Part shown: positions 1 to 64,000 of the stretch, one piece after another
Layout of the letters: each line of letters starts with the position of its first letter
How positions within the stretch are numbered: the first letter of the stretch is position 1
NCBI RefSeq assembly: GCF_004116385.1
Contig: NZ_PEIB01000001.1
Coordinates: forward strand, 186,001-250,000
Source: Veronia nyctiphanis
Lineage (GTDB): Bacteria > Pseudomonadota > Gammaproteobacteria > Enterobacterales > Vibrionaceae
Direction of reading: 5' to 3'
DNA: 64,000 bases
Made by a program: the position numbers and the translations under genes
The notes under the pieces: model-generated
The model's database searches: none
Told to the model about the DNA's origin: nothing
The model's input: the letters and a program-made list of their open reading frames with translations, nothing else

Positions 1-18
1 ATGAAAACCGGTAAGTAA
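1..18 (+). CDS. 3' end of upstream gene, probably the polyamine-binding protein PotF
   Basis: Only six codons (M-K-T-G-K-stop) are in the window, read in frame from base 1. Known PotF proteins end in a similar basic tail, and the next genes are potG, potH and potI in the standard potFGHI order, so this is most simply the carboxyl end of the periplasmic putrescine-binding protein. The identification rests almost entirely on context. Confidence 0.4.
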   Translation: MKTGK

Positions 19-118
19 ACCTTGTGTGCTGACAGAGACGCCAGTCTGGCGTTTCTGTTGGTATTGTTCTTTTTCCCATCGGCTTCGTAAGCTGCATGAG
101 CAAGCAGGATGCACACTT

Positions 119-1233
119 ATGGACAATCAAAAGGTCAACGGACAGGCCACTGAGCTGCTTCGTATCGACAGAGTGAGTAAACTTTTTGGTGATGTCAGGG
201 CAGTGGACGATGTCTCCCTTACAATAGAAAAGGGAGAAATATTCTCGCTGCTGGGCGGCTCGGGTTCAGGCAAATCTACCCTTCTTCGTATCCTCGCAGG
301 TTTTGAAAAGCCATCTACCGGTCGTATTTACCTCGATGGTGAGGATATCACTGACCTTGCGCCCTATGATCGACCCATCAATATGATGTTTCAGTCTTAT
401 GCCCTTTTCCCGCACATGACAGTAGAGCAGAACATTGCCTTTGGGCTCAAACAAGACAGCCTACCCAAGCAGGAAATTCAGGAAAAAGTGGCTGAAATGC
501 TCAAGCTGGTGCGAATGGAAGCTTACGCCAAACGCAAACCTGATCAATTATCCGGCGGCCAGCGCCAGCGCGTTGCCTTGGCGCGCTCCTTGGCGAAACG
601 GCCCAAGCTTTTGTTGCTTGATGAGCCGATGGGGGCGTTGGATAAAAAGTTACGCACCCAGATGCAATTGGAAGTCGTCGAGATCCTCGAACGTGTTGGG
701 GTGACCTGCGTGATGGTCACCCACGATCAGGAAGAAGCGATGACCATGCTGGACGAATCGCCATTATGCACGAGGGCTGGATTGCTCAGATAGGCACACC
801 CACTGACATCTATGAGAGCCCAAACAGTCGGATGATTGCCGAGTTTATTGGTTCTGTGAACTTGTTTGAAGGCGAGATCGTGTCAGATGAAGTCGACCAC
901 TGCATCATAGATAGCCCAGAAGTCGCGCAGCAGCTCTACATTGGTCATGGGGTCGCGACCAATGTGGAAGATAACCGCGTATGGCTAGCTCTACGCCCTG
1001 AAAAAGCCTTAGTCAGCCGAGATAAACCGGAGGATAGTTATAACTGGTCTAAGGGTATTGTTCACGATATTGCTTACCTTGGTGGCAATTCGATTTATTA
1101 CGTGCGTTTACCCAGCCAGAAAGTGGTGATGTGCAGTATTGCCAACATTTCACGAAGGCAAGATAAACCCACATGGGACGATGAGGTTTATATAAGCTGG
1201 GAGGCCGCCAGTGGGGTGGTATTGCGCTCATGA
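119..1233 (+). CDS. potG: Putrescine ABC transporter ATPase PotG (frameshifted)
   Basis: ATP-hydrolysing subunit of the PotFGHI putrescine importer, on the cytoplasmic face of the inner membrane. The sequence shows Walker A (GGSGSGKS), a Q-loop (QSYALFPH), the signature LSGGQRQR, Walker B (LLLLDEPMGALD) and the switch histidine (VMVTHDQEEA). A second segment in another frame supplies the PotG carboxyl part (QIGTP, AEFIGSVNLFEG, LALRPEK). The frames join if one G is restored between 748 and 749, which recreates MTMAGRIAIMHEG as in E. coli PotG. The start at 119 has AGGA upstream and fits PotG better than the longer frame beginning at 26. About 371 residues after repair. The stop overlaps the potH start (ATGA). 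Confidence 0.9.
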
Positions 1234-2159
1234 GCGGGGTTGGTGCGCCGCAGAATAAGGCCAAATCGAAAATGTTGTTCCCGAAAGGGCGACACATCAC
1301 CATGGGCATCCCGTTTTTTTGGCTGTTGCTGTTTTTTGCTTTGCCGTTTGTCATCGTGCTTAAAATCAGCTTTTCGACAGCGGCGGTCGCTATTCCGCCG
1401 TATGAGGCCATTGTTCAGTACGTCGATGAAGTGGTGCAGATTGCCCTTTATTTGGAAAACTACATTCTGCTGTTCGATGATAATCTCTACTACCATGCTT
1501 ACCTGAGCTCGGTCGAGATTGCGTTCTTTTCGACGCTTGGTTGTTTACTGCTGGGCTACCCAATGGCCTATGCCATTGCCCGAGCCCCCGCCAGACAGCA
1601 GACGATCTTACTGCTGCTGATCATGTTGCCATCATGGACATCCTTCCTTATTCGGGTTTACGCATGGATGGGCCTGTTGAGCAATACCGGATTGATTAAT
1701 AACAGCTTGCTTTGGCTTGGGTTTATCGACCAGCCGCTGCAGATCCTCAATACCAATATCGCGGTGTATATCGGCATTGTTTATGCCTACCTCCCGTTTA
1801 TGGTGCTCCCGCTCTATGCCAACCTTGTGAAACTGGACATGACGTTACTCGAAGCGGCAGAAGACTTGGGCTCACGTAAACTCAACACCTTTTGGAGAGT
1901 TACGCTGCCACTGTCAAAAGGCGGCGTTATTGCCGGGTCAATGTTGGTGTTTATCCCCGTGGTGGGTGAGTTTGTTATCCCTGAGCTTCTTGGCGGACCA
2001 GAAACCTTGATGATAGGCAAAGTGCTTTGGCAAGAATTCTTTAACAACCGCGACTGGCCCGTTGCCTCAGCTTTGGCGATTGTGATGCTGGCAATCCTTA
2101 TAATTCCTATCAGTTTGTTCCACCATTATCAGTCAAAAGACTTGGAGGCTGAGCGATGA
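1230..2159 (+). CDS. potH: Putrescine ABC transporter permease PotH
   Basis: Inner-membrane permease of the PotFGHI importer, 309 residues. The protein matches E. coli PotH closely over its length, including PSWTSFLIRVYAWMG, AVYIGIVYAYLPFMVLP and the permease EAA-type loop (EAAEDLGS followed by LPLSKGG) that contacts the ATPase. VGEFVIPELLGGP and WQEFFNNRDWPVA near the carboxyl end are typical PotH blocks. It starts inside the potG stop and ends inside the potI start, both by four-base ATGA overlaps, so the three genes are translationally coupled. Confidence 0.95.
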   Translation: MSGVGAPQNKAKSKMLFPKGRHITMGIPFFWLLLFFALPFVIVLKISFSTAAVAIPPYEAIVQYVDEVVQIALYLENYILLFDDNLYYHAYLSSVEIAFFSTLGCLLLGYPMAYAIARAPARQQTILLLLIMLPSWTSFLIRVYAWMGLLSNTGLINNSLLWLGFIDQPLQILNTNIAVYIGIVYAYLPFMVLPLYANLVKLDMTLLEAAEDLGSRKLNTFWRVTLPLSKGGVIAGSMLVFIPVVGEFVIPELLGGPETLMIGKVLWQEFFNNRDWPVASALAIVMLAILIIPISLFHHYQSKDLEAER

Positions 2160-2986
2160 AACAGTGGCGTTTTTCTTCCATCATGCTCTGGGTGGGGCTG
2201 ATTTTTCTCTATCTACCGATGCTGATATTGGTGATCTACTCCTTTAATGCCTCCAAGCTAGTTACGGTCTGGGGCGGTTGGTCAATCAAATGGTACGGCG
2301 AGCTGTTCCGTGATGAGCAGATTTTAACAGCGGTGTGGACGAGCCTTCGCATTGCCTTTTACAGTTCAACCATGGCAGTGATACTGGGTACCTTAGCCGC
2401 CTTCGTGATGACCCGCTTCCGACGTTCTCGGGGCCGATTTACGCTGTCGACAATGATCACCGCGCCTTTGGTCATGCCAGATGTAATCATCGGTCTGTCA
2501 CTTCTGTTGCTGTTCGTGCAAATGGGCGAGCTGTTTGGTTGGCCGGCTGAACGGGGCATGACAACGGTTTGGATTGCCCACTCGACATTTTGCGCAGCTT
2601 ATGTCGCGGTGGTGGTGTCATCGCGTCTCAGGGAAATGGACTTTTCGATTGAAGAGGCAGCGATGGATTTGGGTGCCACGCCGTTAAAAGTCTTTTTCGT
2701 GGTGACGATGCCTATTATCTCGCCGTCACTGATTGCCGGATGGTTACTGAGCTTCAGTTTGTCCTTGGATGATCTGGTGATTGCCAGTTTCGTCTCAGGG
2801 CCTGGCTCAACCACGCTACCTATGGTGGTTTTTTCATCGGTCCGGCTTGGTGTCTCGCCTAAGATTAACGCCCTAGCGACCCTTATTATTCTAATTGTCG
2901 CGATAACCGCGTTTATTGCGTGGTACTTTGCTCGAAGGGCAGATCAACGCTCGCGGGCGGCACTGAATAACGAAGGTGCAGCTTAA
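2156..2986 (+). CDS. potI: Putrescine ABC transporter permease PotI
   Basis: Second inner-membrane permease of the putrescine importer, 276 residues. It carries the PotI blocks FLYLPMLILVIYSFN, TAPLVMPDVIIGLSLLLLF, the EAA loop (EEAAMDLGATPLKVFF) and SLDDLVIASFVSGPG, all nearly as in E. coli PotI. Last gene of the potGHI run. The gene downstream is convergent, and no clear terminator hairpin lies in the 40 bases between them. Confidence 0.95.
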   Translation: MKQWRFSSIMLWVGLIFLYLPMLILVIYSFNASKLVTVWGGWSIKWYGELFRDEQILTAVWTSLRIAFYSSTMAVILGTLAAFVMTRFRRSRGRFTLSTMITAPLVMPDVIIGLSLLLLFVQMGELFGWPAERGMTTVWIAHSTFCAAYVAVVVSSRLREMDFSIEEAAMDLGATPLKVFFVVTMPIISPSLIAGWLLSFSLSLDDLVIASFVSGPGSTTLPMVVFSSVRLGVSPKINALATLIILIVAITAFIAWYFARRADQRSRAALNNEGAA

Positions 2987-3026
2987 ACAGGACTCAGATA
3001 AATATAAAAACGGTTTTGTTTCATTT

Positions 3027-4085
3027 TCATGAGTCACGACAGTCAACATACTCAATATAAGCACGGCCGCTGATTGGTTCTCCCTCCAGCTCGCCGTGGT
3101 ATTGGTAACCACCCACATAGCCTCTGAGTAATCCATATGTCATCGGTGTATCGATAGTGCCGTGCAGTGTTAGCATTTTTTTGCCATTCTTATCGCTCGC
3201 GGTCCAGGTGAAAGTCTCCGGCAGTCTGGTATGCCTACCCTCTGGTGTTACTCGGTCAGAATCCTCGAATTTTGTGACTTCAAAATGTGTATGACGTTGG
3301 CTGCTGCAGCGAACTAGTTCTCCTCGTCTTCGAATATAGGCTTCTTTGAGCACTGGTTTACTTTTTATCATGACATGCGCCAATAACAACTGCGTGTTTT
3401 CATCGATATGAATAATTTGATAAGTGAAAAAATCAAAGGGGAATCTGGATGTTTTCGATATTGGCTTATTAAATATTCCGTATGGACTGAAAGCATTAAA
3501 GTATTCGAAACAGCCATGGCCTGATATTATTTCAGTGTTACCTTTATTAGAAATAAACCCTTTATAATCTGCCATGAGTGAGAGATGTTTATATATTGGG
3601 TTGTGAATGAACCAGGTAACATTGTCATGACAGGTTAATGTGATATCGAGATGATAATTATCATGAGTCATTCGAAGATGAAACTCTGGATAATTGCCAG
3701 ATAAGGTAACGTCACTACCAAACTTAATCAGGTTACCGTCATGAGACATTTCACAGTCACGGTCGATAGAGTAAGAGGCAAAGTTAGATGTCTCTGGTAA
3801 TGCAGTTCCACTGACCTGAGTGACATTTCGCCTCGGGACATCAACTAACATGTAGTCGTTATCGATCATTTTTATACCTGATGAACCAATTAAAGACATT
3901 AAAGAGAAATACTTAAAGGGTTCGGGTAAGTTGGGGATCATCACACCGTAGTGAGTAAAACTAAATAAACGTTTATCGATATTGGGGCGAATAAATTCAG
4001 GGCAGTCAAAACGTTTTAATCTTTGCGCCTTTGTTGAATCAAACTTTTTATACAATGTGTTTAATGCTTTTTTTGAAATTTTCAA
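3027..4085 (-). CDS. Lipocalin/AttH-like protein of unknown function (resembles DUF6670)
   Basis: A 352-residue protein without a signal peptide or clear membrane segment, AT-rich compared with potGHI. The carboxyl part (GLLRGYVGGYQYHGELEGEP, then GRAYIEYVD) and the many beta-strand-like stretches in the middle resemble the AttH/hydroxyneurosporene-synthase lipocalin-like group and, from memory, the DUF6670 family, which often sits near lipid, steroid or polyketide-type oxidation genes. No catalytic motif can be named. It sits alone between potI and puuR, convergent with potI. Its composition and lack of partners suggest acquisition. Confidence 0.45.
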   Translation of the reverse strand: MKISKKALNTLYKKFDSTKAQRLKRFDCPEFIRPNIDKRLFSFTHYGVMIPNLPEPFKYFSLMSLIGSSGIKMIDNDYMLVDVPRRNVTQVSGTALPETSNFASYSIDRDCEMSHDGNLIKFGSDVTLSGNYPEFHLRMTHDNYHLDITLTCHDNVTWFIHNPIYKHLSLMADYKGFISNKGNTEIISGHGCFEYFNAFSPYGIFNKPISKTSRFPFDFFTYQIIHIDENTQLLLAHVMIKSKPVLKEAYIRRRGELVRCSSQRHTHFEVTKFEDSDRVTPEGRHTRLPETFTWTASDKNGKKMLTLHGTIDTPMTYGLLRGYVGGYQYHGELEGEPISGRAYIEYVDCRDS

Positions 4086-4182
4086 GGCTCTTCCCTAATT
4101 CTGGAATAATTATTCTAATTATTTCCCTTATATCATTGGATGAGCTGGCGTTATTTGTTTCCATTTTGGGATTGATTAATTT

Positions 4183-4206
4183 TAAAGTGGTAATAAAGCC
4201 ACTTTA
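4183..4206. repeat. Inverted repeat, 8-bp arms
   Basis: TAAAGTGG at 4183-4190 and CCACTTTA at 4199-4206 form a perfect hairpin with an eight-base loop in the gap between the DUF6670-like gene and puuR. No run of T follows on either strand, so it is not a classic intrinsic terminator. It could be an operator or an RNA hairpin. Confidence 0.5.
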
Positions 4207-4255
4207 GTAATCAGCATTCATAGAATAAATATGCAATCAAATGCAATTTTAGGGT

Positions 4256-4285
4256 AATTCCAGAGACAGGGATGTATCTGGAATT
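4256..4285. repeat. Inverted repeat, 9-bp arms, just past puuR
   Basis: AATTCCAGA at 4256-4264 and TCTGGAATT at 4277-4285 form a perfect hairpin with a twelve-base loop, immediately downstream of the puuR stop on the minus strand. The position suggests an end-of-gene hairpin, but the U-tract of an intrinsic terminator is absent. Confidence 0.45.
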
Positions 4286-4290
4286 ATGCA

Positions 4291-4839
4291 TTAGAAATTA
4301 GCAGGTGTAGTAGCACTAAAAAGCATACATGTTTCATCGAAGGGGTTATTAAAACGATGTGGACGGTTGCTGTCGAAATAGTAACTGTCACCTTTCTCAA
4401 GGACGTAAATTTCATCACCGACAGTTAATTCCAGCTTTCCTTCAACGACGATTCCTGCTTCTTCACCGTCATGTTGCAACATATCAGAGCCTGAATCCTT
4501 TCCCGGAGGATAAGACTCGCTAAGTACGGCGAGTGAACGGTTAGGGAAATCTTTACCGACCATCTTCATTGACACGTCACTACTGCCAATTTCCAACAGG
4601 TCCTTCTGACGATATACAACAGGCGTGCTTTCTGCTTCAGTAATGTCCGTAGAAAAGAATTCAACTAATGACATTGGGATGCCGGAGAGGACTTTCTTCA
4701 AGGAGCTAACCGACGGGCTAACACTGTTTTTCTCAATCATTGAAATGGTACTGTTTGTGACGCCAGCTCGCTTTGCCAGCTCACGTTGTGACAGACCACG
4801 CTGTTTCCTTACTGCTTTCAGATTTGCTCCGATATCCAA
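4291..4839 (-). CDS. puuR: PuuR-like repressor (XRE helix-turn-helix plus cupin)
   Basis: A 182-residue regulator with an amino-terminal helix-turn-helix (GLSQRELAKRAGVTNSTISMIE, residues about 15-36) and a carboxyl cupin domain (GEEAGIVVEGKLELTVGDE, then PHRFNN, residues about 120-170). The two-domain layout, length and blocks such as VSMKMVGKDFPNRSLAV match E. coli PuuR, the repressor of putrescine-utilisation genes that responds to putrescine. It is divergent from puuB, the usual place for such a regulator. Candidate binding sites lie upstream of puuB, puuC and the transaminase gene. Confidence 0.85.
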   Translation of the reverse strand: MDIGANLKAVRKQRGLSQRELAKRAGVTNSTISMIEKNSVSPSVSSLKKVLSGIPMSLVEFFSTDITEAESTPVVYRQKDLLEIGSSDVSMKMVGKDFPNRSLAVLSESYPPGKDSGSDMLQHDGEEAGIVVEGKLELTVGDEIYVLEKGDSYYFDSNRPHRFNNPFDETCMLFSATTPANF

Positions 4840-4972
4840 TCTTATCTTCTCCTGCTAATCGATGAGCCTTTTCGGTATGGGGTATGATCACAGATTGTCA
4901 GTGATTTTGAACGTTTAATCCTAATCTCTATAAGGGGTAATTCAAGCAATATATCTTTTCAAAATCATAAGT

Positions 4973-4989
4973 GTAAAAAATATCTTTCA
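4973..4989 (-). promoter_or_regulatory. Weaker PuuR-like operator candidate
   Basis: GTAAAAAATATCTTTCA matches the reverse complement of the puuB-proximal site (5127-5143) at 13 of 17 positions. It lies in the puuR-puuB gap, where autoregulation would be expected. Being so A/T-rich, it could match by chance. Confidence 0.3.
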
Positions 4990-5126
4990 CTTTTAGTTGC
5001 ACATCACTACTCAAGGTCGCTGCCCCGACTGTTACTGATAGCGAAATTAAGTGTCTCAATTTTATATAAAGGTACTCAGTGTGTCGCTTTTTTTCTTCAC
5101 CCCAGTGTCAATAATAGCGTAAAATT

Positions 5127-5143
5127 TGTTTGATATATTTTAC
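5127..5143 (+). promoter_or_regulatory. PuuR-like operator upstream of puuB
   Basis: TGTTTGATATATTTTAC ends next to the puuB ribosome-binding site. It shares TGTTyGATATATTTTAC with the site upstream of puuC and resembles the reverse complement of the E. coli PuuR core AAAATATAATGAACA as I recall it (12 of 15). A repressor here would block puuB expression directly. Confidence 0.5.
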
Positions 5144-5155
5144 GGAGGTCAAGGT

Positions 5156-6463
5156 ATGGCTGCATTCCGGTCAGGGCAACCACATACAAGCTCTTATTAC
5201 GCTGCAACGGCTAAGTACACGCAACGTTACCCGATACTTGAAGAGAGTATTGACGTTGACGTCTGTGTGGTGGGAGGTGGTTTTAGTGGAATAAATTGCG
5301 CCTTGGAGCTGGTTGGCCGTGGCTTTACGGTTGCTGTATTGGAAGCCAATAAAATAGGGTGGGGCGCCTCAGGTCGAAACGGCGGTGAGCTTATTCGTGG
5401 CATTGGTCATGGCGTCGAGCAATTTCGGAGTCAAATCGGTGATGAAGGCGTTCGCGCTTTAGAACTAATGGGCATAGAGGCTGTCGAAATCGTCCGCGAT
5501 CGCGTTCAGGCGCACAGTATCGATTGCGACCTGACCATGGGGTACTGCGATCTTGCCACCAAGCCCTGTCACATGACCGAACTCGAACATGATTATGAAC
5601 AGCTGCAGCGCAACGGCTACCAACATGAACTAAAAATGCTGGATAGAGATGGTTTATCTGACGTCATTGGCTCAAATCAATATGTCGGCGGTATGTTGGA
5701 TATGGGCAGCGGACACCTCCATCCGCTGAACCTTGTCACTGGTGAGGCAAAGGCTGCAAGTGATTTGGGTGTTCAGATTTATGAAGATACGCCAGCGTTG
5801 TCGATTCAAAAAGCCGAAAAGCCTTTGGTGAAAACCGAGAAAGGACAAGTGCGATGCCAGTATTTGGTATTGGCAGGCAATGCGTATATTGGCCACAAAC
5901 TTGAACCTCACGTTGGCGGGAAGGTTCTTCCTGCGGGCAGTTACATCATTGCGACGGAGCCGCTCAGTGATGAACTAGCCGACGCGATCATTCCTAAAAA
6001 TATGGCGTTTGCCGACATGAGTATCGCGCTGGATTACTATCGCCTATCTGCCGACAAGAGACTGCTTTTTGGCGGTCTTTGTACCTATTCGGGCAAAGAC
6101 CCCCGAGATATCACTGCAGCACTAAGACCCAACATGAACAAAGTGTTTCCCCAACTCAAAGATATCTCGATCGACTTTGAATGGGGCGGCATGATTGGAA
6201 TAGGGGCTAACCGATTGCCACAAATTGGTCGACTTCCTGATGCACCTAACATCATGTTCGCACAGGCTTATGCCGGGCATGGCGTAAATGCCACACATAT
6301 GGCTGGAAAAGTCATTGCCGAAGCGTTGGCCGGACAAGCAGAGCGGTTTGATGTATTTGCTAAAGTGAAGCATATGACGTTTCCGGGTGGGCCCATGTTT
6401 CGCTCCCCGTTGTTGGCGATTGGTATGTCTTACTACCGTCTAAAAGAAGTGCTTTGGGGTTAA
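5156..6463 (+). CDS. puuB: Gamma-glutamylputrescine oxidoreductase PuuB
   Basis: FAD-dependent oxidase that converts gamma-glutamylputrescine to gamma-glutamyl-gamma-aminobutyraldehyde. The sequence has the DAO-family FAD fold: VCVVGGGFSGINCALEL near residue 35, ASGRNGGELI, GGMLDMGSGHLHPLNLVTGEA, and the carboxyl QIGRLPDAPNIMFAQAYAGHGVN. Length of 435 residues is close to E. coli PuuB (426). The start at 5156 is chosen because GGAGGT lies eight bases upstream; the frame remains open to 5126. The next enzyme, PuuC, is 4 kb away on the other strand, and no PuuA (glutamylputrescine synthetase) is present in the window. Confidence 0.9.
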   Translation: MAAFRSGQPHTSSYYAATAKYTQRYPILEESIDVDVCVVGGGFSGINCALELVGRGFTVAVLEANKIGWGASGRNGGELIRGIGHGVEQFRSQIGDEGVRALELMGIEAVEIVRDRVQAHSIDCDLTMGYCDLATKPCHMTELEHDYEQLQRNGYQHELKMLDRDGLSDVIGSNQYVGGMLDMGSGHLHPLNLVTGEAKAASDLGVQIYEDTPALSIQKAEKPLVKTEKGQVRCQYLVLAGNAYIGHKLEPHVGGKVLPAGSYIIATEPLSDELADAIIPKNMAFADMSIALDYYRLSADKRLLFGGLCTYSGKDPRDITAALRPNMNKVFPQLKDISIDFEWGGMIGIGANRLPQIGRLPDAPNIMFAQAYAGHGVNATHMAGKVIAEALAGQAERFDVFAKVKHMTFPGGPMFRSPLLAIGMSYYRLKEVLWG

Positions 6464-6544
6464 TCGATGGTTAGAACACTTTGGTAAAAAGTGACGCTGA
6501 AGCTTGATCATTTACACGCTACCAACGTCACTAACCGATGATGA

Positions 6545-7282
6545 CTACGCTGACACTTGAGCTTCAATGACGTTTTCAGCATAGCTCCTATATTGTTGCT
6601 CGAACTGTTGGGCAACAGAATCTGGAAACAGATGAAACTTGCCAGCGGCCAGCGCATCAATGATCCCATCGACGACAACAGACGCAGGTTCAGCGTTATC
6701 CTGCATACCTGCTGACGCTGCCATATCTGTTGCGATAGGGCCTGGGTGAACGCTCAATACCTGTACACCACTTTCCGCCCATGAATCTCTTAAACTTTGC
6801 GTGAGTGCGTAACTGGCTGCCTTTGATGCCGAATAAGTGCTGACGCCAGCAAAACCTTTTATCGACGCAACAGAGTTCAACTGTACTAAGGCGCCTTTAT
6901 TTCTTGCCAAGGTTTCACTGAAAGCCTGAGCGATGTAGAGGAGTCCATAGGTATTGACTGCAAGCTCTTTTTGAAGGGATTCAACAGCATGCTGTGCGAG
7001 GGGTTCGGCTGGGGTAAGGACACCCGCATTGTTGACTAAAAGCTCGACATCTGGTGCCCGCTCTGCCAGTGCATTAATAGATGCTGGGTCTTGCATATCA
7101 GCAACCAGTGTTTTTACCCTATTTCCGTAGTCGTTTTCTAAATCGGAGGTTGAGCTTGGATCTCTCACTGCCAAGTATACTTTAGTACTCCCTGCTCCTA
7201 GTAAGCCTTCAACGATAGCGCGACCAATTCCTCTGTTTGCTCCAGTGACTAAAGCGACCTTGTTCTTCACGTGAAAAGCCAT
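6545..7282 (-). CDS. Short-chain dehydrogenase/reductase
   Basis: A 245-residue classical SDR with the NAD(P) motif TGANRGIG (residues about 14-21), NNAGVL, the catalytic serine in LNSVASIKG, and YSASKAA supplying the active Tyr and Lys, followed by SVHPGPIATDM. Substrate unknown. It is transcribed away from a TetR-family gene whose twin operator-like repeats lie in the shared intergenic region, so it is probably that regulator's target, a layout common for SDRs that remove reactive carbonyl compounds. Confidence 0.85.
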   Translation of the reverse strand: MAFHVKNKVALVTGANRGIGRAIVEGLLGAGSTKVYLAVRDPSSTSDLENDYGNRVKTLVADMQDPASINALAERAPDVELLVNNAGVLTPAEPLAQHAVESLQKELAVNTYGLLYIAQAFSETLARNKGALVQLNSVASIKGFAGVSTYSASKAASYALTQSLRDSWAESGVQVLSVHPGPIATDMAASAGMQDNAEPASVVVDGIIDALAAGKFHLFPDSVAQQFEQQYRSYAENVIEAQVSA

Positions 7283-7322
7283 TTCAATCTCCTTGTCCTG
7301 ACGTTATTAACGATTAATTCTA

Positions 7323-7334
7323 TACCGATTGGTA
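7323..7334. promoter_or_regulatory. Operator-like repeat 1 for the adjacent TetR regulator
   Basis: TACCGATTGGTA, an interrupted inverted repeat (TACC-N4-GGTA) in the gap between the divergent SDR and TetR genes. A second copy lies 27 bases further on, about 2.5 helical turns. Confidence 0.6.
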
Positions 7335-7349
7335 AGTTGAATGATTATT

Positions 7350-7361
7350 TACTGATCGGTA
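7350..7361. promoter_or_regulatory. Operator-like repeat 2 for the adjacent TetR regulator
   Basis: TACTGATCGGTA, matching repeat 1 at 10 of 12 positions. Together they give the consensus TACyGATyGGTA, symmetrical around its centre as expected for a TetR-family dimer site. Confidence 0.6.
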
Positions 7362-7453
7362 CAATTAAGTCAACAATGAGTGTAAAAATATATTTTATTG
7401 ATATTCGGTTTATTTTTAGACGTTCAATGGTTCGCTTTGGCAAAGAGGTAAAA

Positions 7454-8053
7454 ATGGCAGCAGGCCGAAAGTGTGAATTTTGCAAAGAGCAGGCGCTCGA
7501 TGCCGCGATGAAAGTGTTTTGGGAAAAGGGTTTTTTGGGCGCGTCACTCTCAGAGCTCACCCAAGCGATGGGCATTAATAAACCGAGTATGTATGCGGCG
7601 TTTGGCAATAAAGAGCAGCTTTTCGTTGCTGCAACAGACTATTTTGCCGAGCGGCATGGCTCTCAGGCCTGTCGAAATCTTCAGCAGTCCGAAGGTACTG
7701 TCAAAGAGAGAATGAAGGTCTACTTGTCTACGGTGTCTGATATGCAGAACCAACCCGGCCTTCCCCCGGGGTGTTTTATTGCTCAGGCTATCGGCGAATC
7801 AGTTGGGGGATCTTTGCCTGCCGCGGCGTTGTCTGCTATCCAAAAAGCCAGTGGTATTTCTTGGTCATTTCTTACCGATTTTTTTCAGCATGAAATCGAT
7901 GCGGGTCGGCTGTCTGACAGCAAAAGCGCAGAGGTTTATACCCGTTATACACTTACCGCGATTCAAGGTATGGCTTCAATGGCCAGAAGTGGCGTACCCC
8001 GCCATAAAATGAATGATGTTATTGATTTAACACTGCTTGCTTTTGAAGACTGA
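7454..8053 (+). CDS. TetR/AcrR-family regulator
   Basis: A 199-residue TetR-type repressor. The amino-terminal domain (ALDAAMKVFWEKGFLGASLS, then ELTQAMGINKPSMYAAFGNK and EQLF, residues about 14-60) is a typical TetR helix-turn-helix; the carboxyl ligand domain is not specific. The start at 7454 has GAGGT seven bases upstream; the frame is open further back, but that part is AT-rich and overlaps the operator region. Divergent from the SDR at 6545-7282, its likely target. Its last 35 bases overlap the end of the convergent PepSY-TM gene. Confidence 0.8.
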   Translation: MAAGRKCEFCKEQALDAAMKVFWEKGFLGASLSELTQAMGINKPSMYAAFGNKEQLFVAATDYFAERHGSQACRNLQQSEGTVKERMKVYLSTVSDMQNQPGLPPGCFIAQAIGESVGGSLPAAALSAIQKASGISWSFLTDFFQHEIDAGRLSDSKSAEVYTRYTLTAIQGMASMARSGVPRHKMNDVIDLTLLAFED

Positions 8054-9628
8054 TCTCTTGCGTTGGTGCACTGTCTTTACGTGATTGCTTTCTGACGTAG
8101 CGTGCAGTGATGATTGCTGTTACGCCCAACGTAATTAGAAGTGCTTCTACGATTAAAATATCGACATGCCCGAGCATGACAAGCTGAGAAATTTCAATTC
8201 CCACTAGTGTCCAATCAGCCACCAAGGTTGCGATGAAGCAGCTACCCGATAAGTAGAGTAAGACAGACGCTGCAACGCCCGACTTTTTCATGACCTGTGC
8301 AAAGATGACGGACAATATCCAGGTGAAGTAAACGAGTTGCTCAAGGTATTGTGCGCGCTCGGGTAGATCTGCAGATAGGAGCCTTGCGGCAAGAAAGCCT
8401 ACTGATGTCGCCAGTACGACCCCAATAAAGCCGCCAACCGTGAGCCTTCTGACGAAATTCAGCCCACGTTGACTGTAATTTCGCTGCTTCGCCCGTTTCT
8501 CTACCCACATCAGATTACCAGTAATGATGATATAGCAAGTGGCAATTCCAAACAGGAAGAACGCAATGCGCAGACCATATCCAGCAAAATCACCAAAGTG
8601 AAGACTCGCTATGACTTGAAGGCCTGATCTCACTGCGTTGTCATAGTTATCATGCGTAATGTAAGTTTGGGATTGATCACTGAAACGATAGTGGACCTCA
8701 GCCTGTGTTGAAAAGTGATCGACTGAGCGGTTCTGGAAAATAGCGACAGCACTGGTATCACCAAAGTGCTCGATAACAATACGCCGAAAAGGTTGATTGC
8801 CAATGTCCGCTTTTGCTTTTTCGACCAGTGCATTCAACCCTGACATGGGGAGAGCGTTACCAGATTCTTCAATGTGTGGTTCGTTAAATCCTGCTGCTTG
8901 GAGTAATCGCTCCTGATCACCCTGATAAAGAAGTACAGCGTAGGAAATTTGGTAAACAATAACCAAATTAAACACCAGCCCTGTGAAGGCATACATGATG
9001 TGGAAAGGCAGCCCCATAGTTCCGATAAGGTTATGGCGTCCAACCACTTATCCTTTTTGCCTTCAGAGCGATATTGGAAAAAGTTTTTAACGAGTTTTCG
9101 CCAGTGGATGACTGTGCCTGTCAGTAGGGCAACAAAAAAGAACAGGGTAATTAATCCAACAAAATATAAACCAATCCTGCCAAGCCCTAAATTGTAGTGA
9201 AGCTGATAAATGAAGTTAGCGAACTGAAAGTTTTCGCCATTACCAATAATTTCGCCGTTATTAGGGTTTAGATACACGTGGACATCATGATGATCCTCTC
9301 CTGTTTCAGGATCGGTATCGTCGATGACTTCTGCGAAATAGGCTTCGATATATGGTGTGTATTCAGTCGGCGGAAAAAGGTAAAAGCCATGGTCGACTTC
9401 TACGTTATAGCTATTTTGTATTGAACTGATTGCCTTATCGTAATCGACAAAGCCGTAATTAAACTGACCAATCTCTTTTGCCAGGGGAGGAGTGTGTTCC
9501 CAACTGAGAACGTTTTCCCTGAATAGACTGATTGACCCTGCAAAAAATATGATGAAAAGGACAGTGGAAATAATCAGACCAATCCAAGCATGTGCATTGG
9601 TGAGAGATTTGAGCGTCGTCGTCTTCAT
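8019..9628 (-). CDS. PepSY-associated TM protein, iron-uptake type (frameshifted)
   Basis: Inner-membrane protein of the PepSY-TM family, members of which are linked to siderophore use and ferric reduction. The amino-terminal half has the family opening (NAHAWIGLIISTVLFIIFFAGS), a PepSY-like periplasmic part and a second membrane segment; the other half lies in a second frame and continues with HNLIGTMGLPFHIMYAFTG and several membrane segments. Restoring one base near 9034-9037 (GCCATAAC to GCCCATAAC on the coding strand) yields one protein of about 537 residues. ATG at 9628 is preferred over a TTG at 9640, and it follows the previous gene by four bases. Last gene of a three-gene operon behind a Fur-box-like site. 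Confidence 0.75.
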
Positions 9629-9632
9629 ATTA

Positions 9633-9884
9633 TTAAGCAACCATTAATACAGTGTTTAACATAGCGGAAGGGAGTAGAACGAGTGACAGTACTTTTAAAG
9701 CTGTACGCGTTCTTTCAAAAGAGTAGGTCCAGGTGATGACACCTGCCCATATCGGAAAAGCCAGAATAAGGCCTGTGATCAGTTGGACATCTTCATCAAC
9801 AGGCAATAAAAGATTGATGTTGAGTACATAGGACATCGAAATGAACAGACCCAGAAATAAACCTGTGACCGTTTTAGACCACAT
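9633..9884 (-). CDS. Small membrane protein, iron-uptake operon type
   Basis: An 83-residue protein with about three hydrophobic segments. MWSKTV at the start and LILAFPIWAGVITWTYSFE resemble the small DUF3649-type proteins encoded beside PepSY-TM genes, but the assignment is by gene order and general pattern only. The start at 9884 overlaps the end of the upstream gene by 11 bases, indicating coupled translation. Confidence 0.5.
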   Translation of the reverse strand: MWSKTVTGLFLGLFISMSYVLNINLLLPVDEDVQLITGLILAFPIWAGVITWTYSFERTRTALKVLSLVLLPSAMLNTVLMVA

Positions 9885-10191
9885 AACTGAGTGCTCCGAA
9901 AGACAGCAGTAATGCAGCAACCAATGAATTAGCGAACCGTGCGTTTTTAAAATAGGGAGCAAGAAGCGTATTTAAGATCAGTGAAAGCATGAGTACAACA
10001 ACACTTGCCAGTAACGCTGAAACATTTGGGTAATGCAGAGAAAACAGCCAGCAGCCGCTGACGAAGCCGAGAATAAGACTCGATAGGCCTAAGAACTTTG
10101 TGATGGCAGTTTCTATGTATACCTGATGTCTGCTGCTCAGGTAAAAGCACTGCGCGCCCAGCCAGATAGGAAGAATGGCAATAAAACTCAT
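9874..10191 (-). CDS. Small membrane protein, first gene of the PepSY-TM operon
   Basis: A 105-residue hydrophobic protein with about three to four membrane segments. The position matches the DUF3325-type small protein often paired with DUF3649 and PepSY-TM in siderophore-iron operons; sequence support is weak. The frame is open back to a TTG at 10254, but ATG at 10191 is preferred because a Fur-box-like sequence lies at 10199-10217, which would otherwise be inside the gene. No strong ribosome-binding site is visible at either start. Confidence 0.5.
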   Translation of the reverse strand: MSFIAILPIWLGAQCFYLSSRHQVYIETAITKFLGLSSLILGFVSGCWLFSLHYPNVSALLASVVVLMLSLILNTLLAPYFKNARFANSLVAALLLSFGALSYVV

Positions 10192-10198
10192 CTTTATG

Positions 10199-10217
10199 CA
10201 AATGATAATTAATTTCA
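10199..10217. promoter_or_regulatory. Fur-box-like sequence
   Basis: GCAAATGATAATTAATTTC agrees with the classical 19-base Fur consensus GATAATGATAATCATTATC at 14 positions. It lies just upstream of the small membrane protein and PepSY-TM genes, whose families are iron-linked, which fits iron repression. Confidence 0.5.
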
Positions 10218-10326
10218 CTTGAATGTATTGCTGATTAATCACCTCTGCAATCAATCATGAGTTAATTGCGATCAAGTTAATGAAATACTGCTCGGCGATG
10301 AAAATATACGATGAGAGTTTGGCAAC

Positions 10327-10352
10327 AAAAGCCAGCTTTTCGCTGGCTTTGT
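10327..10352 (-). terminator. Intrinsic terminator after puuC
   Basis: GCCAGC and GCTGGC arms (10331-10336, 10342-10347) with a five-base loop, followed on the minus strand by TTTTGTT. It separates puuC from the iron-type operon, both transcribed leftwards. Confidence 0.7.
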
Positions 10353-10393
10353 ACTGGTTATCTTTGATGAGTAGATAATTACTGCGAGAACAC

Positions 10394-11895
10394 TCAAAGC
10401 TTGATCCATGTTGCTTTCACTTCGGTGTATTTCTCAAAAGCATGGAGCGACTTATCACGTCCATTACCTGATTGCTTATAACCGCCAAATGGGGCTGTCA
10501 TATCACCGCCGTCGTATTGGTTAATCCAGACCATACCTGTCCTCAAAGCTTTTGCCGTTTTGTGCGCGAGGCTTATGTCGGATGTCCATACTGCGGCAGC
10601 CAGGCCGTACTCGCTGTCGTTAGCAATCGCAATCGCTTCTTCTGCGGTATCGAACGTGATCACTGACAGTACCGGACCAAAAATTTCATTTTGCGCAATG
10701 TCCATCGCGTTTTTTACACCATCAAACATGGTTGGTTGTACGTAAAGGCCGCCGGTTTCCGCCATTACTTGTTGACCGCCAGTAATCACGTTGCACCAGC
10801 CTTTTTTCCGTTATCGATATAGTCCAGCACCGTTTTGAGTTGATGCTGATCAACCAATGCACCGACGTTTGTTTGCGGGTCGAGCGGATGGCCGGGTCGC
10901 CAGGTTTTGAGGGCTTCAGCCACTTTTTTGACAAAAGTATCTTTGATGCTGCTTTCAACCAGTAGTCGTGAGCCTGCAATACACACTTCACCCTGATTAA
11001 AGGCAATTGCAGCCGCTGCTGACTCGGCAGCGGCATCAAGATCCGGTGCATCAGCAAAGACGATGTTCGGGCTTTTACCACCTGCCTCCAGCCAGACGCG
11101 TTTCATGTTGGATTGACCAGCATAGATCATCAGTTGCTTGGCAATTTTGGTTGAGCCAGTAAAGACGATGGTATCCACATCCATATGAAGCGCGAGAGCT
11201 TCTCCCACGGTATGACCAAATCCGGGCAGCACATTTAATACACCAGCAGGAATACCAGCCTCAATGGCCAATTGGGCAACACGAATAGCAGTAAGGGGCG
11301 ATTTTTCAGAGGGCTTTAGGACCACCGAGTTGCCTGAAGCTAGCGCGGGGCCCAGCTTCCAGCATGCCATCATCAGGGGAAAGTTCCATGGTACGATAGC
11401 CGCAACCACACCCACGGGTTCACGGGTGACCATACCTATTTCAGTAGGATCCGTTGGCGCAATTTCGTCGTAAAGCTTATCGATAGCTTCGCCTGACCAG
11501 CGAAGTGCATTTGCTGAGGCGGGAACATCAATAGTATGCGAATCACTGATTGGCTTGCCCATGTCGAGCGCTTCCAGTAAAGCGAGCTCATCAGCATTTT
11601 CTTCGAGCAAGCCAGCGAATCTAATAACGGCCCTTTTACGTTTAGCTGGTGGTAATTGTGACCACACCCCAGACTCAAACGTGCTCCTCGCGTTAGCGAC
11701 GGCGAGATCAGCATCACTCTTGTCGCAGCTCGCCACATTACATAATACCGTGCCGTCTATCGGACTAATGCAATCAAAAAACTCACCACTTTGTGCGGTC
11801 TGATACTTGCCGTTTATAAAGGCACGGCCCTCAATGGAGAGTGAGTCACGGAGCGCTTGCCATTGTTCCATTGTCTGAGGTGAACTCATCGTCAT
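10394..11895 (-). CDS. puuC: Gamma-glutamyl-gamma-aminobutyraldehyde dehydrogenase PuuC (frameshifted)
   Basis: NAD(P)-dependent aldehyde dehydrogenase acting after PuuB in putrescine breakdown, about 500 residues after repair. The sequence shows the cofactor region (VPWNFPLMMACWKLGPALA, then LKPSEKSP), FTGSTKIAKQL, the catalytic Glu in WLEAGGKSPNIVFAD and the catalytic Cys in FNQGEVCIAGSR. The carboxyl part in the second frame has EIFGPVLSV and MTAPFGGYKQSGNGRDKSLHAFEKYTE, as in E. coli PuuC. One G missing near 10790 (GCAACGTGATT for GCAACGGTGATT) breaks the frame. Two possible starts, 11895 and 11889, lie just after AAGGGA. A PuuR-like site lies about 70 bases upstream. Confidence 0.9.
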
Positions 11896-11962
11896 TTTCC
11901 CTTATTCACACTGATACCAATCAACATTGATTCTCTGAGTGTTTAACAAATCATAGCAATAA

Positions 11963-11979
11963 TGTTCGATATATTTTAC
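11963..11979 (+). promoter_or_regulatory. PuuR-like operator upstream of puuC
   Basis: TGTTCGATATATTTTAC matches the site before puuB at 16 of 17 positions and the reverse complement of the recalled E. coli PuuR core at 13 of 15. It lies in the puuC promoter region. Confidence 0.55.
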
Positions 11980-12098
11980 ATGCTAAGCGACAAAAAAGGT
12001 TGGCGCAAGGCAAGTATCAATGATTTATACAGGTAAGTTCATCGCTAAGACAAGGTGGGGGGTACATGGGGATAAATTGGCTTAATCATCGAGAAACG

Positions 12099-12130
12099 TC
12101 CGCGCCCATCAACATGAAAGAGGGCGCGGA
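12099..12130. repeat. Strong inverted repeat past the SDR operon
   Basis: TCCGCGCCC at 12099-12107 and GGGCGCGGA at 12122-12130 are perfect 9-bp arms around a 14-base loop, 30 bases past the end of the leftward SDR gene. It is probably an end-of-operon hairpin, though the following bases on the minus strand (CGTTTCTC) are only weakly U-rich. Confidence 0.5.
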
Positions 12131-12160
12131 TGAAGTGTCGTATCGTTCTATTGCGTAATG

Positions 12161-12975
12161 CTACCTAACTTCAGCTCGTCGAATTATCATCATTAACCTT
12201 ACGACTATCGGGAAGGCGTTGGGGAGTAGGCGGATCAACCAGTCTTGACGGCGACCGTCTGAGATGAATATCCGCCCTTTATTTTTTAAAACACCATTAA
12301 TAATGGTTTTCGCCGCTTTTTCAGCTGAGGTGCCTTTTTGTAGCGCATTATGAAAACTCGGAGTGTTTTTGCCGTGATAGTCAGCATTCATTGTGATGTT
12401 AGTTGCAATTGCGCCCGGGTGAACGGTGTGAAACGTAATGTTGTTGATACCTCTAATCTTGTGTTCGACCCTGAGTGTATCGGTAAAGCCTCTTACCGCA
12501 AATTTGGTTGTGCAGTAGGGGACGAGATAAGGCAATGGTAGCAGTCCTTGTGAGCTGGATAAGTTTATTATCGCTGCCTCGTCTTGCTTTACCATTAATG
12601 GATAGAGAAGCTGCGTCGTTCTGATGACGCCCCAATAATTAATGTTGGTGATTTTCTCAAAGTCCTCAACAGTGACCTCGTCAAATGTCCGGTCACCCAA
12701 TGCGATACCTGCATTGTTAAACAGTAAGTTTACTTTGCCGAATCTCATCTTGATGTCGTTGACAAAATTCTTGATCTGTCCGAGTCGGCCATGTCCACAT
12801 TAGAAGAAAATACCTCAACGCCCGTTCTGGCTAAAAGTGCTTCCGTATTTTTCGTATTGTTGATGTCACAAATAGCAACATTGGCTCCGGCTTCAGCGAC
12901 GGCAACAGCCAGTGCTTGGCCAATCCCTTCCGCTGCACCTGTAATAACGGCTACTTTTCCTTGTAATGTGCGCAT
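12161..12975 (-). CDS. Short-chain dehydrogenase/reductase (frameshifted)
   Basis: SDR of about 270 residues after repair. The first frame gives GKVAVITGAAEGIGQALAVA and CDINN; the second gives MRFGKVNLLFNNAGIALGDR, the catalytic serine in INLSSSQGLL, YCTTKFAVRGF with active Tyr and Lys, and HPGAIATNI. The frames meet near 12780, where one missing base would give DSDxIKNFVNDIKMRFGKVN. The carboxyl end (IRLLPNAFPIVVRLMMIIRR) is hydrophobic and basic, like a membrane-associated tail. It forms a probable operon with the next SDR and the monooxygenase. Confidence 0.75.
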
Positions 12976-13042
12976 GGCGCGTCTCCTTTCCCGGCAAACT
13001 GTTAATACTAAATGTAATGACTGTTGGAATACTTATATTGCG

Positions 13043-13828
13043 CTAAAGCTGGCGATTGATAATCATGTTCCACAATGTGAGTGGACAAAATTTGGCGGCT
13101 AACCAGACAGGCAGAGAAAAGTATCCGAATACAATTTGTGGTTTCTTTTTGCTAATTTTATTTATGACATGACGAGCGATTTTCTCTGGTGGCGTTCTCA
13201 AAAAGGCCTTTTTGAATTTTTCAGAGTTCGCGTCCTGGCGGCGGCTAATATTGGTATCGATACCACCGGGGTGAACACAATGAATGGAAATCGGAGAATG
13301 ATGGTATTCGGCCATTAACGATTGCGTTAGACCCGCAACAGCGAACTTTGACGCACAGTAATCGACATTTCTTGGAATACCTACCAAACCAAAAATACTC
13401 GAGACATTGACCAAAATACCCTCATTTTTCTCCTCCAGATGAGAGAGAAAGACTTTTGAGCCGTTGTATACGCCATAGAAATTGACATCCATAACGTGTC
13501 TAAACGCCTCAACATCCGTTTTTGTCGCTGTATCGCCTGTACCCTCTATGCCTGCGTTGTTGATGACGACAAACGCCGGACCAAGTATCTCTTTTACTTG
13601 ATCCCCGAATTTTTGCATTTCCTCAAAATTCGAAACATCAAATGCGCTGGTCATGATCTTTATATCAGCGACATCTTTGACCATGGCTTCCGTTTCTCTT
13701 AGGCTTTGGTCGTCATAGTCATTGAGAGCGAGGTTTGCCCCCAACTTAGCAAACTCCAGCGCATAAGCTCGTCCCATACCAGATGCAGCACCGGTAATGA
13801 CAATGGTTTTATTTGAAAAATCATTCAT
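13043..13828 (-). CDS. Short-chain dehydrogenase/reductase
   Basis: A 261-residue SDR with TGAASGMGRAYALEFAKLGA, NNAGIEG, the serine in VNVSSIFGLVG, YCASKFAVAGL with catalytic Tyr and Lys, and HPGGIDTNI. The carboxyl end (SLPVWLAAKFCPLTLWNMIINRQL is split by basic residues) looks membrane-associating, as in the neighbouring SDR. The start at 13828 is preferred over 13849 because AAGGAAG lies just upstream. Middle gene of a leftward SDR-SDR-monooxygenase set; similar pairs occur beside flavin monooxygenases in lipid or ketone metabolism. Substrate unknown. Confidence 0.8.
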   Translation of the reverse strand: MNDFSNKTIVITGAASGMGRAYALEFAKLGANLALNDYDDQSLRETEAMVKDVADIKIMTSAFDVSNFEEMQKFGDQVKEILGPAFVVINNAGIEGTGDTATKTDVEAFRHVMDVNFYGVYNGSKVFLSHLEEKNEGILVNVSSIFGLVGIPRNVDYCASKFAVAGLTQSLMAEYHHSPISIHCVHPGGIDTNISRRQDANSEKFKKAFLRTPPEKIARHVINKISKKKPQIVFGYFSLPVWLAAKFCPLTLWNMIINRQL

Positions 13829-13963
13829 TATTTCTTCCTTACAAGTCATTTAATGCATGAAAACTGACTTTATTCCTACAGTGAAAATGGAATAATCATT
13901 ATCTAATGAAGAAATAGATAAATGATTTTTACTAAGCTAATACTTGATTTATTGATATTCTAT

Positions 13964-15427
13964 TTATTGAAAAACATGGTGATCTGGATTTAATTTCTTG
14001 GTGATTTTGTAGAAACTGAAACTAAAGCCTGGATACATAGCAATAACTTTTCCATTCTTACTTTTATACCAACTATTACATCCACCACGGTACCAGATGG
14101 TTTTTTTCATCTCTTCATGAAGCTTTGTTGTGTATGTTTCCTCAGTCTCTTCTTTAACTTCACAAGTCTGATAGCCTTTAAATTCACATTGTTTAATGGC
14201 ATCAATGATATAGTTCATTTGTGATTCAATAATAAATATTGCTGAGGTGTGTCCAATGCCGGAATTAGGACCGCATGATAAAAATAAATTTGGGAATCCA
14301 GGTAAGCTTGTACCCAAATAAGCCCGAGGGAATTCACTCCATGTTTCAGATAGGCTTTTATTATTCCTACCGATAACAGGGTATGGGATGACCCCATCAG
14401 TAGCATCGTAACCTGTTGCATAGACAATTAAGTCGAGATCAACCTGTTTACCTTGTGTCGTTAATATCCCATTTTCATTTATTTCTTTAATCCCGTTATC
14501 TTTCAAGTAAAGGTGAGTATTCTCTCTGTTATAAGTTTTTAATAAGTCGTTAGAGAGAATAATTCGTTTACAACCAATCGTATAATCTGGAGTAAGAGCT
14601 TTTCTTTTATCGATGTCTTTTACTTGTTTTTTTAAATGATGGAGCGCTTCACGTTGAGGTATGTTTTTCATCAACCATGGCGAGTATTTGAACCCTATCA
14701 TTCGAGTTTCGAGTGACCAATAGATAATGTAGCGAAGCAATTTGTATATAGGTTTTACCGCTAAGAGCTTGCGTTCGAAACGGCTGAAAATTCGGTCTGG
14801 TCTTGGTAAGACCCAGTGAGGTGTTCTCTGAAACACATGAAGGTCGCCAACATCAGGAGCGATAGTTGGAATGACCTGAGAGGCACTTGCTCCACTGCCA
14901 ATGATAGCAACACGCTTGCCTGTTAAGTCAAAATCATGATTCCAGTTATTCGTATGAAAGCTCTCGCCTTTGAACGTTTCTTTACCCTTAAAATTTGGTA
15001 CAACCGGGGTACTGAGAGGTCCAGAACAGTTGATAACGAACTGAGCGTGAAATGATGAACCATTCTTTGTTTCAATATGCCATTTCTTGTCGTCTTCACT
15101 CCACGTGATGTCTTTAACATCGGCATTCAATGTGACTTTTTCGCGCAATCCGTACTTATCAATCACCATATTTGTATAAGTTTCTAGCTCTTTTTGCTCA
15201 GCAAACATTCTAGACCAAGGATAGGGTTCGAAAGAGAGAGAATATAATGGTGATTGAACGTCAACGGCAGCGCCGGGATAAGAGTTTTGACACCATGTTC
15301 CGCCCGTAAAATTTCTTCTTTCTAATATAATAAAATCGTTGATTCCATTCTTTATCAAGTTTATTGCAGCGCATTGACCACTGAACCCACTTCCAACAAT
15401 AACTACCTTGTAATTTAAAGATCCCAT
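13964..15427 (-). CDS. Flavin-containing, Baeyer-Villiger-type monooxygenase
   Basis: A 487-residue NAD(P)H/FAD monooxygenase. It has the FAD motif GSGFSG (residues about 11-17), the NADPH motif GSGASA in KRVAIIGSGASASQVIP, and the Baeyer-Villiger fingerprint FKGESFHTNNWNHD (FxGxxxHTxxW). Family enzymes insert oxygen next to ketones or oxidise heteroatoms; the real substrate cannot be read from sequence. GGGGAGAAT precedes the ATG. It is AT-richer than the polyamine genes and divergent from a TetR regulator. With the two SDRs downstream it suggests an alcohol-ketone-ester oxidation module. Confidence 0.85.
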   Translation of the reverse strand: MGSLNYKVVIVGSGFSGQCAAINLIKNGINDFIILERRNFTGGTWCQNSYPGAAVDVQSPLYSLSFEPYPWSRMFAEQKELETYTNMVIDKYGLREKVTLNADVKDITWSEDDKKWHIETKNGSSFHAQFVINCSGPLSTPVVPNFKGKETFKGESFHTNNWNHDFDLTGKRVAIIGSGASASQVIPTIAPDVGDLHVFQRTPHWVLPRPDRIFSRFERKLLAVKPIYKLLRYIIYWSLETRMIGFKYSPWLMKNIPQREALHHLKKQVKDIDKRKALTPDYTIGCKRIILSNDLLKTYNRENTHLYLKDNGIKEINENGILTTQGKQVDLDLIVYATGYDATDGVIPYPVIGRNNKSLSETWSEFPRAYLGTSLPGFPNLFLSCGPNSGIGHTSAIFIIESQMNYIIDAIKQCEFKGYQTCEVKEETEETYTTKLHEEMKKTIWYRGGCNSWYKSKNGKVIAMYPGFSFSFYKITKKLNPDHHVFQ

Positions 15428-15455
15428 ATTCTCCCCGAATGGATGCTAATTAGTG

Positions 15456-15465
15456 ATAATATTAT
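15456..15465. promoter_or_regulatory. Short palindrome between monooxygenase and TetR genes
   Basis: ATAATATTAT, a perfect 10-bp palindrome about 30 bases upstream of the monooxygenase start and in the divergent promoter region. It could be part of a TetR operator, but in AT-rich DNA it is weak evidence. Confidence 0.25.
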
Positions 15466-15538
15466 TTTTAGCTATAATGGGGTTATGCTAGATCTGAAAA
15501 CATATGTAGTCAAATTCGTATAAGTGGAATATATAAAG

Positions 15539-16207
15539 ATGTCAACTAATGAATCAGGTGTTAAAGATTCGAGAAGTTATGCTGGAGTCAGTGCTGAACA
15601 AAGAGCGAATGAGAGGAAATTAAAACTCATGGCTGCAGCTCTTGAAGTTGTTGGCAATCAAGGGTTTAAAAATGCAACTGTGCGAGCAATTTGTAAGGAA
15701 TCAGGACTCACTCAGAGATATTATTATGAGGCGTTTGAAAACGCAGAAGATATGCTTATTCAGCTATATCTTCATGAGGTAAGAAAAATATATATCAATA
15801 TTCAGGATGCAATAAACTCGCATGAGGCTGCAGAAGACAAAATCAGAATAGGGTTACGCACCTATCTTGAAACGTTTAAGAATGATCCCCGTATTGCAAA
15901 TCTCATTCTCAGTGAGGTTTTGGGTGTCTCACCTGCCGTTGATATTGCCTATCAAACTCAAACCAACCGCTTTATCGACTTTTTAAAAGAGCTTTATCAG
16001 CAAATGGTCTTTTCGGCAGTCAAAAAGAATTTAAACCTTCCTTTCGAAACTTTTGCCCGGGGCTCCGTTGGCGCGGTGTTGTTGATTGCCCGGAACTGGG
16101 TGCTGACAGACTATGAGGAAGATCTCGACAAAATGGTCGATGACATATCGTTTTTGCCGACGCAAGTCATTAAGCATGGAAGAAAGCTGAGATTTTTGAT
16201 TTGGTAA
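15539..16207 (+). CDS. TetR-family regulator beside the monooxygenase
   Basis: A 222-residue TetR-type protein with the helix-turn-helix at about residues 20-70 (MAAALEVVGNQGFKNATVRA, then ICKESGLTQRYYYEAFENAEDML). The carboxyl domain is not recognisable. ATG at 15539 is used; an in-frame GTG at 15524 has a slightly better spaced AAGTGG-like sequence and cannot be excluded. Divergent from the Baeyer-Villiger-type monooxygenase, so it probably controls that operon. Confidence 0.8.
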   Translation: MSTNESGVKDSRSYAGVSAEQRANERKLKLMAAALEVVGNQGFKNATVRAICKESGLTQRYYYEAFENAEDMLIQLYLHEVRKIYINIQDAINSHEAAEDKIRIGLRTYLETFKNDPRIANLILSEVLGVSPAVDIAYQTQTNRFIDFLKELYQQMVFSAVKKNLNLPFETFARGSVGAVLLIARNWVLTDYEEDLDKMVDDISFLPTQVIKHGRKLRFLIW

Positions 16208-16424
16208 ATATGCCTTTATCAGTGACCGCTCACAAAGGCCTAGCCGTGTAACGACGCTTTCTTAATACTGAGTGTTAACAGCTCATTCATTGTTGAGGAG
16301 AGCACTTAAAGACACTGCAGGCACATTCAACGGTGCGACACCAGCCTGTTACGTACTTTCTCTATTTCAATATTTTTTACGAAAACCACCATTATGATTT
16401 TTATATCAAACAAAATGTCTTTAC

Positions 16425-16441
16425 TGTTCGTTATATTTGAC
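16425..16441 (+). promoter_or_regulatory. PuuR-like operator upstream of the transaminase operon
   Basis: TGTTCGTTATATTTGAC resembles the sites before puuB and puuC and agrees with the reverse complement of the recalled E. coli PuuR core at 13 of 15 positions. It is about 70 bases upstream of the transaminase start and would place beta-alanine breakdown under the same control as puuB and puuC. Confidence 0.5.
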
Positions 16442-16507
16442 ATAAGTTTGAAAAAACGACAGTGATTGATGGGTTTTTGCACACCTAGCGGTAGTGGAGG
16501 AATAGAT

Positions 16508-17841
16508 ATGGCAACGTCAGGGTTTGATATCAAAGGCACGGATTTAGACGCATTTTGGATGCCGTTTACTGCTAATCGACAGTATAAGTCTGCCCCGCGG
16601 CTTTTAGTCGAAGCGGATGGGATGTATTACAAGGACATCAATGGTAACGAGGTACTTGATGGTACCGCAGGCCTCTGGTGTTGCAATGCGGGCCACAGCC
16701 GCAAGAAAGTGTCTGAAGCCGTGTCACATCAAATTTCTAGGATGGACTTCGCGCCCACTTTTCAAATGGGGCACCCCTTGCCCTTTGAATTAGCAAGCCG
16801 TTTATCAAAAATGACCCCAGCCCCTCTCAACCGTGTCTTCTTTACCAACTCTGGCTCAGAGTCAGTCGATACTGCGCTTAAAATTGCACTTGCCTACCAT
16901 CGAGCAAACGGACAGCCGACCCGAACCCGATTTATCGGGCGCGAGATGGGCTATCACGGTGTGGGCTTTGGTGGGATATCTGTCGGCGGTATTGGAAACA
17001 ACCGTAAGACGTTTAGTGGTCAACTACTTGCAGGCGTAGACCACCTTCCCCACACGCTCGATCTGGATCGTAATGCGTTCAGCCGAGGCTTACCTGAGCA
17101 TGGTGTTGAGCGAGCCGAAGCTCTGGAACACTTGGTGACATTGCATGGTGCAGAAAATATTGCAGCTGTGATTGTTGAGCCACTATCAGGCTCGGCGGGC
17201 GTTATTCTTCCGCCAAAAGGTACTTAGAAAAACTTCGTCAAATTACCGAGAAGCACGGTATTTTGCTGATTTTCGATGAAGTAATTACGGGTTTTGGCCG
17301 AATTGGCGGCGCATTCGCGGCGTCACAATGGAATGTCATTCCTGACATGATGACGACAGCGAAAGGCTTAACCAACGGCAGCATTCCGATGGGTGCCGTC
17401 ATGGTGAGTGATTCCATCTATGAGACGTGTATGCACGGACCAGATGGCATGATTGAACTTTTTCATGGTTATACCTATTCAGGCCACCCCGTTGCAGCCG
17501 CAGCAGCGCTTGCCGCGCTCGATATCTATGAAGATGAAAATCTCTTTGATGCTGTTGAGCAAATAGGACAGGAGTTTGAGCAGGCGGTACATACGCTCGC
17601 TGATTGCCCTAACGTGATAGATATCAGAAACGTGGGGCTGGTGGCAGGTGTTCAACTCGCGCCAAGCGATAAAGGCGTTGGCAAGCGAGGCTTCGAGGTG
17701 TTTAACCGCTGTTTCCATAACGGCACCTTGGTTCGGGCGACGGGTGATATTATTGCACTTTCTCCGCCGCTCATTCTGGAGTCAAAACACATCGACCGAA
17801 TAGTGTCGACGCTTGCTGATGCAATTACAGCATCTGCTTGA
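16508..17841 (+). CDS. bauA: Omega-amino acid (beta-alanine):pyruvate transaminase (frameshifted)
   Basis: PLP-dependent class III aminotransferase, about 444 residues after repair. Visible blocks: DAFWMPFTANRQYK, GLWCCNAGHSRKKV, FFTNSGSESVDTALK, GYHGVGFGGISVGG, IVEPLSGSAGVI, then in the second frame LLIFDEVITGFGRIG and the PLP-lysine region TTAKGLTNGSIPMGAV. These match the BauA/omega-amino acid-pyruvate transaminases, which move the amino group of beta-alanine or related amines to pyruvate. The frames join if one T is restored near 17221 (GGTACTTAG for GGTTACTTAG, giving PKGYLEKLR). GGAGG precedes the chosen ATG. The next gene is the matching semialdehyde dehydrogenase. Confidence 0.85.
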
Positions 17842-17880
17842 TTTCGATTTATTCCCCCAGTTTTGAGAAGAGAGAAAAGG

Positions 17881-19367
17881 ATGACACAGGTTAATCATTA
17901 TATTGCTGGTCAACCCACCGCAGACAGCGAACGTCAGCAGGCACTTTATAACCCAGCGACCGGGGAAAAGAATGGTCGCGTTTCTTTGGCTTCCGCATCA
18001 GAAACAGAGCAGGCCATTGCCTCGGCAAAAGCGGCTTATCCGCTATGGTCTGAAATGTCGGCATTGAAGCGGGCGAGAATACTGTTCAAGTTTAAGGCGT
18101 TGCTAGAGGAGCATACAGACGAAATTGCCGCATTGATTACCCATGAGCATGGAAAAGTGTTGGACGACGCAAAAGGTGAAATTACCCGTGGTTTGGAAGT
18201 GGTGGAGTTCGCCTGTGGCATACCTCATCTTCTCAAAGGAGAAATGACAGAGCAGATCGGTACAGGAATTGATGCCTGGTCATTGAATCAGTCTTTAGGT
18301 GTGGTCGCTGGTATTTCGCCGTTTAACTTCCCAGTCATGGTCCCCATGTGGATGTTCCCAATTGCGATTGCATGTGGGAATACCTTCGTGATGAAACCGT
18401 CGGAGAAAGATCCCTCTTCAACCATGCGTATTGCAGAGCTGTTGACCGAAGCCGGCCTGCCGGATGGGGTATTTAACGTCGTCAATGGCGATAAAGAAGC
18501 TGTCGATACCTTGCTGACCCATCCTGATGTGCAGGCCGTGAGTTTTGTAGCTCGACGCCAATCGCTGAATACATCTACAAAACGGCATCAGAGCATGGCA
18601 AGCGGGTACAGGCATTAGGCGGAGCCAAAAATCATATGGTCGTCATGCCAGATGCCGATCTTGATCAGACGGTTTCCTCACTCATGGGAGCCGCTTATGG
18701 TTCTGCGGGTGAGCGTTGTATGGCGATTTCCGTTGCGGTTGCAGTAGGTAATGTTGCGGATGCGCTCATCGCTAAACTGGAACCCGAAGTAAAAGCGCTT
18801 CGTGTAGGTAATGGCGTTATTCCCGGCATGGAAATGGGGCCCTTAGTTACCAAAGAGCATTTAGAGAAAGTTCAAGGGTATGTGCAAAGCGGGATTGATG
18901 CAGGGGCAAAACTGATTGTTGATGGTCGTGATGTTTCACCTGAGGGTGGGGATGGGTATTTCCTCGGTGGTTGCTTATTTGATCATGTAACACCTGAGAT
19001 GACTATTTACCGCGATGAAATCTTTGGCCCTGTACTGAGTGTTGTTCGCGTACCTGATTATGCCTCGGCAGTTAAGCTGATAAATGAACATGAGTTTGGC
19101 AATGGCACAGCAATCTTTACTCAAAATGGCGATGCGGCGCGCCAGTTTTGTCATGAAATTCAGGTCGGCATGGTCGGTGTAAATGTTCCCATTCCAGTCC
19201 CTATGGCTTTTCATAGTTTTGGTGGTTGGAAGCGATCTTTGTTTGGTCCACTCCATGTTCACGGCCCAGATGGTGTTCGTTTTTACACGCGAAGAAAAGC
19301 GATCACGGCCCGTTGGCCAAGTGGTATTCGTTGTAATCCAGACTTTGTGATGCCTACAACCAGTTAA
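17881..19367 (+). CDS. mmsA: CoA-acylating (methyl)malonate-semialdehyde dehydrogenase (frameshifted)
   Basis: Aldehyde dehydrogenase that turns malonate semialdehyde or methylmalonate semialdehyde plus CoA into acetyl- or propionyl-CoA. The sequence has [27 protein letters not shown], the catalytic Cys in [11 protein letters not shown], and the family ending [18 protein letters not shown], then [13 protein letters not shown]. One G is missing near 18550 (GTAGCTCG for GTAGGCTCG), which restores [24 protein letters not shown] when added. About 495 residues after repair. It follows the transaminase by 39 bases, the arrangement of bauA and bauC in Pseudomonas, so beta-alanine breakdown is the likely role; valine breakdown is the alternative. 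Confidence 0.85.
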
Positions 19368-19650
19368 TCTTTATTTCTTACACAGCATGAGGTAGTCGGT
19401 GTATTAATAACTGGATATTACAACAAGAGAAATCAGGGGGAGACTGCCGGCTCGCTGGTATAGGGCTTGCCAGCAGTCAGGGGGATTGAGCGACTATCGC
19501 TATATCGATTCAATAATATCGTAATGCGAATCGATATGTTACACATTTCACTTAACCCGTGTCGCAATTTGTCGGGTGAAGTACTAGAGAATCGAGGATT
19601 TTGGAAAGGTCTTACTTTTTGGTCGTGCTGCGGATACCATCATCGATCAG
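19368..19650. other. Intergenic region between convergent mmsA and EAL genes
   Basis: About 283 bases with no credible gene. It holds an inverted repeat with 9-bp perfect arms, ATATCGATT at 19502-19510 and AATCGATAT at 19529-19537, around an 18-base spacer, and a shorter GCTGG/CCAGC pair near 19450-19475. None is followed by a U-tract. Confidence 0.5.
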
Positions 19651-20262
19651 TTATGCAGCGGCGACATCCAATTCCATTAACTCTGGCCTTTTCAAACCGT
19701 AGCCTTGCAGTAAATCAAAGCCAAGAGAAATAGCATGGTCGATTTGGTGCGTATACTCCAGCTTTTCAGCCACAAGCTTAAATTGCCTGTCATCTGGCAG
19801 TACTTTAATCAGTTGACTGATGGTCGTGGTTGACAGCGCGCTATAGTCAATCTTCACAATGTCAGCGAGATACAGAATGTCTAACCAGTTACGTGTCGGT
19901 TGGAAGTCATCAAATGCGATGGTGTAACCGTGTCGCCGAAGCTTTTTCAATGCGCTAATCAGCGAGCCATCGATCTGGCAAGATTCCAATACCTCAATGA
20001 TTAATTTTGAATTAGGGTAAGCGAACGGCGTGTTATCCAAAATCTTGTTGTGCGTGAAATTTACAAAGCATGGAAGACCATTTGAAATGAATTGCGTGTT
20101 GCTTGATTGACCGTCGAATGTGAGCTTGAGGACGGAATCCGTGGCCTTGTCTCCGTCTATGTTAGGGAAGTGATTATTTTTACCGTGACGGTAGAGTAAC
20201 TCATAGCCGTAAAGATTTTTGTTTCTATCAAATATCGCCTGACGAGCAATACCAGCATCCAT
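19651..20262 (-). CDS. EAL-domain protein, truncated relative to EAL-HDOD proteins
   Basis: A 203-residue EAL-type domain. The opening IARQAIFDRNKNLYGYELLYRHG and the later IAFDDFQPTRNWLDILYLAD, KIDYS, VAEKLEY and GFDLLQGYGLKRP match the amino-terminal half of the EAL plus HDOD proteins (Vibrio CdgJ, Bacillus YuxH). Those are about 400 residues; here the frame stops right after the EAL half, and no HDOD-like reading is visible in any frame of the next 180 bases. Some metal-binding acidic residues of active c-di-GMP phosphodiesterases seem replaced, so a regulatory rather than enzymatic role is likely. No clear ribosome-binding site. Confidence 0.65.
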   Translation of the reverse strand: MDAGIARQAIFDRNKNLYGYELLYRHGKNNHFPNIDGDKATDSVLKLTFDGQSSNTQFISNGLPCFVNFTHNKILDNTPFAYPNSKLIIEVLESCQIDGSLISALKKLRRHGYTIAFDDFQPTRNWLDILYLADIVKIDYSALSTTTISQLIKVLPDDRQFKLVAEKLEYTHQIDHAISLGFDLLQGYGLKRPELMELDVAAA

Positions 20263-20344
20263 GCTTAACGTTCTCTGCGTGTTGCACCAGTGAGGTCGTT
20301 GTTAACGCGAGACCACAAAGGCACTTTGTATTTTTCGGCAGGTG

Positions 20345-21073
20345 TTATTTTCCAAAACGACGTTGTTGTAATTCTATGCTGTCTGCTTTGTATACCAAAA
20401 CCGATCCCTGCTCGTACCAATCTCCTAGCACGATGCGTTGCGCAGGCTTTTTATCGACAATCAGCTGATGGATATTAGGTCTATGTGTATGGCCATGGAT
20501 AAGTAAATCCACGTTTTCTTCTGCCATAACGTTCATCACTGTTTTCTGCTCAACATCCATGATCATTTCGGACTTTTCAGCATTGTGACTTTTGCTTCCT
20601 GCCCGGAGTCGTTCACCAATCTTTCGCCTTATACGCAACGGTAATCTAAGGTAGAGCCACTGTATGACAGAATTGTGAACCTTTTGACGGTATTGTTGAT
20701 AAGCGAGATCTTGCGTGCAAAGCGTGTCGCCATGCATGAGAAGTACAGGTTTTCCATAGAGGTCAACCACATAATGCTCAGGAAGTAGTTTCACACCTGT
20801 TTCTCTAACAAATCGCTTTCCAATAAGAAAATCGCGATTGCCATGAATGAAATAAACAGGAACGCCTTTTTCGGTCAGCGTTTTAAGCCCTTTTTTCACG
20901 TCTTCATGGAGCGGTGTTATATCGTCATCCCCAATCCATGATTCAAATAAGTCACCAAGAATATAGAGAGCATCTGCATAGAGAGCTTCTTCTTTAAGAA
21001 ACGTCAGGAAACACTGGGTTATCTCGGGATGTTCAGTGCTTAAATGAAGATCTGAAATAAAAAGGGTGGTCAT
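20345..21073 (-). CDS. lpxH: UDP-2,3-diacylglucosamine diphosphatase LpxH
   Basis: Peripheral inner-membrane enzyme of lipid A synthesis that cleaves UDP-2,3-diacylglucosamine to lipid X and UMP. The 242-residue protein has the calcineurin-type metal motifs FISDLHLS (residues 5-12), LGDLFESWIGDDD, GNRDFLIG, LMHGDTLC and IHGHTHRP, all standard for LpxH. It lies downstream of ppiB in the same direction, as in E. coli, but a terminator-like hairpin sits between them here. Confidence 0.95.
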   Translation of the reverse strand: MTTLFISDLHLSTEHPEITQCFLTFLKEEALYADALYILGDLFESWIGDDDITPLHEDVKKGLKTLTEKGVPVYFIHGNRDFLIGKRFVRETGVKLLPEHYVVDLYGKPVLLMHGDTLCTQDLAYQQYRQKVHNSVIQWLYLRLPLRIRRKIGERLRAGSKSHNAEKSEMIMDVEQKTVMNVMAEENVDLLIHGHTHRPNIHQLIVDKKPAQRIVLGDWYEQGSVLVYKADSIELQQRRFGK

Positions 21074-21078
21074 AAGAT

Positions 21079-21103
21079 AAAAGAAAGCGGGCTTACGCCC
21101 ACT
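21079..21103 (-). terminator. Intrinsic terminator between ppiB and lpxH
   Basis: On the minus strand AGTGGGC, loop GTAA, GCCCGCT (one G-U pair), then TTCTTTT. It lies in the 49 bases between ppiB and lpxH, so lpxH expression would need read-through or its own promoter. Confidence 0.6.
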
Positions 21104-21122
21104 TTTCGTTGTTTTCCTTTTT

Positions 21123-21617
21123 TTATTCTACAGTCACGCTGTTGATCAGTACTTCTTCTACCGGAACGTCCTGATGCATGTAACCGTAGTTACCGGTGGC
21201 AACACCTTTGATTTTGTTGACCACTTCCATACCTTCAACCACTTCACCGAATACACAGTAGCCCCATCCGTCTGGAGTCTCTGATTTGAAGTCCAGGAAC
21301 AGGTTGTCATTGACGTTGATGAAGAACTGCGAGCTCGCTGAGTGCGGGTCCATAGTACGTGCCATGGCAATGGTGCCAGTTTTGTTGCTTAGACCATTGT
21401 TGGCTTCGTTTTTGATCGGCGCGCGGCTTTCTTTTTCTTCCATGCCCGATAACATGCCGCCACCCTGAACCATGAAACCATCGATTACGCGGTGGAAAAT
21501 TGTACCGTCATAAAAACCATCGCGGCAGTACTGCAAAAAGTTTTCCGCAGATACAGGCGCTTTCTCAGTATTCAGTTCAATTTTCACGTCACCAAAAGTG
21601 GTATGCAGGATTACCAT
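21123..21617 (-). CDS. ppiB: Peptidyl-prolyl cis-trans isomerase B
   Basis: Cytoplasmic cyclophilin, 164 residues with no signal peptide. It shows the cyclophilin core: [14 protein letters not shown] (residues about 42-55), [19 protein letters not shown], and [14 protein letters not shown]. Length and sequence are as in E. coli PpiB. Divergent from cysS, as in many gammaproteobacteria. Confidence 0.95.
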
Positions 21618-21886
21618 GTTAAATTCCTATCGTTAATGCTTAGGCTTTAAAGGCGTGATTCTATCCCAAAGAGGGTAAGTTTCAAACCTCATCGCTGCTC
21701 GGTTTATCCTCTTGGTGCCTGAGATGTGCAGCAATCTTGCCTTTGAGTAATAAAGCGCTTGTTCAGTTACAATTTCTCTGTCAGCCGTCTTTGGTTACCT
21801 GTCAAAACAAACTGCTTGAGCAAAATCCGCTATCATGTACGATTAGCCTTCATTAATGACAACTAACAACGAGTAACGCCGAAACC

Positions 21887-23274
21887 ATGTTGAAGATTTA
21901 CAACTCTCTGACCAAACAAAAAGAAGAATTTAAGCCCATCGAGCCGGGTAAAGTCGGCATGTATGTATGCGGGGTTACTATCTACGATTTGTGTCATATC
22001 GGTCATGGTCGTACTTTTGTATCTTTTGACGTGGTTTCCCGCTATCTGCGTTATCTTGGCTATGACTTAACGTTTGTTCGAAATATCACTGATATTGACG
22101 ATAAAATTATCAAACGTGCCGCTGAAAATGAGGAAACGTGCGACTCGCTGACTGAACGCCTTATCGGCGAGATGTACGCAGACTTTGATGCGCTGAATAT
22201 CAAACGTCCCGATGTCGAACCTCGTGCAACACAGCATATTGCAGACATCATCGCTTGGTAGAGCGCCTTATTGAGCGCGGTTACGCTTACGTGGCATCAA
22301 ATGGCGATGTACTTTTCGAAGTCGCCAAGTATGAAGAATACGGCAAGCTGTCGCGTCAGGATCTTGATCAGCTTCAGGCTGGCGCGCGCGTTGACGTTGA
22401 AGAAGCGAAGAAAAGCCCGCTTGATTTCGTACTTTGGAAAATGTCTAAACCGGGTGAGCCGACGTGGGAGTCCCCATGGGGACCGGGTCGTCCAGGTTGG
22501 CACATCGAATGTTCTGCAATGAACTCTGCGATTCTTGGCGATCATTTTGACATTCACGGCGGTGGCTCGGATTTGACCTTCCCGCACCATGAAAACGAAA
22601 TTGCACAATCTTGCTGCGCACACGATACCCAGTACGTAAATACGTGGATGCACAGCGGTATGGTAATGGTTGATCGTGAGAAGATGTCAAAGTCACTGGG
22701 TAACTTTTTCACTATTCGTGATGTGCTAGGTCACTATGATGCGGAAACGGTACGTTATTTCCTGATGTCTGGTCACTACCGCAGTCAATTGAACTACAGC
22801 GAAGAGAATTTGAAACAGGCTCGCGCTGCAGTTGAACGACTTTATACGGCGCTGCGAGGCCTTGATGTTAATGTGCAGGTAGAGGGGGGCGAAGAGTTTG
22901 TTACCCGCTTTGATGCAGCTATGAATGATGATTTCAACACACCTGAGGCCTATTCAGTGCTATTCGATATGGCGCGTGAAATAAACCGTTTGAAATCAGA
23001 AGATCAAGAGACAGCCGCTAAACTTGCTGCGCGTATGCGCCAGTTAGCCGACGTTCTAGGACTGCTGGGCCAAGATCCAGAGGCTTTCCTTAAGGGTGGC
23101 GCCGCTGGCGGTGATGACGATGAAGTGGCGAAGATTGAAGGCTTCATCAAAGCACGAAATGATGCTCGCGCAAGTAAAGACTGGGCAGCAGCTGATGCGG
23201 CACGTGACGCGCTTACTGAAATGGGTATCGTTCTGGAAGATGGCCCACAGGGAACGACGTGGCGTCGAAAGTAA
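21887..23274 (+). CDS. cysS: Cysteinyl-tRNA synthetase (frameshifted)
   Basis: Charges tRNA-Cys; essential and normally single copy. The first frame has [23 protein letters not shown] (class I HIGH-type site) and [14 protein letters not shown]; the second has [29 protein letters not shown] and the KMSKS motif in [12 protein letters not shown]. About 462 residues after repair, matching the E. coli enzyme (461). One base, probably a T, is missing near 22254; restoring it gives [18 protein letters not shown]. Since the cell needs this gene, the break is best explained as a sequence error. Confidence 0.95.
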
Positions 23275-23620
23275 TTATACTTTTGAACGAGTAGTTCTTA
23301 CTTTAATAAAAGCCTCGCACAAAGTGGGGTTTTTTATGCTTTATTTGTCAGTGAGTTTTTTCTATTTATATGGATAGAAATAAACCTTATTCAATTATTT
23401 ATTTTTTATTAACGTTTCAATTGTTTTCGATTACATTCGTAAAATATAAATATGATGAAATAATTAATTTTAACATTTCCCTAATAAAGTACTGTGTATG
23501 AGCTCATCATAGAAAGTTACTTTATTAAAAGTCAGAGAGTAGCTTTTACCTATCTCAGATATCACCAGCTCTGTATCAAGGTGATAAAGATACTTTACGC
23601 AACTTTTTCAAGGGAAAGGA
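23275..23620. other. AT-rich intergenic region after cysS
   Basis: About 346 bases, strongly A/T. A weak terminator-like hairpin (near 23311-23336) lies just after cysS. The rest has no convincing open frame or repeat and probably contains the promoter of the beta-propeller gene. Confidence 0.5.
23311..23336 (+). terminator. Possible terminator after cysS
   Basis: GCCTCGCAC, AAA, GTGGGG then six T. The stem is imperfect (one bulge and a G-U pair), but the position 37 bases after cysS and the T-run fit termination. Confidence 0.45.
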
Positions 23621-25122
23621 ATGTTGAAGAAATCAATTTTAATATTATTGGCTGTTCTCTCACCAATAGCGCTTGCTAACAATAGTAAGGATGATTTTAG
23701 CCGGAGTATTCAGTTAAAGAATGGGAGTAGTGCTGCTTCAGTGTATGGCAATACGGCTGTCGTTGGAAATCATCTATATGGCAAAGAAAATGGGTATTGG
23801 AAGTATAAAAAAGTATTACCCGTTGGAGTAACTAGGCTGGCTCTCAAAAAAATGTCTCAGTGCATCAGCACTATATCGCTTTGGCCCAAGCTTCTTCAAA
23901 GGTGGCCATCTTTAAGAGAAACTATTCCTCTTGGCCATATAGGTGGGAACTTTCGCAAGAAATCGTGAAACCTTTAAGTGGAGCGAATCGCTGGGGTGAG
24001 ACCGTTTACATTGATAACGATATACTTGCTTTTTCTGTATCTTCTCAGCGTGTTGATATCTATACACCATCAAAAGGAAAGTGGCAGTTTGACTACTCAT
24101 TGACGTTGCCAGAGGGCTCTGAAGGCGAGTTAGGGGCTGATATTAGGCGTGCAGGTGACGAACTTTTTGTCAGTAACTATAACGGAGATAAAGTATTCGT
24201 TTACTCAATTTTAGAGGGTTATGAACTTATCCAAGAAATTCTTAGTCCAAATGAAATTGGCACTCAGTCAGGCTTCGGCTGGGCGTTTGATGCAGATGAA
24301 GATACGCTGGCTATTTCCGCTTATTCTGCTGGGAATGTTCAAACCTACCATAAGAATCAACAGGGAACTTGGATTGAAGATAATCTTATTGAGTCACCTA
24401 GAGTCGCCGGATATTTTGGTCACGACTTAGAATTGAGTGACGGCCAGTTATATGTGGGTGATGATGAAAACAAAAGCATATATCACTATGTAAAGGGTGA
24501 TAATGGCTGGTCTCTTGTTGATATAAAAAGAAGTCATGATTCAGATTTTGGTTATGCGTTTGATGTCGACCAAGGTGCCATGTTTGTTGCAAGTGCAGAT
24601 AAGGCAACGCTGTTCACAAATAATGTTTATGAAGTGGAGGTTACTGGGCGTGTCGTGGATCACTTGGGGACACCACTGTTAGCAACAAATATATCAGGGC
24701 ATTTGTATGATACTCAGACTGATGAAGATGGCTTATTTAGTGTCAAAGTACCTGTTGGTTGGTCTGGGGAGTTAGTTGCAACGAAAGAAGGGTTTCCAGA
24801 TCCCGATAAAAAAAGTCTTCAGTGGATCTCTAGAGATACCGATATTGCAGACTTTACGCTGATATATCCAAAAGATGAACTCACATATGATCTATTTGTT
24901 GAGAATGCTGACTGCGACTTAAGCACGTTACGCTTTGACAATGTACACATTGAAGATCTTGGTGATTTTGGTTACTTGCTAACATTACCGTATGGTTGGT
25001 CAGGTGAAATAAAGCCAATTGCAGACGATTGCGAGTTCTTCCCTGAATCTGAGTATGTCGAATATGCCTCTAGTAAAGGAAGAATATTCTACTTTTCTTC
25101 CTTTTCCACGATAGGTTATTAG
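23621..25122 (+). CDS. Secreted beta-propeller-like protein with PYGWSG modules (frameshifted)
   Basis: A protein of about 500 residues after repair. MLKKSILILLAVLSPIALANN is a clear signal peptide, and AAGGGAAAGGA precedes the ATG. The middle consists of repeated blocks (GETVYIDNDILAFSVSSQRV, GWAFDADEDTLAISAYSAGN, GHDLELSDGQLYVGDDENKS, GYAFDVDQGAMFVASADKAT) like FG-GAP/integrin-type propeller blades. The end carries a carboxypeptidase-regulatory-like beta domain (VTGRVVDHLGTPL) and two related segments with GWSGE (VPVGWSGELVATKEGF, LPYGWSGEIKPIADD). A frame break, consistent with one lost base, lies near 23830-23840. Likely surface or periplasmic; function unknown. AT-rich. Confidence 0.6.
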
Positions 25123-25132
25123 ATAAATAATT

Positions 25133-25160
25133 TCCCCCTTGGTTACTGAGGGGGACTTTG
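25133..25160 (+). terminator. Hairpin after the beta-propeller gene
   Basis: TCCCCCT at 25133-25139 and AGGGGGA at 25149-25155 form a perfect 7-bp stem eleven bases after the stop; only CTTTG follows, so the U-tract is short. Confidence 0.5.
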
Positions 25161-25269
25161 CACGAATATACTCCAGTCTGAGTTTGAAGAACTCACCTAT
25201 CAGTCCTACCAACTATACTTTCACATTCAGAAATATAATTGCAGTTAACATTTGGATATATCAATACGA

Positions 25270-26166
25270 ATGAAGCTTGCTGGAACCGATCTCCGATTAC
25301 TCAAAGTTTTCGATGCTGTGGTGCGTCATCATGGGTTTGCTGCTGCGCAGGCTGAGTTGAATGTCAGCCAGTCAACCATCAGCAATCATATCAGTGTACT
25401 GGAAGAGAGACTTGGAGCCACCCTATGCCAACGCGGTCGGGGCGGATTTAGCCTGACCGAAAAAGGAAAAATTGTTTTTGCTGCAACCGAGCGGTTGTTC
25501 GGTGCCATGGCAGAGTTCGATGTGGACGTGACAGCGATAAAAGGTAAGCTGGTGGGGGAGTTGAAAATTGGCGTCGTTGACTGTCTGGTGAGTGACCCGG
25601 AAAACACACTTTCTGCTGCGATCTCGCGCTTTAAAACACGCCCTAATGATGTGTTGATGACAGTGAAACAACTGTCGCCGCAGGAGTTGCAGGAGCATGT
25701 TTTAGCCGGAGAGTTTGATATTGGTATCGGCAGTTTCCCGCATAAAATCGATGGGCTGAGTTACGAGCCGCTTTACCAAGAACAACATGGCCTTTTCTGC
25801 GGTAGCACGCACCCTCTCTTTGACTTGTCAGATGAGTCAGTGAGCCTTGATGAGCTCCAACATCAGGAGTTTGTTGGCCGGCATTATTGGCGTGACTCGC
25901 TACATCACTCTTTTGGTTTTAATCGCATCACCGCATCGGTTTACCAAATTGAGCCACAACTGATGTTGATTCTGAGTGGTAAATACATCGGATTTTTACC
26001 GTTGCACTATGCGTCGAGTTGGGTCGATGCTGGGCACTTACGTCAGCTATTTGGTCGTCGAATCGGATACAGCTGTTCTTTCGACTTAATCATCAAAAAA
26101 GGGTTTCAAAAAACCTCGCTTGTTGAGACATTTCTTGAAGATATGAGGGCGAGTCAGCAATCTTGA
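25270..26166 (+). CDS. LysR-family transcriptional regulator
   Basis: A 298-residue LysR-type regulator. The amino-terminal helix-turn-helix is clear (LLKVFDAVVRHHGFAAAQAE, then LNVSQSTISNHISVLEERLG), followed by a periplasmic-binding-like sensing domain. ATG at 25270 is preferred over TTG at 25252; ribosome-binding sites are weak at both. The next gene in the same direction, 220 bases on, is a guanidinobutyrase-type ureohydrolase. In Pseudomonas aeruginosa the LysR-type GbuR controls gbuA, so a similar role is possible here, though the gene order differs from a divergent pair. Confidence 0.8.
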   Translation: MKLAGTDLRLLKVFDAVVRHHGFAAAQAELNVSQSTISNHISVLEERLGATLCQRGRGGFSLTEKGKIVFAATERLFGAMAEFDVDVTAIKGKLVGELKIGVVDCLVSDPENTLSAAISRFKTRPNDVLMTVKQLSPQELQEHVLAGEFDIGIGSFPHKIDGLSYEPLYQEQHGLFCGSTHPLFDLSDESVSLDELQHQEFVGRHYWRDSLHHSFGFNRITASVYQIEPQLMLILSGKYIGFLPLHYASSWVDAGHLRQLFGRRIGYSCSFDLIIKKGFQKTSLVETFLEDMRASQQS

Positions 26167-26386
26167 TTTGCTTATCATTTTTGTAGATACAGCTCAAAGG
26201 CTTCCCGCACATTAAACCCCCAGCTTCTTTCATCTCTCCGAAGTACGCTTTCTACGAGCGTATATGTTGACGTCCGTTGTACTTACATTGAAATGACTGA
26301 AACCGAAGTTAAGAAAACCACTATTTTTATCGTGATGATGAATTGCTAGATTTTTGGTATCGAAAAAATGTGTCGCGGGAAGCCGG

Positions 26387-27349
26387 ATGAAAAGACCATC
26401 GGATCAAACACTGAATCAACCATTAGGTGGTAATCAAATGCCACGCTTTGGCGGTATTGCCTCGATGATGAGGCTACCTGTTCATGAAGACGCCAAGGGG
26501 CTAGACGCCTGTTTTGTCGGTGTTCCGTTGGATATTGGAACGTCTAATCGATCGGGAGCCCGTTTTGCGCCTCGCTCTATTCGCGCTGAGTCTTGTTTAC
26601 TTCGCCCATATAATATGGCGACGGGCGCTGCACCGTTTGATTCTTTACAGGTAGCCGATATCGGAGACGTGGCGATTAACACCTTCGATCTGAAAAAGAG
26701 CATCGATATCATCGAAAGTGCCTACAACGATATCCTTTCTCATGGCTGTATTCCACTGACTCTTGGTGGTGACCATACGGTGACATACCCGATTCTTAAA
26801 GCGATAAAGGCAAAGTATGGGCCCGTTGCCTTGGTACATATTGATGCTCACGCAGACATTAATGACGATATGTTTGGCGAGCGAATTGCACACGGTACTC
26901 CCTTCAGAAGAGCGCATGAGGAGGGCTTGCTAGATAGCAGTGCGGTTTTCCAGATTGGACTCAGAGGCACGGGGTATTCACCCGATGACTTTAACTGGTC
27001 GCGCAGCCAAGGCTGGACCATTGTTCAGGCTGAAGAATGCTGGGGCCAGTCACTGAAGCCATTGATGCGTGAAATCAGAAAGCAGATTGGCAATCGGCCA
27101 ATCTATTTATCGTTTGATATTGATGGCCTTGATCCTGCGTTTGCACCTGGAACAGGAACACCTGAAATCGGCGGCTTGACCATTTGGCAGGGCTTGGAAA
27201 TTATTCGCGGGTGCAGTGGACTAAATCTGGTGGGAGGCGATGTCGTCGAGGTGTCTCCACCTTACGATAGCAGCGGAAATACGTCATTAGTGGCAGCAAA
27301 TCTGCTCTATGAAATGCTCTGTGTCTTACCGGGCGTGCAGAGTAAGTGA
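26387..27349 (+). CDS. gbuA: Guanidinobutyrase (agmatinase family ureohydrolase)
   Basis: Manganese ureohydrolase, 320 residues. Metal-binding motifs are GGDHTVTYP, HIDAHADIND and SFDIDGLDPAFAPGTGTPE. The opening NQPLGGNQMPRFGGIASMMR, the block LLRPYNMATGAAPFDSLQVA and the ending LLYEMLCVLPGVQ agree closely with P. aeruginosa GbuA as I recall it, rather than with SpeB. GbuA splits 4-guanidinobutyrate into 4-aminobutyrate and urea, which ties in with the GABA-producing polyamine genes. The frame is open to 26354; ATG at 26387 gives the usual length. Related guanidinopropionase is the main alternative. Confidence 0.8.
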   Translation: MKRPSDQTLNQPLGGNQMPRFGGIASMMRLPVHEDAKGLDACFVGVPLDIGTSNRSGARFAPRSIRAESCLLRPYNMATGAAPFDSLQVADIGDVAINTFDLKKSIDIIESAYNDILSHGCIPLTLGGDHTVTYPILKAIKAKYGPVALVHIDAHADINDDMFGERIAHGTPFRRAHEEGLLDSSAVFQIGLRGTGYSPDDFNWSRSQGWTIVQAEECWGQSLKPLMREIRKQIGNRPIYLSFDIDGLDPAFAPGTGTPEIGGLTIWQGLEIIRGCSGLNLVGGDVVEVSPPYDSSGNTSLVAANLLYEMLCVLPGVQSK

Positions 27350-27364
27350 ACATCTCTTAATAAC

Positions 27365-27387
27365 AAAAAAGCCGTGTTAAACACGGC
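27365..27387 (-). terminator. Intrinsic terminator after the DUF535 gene
   Basis: GCCGTGT at 27371-27377 and ACACGGC at 27381-27387 with a tight loop; on the minus strand six T follow. It ends the leftward DUF535 transcript. Confidence 0.75.
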
Positions 27388-27396
27388 CTAGACATC

Positions 27397-28340
27397 TTAA
27401 TTCCAACGAATCACGTTTAACGCATTGATAATGCTTTGTTCAGACTCCGCAAGCCACTGATAACGCTTTTCATACAGACGGCGTTTGTTCTTTTTAAGCG
27501 TTGATGGGTCTTTTCTTTCTGGCACTATCTCCAGTGAATAGGCGAATTTGTTGATCAGTTCACCGCCAAATTCGTCCCACAGTGCATCATGGTCGAAACC
27601 GACTTTGTTTCGTTTGGAGCCCATATAGCGAAGTGCCTGATAGATGTGACCTTTATTACTGATGGCCTGAACGGACTGGCAGCCAAGCTCTCTCGCGACC
27701 ATTAGCGCTACTTCGACCATCAGAGACTTTGTTCTCAGTCCATGTAGTGAGCGTGTCAGTGTTTTGATCACTTCAGAGCGGTTATCGACGTGGTTTGTTG
27801 GCCCTTGCAGTGCTCCAATATATAAGGTTTTGTTTGTTTCGCCACCAATAGAAAAAGCAATGGAGTAAACGAGTTGATGTTGACTGTCTAGCAGTGCCAG
27901 CATCAGATCACCTTCACGTGACTGACTGGTTTGGTATCTCAATACGACGCGGTAGCTGTTTTCTTCACGATCAAGAAAGTTGAGGATCTCATACCCTTGT
28001 TCGGTGTAGAACTTTTCCAGATTTTCACCGAATGTTTGTTCCAACATTTTGTAGTGTTGGCTAATGATTTCTGCGCGTTGTCCCGGCTTGATGTTCAGGC
28101 CAAGATATGGCTTCAACGGCTTTTCGTAAAAGTGTCGATTGTCTTTGAGGATTGATTGAAGCATTGGGCTCGAAAAGGTCTCGAGCGTCTTCTTGATAGT
28201 CACCGGGTTTTTCATACCCCACAAGCAGAAACGTCCACGATAACGGATTTTTCTGATCCCTTTGGCATCTGGGTAAATCGATTTTGATAGTGCCTCAGGC
28301 TTAGGTCAGTGGTAGTAATGTTGGCCTGTTGTGTATTCAT
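27397..28340 (-). CDS. VirK/YbjX family protein, DUF535 (frameshifted)
   Basis: Cytoplasmic DUF535 protein. Typical blocks are GLNIKPGQRAEIISQHYKML, LMLALLDSQHQLVYSIAFSI, YIGALQGPTNHVDNRSEVIK and ALRYMGSKRNKVGFDHDALW. The frame open from 28224 starts in mid-domain. Upstream, the same frame reads EALSKSIYPDAKGIRKIRYR and GRFCLWGM without a start, while an ATG at 28340 opens another frame (MNTQQANITTTDLSL). Adding one G near 28296 joins them into a protein of about 314 residues. Family members in enteric bacteria affect outer-membrane and virulence traits; the biochemical role is unknown. Confidence 0.75.
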
Positions 28341-28528
28341 CAATCAATCTCTCTTTCACTAAATCAGCAAGCGCCCCAAGCGGGGAAAAGGCGAAGCCAG
28401 TAGAAGTGGCTTTTAAAACGTTGTTTTTTTGGGCGGGTCTATTATGACTAACTCAAAACATAAAGCAATAAAATAATGTTCATTACATTTATTTGTGATT
28501 TGAATTAAATGTAGATCTGAGCAAGAGT

Positions 28529-28563
28529 AAAAAGCAGTTAAGTCAGTTGCTTAGCTGCTTTTT
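28529..28563. terminator. Bidirectional-type terminator after the ion channel gene
   Basis: AAAAAGCAGTTAAG (28529-28542), loop of seven, CTTAGCTGCTTTTT (28550-28563): a 14-bp stem with one G-T pair, U-rich on either strand. It lies 33 bases past the leftward channel gene. Confidence 0.75.
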
Positions 28564-28595
28564 AAATTCGGCTGGCAAGAATGGTTTACGACTTT

Positions 28596-29431
28596 TTAGG
28601 CGATTCGGCTGTCGGGATCGGGTAATTCGCTGCCGCAAAACTTACAGTACAAAGCATCTGACTCATGGCCAGTTTCTGAGCAGTTCGGGCATTTGACCAA
28701 ACGTCGGTGCAGGTTAATCTCTTGTCCCATTTGTGCCGTGATGATTCCTGTCGGCACCGCGATAATGCAATAACCCATCAACATGGTGAAAGATGCCAGC
28801 CCTTTTCCTAAATCTGTTTGAGGCACCAAATCACCGTAGCAACGGTTGTCATGGTGACAATTGCCCAATAGATACTGTAGGGAATACTGGTGAAGCCATG
28901 GTCGGGGCCTTCAATGGCAAACATCAACGAGCCAAACACGGTGACCAGCACCAGCACTGTCATAAAAAAGACCAATATTTTTCGCGCTGACCCTCTTAGG
29001 GCGCTAAGGAGAAAGTTGGACTCCTGAAGAAAACGCACCAACTTGAGAATCCGGAATATACGAAGCACCCGGAGAAGGCGAATCGCCATCAGGTAACTGG
29101 CTGCCGGGAATAAGAGCACCAAAAAAGTGGGGAGGATGGCCACTAAATCAATCACGCCATAAAAGCTTTTAGCGTAGGCCAGCCTGTGAGGTGAACAATA
29201 TAGCCTTAGCAGATATTCAATGGAAAAAAACGCCGTGAAAGACCACTCTAACGTAACAAGCAATGTGCCGTATTGCTGCTGGTAATCACTGACAGAATCC
29301 AACATCAGTACGACGATAGAGCCAAAAATGACAAAAATGAGTGTGATGTCGAATGCTTTGCCTGCTGCTGTGTGTGTACCGAAGATGGTGGTATACAGAT
29401 ATTTTTGAATTGGTGTTTGCTTGTTTTCCAT
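28596..29431 (-). CDS. Voltage-gated-type potassium channel with carboxyl zinc ribbon (frameshifted)
   Basis: Six-segment inner-membrane cation channel, 278 residues after repair. The voltage-sensor S4 is evident (RLLRVLRIFRILKLVRF, residues about 118-134, an Arg/Lys every third position). The pore helix YSIYWAIVTMTTV runs into GYGDLVP only when one G is restored near 28840 (GTTGCTAC for GTTGGCTAC), giving the K+ filter TVGYGD. S6 follows (LMGYCIIAVPTGIITAQMG). The end has a CPNC-N13-CKFC zinc-ribbon-like pair. Proteins of this kind are common in Vibrio-like bacteria; role probably K+ homeostasis or membrane potential. Confidence 0.85.
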
Positions 29432-29648
29432 GTGGCGACGTAACTAAGAATTGAATAGCGGGAAGTTTAGCAGCTGTGCTCGCCATGAATTGAGACGGGC
29501 AGTAAAAAACAGTGAAATCTGCCGTAATTCAGGCTGTAGGTGCCTATCAAACTGATTTCCAAACGAACCCTAGCGAGTCAACAGGTTGGCCTTGGTTGTC
29601 AGTGACCATTCAATGAGATTGTTCTTATCCAATGGAAACGGTCACAGG

Positions 29649-30323
29649 TTAACTTGCTGCTTCGAGAATACGCCCGGTGAAACTGTCATTGGCCACGATA
29701 TATTCTGCGCCATCAATCATGTCATAGTTGACGGCAGGGTCATGTTTCAGTCTCCGGTTTGAATGGCTTCGGAGAGTCGGTAATACCCCTGCTACGCGAA
29801 TATTCACGGGTGCTAGTTCTTTAGCCCAGCTTTGTGTCAAACCGCGTATGATGGCGTTGCAGCTGTCGAGGGAGTTTTCGTAATCTTCCTTAGAGATGTT
29901 GTCAGGTATGTTTACAATCACGCCCTGACGTCCTTCATTGAGCATACTGAAAGCCGCCCCCCGCCCAAATAAATAGAGGTTTGACGCAACATCGGAAATG
30001 GAATCGGCCTCTGTTTCACTGGTTGCCAATAAGCTCGGGATTTGCCCTGTTTGCCAGTAGTTGATTAAGACATCAACTGCGCCCATTTCGCTACTCACAT
30101 GTTGAAAGAAAGCTGAAATACTGTCTGTGCTCTTGTCTGCTAATACGAAGGAAAGGCAGATCCCCCCGGCATTTTGGCAGGCTTCATAAGTTGCCTGTAA
30201 TTCCTGACAATTGGTATCAACAAGTGCAACACGTGCATGTAATGAACAAAAATGTTCGGCCATTGCCCTTCCTGTTGGGCTCCCTGCGGCAGTGATCACA
30301 ATTACTGATTTTGCTATATCCAT
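29649..30323 (-). CDS. SDR-fold protein with degenerate active site
   Basis: A 224-residue protein with the overall SDR pattern (VIVITAAGSPTGRAMAEHFC, ARVALVDTN, VDVLINYWQTG, GLTQSWAKELAPVNIRVAGV). Key residues are missing: the cofactor motif TGxxxGxG reads TAAGSPTG, the catalytic serine region reads VNIPDN, and the YxxxK pair seems replaced by L and N (SLDSCNAIIRGL). It may bind nucleotide without catalysing a redox step, or act as a regulator or partner. Alone in its orientation context; no operon partner is evident. Confidence 0.6.
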   Translation of the reverse strand: MDIAKSVIVITAAGSPTGRAMAEHFCSLHARVALVDTNCQELQATYEACQNAGGICLSFVLADKSTDSISAFFQHVSSEMGAVDVLINYWQTGQIPSLLATSETEADSISDVASNLYLFGRGAAFSMLNEGRQGVIVNIPDNISKEDYENSLDSCNAIIRGLTQSWAKELAPVNIRVAGVLPTLRSHSNRRLKHDPAVNYDMIDGAEYIVANDSFTGRILEAAS

Positions 30324-30589
30324 CTTTCTGACCTTTTAAGTTGATCTTTCTGGACTTATTCAGGGTTTATACACACTAGCCAACAAGTTAACCCCAACTT
30401 TTCAACTGGTGGATATCAATTTTGGTACATGTTTCGCATTTTTGTTGTGAATCCGCTCATAAAAGTGGTGTGTAAACTGTGTGCAAATTGTTAATTAAAT
30501 ATTCGAGTGATATCTCTTGTGGGGGGAAGTGTTACTAACTTCTTGATATGTAAATGAGAGTGAAATTAAATATTTTATTTATCAATTAC

Positions 30590-31099
30590 TTATGCGCACT
30601 GACTGAATTCACTAAACCGCCGTGCTTCGTTGAGCTGCTTGTAGAGGTTTACCGGATCAAGGCCGATATCTGTGGTTTTCTGGCTTGATAGGCGTCTTCT
30701 CTGGTGTCCAGAGAGATTATGATAAACATCTTCACCTAAATCGTGTGTTCCCTCGGCAGGAAAGTGCAAAGCAGGAGGGGAAACATAACCTGAAAGTTTA
30801 GCGCTAGTAATGCCTGCATGGTGAAATGCATGAGATTGGCGTTCAGCACGCTGATAATCTTCTTCTTTTGCCGAGAGGCGTTCTGGTTCAGAAAGTTGGA
30901 ATAAAGTACGAAGTTCATCATCTGTCTTTACTTCTATACATACCTTTTCTACGGGGACGGTTTCTGTTGCATCCCCCGACAGCAATGCCAGCATGAGGGC
31001 GAAGTCGGATCGACGCCCTTGCGATACAGCATGGTTTAAATTATCACCAAGCTGGATATCACTTATTAATGCTGCTTTGTCGAGAGTATGTAACTGCAT
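30590..31099 (-). CDS. VC2046/SO_2500-type conserved hypothetical protein
   Basis: A 169-residue soluble protein with no signal peptide. The opening MQLHTLDKAALISDIQLGDN and LNHAVSQGRRSDFALMLALLS resemble, from memory, the VC2046/SO_2500 family found in Vibrio and Shewanella. The carboxyl part has HNLSGHQRRRLSSQ. No enzymatic motif can be named. A 46-residue small gene lies 54 bases upstream in the same direction and may be co-transcribed. Confidence 0.6.
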   Translation of the reverse strand: MQLHTLDKAALISDIQLGDNLNHAVSQGRRSDFALMLALLSGDATETVPVEKVCIEVKTDDELRTLFQLSEPERLSAKEEDYQRAERQSHAFHHAGITSAKLSGYVSPPALHFPAEGTHDLGEDVYHNLSGHQRRRLSSQKTTDIGLDPVNLYKQLNEARRFSEFSQCA

Positions 31100-31153
31100 A
31101 AAACTCAGCGATGAAAAGGTTATGAGTACTTATCGGCGCTGGTGGCAGTCTCT

Positions 31154-31294
31154 TTAGAGAAAATCACCATATTTCAATTGATTGCTGATCAAATAGTCAA
31201 TTGAATCGATTTGTGTGATTTTTGTCGCGAATAGAGAAGAAGCACGCTGAACAGGAATGAACTCCACACTTCGTTGTTTTCTATCATCAACCAT
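31154..31294 (-). CDS. Small protein of 46 residues
   Basis: Short open frame on the minus strand beginning MVDDRKQRSVEFIPVQRASS and ending NQLKYGDFL. An AGAGGGTGA sequence lies about seven bases before the ATG, a good ribosome-binding site, and the composition looks like coding sequence (mixed charged and hydrophobic residues). It is upstream of and in the same direction as the VC2046-type gene. I do not recognise it; chance occurrence is possible at this length. Confidence 0.45.
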   Translation of the reverse strand: MVDDRKQRSVEFIPVQRASSLFATKITQIDSIDYLISNQLKYGDFL

Positions 31295-31443
31295 ACATTT
31301 CACCCTCTGTTTACTTAGGGTCAAAAACGAGCCACATCAATCACTGCGTTTTAGACTATTTTGGTAAGAGAAATATAAACATAAAGAAGCGACAACTTTT
31401 GGTGTCTGGAAGACAGTTTTCATTCATTCTCTAGGGACAGTTG

Positions 31444-31896
31444 ATGGCACAGAATATTTCGTTTGATGATTTGGTGAATGTCAGCCAGTTATCGTTCTTT
31501 CGTTGGTTGATTGCGAGTGCAATTGTTTGCTTGGTCGCGCCACTAGTATCGCCCTTTGGCTGGCTATTTATCTTTTCTGAAGATTCAGACCTCACCGCAC
31601 TGGCACTTGTTTTGTCTTACAGCTTGTTTGTTGGCCTACCATTTACCTTTGCTTGGGTTGTTCTCTTTTCGTTTGTTATCCGGTTTTGGTGCCCGCAATT
31701 TTCACGGCGTCATTCTGTACGTTGGATGATAAGTGGCTCAATCCTTGGGTTCATTATCTTAGCGATACCGATAGCAATTGATGCTGGGGCAACGCTAGGT
31801 TCTCTGTCCATCATTTATCTGTTGGTGAGTGGCGTGATATGCGGGGCATTTGCTGGGTGGTTATTCTTGAAAGTACTTCTTTTTGGACGCCGATAA
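31444..31896 (+). CDS. Small inner-membrane protein, unknown function
   Basis: A 150-residue protein with four likely membrane segments (around LIASAIVCLVAPLVSPFGWL, ALVLSYSLFVGLPFTFAWVV, GSILGFIILAIPIAIDAG and LSIIYLLVSGVICGAFAGWL). No family recognised. ATG at 31444 is preferred over an adjacent TTG. Convergent with malY/patB, with a terminator-like hairpin between them. Confidence 0.6.
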   Translation: MAQNISFDDLVNVSQLSFFRWLIASAIVCLVAPLVSPFGWLFIFSEDSDLTALALVLSYSLFVGLPFTFAWVVLFSFVIRFWCPQFSRRHSVRWMISGSILGFIILAIPIAIDAGATLGSLSIIYLLVSGVICGAFAGWLFLKVLLFGRR

Positions 31897-31906
31897 CGCA
31901 TGATTA

Positions 31907-31930
31907 ACCCGACCTTTCGCCGGGTATTTC
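31907..31930 (+). terminator. Terminator between convergent genes
   Basis: ACCCG (31907-31911) and CGGGT (31921-31925) with a nine-base loop, then ATTTCT, 11 bases past the plus-strand membrane protein gene. Confidence 0.5.
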
Positions 31931-31937
31931 TCTCTAT

Positions 31938-33107
31938 TTAAAGTGCGTTAATGGCATCTTCCATTCTCTGCAATGCTAACATCAACTGCTTCTTTGTACA
32001 GCCGAAGTTGAGCCGGACAAAGTTGCGATCACCGAACTCAATACCGGGAGACAGGCCAACCCCTGCTTTTTCAAAAAATAAGCAAGGATTTTTCACTGGG
32101 AGGTCTTTACAGTCAATCCAGGCTAAATAGGTTGCCTCGATATGCTGAAGTGCGAGGCCCGGGATACGGTCAATAGTTTGTTGCACTAAATCTCGGTTAA
32201 GGGCGAGGTACACTAATTGCTCATCGAGCCATGCCTGTCCGTATTGATAACTGGCCTGCGCCGCAGTGTAAGCCAGCAAACTGACATGAGGTACGATCCC
32301 CATTTTTTCCCGTCTGAAAGCGGTTCTTAGGCTCTCATTTGGAATGATGGCAAACGATGCACCGAGGCCCGCAATATTGAAGGTTTTACTGGGGGCCATT
32401 AACGTGACTGTGCGCTGCTCTGCATCTCTACTCAGACTTGCCAGTGGAATATGTTTGAGTGCTTTGTCCAAAATCAGGTCGCAATGAATCTCGTCTGAAC
32501 AAATAACCAAATCGTTTTGTTGGGCAAACAGTAAGACTTCTTCCAACTCTTCCTTTCTGTAAACCGTGCCGCCCGGATTGAGGGGGTTACAAAATTGGAG
32601 TAAACCTGTATTTGCGGGGAGATCCGCCTTCGCTGCATCGAGATCGACTAACCATCTTCCATGCTCAAGTTTTGTCGGTACTTTGTATGTCGGTTTACCC
32701 GCAAGTTTTGCCGAGGAAGCGAAAGGCGGGTAGATAGGAGTCGGGATCATGATGGTGTCGTCTGCGTCACACAGCGCTCGGGCGGCGATGTTAAGGCCAC
32801 ACACCAGACCGGGCAGATAAACAATCCAATCAGGCTCTACGTTCCACTGGTAGAGTTCAGCCATGCGATTGACGATAGTATCAGTCAATGCCTTAGGTGG
32901 ATGCGTGTAGCCAAATACACCATGGTCAACTCGCTGATGCAGAGCCTCAATGACAGGTTCAGGTATCCGAAAGTCGGTATCTGCTACCCACATTGGTAGA
33001 ACATCTTTGCCTTCGTATTTGTCCCACTTTGTGCTGCCTGTGTTTGTTCTGTCTATTTTCGTATCAAACAGATTTATGTTCTTTTCTTGCCGTGCATCCT
33101 TGCTCAT
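31938..33107 (-). CDS. MalY/PatB-type cystathionine beta-lyase / aminotransferase
   Basis: PLP enzyme of the MalY/PatB family, 389 residues. It shows LPMWVADTDFRIPEPV near residue 37, YLPGLVCGLNIAARAL, LLQFCNPLNPGGTVY, SDEIHCDLIL and the PLP-lysine motif APSKTFNIAGL. Members cleave C-S bonds in cystathionine or cysteine conjugates; some also act on regulators. No methionine or maltose gene is adjacent, so the physiological substrate is open. Confidence 0.85.
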   Translation of the reverse strand: MSKDARQEKNINLFDTKIDRTNTGSTKWDKYEGKDVLPMWVADTDFRIPEPVIEALHQRVDHGVFGYTHPPKALTDTIVNRMAELYQWNVEPDWIVYLPGLVCGLNIAARALCDADDTIMIPTPIYPPFASSAKLAGKPTYKVPTKLEHGRWLVDLDAAKADLPANTGLLQFCNPLNPGGTVYRKEELEEVLLFAQQNDLVICSDEIHCDLILDKALKHIPLASLSRDAEQRTVTLMAPSKTFNIAGLGASFAIIPNESLRTAFRREKMGIVPHVSLLAYTAAQASYQYGQAWLDEQLVYLALNRDLVQQTIDRIPGLALQHIEATYLAWIDCKDLPVKNPCLFFEKAGVGLSPGIEFGDRNFVRLNFGCTKKQLMLALQRMEDAINAL

Positions 33108-33260
33108 TAAAGAACCTGACTTTGGTGAATATCACTTTCAGAGTAATGAATATTTACTGCGTTGTGTAGTGGAGATGACTGTGGCTTTTGACTGTTTTAC
33201 ATTTTCAGAATTAGGTCGGGAAGATACAACTCAGTTAAAAAGTTTGCTCTTGGAAAAGCA

Positions 33261-33291
33261 AAGCCTCACAGACTTGTTTGCAGTGAGGCTT
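33261..33291 (-). terminator. Terminator after the ABC-F gene
   Basis: AAGCCTCAC at 33261-33269 pairs with GTGAGGCTT at 33283-33291 across a 13-base loop; on the minus strand TTGCTTTT follows. It ends the leftward ABC-F gene. Confidence 0.6.
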
Positions 33292-33305
33292 TACTGATTT
33301 GTAGA

Positions 33306-35059
33306 TTACAAAGATAAAACCGTTTTGATTTTATCTATTTCTATTTTCCACAATGTTTGCCGTTGTACTTTTTGGTGCTTTTGTTTGCGGTTAGTATCTG
33401 CTTCCAAAAGCGCCTCAAGTTCAAACAGCCTTTCCAGTAAATCATCATGTCCGTCAGCGATCGGACATTCTTTTTTCTCAGCGGATAGCGGTGCTTCATA
33501 TGTCGTTGGATGTCGCACGGAGACCTCGGTCAGTTCTGCATACACTTTTTCAATGTCATGCCACTCTTCGAGTTTACCGTCTTTCACCAACCAGAAGCGG
33601 TTGCAACTGGCTTCAATCAAATCACGATCGTGACTGACCAGAATAAGCCCGCCTGCAAATTCACGGATACTGTCTGCCAGCTCTTCTTTACCCTCTAAAT
33701 CCAAGTGGTTTGTGGTTCATCGAGCATTAGCATGTGGTAATCCGCTAAGGTTAAGCCGACAAAAAGCAGCCTTGACCGTTCGCCACCACTCAAGCCTTCA
33801 ATGGTTTGCTGATGTCTGGCGTAGGGAAAACCTGCTTTGATCAGCGCCATTTTAAGGGCTTCAGTAGGTAATGGGGCGAACTGACTGAGTGCTTCCATCA
33901 TGGTTTGCCCATCATCTAACTGCTGTAATGTTTGATCGTAATAGCCGACCTTACTTTTCGGATGAAGGCGGATTGCTTCCTCTATCAGACGCAAACTTCC
34001 ATTGCCCTGTAGCGCTGCAAATCGCTGCCACAACATTCTGAGCAGAGAAGATTTACCTGTTCCATTCTGGCCAAGAATAGCAACCTTGTCACCGCTTTTG
34101 AGTTGAAGCTCCGGCGTAAGGTACAAGGCATCAGCATCATCAGCAGGACGAACATCAACATTGTTTATCTCCAATAGCCTGTTTGCAGGTAACGCTGTAC
34201 CTTTCAGTTTCAACTGCCAAGGCGTGCCTTCAGACAACTCGGTCTGGTTGGCTTTTAACGTTTCGACACGTTTTTCCATTGTTTTGGCTTTACGTGATAG
34301 GTCCTCGTTATCGTAAGTGTGGCCCCATACAGCAAGGCGCTTAGCACTTTTTGCAACGCGGTCTATCTCTTTCTGCTCTTCCTTGAAACTCGCTTCATCA
34401 GCCTCGTCCATGGCGGCCAGCTCAGTACGAGCGGCCGAGCAGGGTAGCGCAAAGCTGTACAATGTCCGGTCGCGCATGATCCAGGTTGAATCGGTCACAG
34501 CATCCAATAACTTCTGATCATGAGAAACCAGCAAAAATCCCCCTTTGAATGCCTTTAAAAAGCTTTCAAGCCAAAACAGGGTAGGGAGATCCATGTGGTT
34601 GCTGGGTTCATCCAGTAACAACAGATCAGGGTTATTGATCAACGCTCTGGCAAGCAATAATCGCGTGTGTTCACCGCCACTCAGTGTGCCTGCCGTCAAA
34701 CTCATGTCTGCCTGATTAAAGCCCATTTCATTCAACAGAACGTCAACACGCCAGATATCAGTTTGTTTTTCTTCATCAGAAAGACGTTCTGATACAGCCT
34801 CATGCATTGTTAAAGCCGAAAGTGTCGGCGGCAAGTGTTGCTCTACATGTTCTATATGGCAATGTTTCGCTAAGCTGATTTCACCTTCTTCAGCCGTGAT
34901 TTTACTGGTCAATAGTTTTAACAGGGTACTTTTGCCACAACCATTATGGCCAACCAGTCCAATGCGGTTGCCTCTGGAAACCGTAAAGGTGATATCGTCC
35001 ATCAGTGGGCCAGAAGTTGTGTGGTAAGAAACCTGTTTTGCAGATAATAGTGTGCTCAT
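33306..35059 (-). CDS. ABC-F family ATPase (frameshifted)
   Basis: Soluble twin ATPase of the ABC-F class (ribosome-associated translation factors and antibiotic-resistance proteins), about 584 residues after repair. Domain 1: GLVGHNGCGKSTLLKLL, LSGGEHTRLLLARAL, LLLLDEPSNHMDL, LLVSHD. Domain 2: AILGQNGTGKSSLLRML, LSGGERSRLLFVGL, MLMLDEP, and in the second frame NHLDLEGKEELADSIR with LILVSHDRDL. Restoring one A near 33709 gives LDEPTNHLDL. The missing transmembrane segments and the intervening charged linker fit ABC-F. ATG at 35059 gives the usual start (MSTLLSAKQVSY). Which ribosomal state it serves cannot be said. Confidence 0.85.
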
Positions 35060-35639
35060 AGCATGTACTCGAATTGTCGGTGCAAAAGCACCAGAAGTCA
35101 GAATTGCTGACGACAACCCGCACTGCTTGAGGGAAGGTTATTTACTTTGTTGACTGCTTCGCTCAAGCCAGGTTATCGCAGCATGAAAGCGCGAGTGCTT
35201 GAGTGGCGAGCATTACCAAAGAAGTGTATATGCTTTTTTACACATACATTCATGACCAGTTCCTCCCTTATTGTTAGTGAATCGATGTTGGTGACACTAA
35301 AAAAAGGTGCTGGAATAGGCAAGAAATTGGACAGAGTTTTTCGGGCACGGTATCAGTTTTTGCAACGTTGTGAAGGAAAGGCTCGCTGTTTGAGAGTAAA
35401 TACCTGTAACGAGGAGTGAAAAGTGTCACTAGCAGTTTTGCTCTTAAAACGTTCTGAGTACTATCTAATTTTTTGCTTTGCAGTAAAAAATGGCAGTCAA
35501 ATATGTCTAATTTGAAATGCAATACCTGTCTCAAAATTTAACATCAATATTCTTATTTAAGAACTAATCTTTGAAAAGTCTGTCCGCTATCGTTATTTTC
35601 CTGCGTTGAGCCATTTCAACTTTTATTGTGGAAAATAAA
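35060..35639. other. Intergenic region between ABC-F and lipoprotein genes
   Basis: About 580 bases between divergent genes. A 90-codon frame at 35147-35419 is open, but its residue composition is not protein-like and it lacks a ribosome-binding site. The part beyond 35420 is A/T-rich and likely contains the lipoprotein promoter. I see no convincing gene, RNA or repeat. Confidence 0.5.
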
Positions 35640-36005
35640 ATGAAAAAGAATATTTTGTCAGTTGTAGCATCAACGTCATTAATTGCCTTGTCTGGTTGTG
35701 CGAGTGTGATGACACACGAAGAGCAAACAGTAAATGTTAAATCTTCAACTAATCAACCTGTTGAAGTATCAATTGAAGGACAGAAAGTCACGACTCCAGG
35801 TACAGTTGTCCTGCTGAGAGACGGTAAAGACAAAGTTGTTAGAACAGCTGACGGCTCATGTGAGAAAGAAACAGCCGTTGATAAAACAATCACGCCTGTA
35901 TTCTTTGGAAACATTATTCTTGGTGGTTTCCCTGGTTCCACAACAGATGCTGTAACAGGCAAAATGTGGGATTACGAAGACGACGTTGTAGTAACTTGTA
36001 AGTAA
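35640..36005 (+). CDS. Small PEGA-like lipoprotein
   Basis: A 121-residue lipoprotein: the signal peptide MKKNILSVVASTSLIALSGC ends in a lipobox with Cys20, and the residue after Cys is Ala, compatible with outer-membrane sorting. The mature part has a PEGA-like strand pattern (PVEVSIEGQKVTTPGTVVLL) and the ending GGFPGSTTDAVTGKMWDYED, seen in a widespread family of small lipoproteins of unknown function. A terminator hairpin for this gene lies 34 bases on, inside the start of the next gene. Confidence 0.7.
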   Translation: MKKNILSVVASTSLIALSGCASVMTHEEQTVNVKSSTNQPVEVSIEGQKVTTPGTVVLLRDGKDKVVRTADGSCEKETAVDKTITPVFFGNIILGGFPGSTTDAVTGKMWDYEDDVVVTCK

Positions 36006-36020
36006 GCCCCACTTTAAACA

Positions 36021-37754
36021 ATGAAAAAATTCTATGTGAGCCGCTTAATTGCGGCTTTTTTAATTTTTATTTCCCATTCAAGTTTTTCTGCGGATGAAAG
36101 TGACCTGATTCGTGTATCAGATTCACGAATTTGGCAGACACTAATACACAGTTGGAATGGAAACCCTCAAATACCCTCCAAACAGTTCCTGCTTTCTTAT
36201 CAAGAGTTTTCGCCTCTTAGCGAACTCAAAAAAACGTTAAATTTGATTTATGAAGAGCCCAAAAAAGCATATTGTCGATTTCCTGCACGAACAACGTTCT
36301 TGAAACGTGCGTTGAAACTTGTTGTCGAAGACTTTTCGCCTTCTGATTGCGACGAGAGATTCTCAAAATACATTGACCATGTTCCTTTTGACCGTCTGGA
36401 GTTAGTGTTTGCCTCTGAAGTTTTCTCTTCTTCATCCAGTATGATGGGGCATATATTTTTGAAAACGAGCGGGAAAAACTACCGAAATGTACCAGTCAGC
36501 CATTCACTTGCGTATTTCACTGAAATAACGACGCTTAACCCAATTACATTGATTGCAGAAAGCCTTGTTACGGGTATGCCTGGCTTCTTTACCGTTCGCC
36601 CGTTCGAGAAAGACCGCCATCAGTATGTCGATATCGAAGAGAGGAATTTATGGCAATTTACACTTAGTGCAGAGGCTGAGAGTATTGAATTAATCAGACT
36701 TCACCTTTGGGAGCTTAAGGATACTGATCTGGTTTATTATTTTCAGTCATTCAACTGCGCAACATTGACGCTTGAACTACTTGCTTTAATTAAGCCTGAT
36801 GTGCTTGATGAGCGACGATTATTTGTGAGTCCCCTTGATGTAGTAAAGGCAGCTAGAGATACGGGGCTGATTAATACGACGAATGTAATAGCCGCAGATA
36901 AATGGCTTCGATATGTTCTGGATGATCAACTTTCGTCAACGGAGAAACAGCAAGTTGATGATGCTATCGCGGATAGAGGAATCGTTGCGTCACTGTCACC
37001 ATTACAAAAGCAGTATTTTTCTCTGATAGATGAAAGAGCAGAGGTAGTGCTGCAGGGAAATTTTGTTTTTGACCTCAGTAAATATAAGCATCCAGCCAAA
37101 ACGCCACAAGATTCCGTTTTTTCCGTAGGTTTGTCGAGTAGTGATGGGCAGGTTGCACTAATAAGCCGTTTTCTTGCCGCAGGACACAGTCTATCTTCTG
37201 ACAATCGCCAATATTTACATGAGTCGGAGCTCGTCATGGGGAATATTGTCGTTGAAACCAGCTTTGAGGATGCTGAAACCAAACTAAGAGAGTTTGCGTT
37301 GTACAGTGTCAGAACGTTACCGCCATCTACCCAAATAGACCCATCATGGTCTGGTGAGCTCTATTTAGGGTATCGACCAAGCTTTGATTCTAGCTTGAGC
37401 TCACGCTCTCAAGGTGAATTATCATTCGGTTTTGGCAAAACATTATCTTTCCATAAAGATCTACGAATATTTTCCCTAGTTGGTGGTGGCTTGGGGTCTG
37501 ACTTCAACGATACAAATCTGTTTGGTTCAATAAAGGTGGGTGTTATCGCTGATCTCATATTAGACAGTAAGTTTGTCTCAGAGCTTGAGTGGGCCTCACA
37601 TAAGCTTGCTGACTCGCCCGGTTACATTTCAAGTCAATCGAGTATCAGTTGGTTCCCTGCACAAGACAATGCTGTCGCGATTCACTACTCAGTGACAAAA
37701 AATGAGTTAATGAGTAAGAATGAAATCGGCCTTACGTACTCATTGCACTTTTAA
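36021..37754 (+). CDS. DUF4105-family periplasmic or outer-membrane protein
   Basis: A 577-residue exported protein: signal peptide MKKFYVSRLIAAFLIFISHS followed by SFSA. The middle matches DUF4105 (FASEVFSSSSSMMGHIFLKT, LVTGMPGFFTVRPF, YYFQSFNCATLTLELLA), with conserved His and Cys suggesting a papain-like fold. The carboxyl third alternates beta strands (LYLGYRPSFDSSLSSRSQGE, GLGSDFNDTNLFGSIKVGVI) and ends in F, suggesting membrane beta structure. Function unknown. Codons 7 to 14 contain a complete terminator hairpin. Confidence 0.7.
   Translation: MKKFYVSRLIAAFLIFISHSSFSADESDLIRVSDSRIWQTLIHSWNGNPQIPSKQFLLSYQEFSPLSELKKTLNLIYEEPKKAYCRFPARTTFLKRALKLVVEDFSPSDCDERFSKYIDHVPFDRLELVFASEVFSSSSSMMGHIFLKTSGKNYRNVPVSHSLAYFTEITTLNPITLIAESLVTGMPGFFTVRPFEKDRHQYVDIEERNLWQFTLSAEAESIELIRLHLWELKDTDLVYYFQSFNCATLTLELLALIKPDVLDERRLFVSPLDVVKAARDTGLINTTNVIAADKWLRYVLDDQLSSTEKQQVDDAIADRGIVASLSPLQKQYFSLIDERAEVVLQGNFVFDLSKYKHPAKTPQDSVFSVGLSSSDGQVALISRFLAAGHSLSSDNRQYLHESELVMGNIVVETSFEDAETKLREFALYSVRTLPPSTQIDPSWSGELYLGYRPSFDSSLSSRSQGELSFGFGKTLSFHKDLRIFSLVGGGLGSDFNDTNLFGSIKVGVIADLILDSKFVSELEWASHKLADSPGYISSQSSISWFPAQDNAVAIHYSVTKNELMSKNEIGLTYSLHF
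36039..36061 (+). terminator. Terminator hairpin embedded in the DUF4105 signal-peptide codons
   Basis: AGCCGC (36039-36044), loop TTAATT, GCGGCT (36051-36056), with a T-run continuing to 36061. A textbook intrinsic terminator 34 bases after the lipoprotein stop, but also 18 bases into the next reading frame, where it encodes part of the signal peptide. Confidence 0.7.
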
Positions 37755-37780
37755 TGACTGATGTTTCAAGCCTATTTAGA

Positions 37781-37800
37781 AGACGCCAAATGGCGTCTTT
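37781..37800. terminator. Bidirectional terminator
   Basis: AGACGCC, loop AAAT, GGCGTCT then TT, between the convergent DUF4105 and cmoB genes; on the minus strand the stem is followed by TCTAA. Confidence 0.65.
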
Positions 37801-37826
37801 CATAAGTTTTGATAACTCACTGGAAG

Positions 37827-38798
37827 TTAATCAGGATTTTGTGCCACCAAAATAGCGCGTTTCGGTGCAGGATAGCCCTCAATGGTTTTGGTTGGGTCTT
37901 GCTGATCAAGGTATTCTGGCAGAGAGTTGTGTTGCATCCAGTCTGTTGAGCGTTGTTCATCTGTGGTGGTCACACACTCATCGACGATGCTCACATCGAC
38001 AAAGCCGACCTTCTCTAACCAAACTTTCAGCGCTTTAGCTGAAGGGAAGAAGTAGACATTGCGCATTTGTGCATATCTGTCGGTTGGTACCAGCACCGCA
38101 TTTTCATCGCCATCGATAACCAGTGTTTCAAGCACCAGTTCACCGCCTTTCACCAGCTGATTTTTGAGTTGAATAAGGTGGTCAAGCGGGGAGCGACGAT
38201 GGTAGAGCACACCCATGCTGAAAACAGTGTCGAAGGCTTTTAACTCAGGTAACTTTTCAATACCCAGAGGCAACAGGTGCGCACGTTGGTCATTGCCCAT
38301 CAAGCTGCGAATTGCTTCAAACTGCACAAGGAATAACTCAGATGGATCGATACCGACCGTCAACGCTGCGTCTTCACCAAGCATGCGCCACATGTGGTAG
38401 CCGTTACCGCAGCCCACATCGAGTACATAGCGACCTTTAAGCGGCGAAATATGTGGGAGGACACGATCCCATTTCCAGTCTGAGCGCCACTCGGTGTCGA
38501 TATTGATGCCATGAACCGTATACGGTCCTTTGCGCCACGGGTGAAAACTGCGTAGCAAGTTTTCCAGTTTGGCTTTGTGGCCATCGGTGAGTTCGTTTGC
38601 ACAGCCTATGGTCACGCTATCTTTCAATTCAATAGATGATGGCGGTTCTGTTGGTATTTTCTTGAGCACTCTCAGCCATTTTGGCATATCGCCATGCGGC
38701 AATTCTTGCCATTCAGCGAGTTGTGCAGGTAAGACATTCAGCCAGTCTTGAAGTCTGTTTTTGGCAATGAGTTGGTAAAAATCAGAAAAATCGAACAT
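37827..38798 (-). CDS. cmoB: tRNA U34 carboxymethyltransferase CmoB
   Basis: Uses carboxy-S-adenosylmethionine made by CmoA to carboxymethylate 5-hydroxyuridine at tRNA position 34, giving cmo5U. The 323-residue protein has the CmoB block [20 protein letters not shown], the SAM motif [15 protein letters not shown] (residues about 125-139), [20 protein letters not shown] and [14 protein letters not shown], nearly as in E. coli. Downstream of cmoA in the same direction, the usual pair. Confidence 0.95.
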
Positions 38799-38867
38799 GA
38801 ATAATCTTTGGTCTATCAGCCATCGTTATGAATGAGAACAGAGTCAGCTATCAGCATTGTCTCTGAG

Positions 38868-39752
<885 letters not shown>

Positions 39753-39823
39753 TTACGTTTAACCCTCAACAGGTTAGCTGTTTGGTCATTTAGTGATTCA
39801 TTCTATATCGTGGTATAACGTAG

Positions 39824-39834
39824 TTAGTGACTAA
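39824..39834. promoter_or_regulatory. Operator-like palindrome upstream of the TetR gene
   Basis: TTAGTGACTAA is a perfect 11-base palindrome around a central G, 32 bases before the TetR start. A related half-conserved copy, TTAGTGATTCA, lies at 39790-39800. It fits an autoregulatory TetR site. Confidence 0.45.
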
Positions 39835-39865
39835 ATCGTAAAAAGTGAAAAGGATATTAACAATC

Positions 39866-40639
39866 GTGTCAGGCAGTTTATCGGCAACGAAACCAAGTGG
39901 TTTAACCCGCAAACAACAAGCTCTTCTCGACCGTGAGCAGGAGCTCATTGCGATCGCTTTCGAGGTAGTTAAGCGCGAGGGCTTTACTGGCCTTACTATG
40001 GATAAGGTTGCTGCGGCAAGTTCATATTCCAAAGGTACGGTATATAATCACTTCACCAGTAAAGAAGACCTGATCGCTGCATTAGCGACGAAAGCGTTAT
40101 CTCAAGAAATTGCGATGTTCAAAAGGGCGTCTGCATTTAAGGGTAACAACCGTGAAAAGCTTCTTGCCGTCCACGTGGCTTATGCACTTTTCTGTTGTTT
40201 AGAACCTGCGCTTTCCAATTGTGTATTAAGTTGCCGAACACCGGCCGTCACAGAGAAAAGCTCAGAGAAACGTTTAGCCGCGATGAATAGCCTAGAGGCA
40301 GAGCTGTTGTCACTTGGCGACCAGATCATGGAGTTGGGCGCTGCTCGTGGTGAAGTCGATATGTCAGGCAGCATTCCGGCAACGTCGATTGTGTTTGCAA
40401 ACTGGGCAATGGGTTTTGGTGCCAATGCGTTGTTTAACAGTGCGTCCGAGTCTGGTGCCGTTGTTCGTGTTCAAGAGACATGTGAGAACCCCATTCTAGA
40501 CTGTATAAACCTTTTGTTGGATGGTGTGGGCTGGAAACCCTTATCCACTGAGTTCAATTATCAAGAAACGTGGCAACGAGTTCTGGATGAAATCTTTCCT
40601 GAAGAGGCCGCGTTTATCCGTCAGTCGAAAAGTCTATAA
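39866..40639 (+). CDS. TetR-family regulator upstream of the RND cluster
   Basis: A TetR-type regulator of about 257 residues. The helix-turn-helix domain is clear (IAFEVVKREGFTGLTMDKVA, then AASSYSKGTVYNHFTSKEDL), with an unassigned carboxyl domain. GTG at 39866 with AAAAGGA upstream is the likely start; GTG at 39845 is an alternative. Divergent from cmoA and followed in the same direction by the RND exporter cluster, which it may control. Regulators of this type near RND exporters usually repress them and respond to the exported compounds. Confidence 0.75.
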   Translation: MSGSLSATKPSGLTRKQQALLDREQELIAIAFEVVKREGFTGLTMDKVAAASSYSKGTVYNHFTSKEDLIAALATKALSQEIAMFKRASAFKGNNREKLLAVHVAYALFCCLEPALSNCVLSCRTPAVTEKSSEKRLAAMNSLEAELLSLGDQIMELGAARGEVDMSGSIPATSIVFANWAMGFGANALFNSASESGAVVRVQETCENPILDCINLLLDGVGWKPLSTEFNYQETWQRVLDEIFPEEAAFIRQSKSL

Positions 40640-40782
40640 ATCCTTATCATTTATGAAGACATAGGCGGCAATCTTGTTGTCGCCCGAATCGCAATCCATC
40701 CCATAGCATCCAGTTTTATATCCTCCTTAGCCCGCTTATCATCTATTTACTCCGATTCTCCACATTGAGAAAGTCCATTTTT

Positions 40783-40802
40783 ATGTATGAATATTTATAC
40801 AT
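40783..40802. promoter_or_regulatory. 20-base palindrome ahead of RND1
   Basis: ATGTATGAATATTTATACAT is symmetrical except for one base pair. Its size and A/T core recall binding sites of TetR-type master regulators in Vibrio (LuxR/HapR), though it does not match the LuxR consensus well. Confidence 0.4.
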
Positions 40803-40959
40803 GATTTAACGAGGGATTGTATATCCTTACGCCTCTTTGAATCTGGCTACACGTGGTGTCAGAGAATTTTCTACTCGTATTTACCCTTCTCTTTATCGCA
40901 TATCCTTCTTGGTCTATCTGGTCTAACCAGCTGGGCAGGCTCCTGGTCTCGTCGATTTG

Positions 40960-40981
40960 TTGAGATGACAGATGGTCTCAA
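40960..40981. promoter_or_regulatory. Inverted repeat TTGAGA-N10-TCTCAA ahead of RND1
   Basis: Six-base perfect arms with a ten-base spacer, about 120 bases before RND1. The inner TGAC-AGATG-GTC has the same spacing as the TGAC-N5-GTCA repeats before RND3 and RND4, so it may be a diverged form of that operator. Confidence 0.35.
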
Positions 40982-41100
40982 GGTGTGCGAAAAGTACATT
41001 AGCACTGGCATGAACGCGCGAGACTATTTTTGAGTCATTAAGGCATTAAATGGGCGCTTTTTAGCTCAATGAGTTTCGCCGATTGATTAAGAGGAAAGGA

Positions 41101-43428
41101 ATGTTTACTGATGTGTTGTTTGGTCTGCCAGTAAGAAAACCGTGGCTGACACTCTTCATTGTGGCGCTATTTGCCGGTCTATTTTCCTTCGGCGCACAGA
41201 ACTTATATTTCCGTGGCGATTATAAGGTATTTTTCCACGACGACAGCCCTGAGCTTATCAAGTTTACTGAGCAACAAGATCGTTTCAAGGCAGCGCAAGG
41301 TATTGCCATTATCATTGAGGATCCCAGCGGGAACGTATTCAATGAGACAACACTGAACATAGTTCGCGAACTGACTGAGTTAGGCTGGGAATTTCCCTAT
41401 GCGATCCGCTCTTCATCTCTCGCCAACTTCCAGTATACGACTGCAGACGGTGACGACATGGTGGTCGAGCCTTTGATCGGCGATGACAATTCACTGACAC
41501 CAAAAAATATCGAATATATTAAGAACATTGCCCTCACTGATGCGAACACAGCGGGTGTATTAGTGTCCCGCTCTGGTCAGCTCGCGCTGGTTAGCGTTAC
41601 TGTCCAGCTGCCGGAAGACGGTGGTTTGACAGAGCAAGTTATTGAGATAGTCAGACACACAAACAAAATCATTGCAGATGCCAAAGAAAAGGCCCCTGAA
41701 CTGATATTCCGCAAGTCCGGGAGTATTGCGTTGAACGACGCGTTCGGGGTCGCCGCAGCGCAGGATGTGAGAACCTTGATCCCTATGATGTTTGCAGCAG
41801 TGATGGTTTTCCTCGGACTATTGCTTCGCTCTTGGCGTTTTGTCTTTGCCACCATGCTTGTTCTTGGCACAGCAGTATCCATGACGATGGGTTTACTTGG
41901 CTGGACGGGACATTACCTGACCAATATTACGATTGGCGTCCCAATGTTGTTGCTCACTCTAGCCGTAGCAGACTGTGTTCATATCATCACGGGGTATATT
42001 CACGGATTAAACAAGGGGAAAGGGCAGACGGAGGCTATTAAATATAGTCTGGAGCTGAACTTCATTGCGCTTCTGGTCACATCAGTAACCACGTCGTTTG
42101 GTTTTTTGATGATGAATGCGTCGGTGTCACCAGCCTTGATCGACTTTGGTAACCTTGCAGCAGTTGGAGTCATGATTGCCTTCATACTGTCTGTGACTCT
42201 GTTACCTGCAATCTTGGCTCTGATGCCTATCAAGACCTCCACATCACGTGTCGATGAGCAAGATGAATCGATGCTCAAAATCGCCGAATGGGTCATCAGT
42301 CACCATCGAAAAGTCTTACCTATCGCTGCCATTGTGGTTATTGCCAGTGGTTTTTTGATGTCACAAAACGAACTCAATGATGAGTTGGTGAAATATTTCA
42401 AGACTGGTAGTGATTACAGAGAGCAGGCGAGTTTTCTTGATGACAAAGTCGGCAATACGACGCTGACCATCACACTGGATACGGGCGAAGCGCAGGGCAT
42501 CACTAAGGTCGAGTTTCTGAAAACACTCGATGCGTTCACCAACTGGTTGTATGAGCAACCAGAGGTCAATCACGTCTCCAGTCTCGTGGATGTGATGCGT
42601 CGTCTGAACAAAAACCTCAATGGAGATGACCCCAACTACTACAAAATACCTTCCACCGATGAGATGGGCGCTCAGTATCTGCTGATGTACGAATTGTCGT
42701 TACCTTATGGGCAGGATTTAAACAGCCATGTAGATTTCAATAAATCGGCCGTCAGGGTCACGGCCATCATGAGAAGCCTTGGCAGTAAAGGGATGATCGA
42801 GCTTGAAAGCAAGGTGGAAGATTGGTTGGACAAAAACGCGTCCGGGTACGGTTACGAAATCACAGACTTGTCGGTAATGTTTGCTCACATTGGTGCTTCG
42901 AACCTCAAAAGTATGATTGTGACGCTGCCTCTGGCATTGGGCGTTATATCTGCGCTTCTTATCCTGGCATTACGCTCGTGGCGTTTGGGGATTCTCAGCC
43001 TTATTCCGAATTGTGCCCCCATCATCGTTGGGTTTGGTGCTTGGTATCTGGTCTCTGGTGAAATCAATATTGCCGTCTCTGTGGTGGTTTCGATGACGCT
43101 GGGGATCGTGGTTGATGACACCGTCCACTTTTTAACCAAATACCGCAAAGCCCGTGAAGAAGGGAAAAGTGTCGAAGACGGAGTACGTTATGCGTTCGTT
43201 ACCGTCGGTAGAGCATTATGGGTAACGACTGTGGTTCTTTGTACAGGCTTTGCGCTTCTGGCGACGTCTGACTTTGTGCCGAATGCCAGTATGGGATTCT
43301 TGAGTGCGGTTGTCGTCATGTTTGCACTCCTCGGCGACTTCTTCATGTTGCCTGCCATACTGTTACTTATTGATAGAAAAGCGTATCTCAACAAAAAAGC
43401 GAGCCTTGTTGAAAGTTCTTGTCGTTAA
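41101..43428 (+). CDS. RND-superfamily exporter 1 (MMPL/HAE3-like)
   Basis: Inner-membrane RND exporter, 775 residues, shorter than the AcrB class (about 1050) and like the COG1033/MMPL-type exporters. Two repeats, each with a periplasmic loop and a six-helix bundle, are visible. The amino-terminal loop opens with NLYFRGDYKVFF (residues 34-45). Proton-relay residues are D291 in LAVADCVHII (helix 4) and D672-D673 in GIVVDDTVHFL (helix 10). TSVTTSFGFLMMNASVSP is another conserved block. AGAGGAAAGGA precedes the ATG. It is followed by a beta-barrel gene but has no LolA-like gene. Substrate unknown; lipids or lipoproteins are plausible for this class. Confidence 0.85.
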   Translation: MFTDVLFGLPVRKPWLTLFIVALFAGLFSFGAQNLYFRGDYKVFFHDDSPELIKFTEQQDRFKAAQGIAIIIEDPSGNVFNETTLNIVRELTELGWEFPYAIRSSSLANFQYTTADGDDMVVEPLIGDDNSLTPKNIEYIKNIALTDANTAGVLVSRSGQLALVSVTVQLPEDGGLTEQVIEIVRHTNKIIADAKEKAPELIFRKSGSIALNDAFGVAAAQDVRTLIPMMFAAVMVFLGLLLRSWRFVFATMLVLGTAVSMTMGLLGWTGHYLTNITIGVPMLLLTLAVADCVHIITGYIHGLNKGKGQTEAIKYSLELNFIALLVTSVTTSFGFLMMNASVSPALIDFGNLAAVGVMIAFILSVTLLPAILALMPIKTSTSRVDEQDESMLKIAEWVISHHRKVLPIAAIVVIASGFLMSQNELNDELVKYFKTGSDYREQASFLDDKVGNTTLTITLDTGEAQGITKVEFLKTLDAFTNWLYEQPEVNHVSSLVDVMRRLNKNLNGDDPNYYKIPSTDEMGAQYLLMYELSLPYGQDLNSHVDFNKSAVRVTAIMRSLGSKGMIELESKVEDWLDKNASGYGYEITDLSVMFAHIGASNLKSMIVTLPLALGVISALLILALRSWRLGILSLIPNCAPIIVGFGAWYLVSGEINIAVSVVVSMTLGIVVDDTVHFLTKYRKAREEGKSVEDGVRYAFVTVGRALWVTTVVLCTGFALLATSDFVPNASMGFLSAVVVMFALLGDFFMLPAILLLIDRKAYLNKKASLVESSCR

Positions 43429-43443
43429 ACAACGGATATTATT

Positions 43444-44783
43444 TTGAAGTTAGTGAGAGTTATTACAAGCGCAATGATGGCGGTGAGTGCGGTACTTTTT
43501 CCGCAAGCCTTTGCGCTGGAAGCCGAGGCGGAGATATCGCTTGAGTATCGACAGTTTGCCCAAGGGGGGGAAATGGGGCAGGCTCATCGCAGTTTTCTGC
43601 TGTTTTCGAACCTAGCCTATTTTGGGAGAGTGAAGAAGAGGGTCACAGCCTGACGTGGAAAACGTTTTTCCGGATTGATTCTCTCGACGAGAACCGCTCT
43701 CACATCGATATTCGTGAGGCCTATTACGAGAACCGCTTTTACTTCTTTAACTTTAACGACGAGATCGCGGTTAAAGCGGGCGCGGCACAAGTATTTTGGG
43801 GAGTGACAGAATCGTTGAATGTGGTTGACGTCATCAATCAGTCTGATCTGGTGGATTCCATCACGGGGCAGAAACTCGGTCAGCCGATGATTAACCTGAA
43901 CCTTGAAAATGATTTTGGACTGACAGAGTTTTATGTCATGCCACTATTCAGGGAGCGGACCTTTGCCAGTAATACAGGACGCCTCTCTTTCCCTGGTATC
44001 GTCAATAATCCAATTTATGAGTCGTCCAGAAAGCAACAGCACATCGATTTAGCACTACGCTATTCCTACAGCTTTGATACATGGGATCTGGGCTTCACCG
44101 TGTTTCATGGCACAAACAGAGAGCCATACTTTGCCGCGGAAGTCTCTACACCGGTAGAAACGCAAATTAATACAGTCATCGATGTGGTGCCTTACTACGC
44201 GCAAATGACCCAGTTTGGTATCGATTTGCAAGCGTTCTGGGGCGACTGGACATGGAAATTGGAAGCTATCAGACGCGAAAGCCTTGTCAGCCACACGGCG
44301 ATCGTCGCTGGTTTTGAGTATCCTTTTGTCGGCGTCTGGGGGAGTGACAGCGAGGTCACCTTGTTTGCTGAGTACTTGTATGACAGCCGAGATCCTATTG
44401 GGCCTGTGAGGATCAGTCTTGATGACACAACCCAGCTGCTGATATTTCTCTCCGATACCTTGTTTGGTGGTGTGTTAACGCCTGATTTTCAGGCCGAGGC
44501 GGATGCGAGAAAACTCAGTCCGACGATTACTCAGAATGATATTTTTTCTGGTATTCGCTGGGCATTTAACGACATTAATGGCACAGAATTGCGTCTCGGT
44601 TTCTTGATGGATATCGAACATATCTCTTCGTATTCAACACAGATAGAGGTGACAAGCCGTTTCAGTGAAAGCCTGACATGGAGAGTCTCCGGCGCATTCT
44701 TCAATAGCGAAGAAAAACAGGATCCTTTGTTCAACATTAAAGATGATGATTACGTTGAGGCTGGTGTGAAGTACTACTTTTAA
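43444..44783 (+). CDS. Outer-membrane beta-barrel protein 1, porin-like (frameshifted)
   Basis: Predicted outer-membrane beta-barrel, about 446 residues after repair. A signal peptide (MKLVRVITSAMMAVSAVLFP, then QAFA) precedes LEAEAEISLEYRQF. The barrel family signature shared with the other two barrels here is AQVFWGVTESLNVVDVINQS, then KLGQPMINL. Alternating strands lead to the terminal VKYYF, the usual outer-membrane ending. One T is missing from a T-run near 43596; restoring it gives HRSFSAVFEPSLFWESEEEG. The start codon seems to be TTG at 43444; ATG at 43474 would still leave a signal peptide. It may be distantly related to DUF1302 proteins. Confidence 0.7.
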
Positions 44784-44840
44784 CGCCAGTGCTTAGTGAA
44801 AACCAAAAGGAGTGAGATAGGTGATGAAAAAGGTAGTTGA

Positions 44841-47188
44841 ATGAACGTTAGTGCAGCGCTTCAATGGCCCGCCTCACGTCCGTGGTGGTGTATTCTCATT
44901 GCGATCTTATTTGTTGTTGCGGCTTCACTGGGCGCTAAAAATCTCTATTTTCGGGGCGATTACAAAGTCTTTTTCAAAGATGACAACCCTCAGCTCGTTG
45001 CCTACGAAAACGAAAAGGTCAGTTTTAACAGCTCCGACGGATTAATCATCGTTGTGGTTCCGCCTGACGGTCAGGTTTTTAGCGCGTCATCGCTCGGCCT
45101 CATTCGCGAGATAACAAAAAAAAGCTGGCAAATTCCTTTCACGACACGTGTGACTCAATTACAAACTATCAGCACACTGCCGTAGAGGCGGATGATTTAG
45201 TGGTTGAAGACCTTGTTCCTGATTACTATCCGCTTGATGAAAAAAGAGTGGCTTACGTTAAAGGTGTGGCCCTTAATCAACCGGAGATTTTAGGGGCGTT
45301 GGTGACAGAGAAGGCCGATGTTGCCACCGTATCGGTGAGTCTGACCCTGCCTGATGGCGACCAAACGGATGCGTTGATAGAGGTCATGACTTTCGTCAAG
45401 CAGATGCTTGATGGTGCCAAAAGTGATTTTCCGAAAACAGAATTTTACCTTGTCGGCAGAGCGGCGTTGAATAATGCCTTTTTAGAGTCCGCGTTAAGCG
45501 ACGGAACAACGCTGATCCCGCTTATGTTCGTGACAGTGATTCTGTTTCTCCTCTACATGCTGGGGTCGTGGCAATTTATGCTGGCTACGCTGGTGGTGAT
45601 TATTGCGACCAACACTGCAACACTCGGACTTCTTGGCTGGGCTGAGCACTACCTGACCAATGGCACGGTCAATATTCCTACCTTGTTAATGACGTTGGCC
45701 GTCGCTGATTCTGTTCACATCATTACCACTTATACCCATGCGCTGCGAGAAGGTAAGCCTAAATTCGAAGCGTTAAACCACAGCTTGAAGCTTAACTACA
45801 TGGCGTTGTTGATCACTTCTGTGACTACAGCGGTGGGTTTTTTGATGATGAATGCGTCGACATCTCCGGTGTTGATTGAATTCGGCAACCTTGCTGCGGT
45901 GGGGGTGATGATTGCCTTTTTCCTGTCTATTACTCTGCTACCCGCAATCATCATTCTGATCCCTGTTGATAAGCTGCCCGCGCTGTCATCCAAGACCAAT
46001 CGTAATATGAATGGGTTGGCTGACTGGGTGATTCGTCATCACAAAAAGCTCTTACCAGCGGGGTTCGTGGTTGTGGCACTCAGTGTCGCGGGATTAGTTC
46101 AAAATGAAGTGAACGATCGACCCATCGGGTATTTTGACGGAGATAACTCTTTCCGTCAGGCAGTGGATTTTATGGAGGACAATTTCAGTGGCATGTCCCG
46201 CATTGGTGTGACGGTGGATTCCGGGCAGTCACAGGGTGTCACTGAACCGGACTTTCTTCGCCTGTTGGATAGTTTCGCCGAATGGGCAAGGCAGCAACCG
46301 GAAGTAGATCATGTCGCCAGCCTGTCAGATATCTTTTATCGGTTGAACCAGAACATGCACGGTGGTGATCCCGCTTACTATCGTTTACCTGAATCGTCTG
46401 AGTTAGCCGCGCAGTATCTTTTATTGTTCGAGTTATCACTGCCTTACGGTCTAGATCTTAATAATCGACTTGATATCGACAAGTCATCGGTGTTGGTGTC
46501 GCTGACGGTGGAAAACCTAGGCAGTAAGGAAATGGTGGCGTTTGAGACCCGCATAAACCAGTGGTTCAAGGAACGTATTTCATCGTGCCCTTCTTGCTCG
46601 GTATCGGTGTCCGGTACCGCACTGATGTTTGCTCATATTGGCGAAACAAACATGTCGAGCATGCTAGAAACCTTACCATGGGTGCTTTTACTGATTTCAG
46701 GTTTACTTGTGCTTGCATTGCGCTCCCTGAAACTCGGCCTCATCAGCATATTGCCTAACGCCGTTCCTGCCATTATTGGCTTCGGTATCTGGGGAGTATT
46801 TTCCGGAGAGATTAACCTTGGCCTCTCCGTTGTGACGACATTGACGCTTGGCATTGTGGTCGACGACAGTGTGCATTTTCTGACGAAATACCGATATGCA
46901 AGGTTGAAAGGTGATGAGGTTGAAGAGGCGATTCGTTATGCCTTCAACACAGTTGGACGGGCACTCTGGGTCACCACCATGGTACTTGTTGCCGGCTTCT
47001 GCATACTTGCCTCATCAAGCTTCCGTGTAAATGCTGATATGGGTGCGCTTAGCGCTCTCGTTATATTTATTGCTTTGGTAATAGATTTTCTATTACTACC
47101 GGCTGCGTTGCTTATTTTTGATAAGCAACCTTATCAACGTGTCATAGAACACGATTCTGTAAATGAAATTGAAAAGGAGAGGGGATAA
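44841..47188 (+). CDS. RND-superfamily exporter 2 (MMPL/HAE3-like, frameshifted)
   Basis: Paralogue of exporter 1, about 782 residues after repair. It keeps NLYFRGDYKVFF, the helix-4 motif LAVADSVHIITT, TSVTTAVGFLMMNASTSP and the helix-10 motif GIVVDDSVHFLTKYR. The frame breaks near 45155: one missing base in CGTGTGACTC restores TTRVDSITNYQHTAVEADDL, as in exporters 3 and 4. The stop shares its last base with the start of the LolA-like gene (TAATG), so the two are coupled. A seven-codon frame at 44824-44844 overlaps the ATG and could couple translation from upstream. Confidence 0.85.
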
Positions 47189-47982
47189 TGAAAAAGGTTT
47201 TTAAACATTTGAAGGTCGGTATAGCCGTGTTAGCAATGGCTGGATTGACTGCACCTGTATTCGCAGATGAGGCGAAAGGGCTGGATATTGCGAAGGAGAT
47301 GAAATCGCGTGCAGCAGGGTGGGGTGACAGTCAAGCCAAGCTGGTGATGGAGCTGAAAACAGCCCGTGGAGACAGCAGTACCCGTAAGCTCCGAGTGAAG
47401 AACCTTGAGGTTCAGAGTGACGGTGATAAGGGAATGACCATTTTCGATGAGCCAAAAGATGTGAGGGGGACAGTATTCCTGTCATACAGTCACGTTGATA
47501 AGCCCGATGATCAGTGGCTTTATTTGCCAGCGCTGAAACGCGTGAAGCGTATCGCGTCAAGAAATAAGTCGGGTCCGTTTATGGGCAGTGAATTCGCTTA
47601 TGAAGATCTCAGTTCGTTTGAACTGGATAAGTATGCATTCACCTACCTGCGTGATGAAGCTGTCAATGGGGAAGACGCTTTTGTGATTGAGCAAATCCCA
47701 ACAGATGAGTTTTCAGGCTACACCAAACAAATTGTCTGGGTCAGTAAAGAACATTACCGTGTTCTAAAGGTTGAATTTTACGACAGGAAAAAAGCACTCC
47801 TGAAAACTTTGATGGCAAGCGAGTACAAGCAATATCTCAATAAATTTTGGCGAGCTCACCGCCTTGAGATGCAAAACCATCAGACAGGTAAAAGCACAGT
47901 ACTGGCGACTGACTCGATCGAGTTCAACACTGGCTTGAGAGAGAAAGACTTTTCTAAATCCAGCATGAGCCGGGTGAGATAG
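47188..47982 (+). CDS. LolA-like periplasmic lipoprotein-sorting protein 1
   Basis: A 264-residue exported protein: signal peptide ends around GLTAPVFA, followed by DEAKGLDIAKEMKSRAAGWG. The mature part has the LolA-like fold signature of the outer membrane lipoprotein-sorting group: TRKLRVKNLEVQSDGDKGMT, DEPKDVRGTVFLSYSH, DDQWLYLPALKRVKRIASRN and SGPFMGSEFAYEDLSSFELD. Such proteins are encoded beside RND exporters and are thought to carry lipid-like cargo across the periplasm. It sits directly between RND exporter 2 and beta-barrel 2. Confidence 0.8.
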   Translation: MKKVFKHLKVGIAVLAMAGLTAPVFADEAKGLDIAKEMKSRAAGWGDSQAKLVMELKTARGDSSTRKLRVKNLEVQSDGDKGMTIFDEPKDVRGTVFLSYSHVDKPDDQWLYLPALKRVKRIASRNKSGPFMGSEFAYEDLSSFELDKYAFTYLRDEAVNGEDAFVIEQIPTDEFSGYTKQIVWVSKEHYRVLKVEFYDRKKALLKTLMASEYKQYLNKFWRAHRLEMQNHQTGKSTVLATDSIEFNTGLREKDFSKSSMSRVR

Positions 47983-48000
47983 CATAGCTGAGGATCACGG

Positions 48001-49251
48001 ATGAAAAAGTGCAACACGTACAGTATTGCTCTCGCTTGCATGTGGCTGTCTTCGCAAGCTCACGCCATACTGGGTGCAGATATCAATGTCACTGTTGCAG
48101 TTGAACATCGACAATTTCTTAAAGAGGGAAGTCTGGGCCAGAAACAGGCCCAGACGTCACTAATATTGTCCCCCGAGATTTACTTTGAGAATGAAGACGG
48201 TGACACCAGCTTTACTTATGTTCCGTACAATCGTTTTGATAGTTTGGACAAGGGCCGAAATGTCATGGACATTCGGGAAGGTCTTTTTCGCTACTACAAA
48301 GGCGACTATGAAATCAGGGTTGGAATAGGTCAGACATTTTGGGGGGTGATGGAGTCATTTAACCCCGTTGATATTGTCAACCAAATTGACTTTGGGGATT
48401 CGTTCGACGGTTCGCAGAAACTGGGTCAGCCCATGTTGAATTTGATATTCGATTCAGACTACGGGCATTTTGACGTTTTATACCTGCCCGCTTTTCGTGA
48501 ACGTTCATTTGCGACGAAAGAGGGAAGAATAGCTTACCCCAGATTACAGGAAAACGGGGCGAGTTTCGAATCTAAATTTGATGAATTCCACTCTGATGTT
48601 GCGTTTCGCTATAGCAATACTTTTGGCGATTCTGACATAGGCTTAAGCGCGTTTCATGGCACCAGCAGAGACCCTTACTTCATGGTTAACCGAAAGCTGG
48701 TGACATCTCGGATTCCCGGATTGACAATCAGTCCTGTGCCCGGGGTTGAGATTTTCCCGTTTTATTCGCAAATGACCCAGATTGGACTCGACTTTCAGCA
48801 TGTTTATGACGATTGGTTATTCAAGCTGGAAGCGATTCACAGGCTCAGTGAAGAGGACTATTCGTCAGCCGCTATAGGCTTTGAGTACCAGTTATACGGC
48901 CTTGATGACTACCTTGGCTACTGGTTACAAGGGCATGAGTGGACCTTATATGGCGAGTATCTTTATGACTCTCGGGGTCAGCGAGCGTTTACTTATCTTC
49001 AGAATGATATATTTTCTGGCCTAAGGTGGACGTTCAATGATTTACGGAGCACAGAAGTCAATATAGGTTTGACACAAGACTTGGAAGATATGGATTCAAG
49101 GACGTTGCGCGGAGAAGCAAGTATGAGGCTCTTCGATAGCTGGAAAATCTACCTTAACGGGCAGATGTTTTTCAGTGAATCGGTAAAAGATGCACTCTAT
49201 TTGTTGCGAGACGACGACTTTGTTGAAGCCGGACTGGAATATCGATTTTAG
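48001..49251 (+). CDS. Outer-membrane beta-barrel protein 2, porin-like
   Basis: A 416-residue intact member of the barrel family in this cluster. Signal peptide MKKCNTYSIALACMWLSSQA is followed by HAILGADINVTVAVEHRQF. The family signature is IGQTFWGVMESFNPVDIVNQ, then QKLGQPMLNL, RERSFATKEGR and SAFHGTSRDPYF. The protein ends in LEYRF, a typical outer-membrane terminus. It starts 18 bases after the LolA-like gene, with GAGGATCACGG upstream. Probably the outer-membrane exit or docking site for the exporter 2 pathway. Confidence 0.75.
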   Translation: MKKCNTYSIALACMWLSSQAHAILGADINVTVAVEHRQFLKEGSLGQKQAQTSLILSPEIYFENEDGDTSFTYVPYNRFDSLDKGRNVMDIREGLFRYYKGDYEIRVGIGQTFWGVMESFNPVDIVNQIDFGDSFDGSQKLGQPMLNLIFDSDYGHFDVLYLPAFRERSFATKEGRIAYPRLQENGASFESKFDEFHSDVAFRYSNTFGDSDIGLSAFHGTSRDPYFMVNRKLVTSRIPGLTISPVPGVEIFPFYSQMTQIGLDFQHVYDDWLFKLEAIHRLSEEDYSSAAIGFEYQLYGLDDYLGYWLQGHEWTLYGEYLYDSRGQRAFTYLQNDIFSGLRWTFNDLRSTEVNIGLTQDLEDMDSRTLRGEASMRLFDSWKIYLNGQMFFSESVKDALYLLRDDDFVEAGLEYRF

Positions 49252-49570
49252 TTCATTTCTTCTTTTTACAGGGGGTCAGCTGTTCGGGCTGGCCTCACCT
49301 CAACTACCACCTCCCATCACCGCACGCCAAATAAGAATATAGTTTCATTAATAAAACCTGCGGTTATTTATTCGCCGTTTCACCCCTGATTGTCTTTGTC
49401 CGGCTTTTCAAATAAGAATACTTACTCTAATTTGGTATATCGTCATTTTTTGACGGAGTGTCAAATACTCATGTGGCGATAACTCTTGGGAGCTGTTTGC
49501 TCGTAGGAGTACCTAAATATCTAATAACAATATTTGCCTAATTTATACGTTTGAAGAAAGGGAATGTTTT
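49252..49570. other. Intergenic region before RND3
   Basis: About 319 bases. A GGTCAGC/GCTGGCC hairpin (near 49275-49295) follows the barrel gene without a U-tract. A strong operator-like repeat lies at 49449-49465. No credible open frame. Confidence 0.55.
49449..49465. promoter_or_regulatory. Operator-like repeat TTTGAC-N5-GTCAAA before RND3
   Basis: TTTGACGGAGTGTCAAA, perfect six-base arms with a five-base spacer, about 105 bases upstream of exporter 3. The repeat at 52061-52077 shares the core GACGrAGTGTCAA and the spacing. Confidence 0.6.
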
Positions 49571-51927
49571 ATGAGAGGGAAGCTCTTCCGGATACCAATA
49601 GCCAAAGCATGGCTGTGTATAGCGCTAACACTTTTCTGTGTGTTGCTGTCAGCCGCCGGTAATAAAAATCTTTATTTCAATGGTGATTACAAGACATTTT
49701 TTGATAACAGCAATCCTCAGTTGCAAGCACATCAAAGTATCGAAAATGCGTTTCTTAAATCAGATTCACTGGGAATTGTTATAGAACCTGAAAATGGCAA
49801 TGTATTTACCAAAGAAAATCTTACTCTTATCAGAGAGATAACAGACGCATTCTGGCAGGCAAACTATGTACGCCGTGTAGATTCGATCACCAACTACCAG
49901 CATACCTCAGCGGAGGGTGACGATCTGCTTGTTGAGGATCTTGCGCCAGATTATTTGCCACTTGATGACGCGAGAATTGCGCATATCAAAGAGATCGCGT
50001 TGAGTGCGCCAAGGCTGAAAGGTTCTTTGGTCTCGGAAGCTGGCGATATCTCTGTTGTTAATGTGTCGTTCAATGGACCGGATGGCGATCCAACCAAGCT
50101 TGTTGCCGAAATTGCCGTTTTCACCCGTGATATCTTTGCAGAGATGGAGCAGCGGTATCCGGGTGTTAAATTCCACATGGTGGGGATCGTGGCTCTCAAT
50201 ATGTCGCTGACGGAAGCTGCGATTGCTGATGCTACGACACTCATTCCTATGATGTTTACCGCTGTCGTGATTTTTCTTGGCATCATGCTGAAATCATGGC
50301 GATTTGTCTGTGCAACATTGGCCATTATTGTGACGTCAATCATTGCGACCATGGGGCTAGTGGGTTGGATGGAGCATTACCTAACCACAGCACTGGTCAA
50401 TGTGCCTACCGTTGTCATGACACTAGCGGTGGCAGATTGTGTGCATATCATCGCGTCTTACATCAATATCCGCCGTGCAGGTACACCTCATCGCGATGCC
50501 ATTCTTGAGAGCATTAACCTCAACATGACGGCTCTGGTAATTACCTCGGTCACAACATCGATTGGTTTTTTGATGCTGAATGCCTCGGAGTCTCCGGCGC
50601 TGAGAGATTTCGGCACACTGACAGCAATCGGCATTTTGGTGGCATTTTTCCTGTCTGTGACATTGCTCCCTGCACTTTTAACCGTGATGCCTGAAAAAGA
50701 CAGCGCCTTTGACCGGCATAATGACAAGCAGTCTATGGATCGTCTGGCACTGTGGATTATTCGCTTTCATAAAGCCATTCTGCCCGCTGGTATTGTTGTT
50801 ATTGCCGTTTCTTCTGTCTTGATGATGCAGAACAAAGTGGATGATAAGCAGTATGAATACTTTGATACCGGCTCTCCATTCCGACAGGCTGTTGAGCTAG
50901 TTAATGACTCTTTGAAAGGTTCAACGGTGATTAACATTTCGTTGGACACTGGGGTGGAAAATGGTATCACGTCGCCGGAGTTTCTCCGTACTTTAGAAGA
51001 ATTCACTCTATGGCTGAACACGCAGCCTGAAGTTGGCCATGTCATCAGTCTTTCTGACACGATCAAACGGCTGAACAAGAACATGCACGGTGATGATTCT
51101 GACTACTATCGAATACCTTTAGACAGTTCTGAATCCGCCCAATACTTGTTGTTATTCGAACTCTCTTTGCCCTACGGACTTGATTTAACGAATGAGATAA
51201 ATCTCGACAAGTCAGCAGTAAAACTGACGATAACGATACGTAATCTCGGCAGTGCGGAAATGGTGGCATTTGAGCAACGTGTTAAGCAATGGTTATCAGA
51301 CAACACACCGAATACCGAGCGTGCAATCTCAAGTATCTCGCTGATGTTTGCACATATTGGTGAGGTGAATATGGCCAGTATGCTGAAAACCTTGCCTATC
51401 ACATTACTGGTGATATCAGGGCTATTGATTTTTGCACTTCGCTCATTACGGCTTGGAGTCGTCAGTCTGATACCGAATATTGCCCCCGCGATCTTGGGTT
51501 TCGGACTTTGGGCATTACTGTCTGGTGAGATTAACCTTGGCTTGTCGGTGGTGATAACGATGACGATGGGCATTGTTGTCGATGACACGGTGCATTTTCT
51601 TAGCAAATATCGGCATTCTCGCTTCAGGGAAAGAGTGTCGAAGAGGGAATCCTCTATGCATTTTCGACCGTTGGTAAAGCATTGTGGATCACTACTGTCG
51701 TTTTGGTTGTTGGCTTTGGCATTCTTGCTACGTCAGATTTTCGCATAAATTCTGACATGGGATTACTCAGCGCGATTGTCATTTTCATTGCACTCATTGT
51801 TGATTTTACAATTCTTCCTTCAGCGCTACTGATTTTTGACCGAAAGTCATATGTGAAAGAAGACGTTAGTCATGCCAATGAACTCAGCCAATCTCCGCGA
51901 GGTGGAGCTGCCCAAGGTCAGCAATGA
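49571..51927 (+). CDS. RND-superfamily exporter 3 (MMPL/HAE3-like, frameshifted)
   Basis: Third RND paralogue, about 785 residues after repair. It has NLYFNGDYKTFF in the first loop, LAVADCVHIIAS in helix 4, TSVTTSIGFLMLNASESP and GIVVDDTVHFLSKYR in helix 10. The frame breaks near 51640 in a short G-run; one added base gives RFRGKSVEEGILYAFSTVGK. The last helices then read VVLVVGFGILATSDFRINSD. Unlike exporters 2 and 4, no LolA-like or barrel gene follows; a 320-base regulatory region separates it from exporter 4. An out-of-frame ATG seven bases upstream leaves some doubt on the start. Confidence 0.8.
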
Positions 51928-52044
51928 AGCCTCTGATTCATCGCTGTTTGTATTGTTCTGAGGCAGTTTGTAAATTTATATCTGATTAATTTCATATGAC
52001 AAAGGCCGAATAATGCTTCCACCTAGCGTTATTTTGGCCTATTA

Positions 52045-52057
52045 TGACGATCAGTCA
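52045..52057. promoter_or_regulatory. Operator-like repeat TGAC-N5-GTCA before RND4
   Basis: TGACGATCAGTCA, four-base arms and the same five-base spacer as its neighbour; 16 bases separate the two repeat starts, about 1.5 helical turns. Confidence 0.5.
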
Positions 52058-52060
52058 AAT

Positions 52061-52077
52061 ATTGACGAAGTGTCAAT
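52061..52077. promoter_or_regulatory. Operator-like repeat ATTGAC-N5-GTCAAT before RND4
   Basis: ATTGACGAAGTGTCAAT, perfect six-base arms. It matches the site before RND3 through the core GACGrAGTGTCAA, arguing for the same regulator. Confidence 0.6.
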
Positions 52078-52138
52078 TTTATCATTATTACAAGCGCAAA
52101 CCGGCATAAGACATCGATTTGCTTGCTAAGAAACAAAG

Positions 52139-52162
52139 CCTCTCACTGAGAGGTTAATTTTT
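52139..52162 (+). terminator. Terminator-like hairpin before RND4
   Basis: CCTCTC, ACT, GAGAGG then TTAATTTTT. It lies between the tandem TGAC repeats and the exporter 4 start, so it could act as a leader terminator or end transcripts from exporter 3. Confidence 0.5.
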
Positions 52163-52195
52163 CCTCCCATTTTGACGATCCGTCAAAATGGGAGG
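52163..52195. promoter_or_regulatory. 33-base palindrome before RND4
   Basis: Perfect 15-base arms, CCTCCCATTTTGACG (52163-52177) and CGTCAAAATGGGAGG (52181-52195), around ATC. The centre is again a TTTTGACG-CGTCAAAA operator-like repeat. As RNA it would make a very stable hairpin that also pairs up a GGGAGG sequence. Confidence 0.65.
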
Positions 52196-52250
52196 ATGCA
52201 GACAATACTGAGATTGCCTTACAGCGCGAACGTCACAAACGGAGAATGTG

Positions 52251-54596
52251 ATGAAAGATAAGCTTCTGAATTGGCCCGTTAACAGAGCATGGTGGTTTCT
52301 TTGCTTAACCATGTTTGTTGTTATCGTGGCATCGATTGGAAATAAGAACCTCTATTTCCGAGGCGACTACAAAATCTTTTTTGATGACGGAAACCCGCAA
52401 CTCCTTGCTTTTGAAGAGTTGGAAAACGTTTTCGCCAAAACCGATACCATGGCCATCGTGGTGGCGCCTAACAGCAACAATGCGTTAAGTGCGTCATCAC
52501 TTGAGCTGGTCAGAGAGATGACCGAAAAAGCGTGGCAAACACCCTATTCGTCACGTGTTGATTCCATCACCAATTACCAACATACCGCCGCAGAAGAAGA
52601 TGATCTGATTGTCGAGGATTTAGTTCCTGACTACTACCCACTGGATAGTGAACGGCTGGCTTATGTCCGCGATATCGCATTGAATGAGCCGAGACTGAGA
52701 GGGTTACTGATTTCTCCCAAGGCTGACGTCACCATGATCAATGTGACACTGCAACTGCCGGATGGTGATCAGACTCTACAGGTGCAAGAAGTGGCCGAAT
52801 ATGGTCGGGCACTGATGGCCGAAATGCAGCAATCTTATCCTGATGTCGAGTTCTACATGACGGGCGCTATTGCCCTTAACTATGCGTTTGCCGAAGCGGC
52901 AATGAAAGACGGCAATACACTGATACCCATGATGTTTGTCGCCATTCTTATCTTTTTGGGCGTGATGCTTCGCTCATGGCGCTTTGTGTCAGCGACATTA
53001 ATTGTCATTGTCGCCTCAATCACAACCACCATGGGACTGCTTGGCTGGGCCGAGCATTACATTACGAACGGCACGGTGAATGTCCCAACGGTCGTTATGA
53101 CGCTGGCCGTCGCTGATTGCGTGCACGTGATTGTCTCTTACATCAGTGCAAGGCGTGAAGGCAAAGAAAACAAAGAGGCGATATCTCATAGCCTGAGCAT
53201 CAACTTTATGGCGTTGCTGATCACCTCAGTAACAACCGCGTTTGGCTTTTTGATGATGAATGCGTCAGCCTCACCTGTCTTACGAGAATTGGGTACATTG
53301 ACTGCCATTGGCGTCATGATAGCGTTCTTCTTGTCTATTACTTTGCTACCCGCACTGCTTTCGCTTCTGCCAGAGAAAAAAGGAGTCATGGTGAAGCAAG
53401 GCGAAGATAAAACTATGCTGCCATTGGCTAATTTCGTCATCCGTTACCACAAAAAAGTGTTGCCGCTTGGCGTCTTGTCAGTGGTGATATCGGCGGGCTT
53501 ATTATTTCAAAATCAGGTCAATGATGAACCCTTCGAATACTTTGATACCGGCAATTCATACCGTGTGGCCGTTGACTTCATTGATGAAAAACTCAGTGGA
53601 AGCACAAATGTAAGCATCGGCATCAAAACGGGTAAAGAGAATGGCATCAACGACCCAGCCTTTTTGAAAAAGCTGGAAGCTTTTACTGACTGGCTTAAAC
53701 AACAACCAGAGATAGATCATGTTGCCAGCTTGTCAGACACCTTCAAGCGTTTGAATAAAAATATGCATGGTGATGATCCTGCCTATTACACCTTGCCAGA
53801 AGAAAGCGAACTCGCTGCTCAATATTTGCTGTTGTATGAGATGTCTTTGCCTTATGGACTCGACTTGAATAACGAAATCAATCTCGACAAGTCTGCGGTG
53901 AAAATGTCACTGACATTGGCAAACATTGGCAGTAACGAGCTGGTGGATTTTGAGCTGCGTGTGTATGACTGGTTTGCTGAAAATGCCCCTGATTATGATG
54001 TGTTGGCATCCAGCCCATCAATGATGTTTGCGCATGTTGGCGAGAACAACATGAACAGCATGTTGAAAACACTACCAGTGACATTGGTGGTGATCTCCGC
54101 ACTCTTGGTGTTCGCGCTGCGCTCAATGCGACTGGGGTTGATCAGCCTCATTCCTAACATCGCGCCAGCCGTTCTGGGCTTCGGTGTGTGGGCGCTGATA
54201 TCCGGCGAAATCAATCTCGGCTTATCGGTCGTGGTATCCATGACGCTGGGTATTGTGGTTGATGATGCGGTGCACTTCCTCAGCAAATACCGCTACGCCA
54301 GAGTGCGAGGTGATGATGTTGAAGCCGGCATCCGCTATGCGTTTGCAACGGTTGGCAAAGCGTTATGGGTCACCACAGTAGTGCTGGTGGTTGGCTTCGG
54401 CATTTTGGCCACCTCAGATTTCAGGCTCAACGGTGACATGGGCACCTTGAGCGCAATGGTGATATTTATCGCGTTAGCGGTTGATTTCACCATTCTTCCT
54501 GCGGCTCTGCTTATCTTTGACCGCAAAGCATACACAGAAAAAAAAGGTTGCATACCGAACGCAGCCTTCGCAGTAAAAATTGACAGGGATGATTCT
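52251..54596 (+). CDS. RND-superfamily exporter 4 (fused in frame to the LolA-like protein in this sequence)
   Basis: Fourth RND paralogue, about 780 residues, with NLYFRGDYKIFF, LAVADCVHVIVS, TSVTTAFGFLMMNASASP and GIVVDDAVHFLSKYR. ATG at 52251 has GGAG six bases upstream. In the given sequence the frame runs without a stop into the LolA-like protein, making one frame to 55391. Adding one A to the A-run at about 54538-54545 would instead end this protein at 54583 (ending RSLRSKN), leaving 13 bases before the next ATG. Given the many single-base deletions here, separate genes are more likely than a true fusion. Confidence 0.8.
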
Positions 54597-55391
54597 ATGA
54601 AAAAGCTTACATCAATGATGGTTCTGGGTTCAGCATTGCTGAGTGTGATAACCGCTTCTGTGCCAGTGATGGCGCAGAATGAGAAGGGCCTGAAAATTGC
54701 GCAGGAAAGGAAAGCCCGCGATTTGGGCTGGGGAGACAGCATCTCGGCCCTTAGCATGGAGCTGACCAATGCCAATGGCGACACGAGCACTCGCAAATTG
54801 CGGATCAAATCATTGGAAGTCAATGACGATGGCGACAAAGGGCTGACCATCTTTGATGAGCCAAAAGACGTGCGAGGCACCGTGTTTCTGAGTCACTCCC
54901 ACATTGGTTCACCGGATGATCAGTGGATCTTCCTGCCTGCTCTAAAACGTGTGAAGCGCATTGCATCGCGTAATAAATCAGGCCCGTTTATGGGGAGTGA
55001 ATTTGCTTATGAGGATCTGAGCTCGTTTGAGCTTGAGAAGTTCGAATTTACCTACCTTCGTGATGAAACCTTTGAGGGGCAGGACGTGTTTGTTATTGAG
55101 CAAACCCCGACTGACAAATTCTCTGGATATTCACGCCAGCTTGTCTGGATGGATAAAGAGCATTATCGCCCGCTGAAAGTCGAGTTCTATGACCGCAGAA
55201 ACAGTTTGCTGAAAACGCTAACATTCAATGGTTACAAGCAGTACCTCAATAAATTCTGGCGTCCGGACGAGTTAGTCATGGCTAACCACCAGACGAAAAA
55301 ACTCACGCGTCTTACGACAGAAAGTCTCACCTTTAATAATGGCCTGACAGAAAAGGATTTCAGCAAATCAGGCATGAAGCGCGTTCGTTAG
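54597..55391 (+). CDS. LolA-like periplasmic lipoprotein-sorting protein 2
   Basis: A 264-residue protein, exactly the length of the first LolA-like protein and clearly its paralogue: TRKLRIKSLEVNDDGDKGLT, DEPKDVRGTVFLSHSH, DDQWIFLPALKRVKRIASRN and SGPFMGSEFAYEDLSSFELE. It has its own signal peptide (MKKLTSMMVLGSALLSVITA, then SVPVMA) and a modest AGGGA ribosome-binding site, which supports it being a separate gene despite the open frame from exporter 4. Beta-barrel 3 follows after 10 bases. Confidence 0.8.
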   Translation: MKKLTSMMVLGSALLSVITASVPVMAQNEKGLKIAQERKARDLGWGDSISALSMELTNANGDTSTRKLRIKSLEVNDDGDKGLTIFDEPKDVRGTVFLSHSHIGSPDDQWIFLPALKRVKRIASRNKSGPFMGSEFAYEDLSSFELEKFEFTYLRDETFEGQDVFVIEQTPTDKFSGYSRQLVWMDKEHYRPLKVEFYDRRNSLLKTLTFNGYKQYLNKFWRPDELVMANHQTKKLTRLTTESLTFNNGLTEKDFSKSGMKRVR

Positions 55392-55401
55392 GGAGAATAC
55401 T

Positions 55402-56570
55402 ATGCGCAGTACTTTATTAGCGGCCACGATGTTTGTGGCCTCCACACCCATTAGTGCGCTTGAATTTCAGGGAGAAATTGGCGTGCAACATCGATATTTT
55501 TTCGAAGAAGGCGCACTTGGGCAGAAACAGAATCAAACTTCTGTATTTGTTGAGCCAGACATCTTCTGGGAAAGCGATGACATTGATTTAACCTTCAGCT
55601 TAAAACCCTTTTACCGCTACGATGCGTTGGATGATGAGCGAACACATGCTGATATTCGAGAAGCGCTTTTCTCCTATTACAGCGAGAATTACGAGTTCAA
55701 GGCGGGCGTTGGCAAAGTATTCTGGGGTGTTACCGAGTCACAGCATCTTGTCGATGTTATCAATCAAAGTGATTTCATTGAGTCCATAGATGGTGAAGTC
55801 AAACTCGGGCAGCCCATGTTAAGCGTGGGTGCAGAGACGGACAACGGCATGTGGGAAGTTTTTGTTCTGCCATATTTCCGAGAGCGCACCTATGCGGGCC
55901 CTGAAGGTCGCCTCTCTCTGCCGGGCTTTTCTGAACATCATGTGACATATGAATCGAGCAATGAAGAAAAGCACACTGATGTGGCATTTAGATATGCCAC
56001 TTCTCTTGATGATGTCGATGTCGGGCTGAGTGCATTTCATGGCACCAATCGTGATCCGTTTTTGCAGCAAGCCGTCATAAACGGGAAAGGAGCCTTGGTG
56101 CTTCACTATGCCCAAATGACACAGCTAGCTCTGGATGCTCAGGCTATTGCAGGCAGTTGGCTATGGAAACTTGAGGCCATTCATCGAGACAGCTTGAGAA
56201 TCATGTCGCTGCGACGGCAGGCTTTGAATACAGCTTGGTCACAGGTAATGGTTATGACGTTGGTCTGCTGGCAGAGTATCTTTACGACGACCGAAAGGGT
56301 ATGACACAGCCGATAGGTCAAAATGATGTGTTCGCAGGTGTAAGGCTTGCACTTAACGACATCGATGGCACTGAGCTTTTGGTTGGCGGGACCGTCGATC
56401 TTGAGACTTCGGACTCGACAACACTGCGTGTAGAGGCCAGTGGACGCATTAACAATGACGTGAGCTGGAATCTGACTGCTGGCGCGTTTAATAGCGAAAA
56501 AGTGACAGATCCGCTCTATCAAATAAAGAAAGACGATTACATCGAATTGGGTATGACTTACTACTTTTGA
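55402..56570 (+). CDS. Outer-membrane beta-barrel protein 3, porin-like (frameshifted)
   Basis: Third barrel of the cluster, about 389 residues after repair. The signal peptide (MRSTLLAATMFVASTPISA) precedes LEFQGEIGVQHRYF. The family signature is VFWGVTESQHLVDVINQSDF, then KLGQPMLSV, FRERTYAGPEGR and SAFHGTNRDPF. One A is missing near 56203 (AGAATCAT for AGAAATCAT); adding it gives DSLRNHVAATAGFEYSLVTG. The second frame ends in MTYYF. GGGAGAATACT lies upstream of the ATG. It probably works with exporter 4 and LolA-like protein 2. Confidence 0.7.
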
Positions 56571-56639
56571 TGCTATTTCCTGATGCGGGTGTTATTTCTG
56601 CTCACGGAAGAGCGGGTACCCTGGAATGTGTAGCATGTT

Positions 56640-56670
56640 GCCGACAGCCTTCTGCCTGTCGGCTTTTTTT
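56640..56670 (+). terminator. Terminator of the RND cluster
   Basis: GCCGACAG (56640-56647) and CTGTCGGC (56656-56663) around an eight-base loop, followed by seven T. A textbook intrinsic terminator 70 bases after barrel 3. Confidence 0.85.
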
Positions 56671-56721
56671 CGTCAGGGAAACTGGCGATTAATACAGCCT
56701 AAACCGAGTGAATTCAGAATG

Positions 56722-56748
56722 AAAAAAAGGCCGCACAAATCGGCGGCC
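56722..56748 (-). terminator. Terminator on the minus strand beyond the DUF72 gene
   Basis: On the minus strand GGCCGC, eight-base loop, GCGGCC and seven T. It lies 230 bases past the DUF72 gene, in the correct orientation to end that transcript. Confidence 0.7.
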
Positions 56749-56980
56749 GTTTGCTGAAATATGACCTGTTCAGCACGAGCTAAAAAGAAAATCTCTTCCG
56801 TGTGATTAGAGTTATTAGGAACGCTCAATGAAGCAGTGTGACCTGCTAAGAAGCGAGCGAATCATAACGGCTTTGCAGGAGGCTTGTTCACATCAAAAGT
56901 TAATCTTTTATACACTGTTTTCTTTTATTGCTTGCTTAGATAACGCTTGGCCAATGTTGCAGCGATAGAGATTTCTTTGC

Positions 56981-57894
56981 TTACAGCAGGCTAAGCTGAT
57001 CGCCATGTCTATCAGGGTTCAGTGTTGCGATTTCTGGTAGGGGTTTCTCGTCAGTTGCCAGTTCCTCTGAAATCAATTTATAAAAGTGGTTGGCCAGCTC
57101 CGGTGCCTCGGTGTTGTCAGCGGTGTGTACCATCAGATACGGCACTTTTCCTTCTGTTATCCACTGGCAAAACTTCTTTTTCCAAGGAGTGAAAAACGCA
57201 TCGTTTTCCGCTAATGCTGGGTTTCCGATAAAACGCACCATAGGGGATTGATCGGTCGCGATAACGTGAACCGGCACTCTGGGTTTTTTCTTCTGTGCAT
57301 CAATAAGGCGTCGGTGTCGGCTTTAACCGCAAAGACTGGCCGAGAATCCATGATGATGCGATCAGCACTGTGAGAAATCAAAAGTGCATTAAAAGCTTTC
57401 TCATCGTCACCTTTGGCAAAAAATGCGGGGTGACGTACCTCCACACCCATCTGAAAGTCACGAGGCATAGATGTTAGAAAATTATCCAGCGCCGGCAGCG
57501 AGTCAGGGCCAAACGCGGCGGGCAGTTGCAGTGTCCACATGCCAATACGTGCGTGAAGTGGTGCCATTAACGTCAGGAATTCTCCGACCATAGCATCAGC
57601 ATGCTGGAGCATCAGCTGGTGGGTGATTGCCTTGGGAAACTTGAACGTGAAGCTGAAGTTGTCGCTGGTTGCCGACTTCCAGTTTTCAACCGTGGCAGGG
57701 GACGGGCTGGCATAAAACGTAGTGTTCCCCTCGACGGTATTAAAGACCTGTGCATAGCGAGCAAGTCTCTCGCCCGCTTTGGTACCAGAGGGATAAAACT
57801 TTCGTTGCCAGTCATTGTGCGACCATTGTGTAAGCCCGAGTCGAATGGGAGGGCGGGGCATTGCTTCGAGTGTCGCAGGGGTGATGGCGTCCAT
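56981..57894 (-). CDS. DUF72 (YecE-like) protein (frameshifted)
   Basis: TIM-barrel-like DUF72 protein of about 304 residues after repair. Visible family blocks: LGLTQWSHNDWQRKFYPSGT, RYAQVFNTVEGNTTFYASPS, FTFKFPKAITHQ and MGVEVRHPAFF in the first frame; HVIATDQSPMVRFIGNPALA and PYLMVHTADNTEAPELANHF in the second. One C is missing near 57312 (GCCTTATT for GCCCTTATT), which restores DTDALIDAQKKKPRVPVHVI. DUF72 members have no settled function. ATG at 57894 is used, with a GTG at 57900 as the alternative. Confidence 0.8.
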
Positions 57895-58038
57895 AATCAC
57901 TTATTGTTGGTAATCCCGATAAGTCGGTATTCTGATAATGTTGCGGTTGTTTGGTCAAGTGGTGGTGGTTTTTTGGTCAATCAACGGCATTTCCCGCATT
58001 TACTGTTTCTCTCTTTACTCAGAGCCGTTTTTTTCCTT

Positions 58039-58044
58039 TATAAT
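58039..58044 (+). promoter_or_regulatory. Candidate -10 element for aspS
   Basis: TATAAT at 58039-58044 is a perfect -10 hexamer about 140 bases before aspS; the best -35-like match (TTTACT at 58014) has a rather long 19-base spacer. Confidence 0.4.
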
Positions 58045-58185
58045 GCTCCGTCATTTTGTTATCTCTGATGGTTGCTAGGCAAACGTCTGGCTGGCAGCTA
58101 TCTGCGGCAAAACAGGCCGCGTGATTTTGTATTTTTGCACACAAAGCAGTGCAACCGGACAATCAAAACAGATCGGGAATTTTCT

Positions 58186-59967
58186 ATGCGAACCCAATAT
58201 TGTGGTCACCTGAACAAAGCCCTTGCAGGGCAAACTGTGGAACTTTGCGGCTGGGTTAACCGTCGCCGAGATTTAGGCGGTCTTATCTTCATCGATATGC
58301 GAGATCGTGAAGGTGTCGTTCAGGTGGTGATTGATCCGGATATGAAAGATGTCTTTGACATCGCTAACCAGCTACGTAACGAATTTTGTATCAAAATTAC
58401 CGGTGAAGTCCGTGTACGCCCAGGCAGTCAGGTCAACAAAGACATGGCAACGGGTGAAGTAGAAGTGCTGGCGCGCGGTCTTGAGATTATCAACCGTGCA
58501 GAGCCGCTTCCGCTGGATTTCAACCAAAACAACTCTGAAGAGCAGCGCCTGAAGCACCGCTACCTTGACTTGCGTCGTCCTGAAATGAGTGACCGCATCA
58601 AGCTGCGTGCAAAAGCGTCGAGCTTTGTTCGTCGTTTCCTAGATGACAATGGCTTCCTTGATATCGAAACGCCTGTGTTGACGAAAGCAACCCCAGAAGG
58701 CGCGCGTGACTATCTGGTACCTAGTCGTGTCCACAAGGGCAAATTTTACGCACTGCCTCAGTCTCCACAGCTGTTCAAGCAGCTGCTGATGATGTCAGGA
58801 TTTGACCGTTACTATCAAATCGTGAAGTGCTTCCGTGACGAAGATTTACGTGCCGACCGTCAGCCTGAGTTTACTCAGATAGATATCGAAACCTCTTTCA
58901 TGACCGCGGTAGAAGTGCGCGAGAAGATGGAAGAAATGATCCGCAACATGTGGCAAGAGCTGCTAAATGTGGATCTGGGCGATTTCCCAATGATGTCTTA
59001 TGAAGAAGCAATGCGTCGTTTCGGCTCTGACAAACCAGACTTGCGTAACCCGCTTGAGCTTGTCGATGTGGCTGACATCCTGAAAGACGTTGAATTCAAA
59101 GTATTCTCTGGCCCTGCGAACGATGAGAAAGGCCGTGTTGCGGTTATCCGTGTTCCGGGCGGCGCTGAGCTGTCTCGTAAGCAAATCGATGAGTACACCA
59201 AATACGTCGGTATTTACGGTGCCAAAGGTTTGGCATGGATGAAAGTCAACGACCGCGCAGCGGGCTTCGAGGGTGTTCAGTCTCCGGTTGCCAAGTTCCT
59301 GAATGAGGAAGTGGTCAACGCAATCCTTGACCGCACTGGCGCGGGGTCTGGCGATATCATTCTGTTTGGTGCTGACAGCGCGAAAGTGGTGACAGAAGCG
59401 ATGGGCGCGCTGCGTCTGAAACTGGGTATCGATCGTGAGCTCACAGACACCAGCAAGTGGGCACCGCTTTGGGTTGTTGACTGGCCAATGTTCGAAGATG
59501 ATGACGAAGGCAACTTGCATGCCGTTCACCACCCATTCACAGCACCTTTAGGTGTGACGCCAGAAGAGCTGAAAGCAAACCCTGCGGGCACGCTGTCAGA
59601 CGCTTATGACATGGTCCTTAATGGTTATGAAGTGGGTGGCGGCTCTGTTCGTATTCATAACTCAGAAATGCAAACGGCTGTCTTCGACCTGTTGGGCATT
59701 GAAGAAGATGAGCAGCAGCAAAAATTTGGCTTCCTGCTTGAAGCGCTCAAGTACGGTACGCCGCCACACGCGGGTTTGGCATTTGGCCTTGACCGTCTTG
59801 TGATGCTGCTGTGTGGTACTGAGAATATTCGTGACGTTATCGCGTTCCCGAAAACAACGGCGGCAGCTTGTCTTCTGACTGATGCACCAAGCGAAGCCAA
59901 TCCGGCAGCGCTTGAAGAACTGGCGTTGACGATTACGGCGGCACAGAAAGAACAAAACGACGCCTAA
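58186..59967 (+). CDS. aspS: Aspartyl-tRNA synthetase
   Basis: Charges tRNA-Asp; class II synthetase, 593 residues, intact here. The amino-terminal anticodon-binding OB fold shows [20 protein letters not shown]; motif 2 is [20 protein letters not shown] and motif 3 is [13 protein letters not shown]. The insert and ending are of the bacterial type. ATG at 58186 is the standard start; the frame is open to 58072. Upstream of yebC and ruvC in conserved order. Confidence 0.95.
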
Positions 59968-59985
59968 GTCTCAAAATGCGTTGAA

Positions 59986-60014
59986 AATAAGGCCAGAATC
60001 TCTGGCCTTATTTT
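59986..60014 (+). terminator. Terminator after aspS
   Basis: AATAAGGCCAGA, loop ATC, TCTGGCCTTATT then T-rich bases: a 12-bp perfect stem 18 bases past the aspS stop. It could work on either strand. Confidence 0.85.
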
Positions 60015-60149
60015 ATTTCAGGCAAACAGAGAGTTCTGTTTGCTATAAACAATAAGTTAATCAGAACAACCTCAGCACAAAACGAGGCCAGCTGGCCACC
60101 TCCCCGAGCCAGATTAAGGCACTTTTCCTTGCTGATAATGGAGTGAAAC

Positions 60150-60896
60150 ATGGCAGGTCACAGTAAATGGGCCAACATCAAACACCGTAAAGCAGCGCAA
60201 GACGCTAAACGCGGTAAAATCTTCACCAAACTTATCCGTGAAATTGTGGTGTCAGCAAAAGAAGGCGGCGCCGAAACAGAGAACAACCCACGCCTCCGTG
60301 CGGCAGTCGATAAAGCACTGTCAAACAACATGACCCGAGACACGGTTAACCGTGCCATCTCACGCGGTGCGGGTGGTGAAGGTGACGAGAATATGGAGAC
60401 CGTCATCTACGAAGGTTACGGTCCGGGCGGAACAGCAGTCATGGTGGAATGTCTGACAGACAATCGTAATCGGACTGTTTCCGGCGTTCGTCACGCGTTC
60501 TCAAAAGCAGGTGGCAATCTGGGCACCGATGGTAGCGTGAACTATTTGTTTGAAAAGAAAGGCGTGATTTCTTACGCATCGGGTCTGGATGAGGACGAGG
60601 TGATGGAAGCGGCGCTGGAGGGGGGTGCAGACGATGTTGAGACGCATGAAGATGGCTCAATTGACGTTTACACCTCGCCGTCTGATTTTGGCCCGGTCAA
60701 AGATGCACTCGATGCTGCTGACTTAGAAGCACAAAATGCAGAAGTAACATTGGTTCCTTCTACTAAGGCCGATCTGGATGCTGATACTGCGCCAAAACTG
60801 CTTCGCTTGATTGATGCCCTCGAAGATCTTGATGATGTTCAGGAGGTGTATCACAACGGTGATATTTCCGATGAGGTGGCTGCGACGTTGGAATAA
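60150..60896 (+). CDS. yebC: YebC/PmpR family protein
   Basis: A 248-residue member of the YebC family (TACO1-like translation factors or regulators). Typical blocks: [58 protein letters not shown] and [20 protein letters not shown]. Length and sequence are standard. Seven bases separate it from ruvC, so they form an operon. Confidence 0.95.
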
Positions 60897-60903
60897 CTGA
60901 CGG

Positions 60904-61425
60904 ATGGCTATTATTCTCGGGATTGATCCGGGTTCGCGGATCACAGGCTATGGTGTGATTCGCCAGCAAGGACGTCATTTAGAGTACCTCGGAAGTGGTT
61001 GTATCCGCACTGAATCGGACGATTTGGCGGGTAAGCTAGGTCAGATTTATGCGGGTGTCAGTGAGGTGATCACTCAGTTTCAGCCTGATACCTTTGCTAT
61101 TGAGCAAGTATTCATGGCCCGCAATGCAGACTCTGCACTCAAACTTGGACAAGCACGGGGCAGTGCAATGGTCGCTGCCGTTAATGCTGGCTTACCCGTT
61201 TCTGAATATGCTGCTCGCCTGATCAAACAGGCGGTTGTAGGCAAAGGCAGTGCAGATAAGAAGCAGGTACAACATATGGTGGTTCATATGCTAAAACTGG
61301 CTTCAACCCCACAGGCCGATGCTGCTGATGCATTGGCTGTGGCAATTTGTCACGCTCATACCAACCATACGCTAGTTGCAATGGCGGGGCAGGCATCACG
61401 TGCCCGGAGGGGCCGCTATCAGTAA
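60904..61425 (+). CDS. ruvC: Holliday junction resolvase RuvC
   Basis: Endonuclease that resolves Holliday junctions with the RuvAB motor. The 173-residue protein has the catalytic opening [16 protein letters not shown], the acidic residue in [11 protein letters not shown] and the ending [15 protein letters not shown], with the last active-site Asp. Normal for RuvC. In most gammaproteobacteria ruvA and ruvB follow directly; here an unrelated hydrolase gene comes next. Confidence 0.95.
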
Positions 61426-61568
61426 ACGTCTACATGAAAACGGCGGGACAAGGGATGCCTTCTCTCGCTGTTTCTTTTCAATGACCCAATAACTTTTCTA
61501 TCTTCCTGTTAAATTTTGGGATGTTGTTTACTCTGGAAGAGTAGGCTGTCGATAAATAGGGAGGCAAA

Positions 61569-62073
61569 GTGACACAATCAACGCTGATCACAGCATCCAA
61601 CAGTATACTTTTGGCTGTTGATATTCAGGAAGAACTGCTACCTGCAATTCACAACCATGTGTCTCTTTTACATCGGACGACTGTGCTACTCGATGTAGCG
61701 AGAAAACTCGATATCCCCAGAGTATTTAGCGAGCATTGCGTCGATAAAATTGGCCCCATCATCCTCATTTCTAACTTCAACCGCTGGCGAACATCATACG
61801 CTGACAAAAACGAATTTTAGTCTGGTCGCTGAACCTGGGGCCATCGCTGATCTTGCAGGTATGGAGAAACGGCAAGTCATCATTATCGGGATAGAAGCAC
61901 ACGTTTGTGTATTACAAAGCGCCATTGGTTTGCTAGAAAACGGCTTCGAAGTGTATCTGGGGTCTGATGCGATTGGGTCAAGAAGTTCTTCTCATGTTGA
62001 TGATGCGATTCGACGAGCTGAAGTGAATGATTGGGTCTTATGTGAAGGCATGAGGTGTTATGTATTAATCTGA
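61569..62073 (+). CDS. Isochorismatase-like cysteine hydrolase (frameshifted)
   Basis: Hydrolase of the isochorismatase fold. The first frame starts at a GTG with GGGAGG upstream and holds the catalytic Asp region LLAVDIQEELLPAIHN. The second holds the Lys (TLTKTNFSLV) and the catalytic Cys region VIIIGIEAHVCVLQSAIGLL, then VYLGSDAIGS. The frame change near 61770-61790 is two bases in net effect, so either two single deletions or one insertion separates the parts. Members of this subgroup (YcaC-like and related) act on unknown amides or esters. About 168 residues after repair. Confidence 0.7.
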
Positions 62074-62349
62074 AATGAAACGCGAGTGTAGCACGAAATT
62101 GGCAACTTCCCCCTTATATTAACCCGGTTTCAAAAATCCTATCCCCCAAAAAGCCTGCCAAATAATTAAGGCTAACCTTGGCGGTGATGACTAATATTTT
62201 ATGCAATTTGATTTATTTTCAGGTATTCCGTGAATTAATTCCCAGTCTCCTATTATCTCTCATAATCATCTTGAAACGAGATTAATTTTCATTAGGTTAT
62301 CAATATCATCATAACTACCATATAAATTAGTCAGTCGGTAATACCAAGA

Positions 62350-63804
62350 ATGAAAATTGCGATAATAGGTGCTGACGTAGCTGGCATATCAGTAATGAAA
62401 TCACTATCAAACCATGTAAAAAGTCATGGTATTGGTAACACCTATTTAGACGGTACGGTTTATGAGCCTGAAAAAATGGGAGGCTTGGCTTATCAAACCA
62501 AAAGTAATGCATGTTTGCTTAACCTTCCAGCAGGTATAATGTCGATTGATTCAAGTAACTCCTCTTGTTTTTTACAATGGCTAAATAAAAACAACATACC
62601 TACGCACTCTATACCAAGGTATATATTCGGTAATTACTTAAAAGAACAGTACAACAAACTTATAAACGAAAGTAATCCTTGGATAAGGTTCAACAGTAAG
62701 GAACAAGCAGTTAAGAAAATAAGTAAAATAGGGAAGCTATTCAAAGTATACACTTTCAATAATTTTGACATTGTTGATAAAGTTGTATTATTTGCTGGCC
62801 ATTCTGAGCCTACTTCTCTTATAGAGCAGACTGAAAACAGCAATTACATAAATAACCCATGGAAATATGATTTCACAAAAATAGATAAGCATAACAGTAT
62901 CGCAATAGTAGGAACACGCTTAACCGCTTTCGATGTGGTCAAAAAGTTATTCTACAATGGCCATAAAGGACCAATCACTCTATTCTCTCGCACAAACAAC
63001 CCACCGCACGTGAGAAGCCTAGTATCCTCCCCCATACCACTCAAGTACTTAAGATGGGATGTGATAGAGTCACTGAAAGATAACCATGGTCATGTCCCCT
63101 TAGAAAAAGTGATAGAACTTCTGTCTCATGAACTCTCTAATTCGGGAGATTCATTCCTTTTGTCATCGGAAAAAGTAACTTGCCCGTCTACGTTCATCGC
63201 TTCCCAACTCGATTTGGCAAAGAGTGCAAGCCCAGACCAAGAAATACTTAGCGCGCTATATCGTTCAAAGCTTATCGACCTTATTTGGATGAGATTATCA
63301 TCAAAAGATAAATCCTACTTTTATGAAAACTTTCATAGCAAATGGATGTGTTTGGCACATCCTATTACTTTCGAAAATGGCGTTTTCCTTAATGATGCTA
63401 TAGAAAGTGGCTATGTCCAAATAGAAAAAGGTCTAAAAGAAATCAAAGAAGATTACGTTTATGGATTTAGACTAATAACACAAAAATCCTTGGATTTTGA
63501 TTACGTGGCAAATTGTACTGGCATGTCAAAATCCATTAAAAAACACAAATCCAGTTTATTATGTAGCATAGATACTGACGACAACTTATTAGAAAACCAT
63601 TTTGGCGGGATCGATATCAATCCATATAATCTGCAAGTCATCTCTAAAAATGGCGAAGAAACGACAGGATTCTATGCCAATGGTGCGATTACTTGTGGCG
63701 TATTTTTCTCTGCATTTGCCACTATACACGCCGTACGAAATTCTTTTTCTATCGCAAATAATATCTTGTCTGATTTAAATATAGAACAGAGAGCATCAGC
63801 ATGA
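62350..63804 (+). CDS. FAD/NAD(P)-binding protein of the COG4529 (YdhS-like) type
   Basis: A 484-residue flavoprotein. It opens with the dinucleotide-binding motif IAIIGADVAGISVMKSLSNH (the usual GxGxxG reads GADVAG) and continues with YEPEKMGGLAYQT, CLLNLPAGIMSI, a second nucleotide-binding segment IAIVGTRLTAFDVVKKLFYN, and FYANGAITCGVFFSAFATIH at the end, as in the COG4529 family. AT content is much higher than in aspS-yebC-ruvC. The stop overlaps the MFS gene start by four bases (ATGA), so the two are coupled. Reaction unknown; oxidation or hydroxylation of an exported compound is possible. Confidence 0.65.
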   Translation: MKIAIIGADVAGISVMKSLSNHVKSHGIGNTYLDGTVYEPEKMGGLAYQTKSNACLLNLPAGIMSIDSSNSSCFLQWLNKNNIPTHSIPRYIFGNYLKEQYNKLINESNPWIRFNSKEQAVKKISKIGKLFKVYTFNNFDIVDKVVLFAGHSEPTSLIEQTENSNYINNPWKYDFTKIDKHNSIAIVGTRLTAFDVVKKLFYNGHKGPITLFSRTNNPPHVRSLVSSPIPLKYLRWDVIESLKDNHGHVPLEKVIELLSHELSNSGDSFLLSSEKVTCPSTFIASQLDLAKSASPDQEILSALYRSKLIDLIWMRLSSKDKSYFYENFHSKWMCLAHPITFENGVFLNDAIESGYVQIEKGLKEIKEDYVYGFRLITQKSLDFDYVANCTGMSKSIKKHKSSLLCSIDTDDNLLENHFGGIDINPYNLQVISKNGEETTGFYANGAITCGVFFSAFATIHAVRNSFSIANNILSDLNIEQRASA

Positions 63805-64000
63805 AGCGTTCATTAGATGTTGAAAAGACAAGCGTTAGCGTGCTATTCGCCTTGTTAGTCGCCCTACCCATGATTTCCACGGACCTACTTGTTCCGGCGA
63901 TACCTGTCGTTGTTGAACAGCTTGGTACAACGCAAGAGTTTGGCAAACTGACGTTCGTTTCTTACATGATAGGATTTGCAGCTTCTATACTGCTTTTTGG
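63801..64000 (+). CDS. MFS efflux transporter, Bcr/CflA-like (5' part)
   Basis: The first 66 codons of a major-facilitator protein, cut by the window end. After a short polar start (MKRSLDVEKTSVSV) comes helix 1, LFALLVALPMISTDLLVPAI, and helix 2, FVSYMIGFAASILLF. The MISTDLLVPAIP pattern is like that of Bcr/CflA drug exporters (typically 'STDMYLPALP'). Coupled to the flavoprotein gene by a four-base overlap. Confidence 0.65.
   Translation, partial: MKRSLDVEKTSVSVLFALLVALPMISTDLLVPAIPVVVEQLGTTQEFGKLTFVSYMIGFAASILLF

Follow-up and report, generated by a model that had tools for sequence, protein, structure and literature searches.

Results

A Gene Pair with a Hairpin inside the Second Gene

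We analyzed a window of 64,000 nucleotides from Veronia nyctiphanis (positions 186,001 to 250,000 of contig NZ_PEIB01000001.1; all coordinates below are those of the window unless stated otherwise). In it, a small lipoprotein gene is followed closely by a gene of the DUF4105/Lnb type. Given the promoter-like site ahead of the first gene and the two hairpins, we describe the layout as a two-gene unit that has terminators both at its end and within its second gene (Table 1). The same consensus scan found no other promoter-like match on the plus strand between 34948 and 37691.

Table 1. Features of the two-gene unit, in window coordinates
Feature	Position	Strand	Basis
Promoter-like site TTGAAA-17-TATTTT, before the lipoprotein gene	35571..35599	+	consensus match 9/12 only
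Gene for a small lipoprotein of 121 aa with lipobox LSGC; family partnered with this Lnb clade	35640..36005	+	ORF, alignments A3 and A5
15-nt gap from lipoprotein stop to Lnb ATG, without Shine–Dalgarno	36006..36020	+	anti-Shine–Dalgarno duplex -0.6 kcal/mol
DUF4105/Lnb-type gene, 577 aa, ATG start; DUF7843, Lnb_N (PF13387) and DUF7840	36021..37754	+	ORF, domain search
Signal-peptide codons MKKFYVSRLIAAFLIFISHSSFSA; cleavage point placed by eye	36021..36092	+	translation
Terminator hairpin in Lnb codons, 7 bp, loop 6 nt, dG -12.1	36038..36057	+	scan, fold, covariation, synonymous null
T-run (U-tract), encoding Phe/Leu in the core of the signal peptide; predicted 3' end of the transcript	36057..36061	+	sequence
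Hairpin resembling a terminator, 3' of the Lnb stop, closing the two-gene unit	37779..37800	+	terminator scan

The Lnb_N domain (PF13387) of the window's protein scores 102.3 bits against a cut-off of 22.2, and its His144 and Cys246, invariant across the seven sequences of alignment A1, presumably form the catalytic pair of the enzyme. According to excerpts of two reports, DUF4105 has been named Lnb as the lipoprotein N-acyltransferase of Bacteroides, a relative of the permuted NlpC/P60 enzymes with a conserved His and Cys (PMC12994826, PMC13251419). The window's protein shares the Lnb_N domain and these two residues with the Bacteroides enzyme, but its genome also encodes a full-length Lnt (contig C24, 5949–7124; 318.7 bits), so that it is not the sole N-acyltransferase candidate but one of two unrelated ones, and N-acylation by this clade is putative. 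The placement of a lipoprotein gene next to one for a lipoprotein-modifying enzyme suggests that the two products may be substrate and enzyme.

The lipoprotein itself belongs to an uncharacterized family with the motif GS(T/S)TDxxTxKMWxY, whose members we found in the window (35640–36005) and at L033–L039, L074–L092, L094–L096, L123–L125 and L170–L172; the strong ones that were scanned directly precede an Lnb gene. A Pfam search with the lipoprotein gave no family at a meaningful score and the match in NCBIfam was weak (20.1 bits, with 91 needed), while the AlphaFold model consists chiefly of strands (mean pLDDT 72).

The hairpin has arms AGCCGC (36039–36044) and GCGGCT (36051–36056) around the loop TTAATT (36045–36050) and is followed by five T (36057–36061). 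An additional G36038–T36057 pair is possible and extends it to the 7-bp stem GAGCCGC-TTAATT-GCGGCTT (36038–36057). Five of the seven pairs are G–C, the loop has 6 nt and the T5 lies directly 3' of the stem, giving the stem, loop and U-tract of an intrinsic (Rho-independent) terminator. The original prediction, of a clean terminator behind the lipoprotein gene that starts at base 18 of the DUF4105 frame within its signal-peptide codons, is thereby borne out on both counts: hairpin and T5 occupy 36038–36061, the lipoprotein gene ends at 36005, 32 nt before the hairpin, and the reading frame from 36021 to 37754 with its translation places the onset as claimed. The hairpin follows the first of two codirectional, co-occurring genes and lies ahead of the body of the second.

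In isolation the hairpin folds with a dG of -12.1 kcal/mol (z -4.6) and is equaled by none of 200 shuffles. This surplus shrinks with the length of the folded segment, to a z of -3.75 at 57 nt, and for 101 nt the total energy ceases to stand out (from 35980, z -1.84 with 7 of 200 shuffles equaling it; from 36000, z -1.06 with 28 of 200), but the hairpin is present in all four folds computed. Its exact 23-mer occurs once in the 5.29-Mb genome. Matches to the terminator consensus alone are frequent in this region, as a scan from 26000 to 45000 gave 30 sites against 17.7 ± 4.4 in shuffled sequences; the hairpin is one of four such sites with five G–C pairs. A riboswitch or other known RNA family was rejected, as an Rfam search over 35000–38000 returned only subthreshold hits (Trp_leader with 21.9 bits, 41 needed, E 0.29), and a tRNA search over 30000–42000 found none.

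Conservation of the Hairpin across Relatives

The nearest Lnb homologues come from Pseudoalteromonas (three records), Rheinheimera, Undibacterium (two records) and a Bacteriovoracaceae MAG, and all seven have the same lipoprotein gene upstream. For a wider sample, the Lnb profile (A1) was run on 274 genomes of the class and the lipoprotein profile (A3) on the families to which the Pseudoalteromonas and Undibacterium records belong (295 and 245 genomes, respectively) and on 191 genomes from the phylum of the Bacteriovoracaceae MAG. It was also run on 324 genomes from the window's family and on 299 from the phylum. Each lipoprotein match of at least about 130 bits whose neighborhood was scanned directly precedes a codirectional Lnb gene. 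The pair is sparse in the window's own family, with any lipoprotein match in 15 of the 324 genomes and a strong one in 6 of those. Collapsing duplicates left 38 nonredundant lipoprotein–Lnb junctions and, after dropping one in which the Lnb N terminus is missing (L065), 37, which form 28 clusters at 60% amino acid identity. Three loci from a separate family of the phylum were found later and played no part in forming the idea; among the other late records, L168 and L169 repeat known loci and L173 is a weak lipoprotein homologue without Lnb. Nine records of plasmid relatives, none covering 80% of the query, were left unused.

With at least 5 T demanded in the 8 nt after the stem, a U-tailed hairpin was found inside the Lnb frame at 36 of the 37 loci, and all three later loci have one too, with new stems. 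In total, 39 of 40 nonredundant loci, spanning several Pseudomonadota lineages and the Bacteriovoracaceae-type phylum, carry a hairpin in the Lnb frame, nearly always in the signal-peptide codons and with differing stems; at these loci a presumably translated frame runs through the terminator, as in pyrBI. Counted from the chosen start codon, the stem begins at +9 to +31 in 37 of the 39 loci and at +15 to +31 in 36. The position is not absolute: one hairpin lies 56 nt into the Lnb gene (L124), another has its first base in the third position of the Lnb start codon (L123, after position 1851) and could also hinder initiation there, and the one exception (L125, after position 1851), which belongs to the same phylum as the Bacteriovoracaceae MAG, has both genes without a U-tailed hairpin by the criteria used and so provides a natural negative control. 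At a further locus (L036, 2974–4481), the Lnb gene is broken into two frames and its hairpin-bearing start region is intact.

Constraint beyond the Protein

For every locus we drew 1,000 synonymous recodings of the hairpin region with codons sampled from elsewhere in that gene. Recodings that matched the score of the real hairpin numbered at most 20 of 1,000 (2%) in all 39 loci and were absent in 19 of them; in the window, 1 of 1,000 was as good. The three later loci are left out of the figures for covariation, median distance, promoters and third positions, here and below. A covariation alignment of 28 of 30 representatives, with L123 and L124 omitted for their differently placed hairpins, has 86.6% of the stem cells paired and contains 40 double-changed stem cells against 15.4 ± 2.7 in shuffled alignments, with none of 500 shuffles as high and slid controls giving 1 to 14. 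The numbers of pairs changed on both sides and of further pair types were indistinct from the shuffles (142 and 69 of 500, respectively, as high). An example of a paired change is seen between the window and L033, from Pseudoalteromonas luteoviolacea S2607, where CGC...GCG (Arg...Ala) corresponds to CAC...GTG (His...Val), with both residues altered.

Close relatives show the same restriction in their codons. In 11 partly overlapping comparisons, third positions in the stem differ at 4 of 71 sites, against 1,154 of 3,653 (32%) third positions of unchanged residues elsewhere in the gene; loop positions differ at 8 of 43. As judged from these comparisons, the covariation and the recodings, selection is on the pairing rather than on the letters. 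The original prediction had looked to related genomes for stem pairing conserved beyond the needs of the protein, with relatives that keep the amino acids and lose the stem as the contrary outcome. The stem is retained while both the amino acids and the stem letters turn over, and covariation, synonymous recodings and third positions all point in the direction opposite to that contrary outcome.

Controls against Chance Hairpins

Among the matches listed, 6 of 53 Lnb paralogues without an upstream lipoprotein gene have a hairpin of -8 kcal/mol or better between -10 and +150, and four of those six begin before the start codon; the starts were assigned by rule, and for two paralogues without a start codon found (L042 and L069) the first base of the ORF was substituted. 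One of these two (L042, 1396–3759) has a lipoprotein homologue (86 bits) downstream rather than upstream and no hairpin at its start. When coding sequence was cut into tiles of 105 nt, such a hairpin turned up in 1 of 480 from farther inside Lnb genes and in none of 111 from lipoprotein genes. In 310 kb of the window's genome, an embedded hairpin occurs in 2 of 76 tightly spaced gene pairs; the second case is weak (-8.1 kcal/mol) and lies 92 nt in, so that the window's alone exceeds -10 kcal/mol. In the same 310 kb, 5 of 291 genes have a hairpin in the first 110 nt of their longest ORF, one of them U-tailed with -18.6 kcal/mol (contig C1 near 178150, minus strand). The latter precedes a gene that, from its protein sequence, we take to be hisG; it is presumably the his attenuator and served as a positive control. 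Only one other genome of the window's genus was compared, and there (L003, approximately 1442–1468) a terminator hairpin ends just before the ATG of a distant Lnb paralogue, with no lipoprotein gene. Of 44 loci where a weaker lipoprotein homologue is not followed by Lnb, 14 show a terminator no more than 150 nt past the stop.

T-rich signal peptides might yield U-tailed hairpins by codon choice alone, and the T run does indeed come from Phe, Leu and Ile codons. The results for the paralogues, tiles and gene pairs contradict this, as do the synonymous null, the covariation and the third positions, and we rejected a chance hairpin as extremely improbable.

Starts, Spacing and Promoters

Lnb start codons were chosen by rule as an in-frame ATG, GTG or TTG at or 5' of the stem, with later starts disallowed. 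Behind the stem there is no in-frame start within 45 codons in the window and six other loci (7 of 39), which rules out a downstream true start in the window, where a GTG at 36036 is an alternative at the very edge of the stem. Nine of the 39 loci have a later start that leaves a fairly hydrophobic stretch, six of these being Leu TTG codons inside the core, and in those nine a start behind the stem is possible on the sequence. The Lnb frame thus appears to be translated from before the stem, most firmly so at the seven loci where no later start exists.

In 36 hairpin loci, the distance of the Lnb start from the lipoprotein stop ranges from -10 to +28 nt, with a median of 7.5, and a recognizable ribosome-binding site rarely precedes this start. 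The anti-Shine–Dalgarno duplex in the 20 nt upstream has a median of +0.2 kcal/mol, with 2 of 37 loci at -3 or lower, against a median of -3.5 kcal/mol and 29 of 37 at -3 or lower for the lipoprotein starts, which were also chosen by rule. Reinitiation at Lnb by ribosomes from the lipoprotein gene is possible. From the lipoprotein stop to the stem, the spacer measures 17 to 39 nt in 36 of 39 loci and 10 (L123), 51 and 72 nt in the others; it is at least 17 nt in 38 loci. The median is 24 nt in the 36 hairpin loci found first, with 17 to 19 nt in the three later loci and 32 nt in the window; 23 of the 39 spacers are shorter than 27 nt, and 16 are 27 nt or longer.

Promoters were compared by consensus scan only, in 31 of the 37 loci after leaving out six near-duplicates. 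None of the 31 scored 10 or more before Lnb (mean 7.90 against 7.99 in shuffled sequences), while 11 of 31 did upstream of the lipoprotein gene (mean 9.10 against 8.39 shuffled).

Discussion

Our preferred reading is that the hairpin is a selected partial intrinsic terminator in a two-gene operon that would give much lipoprotein and little Lnb, and we consider this probable. It builds on the observed anatomy, conservation, covariation, codon constraint, spacing and weak Lnb start, and adds that the hairpin would terminate transcription in the cell, would do so partially and would have low Lnb as its selected outcome. Most transcripts would end at 36057–36061 and serve as lipoprotein mRNA, and a minority of readthrough transcripts would, as bicistronic mRNA, also carry Lnb. 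The low, controlled level of the DUF4105 protein that had originally been proposed is what we infer as the best account. Lnb is probably begun by ribosomes leaving the lipoprotein gene, since it mostly lacks a Shine–Dalgarno sequence and starts so close to the stop. As Lnb starts at the lipoprotein stop and a terminator has to clear the ribosome there, the hairpin would be pushed into the Lnb codons. A signal peptide could be a suitable host, with its Lys, Arg and Ser codons giving an A-rich 5' side with AGC, and its Ala, Phe and Leu codons giving GCT and the U-tract. Terminated messages would have no stop codon in the Lnb frame, and the weak Lnb start may shield the lipoprotein message, because non-stop translation about halved upstream expression in E. 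coli, according to an excerpt of PMC4824070.

Several of the distances can be set against that same study, again as excerpted. In E. coli, the ribosome at a stop codon silences a terminator just past it, and full strength is reached beyond approximately 27 to 30 nt; at 17 to 18 nt the efficiencies were 0.12 and 0.8, depending on the sequence, and the rule rests on one terminator, tR2, with 17 to 26 nt as its graded zone (PMC4824070). A terminator placed 30 bp inside a second ORF kept most of its strength, with translation removing about 10% (PMC4824070).

The terminator might instead be a switch, as the original prediction had it, with prompt translation from the Lnb start opening the hairpin and slow translation allowing termination, as in the pyrBI leader but within a structural gene. 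The location of the terminator inside the Lnb frame at 39 of 40 loci and the hairpin that takes in the last base of a start codon (L123) agree with this, and there are precedents in the available parts of the literature: translation of a leader peptide opens a terminator in Streptococcus gallolyticus pil1 (PMC3894217), and pyrBI is discussed as a translation-opened terminator (PMC4824070). Against it, 35 of 37 Lnb starts have no good Shine–Dalgarno sequence (weaker than -3 kcal/mol), and the stem lies +15 to +31 from the chosen start in most loci (36 of 39), whereas the footprint of a ribosome at the start codon need not reach a stem at that distance. The weak Lnb start and the relief of only about 10% for the E. 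coli terminator 30 bp past a start (PMC4824070) make a fixed partial terminator likelier, and the switch seems to us unlikely. With a duplex of -0.6 kcal/mol in the window, the claim that DUF4105 translation decides termination thus describes a possible mechanism but not the likelier one. In a stricter form, the signal-peptide codons of Lnb would be a translation-sensitive terminator by which the gene gates itself, and Lnb would be made only if the ribosomes of the lipoprotein gene restart promptly, a proposal we hold to be doubtful. If it were true and Lnb acts on the lipoprotein, the supply of the enzyme would be coupled, in the nascent transcript, to production of its substrate or partner, and too frequent Lnb starts would, for want of a stop in the Lnb frame, lead to tmRNA rescue at the cost of lipoprotein mRNA.

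A different gate would lie upstream, where the closeness to the polymerase of the ribosome finishing the lipoprotein would set the readthrough and Lnb mRNA would track lipoprotein translation. With 23 of 39 spacers below 27 nt, in the zone where termination depends on a coupled ribosome in E. coli (PMC4824070), and with short spacers both in the first loci (median 24 nt) and in the three later ones (17 to 19 nt), some dependence on lipoprotein translation is a reasonable third possibility. At the other 16, the window's 32 nt included, the spacer has a length at which repression is gone in E. coli (PMC4824070), and the lower edge at approximately 17 to 19 nt is equally explained by avoidance of the ribosome, so we rate this gate as rather improbable. 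We regard it as very unlikely that the hairpin simply ends the lipoprotein gene as an ordinary terminator and overlaps Lnb by compaction, without meaning, with Lnb expressed from another promoter. Its anatomy is ordinary, genomes of this kind are compact and the later start at nine loci could leave a hydrophobic N terminus, but the consensus scan found no promoter enrichment before Lnb. In the window, an Lnb mRNA begun downstream would lose the signal peptide, as no in-frame start follows the stem within 45 codons.

The partial terminator that we prefer has known counterparts, here compared as far as the excerpted sources go. Operon-internal intrinsic terminators set gene ratios in the ABC importer operons of cellulolytic Clostridia (PMC9045158), where, as proposed here, an upstream exported binding protein is made in excess, a stem-loop of variable sequence stops most transcripts and a fraction reaches the downstream partner. 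Those stem-loops were sought in intergenic regions longer than 50 bp, whereas ours is embedded in codons for the signal peptide of the downstream gene, and the two genes lie almost end to end. The attenuators of E. coli pyrBI (PMC4824070) and of pil1 (PMC3894217) similarly have a terminator in or beside a translated frame where a following ribosome can prevent termination, but what is translated there is a leader peptide; in our case the frame encodes the N terminus of the enzyme itself, mostly without a Shine–Dalgarno sequence and with no known signal. The synthetic tR2 constructs, in which terminators were put within 100 bp of the beginning of a coding region, likewise place one about 30 bp past the start of the second gene of an operon and yield non-stop mRNA, but they are plasmid-borne (PMC4824070), and the present one is a natural, conserved case. 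Colicin lysis-gene operons, from partial sources, were considered as an analogy only. We found nothing on the locus in the available parts of two 3'-end-mapping studies (PMC7815308, PMC12207403) and, among the matches listed from titles and abstract openings of the open-licence literature, no conserved terminator in the signal-peptide codons of a next gene.

The finding draws attention to a little-studied pair of lipoprotein and Lnb genes, the ratio of which seems important to the cell. It offers a natural test bed for how near to stop and start codons a terminator can sit, and it suggests that terminators inside ORFs may be selected rather than spurious. In this pair, one set of codons serves both as a regulatory RNA signal and as a secretion peptide, and distant bacterial groups have preserved this dual role even as the letters of either side changed.
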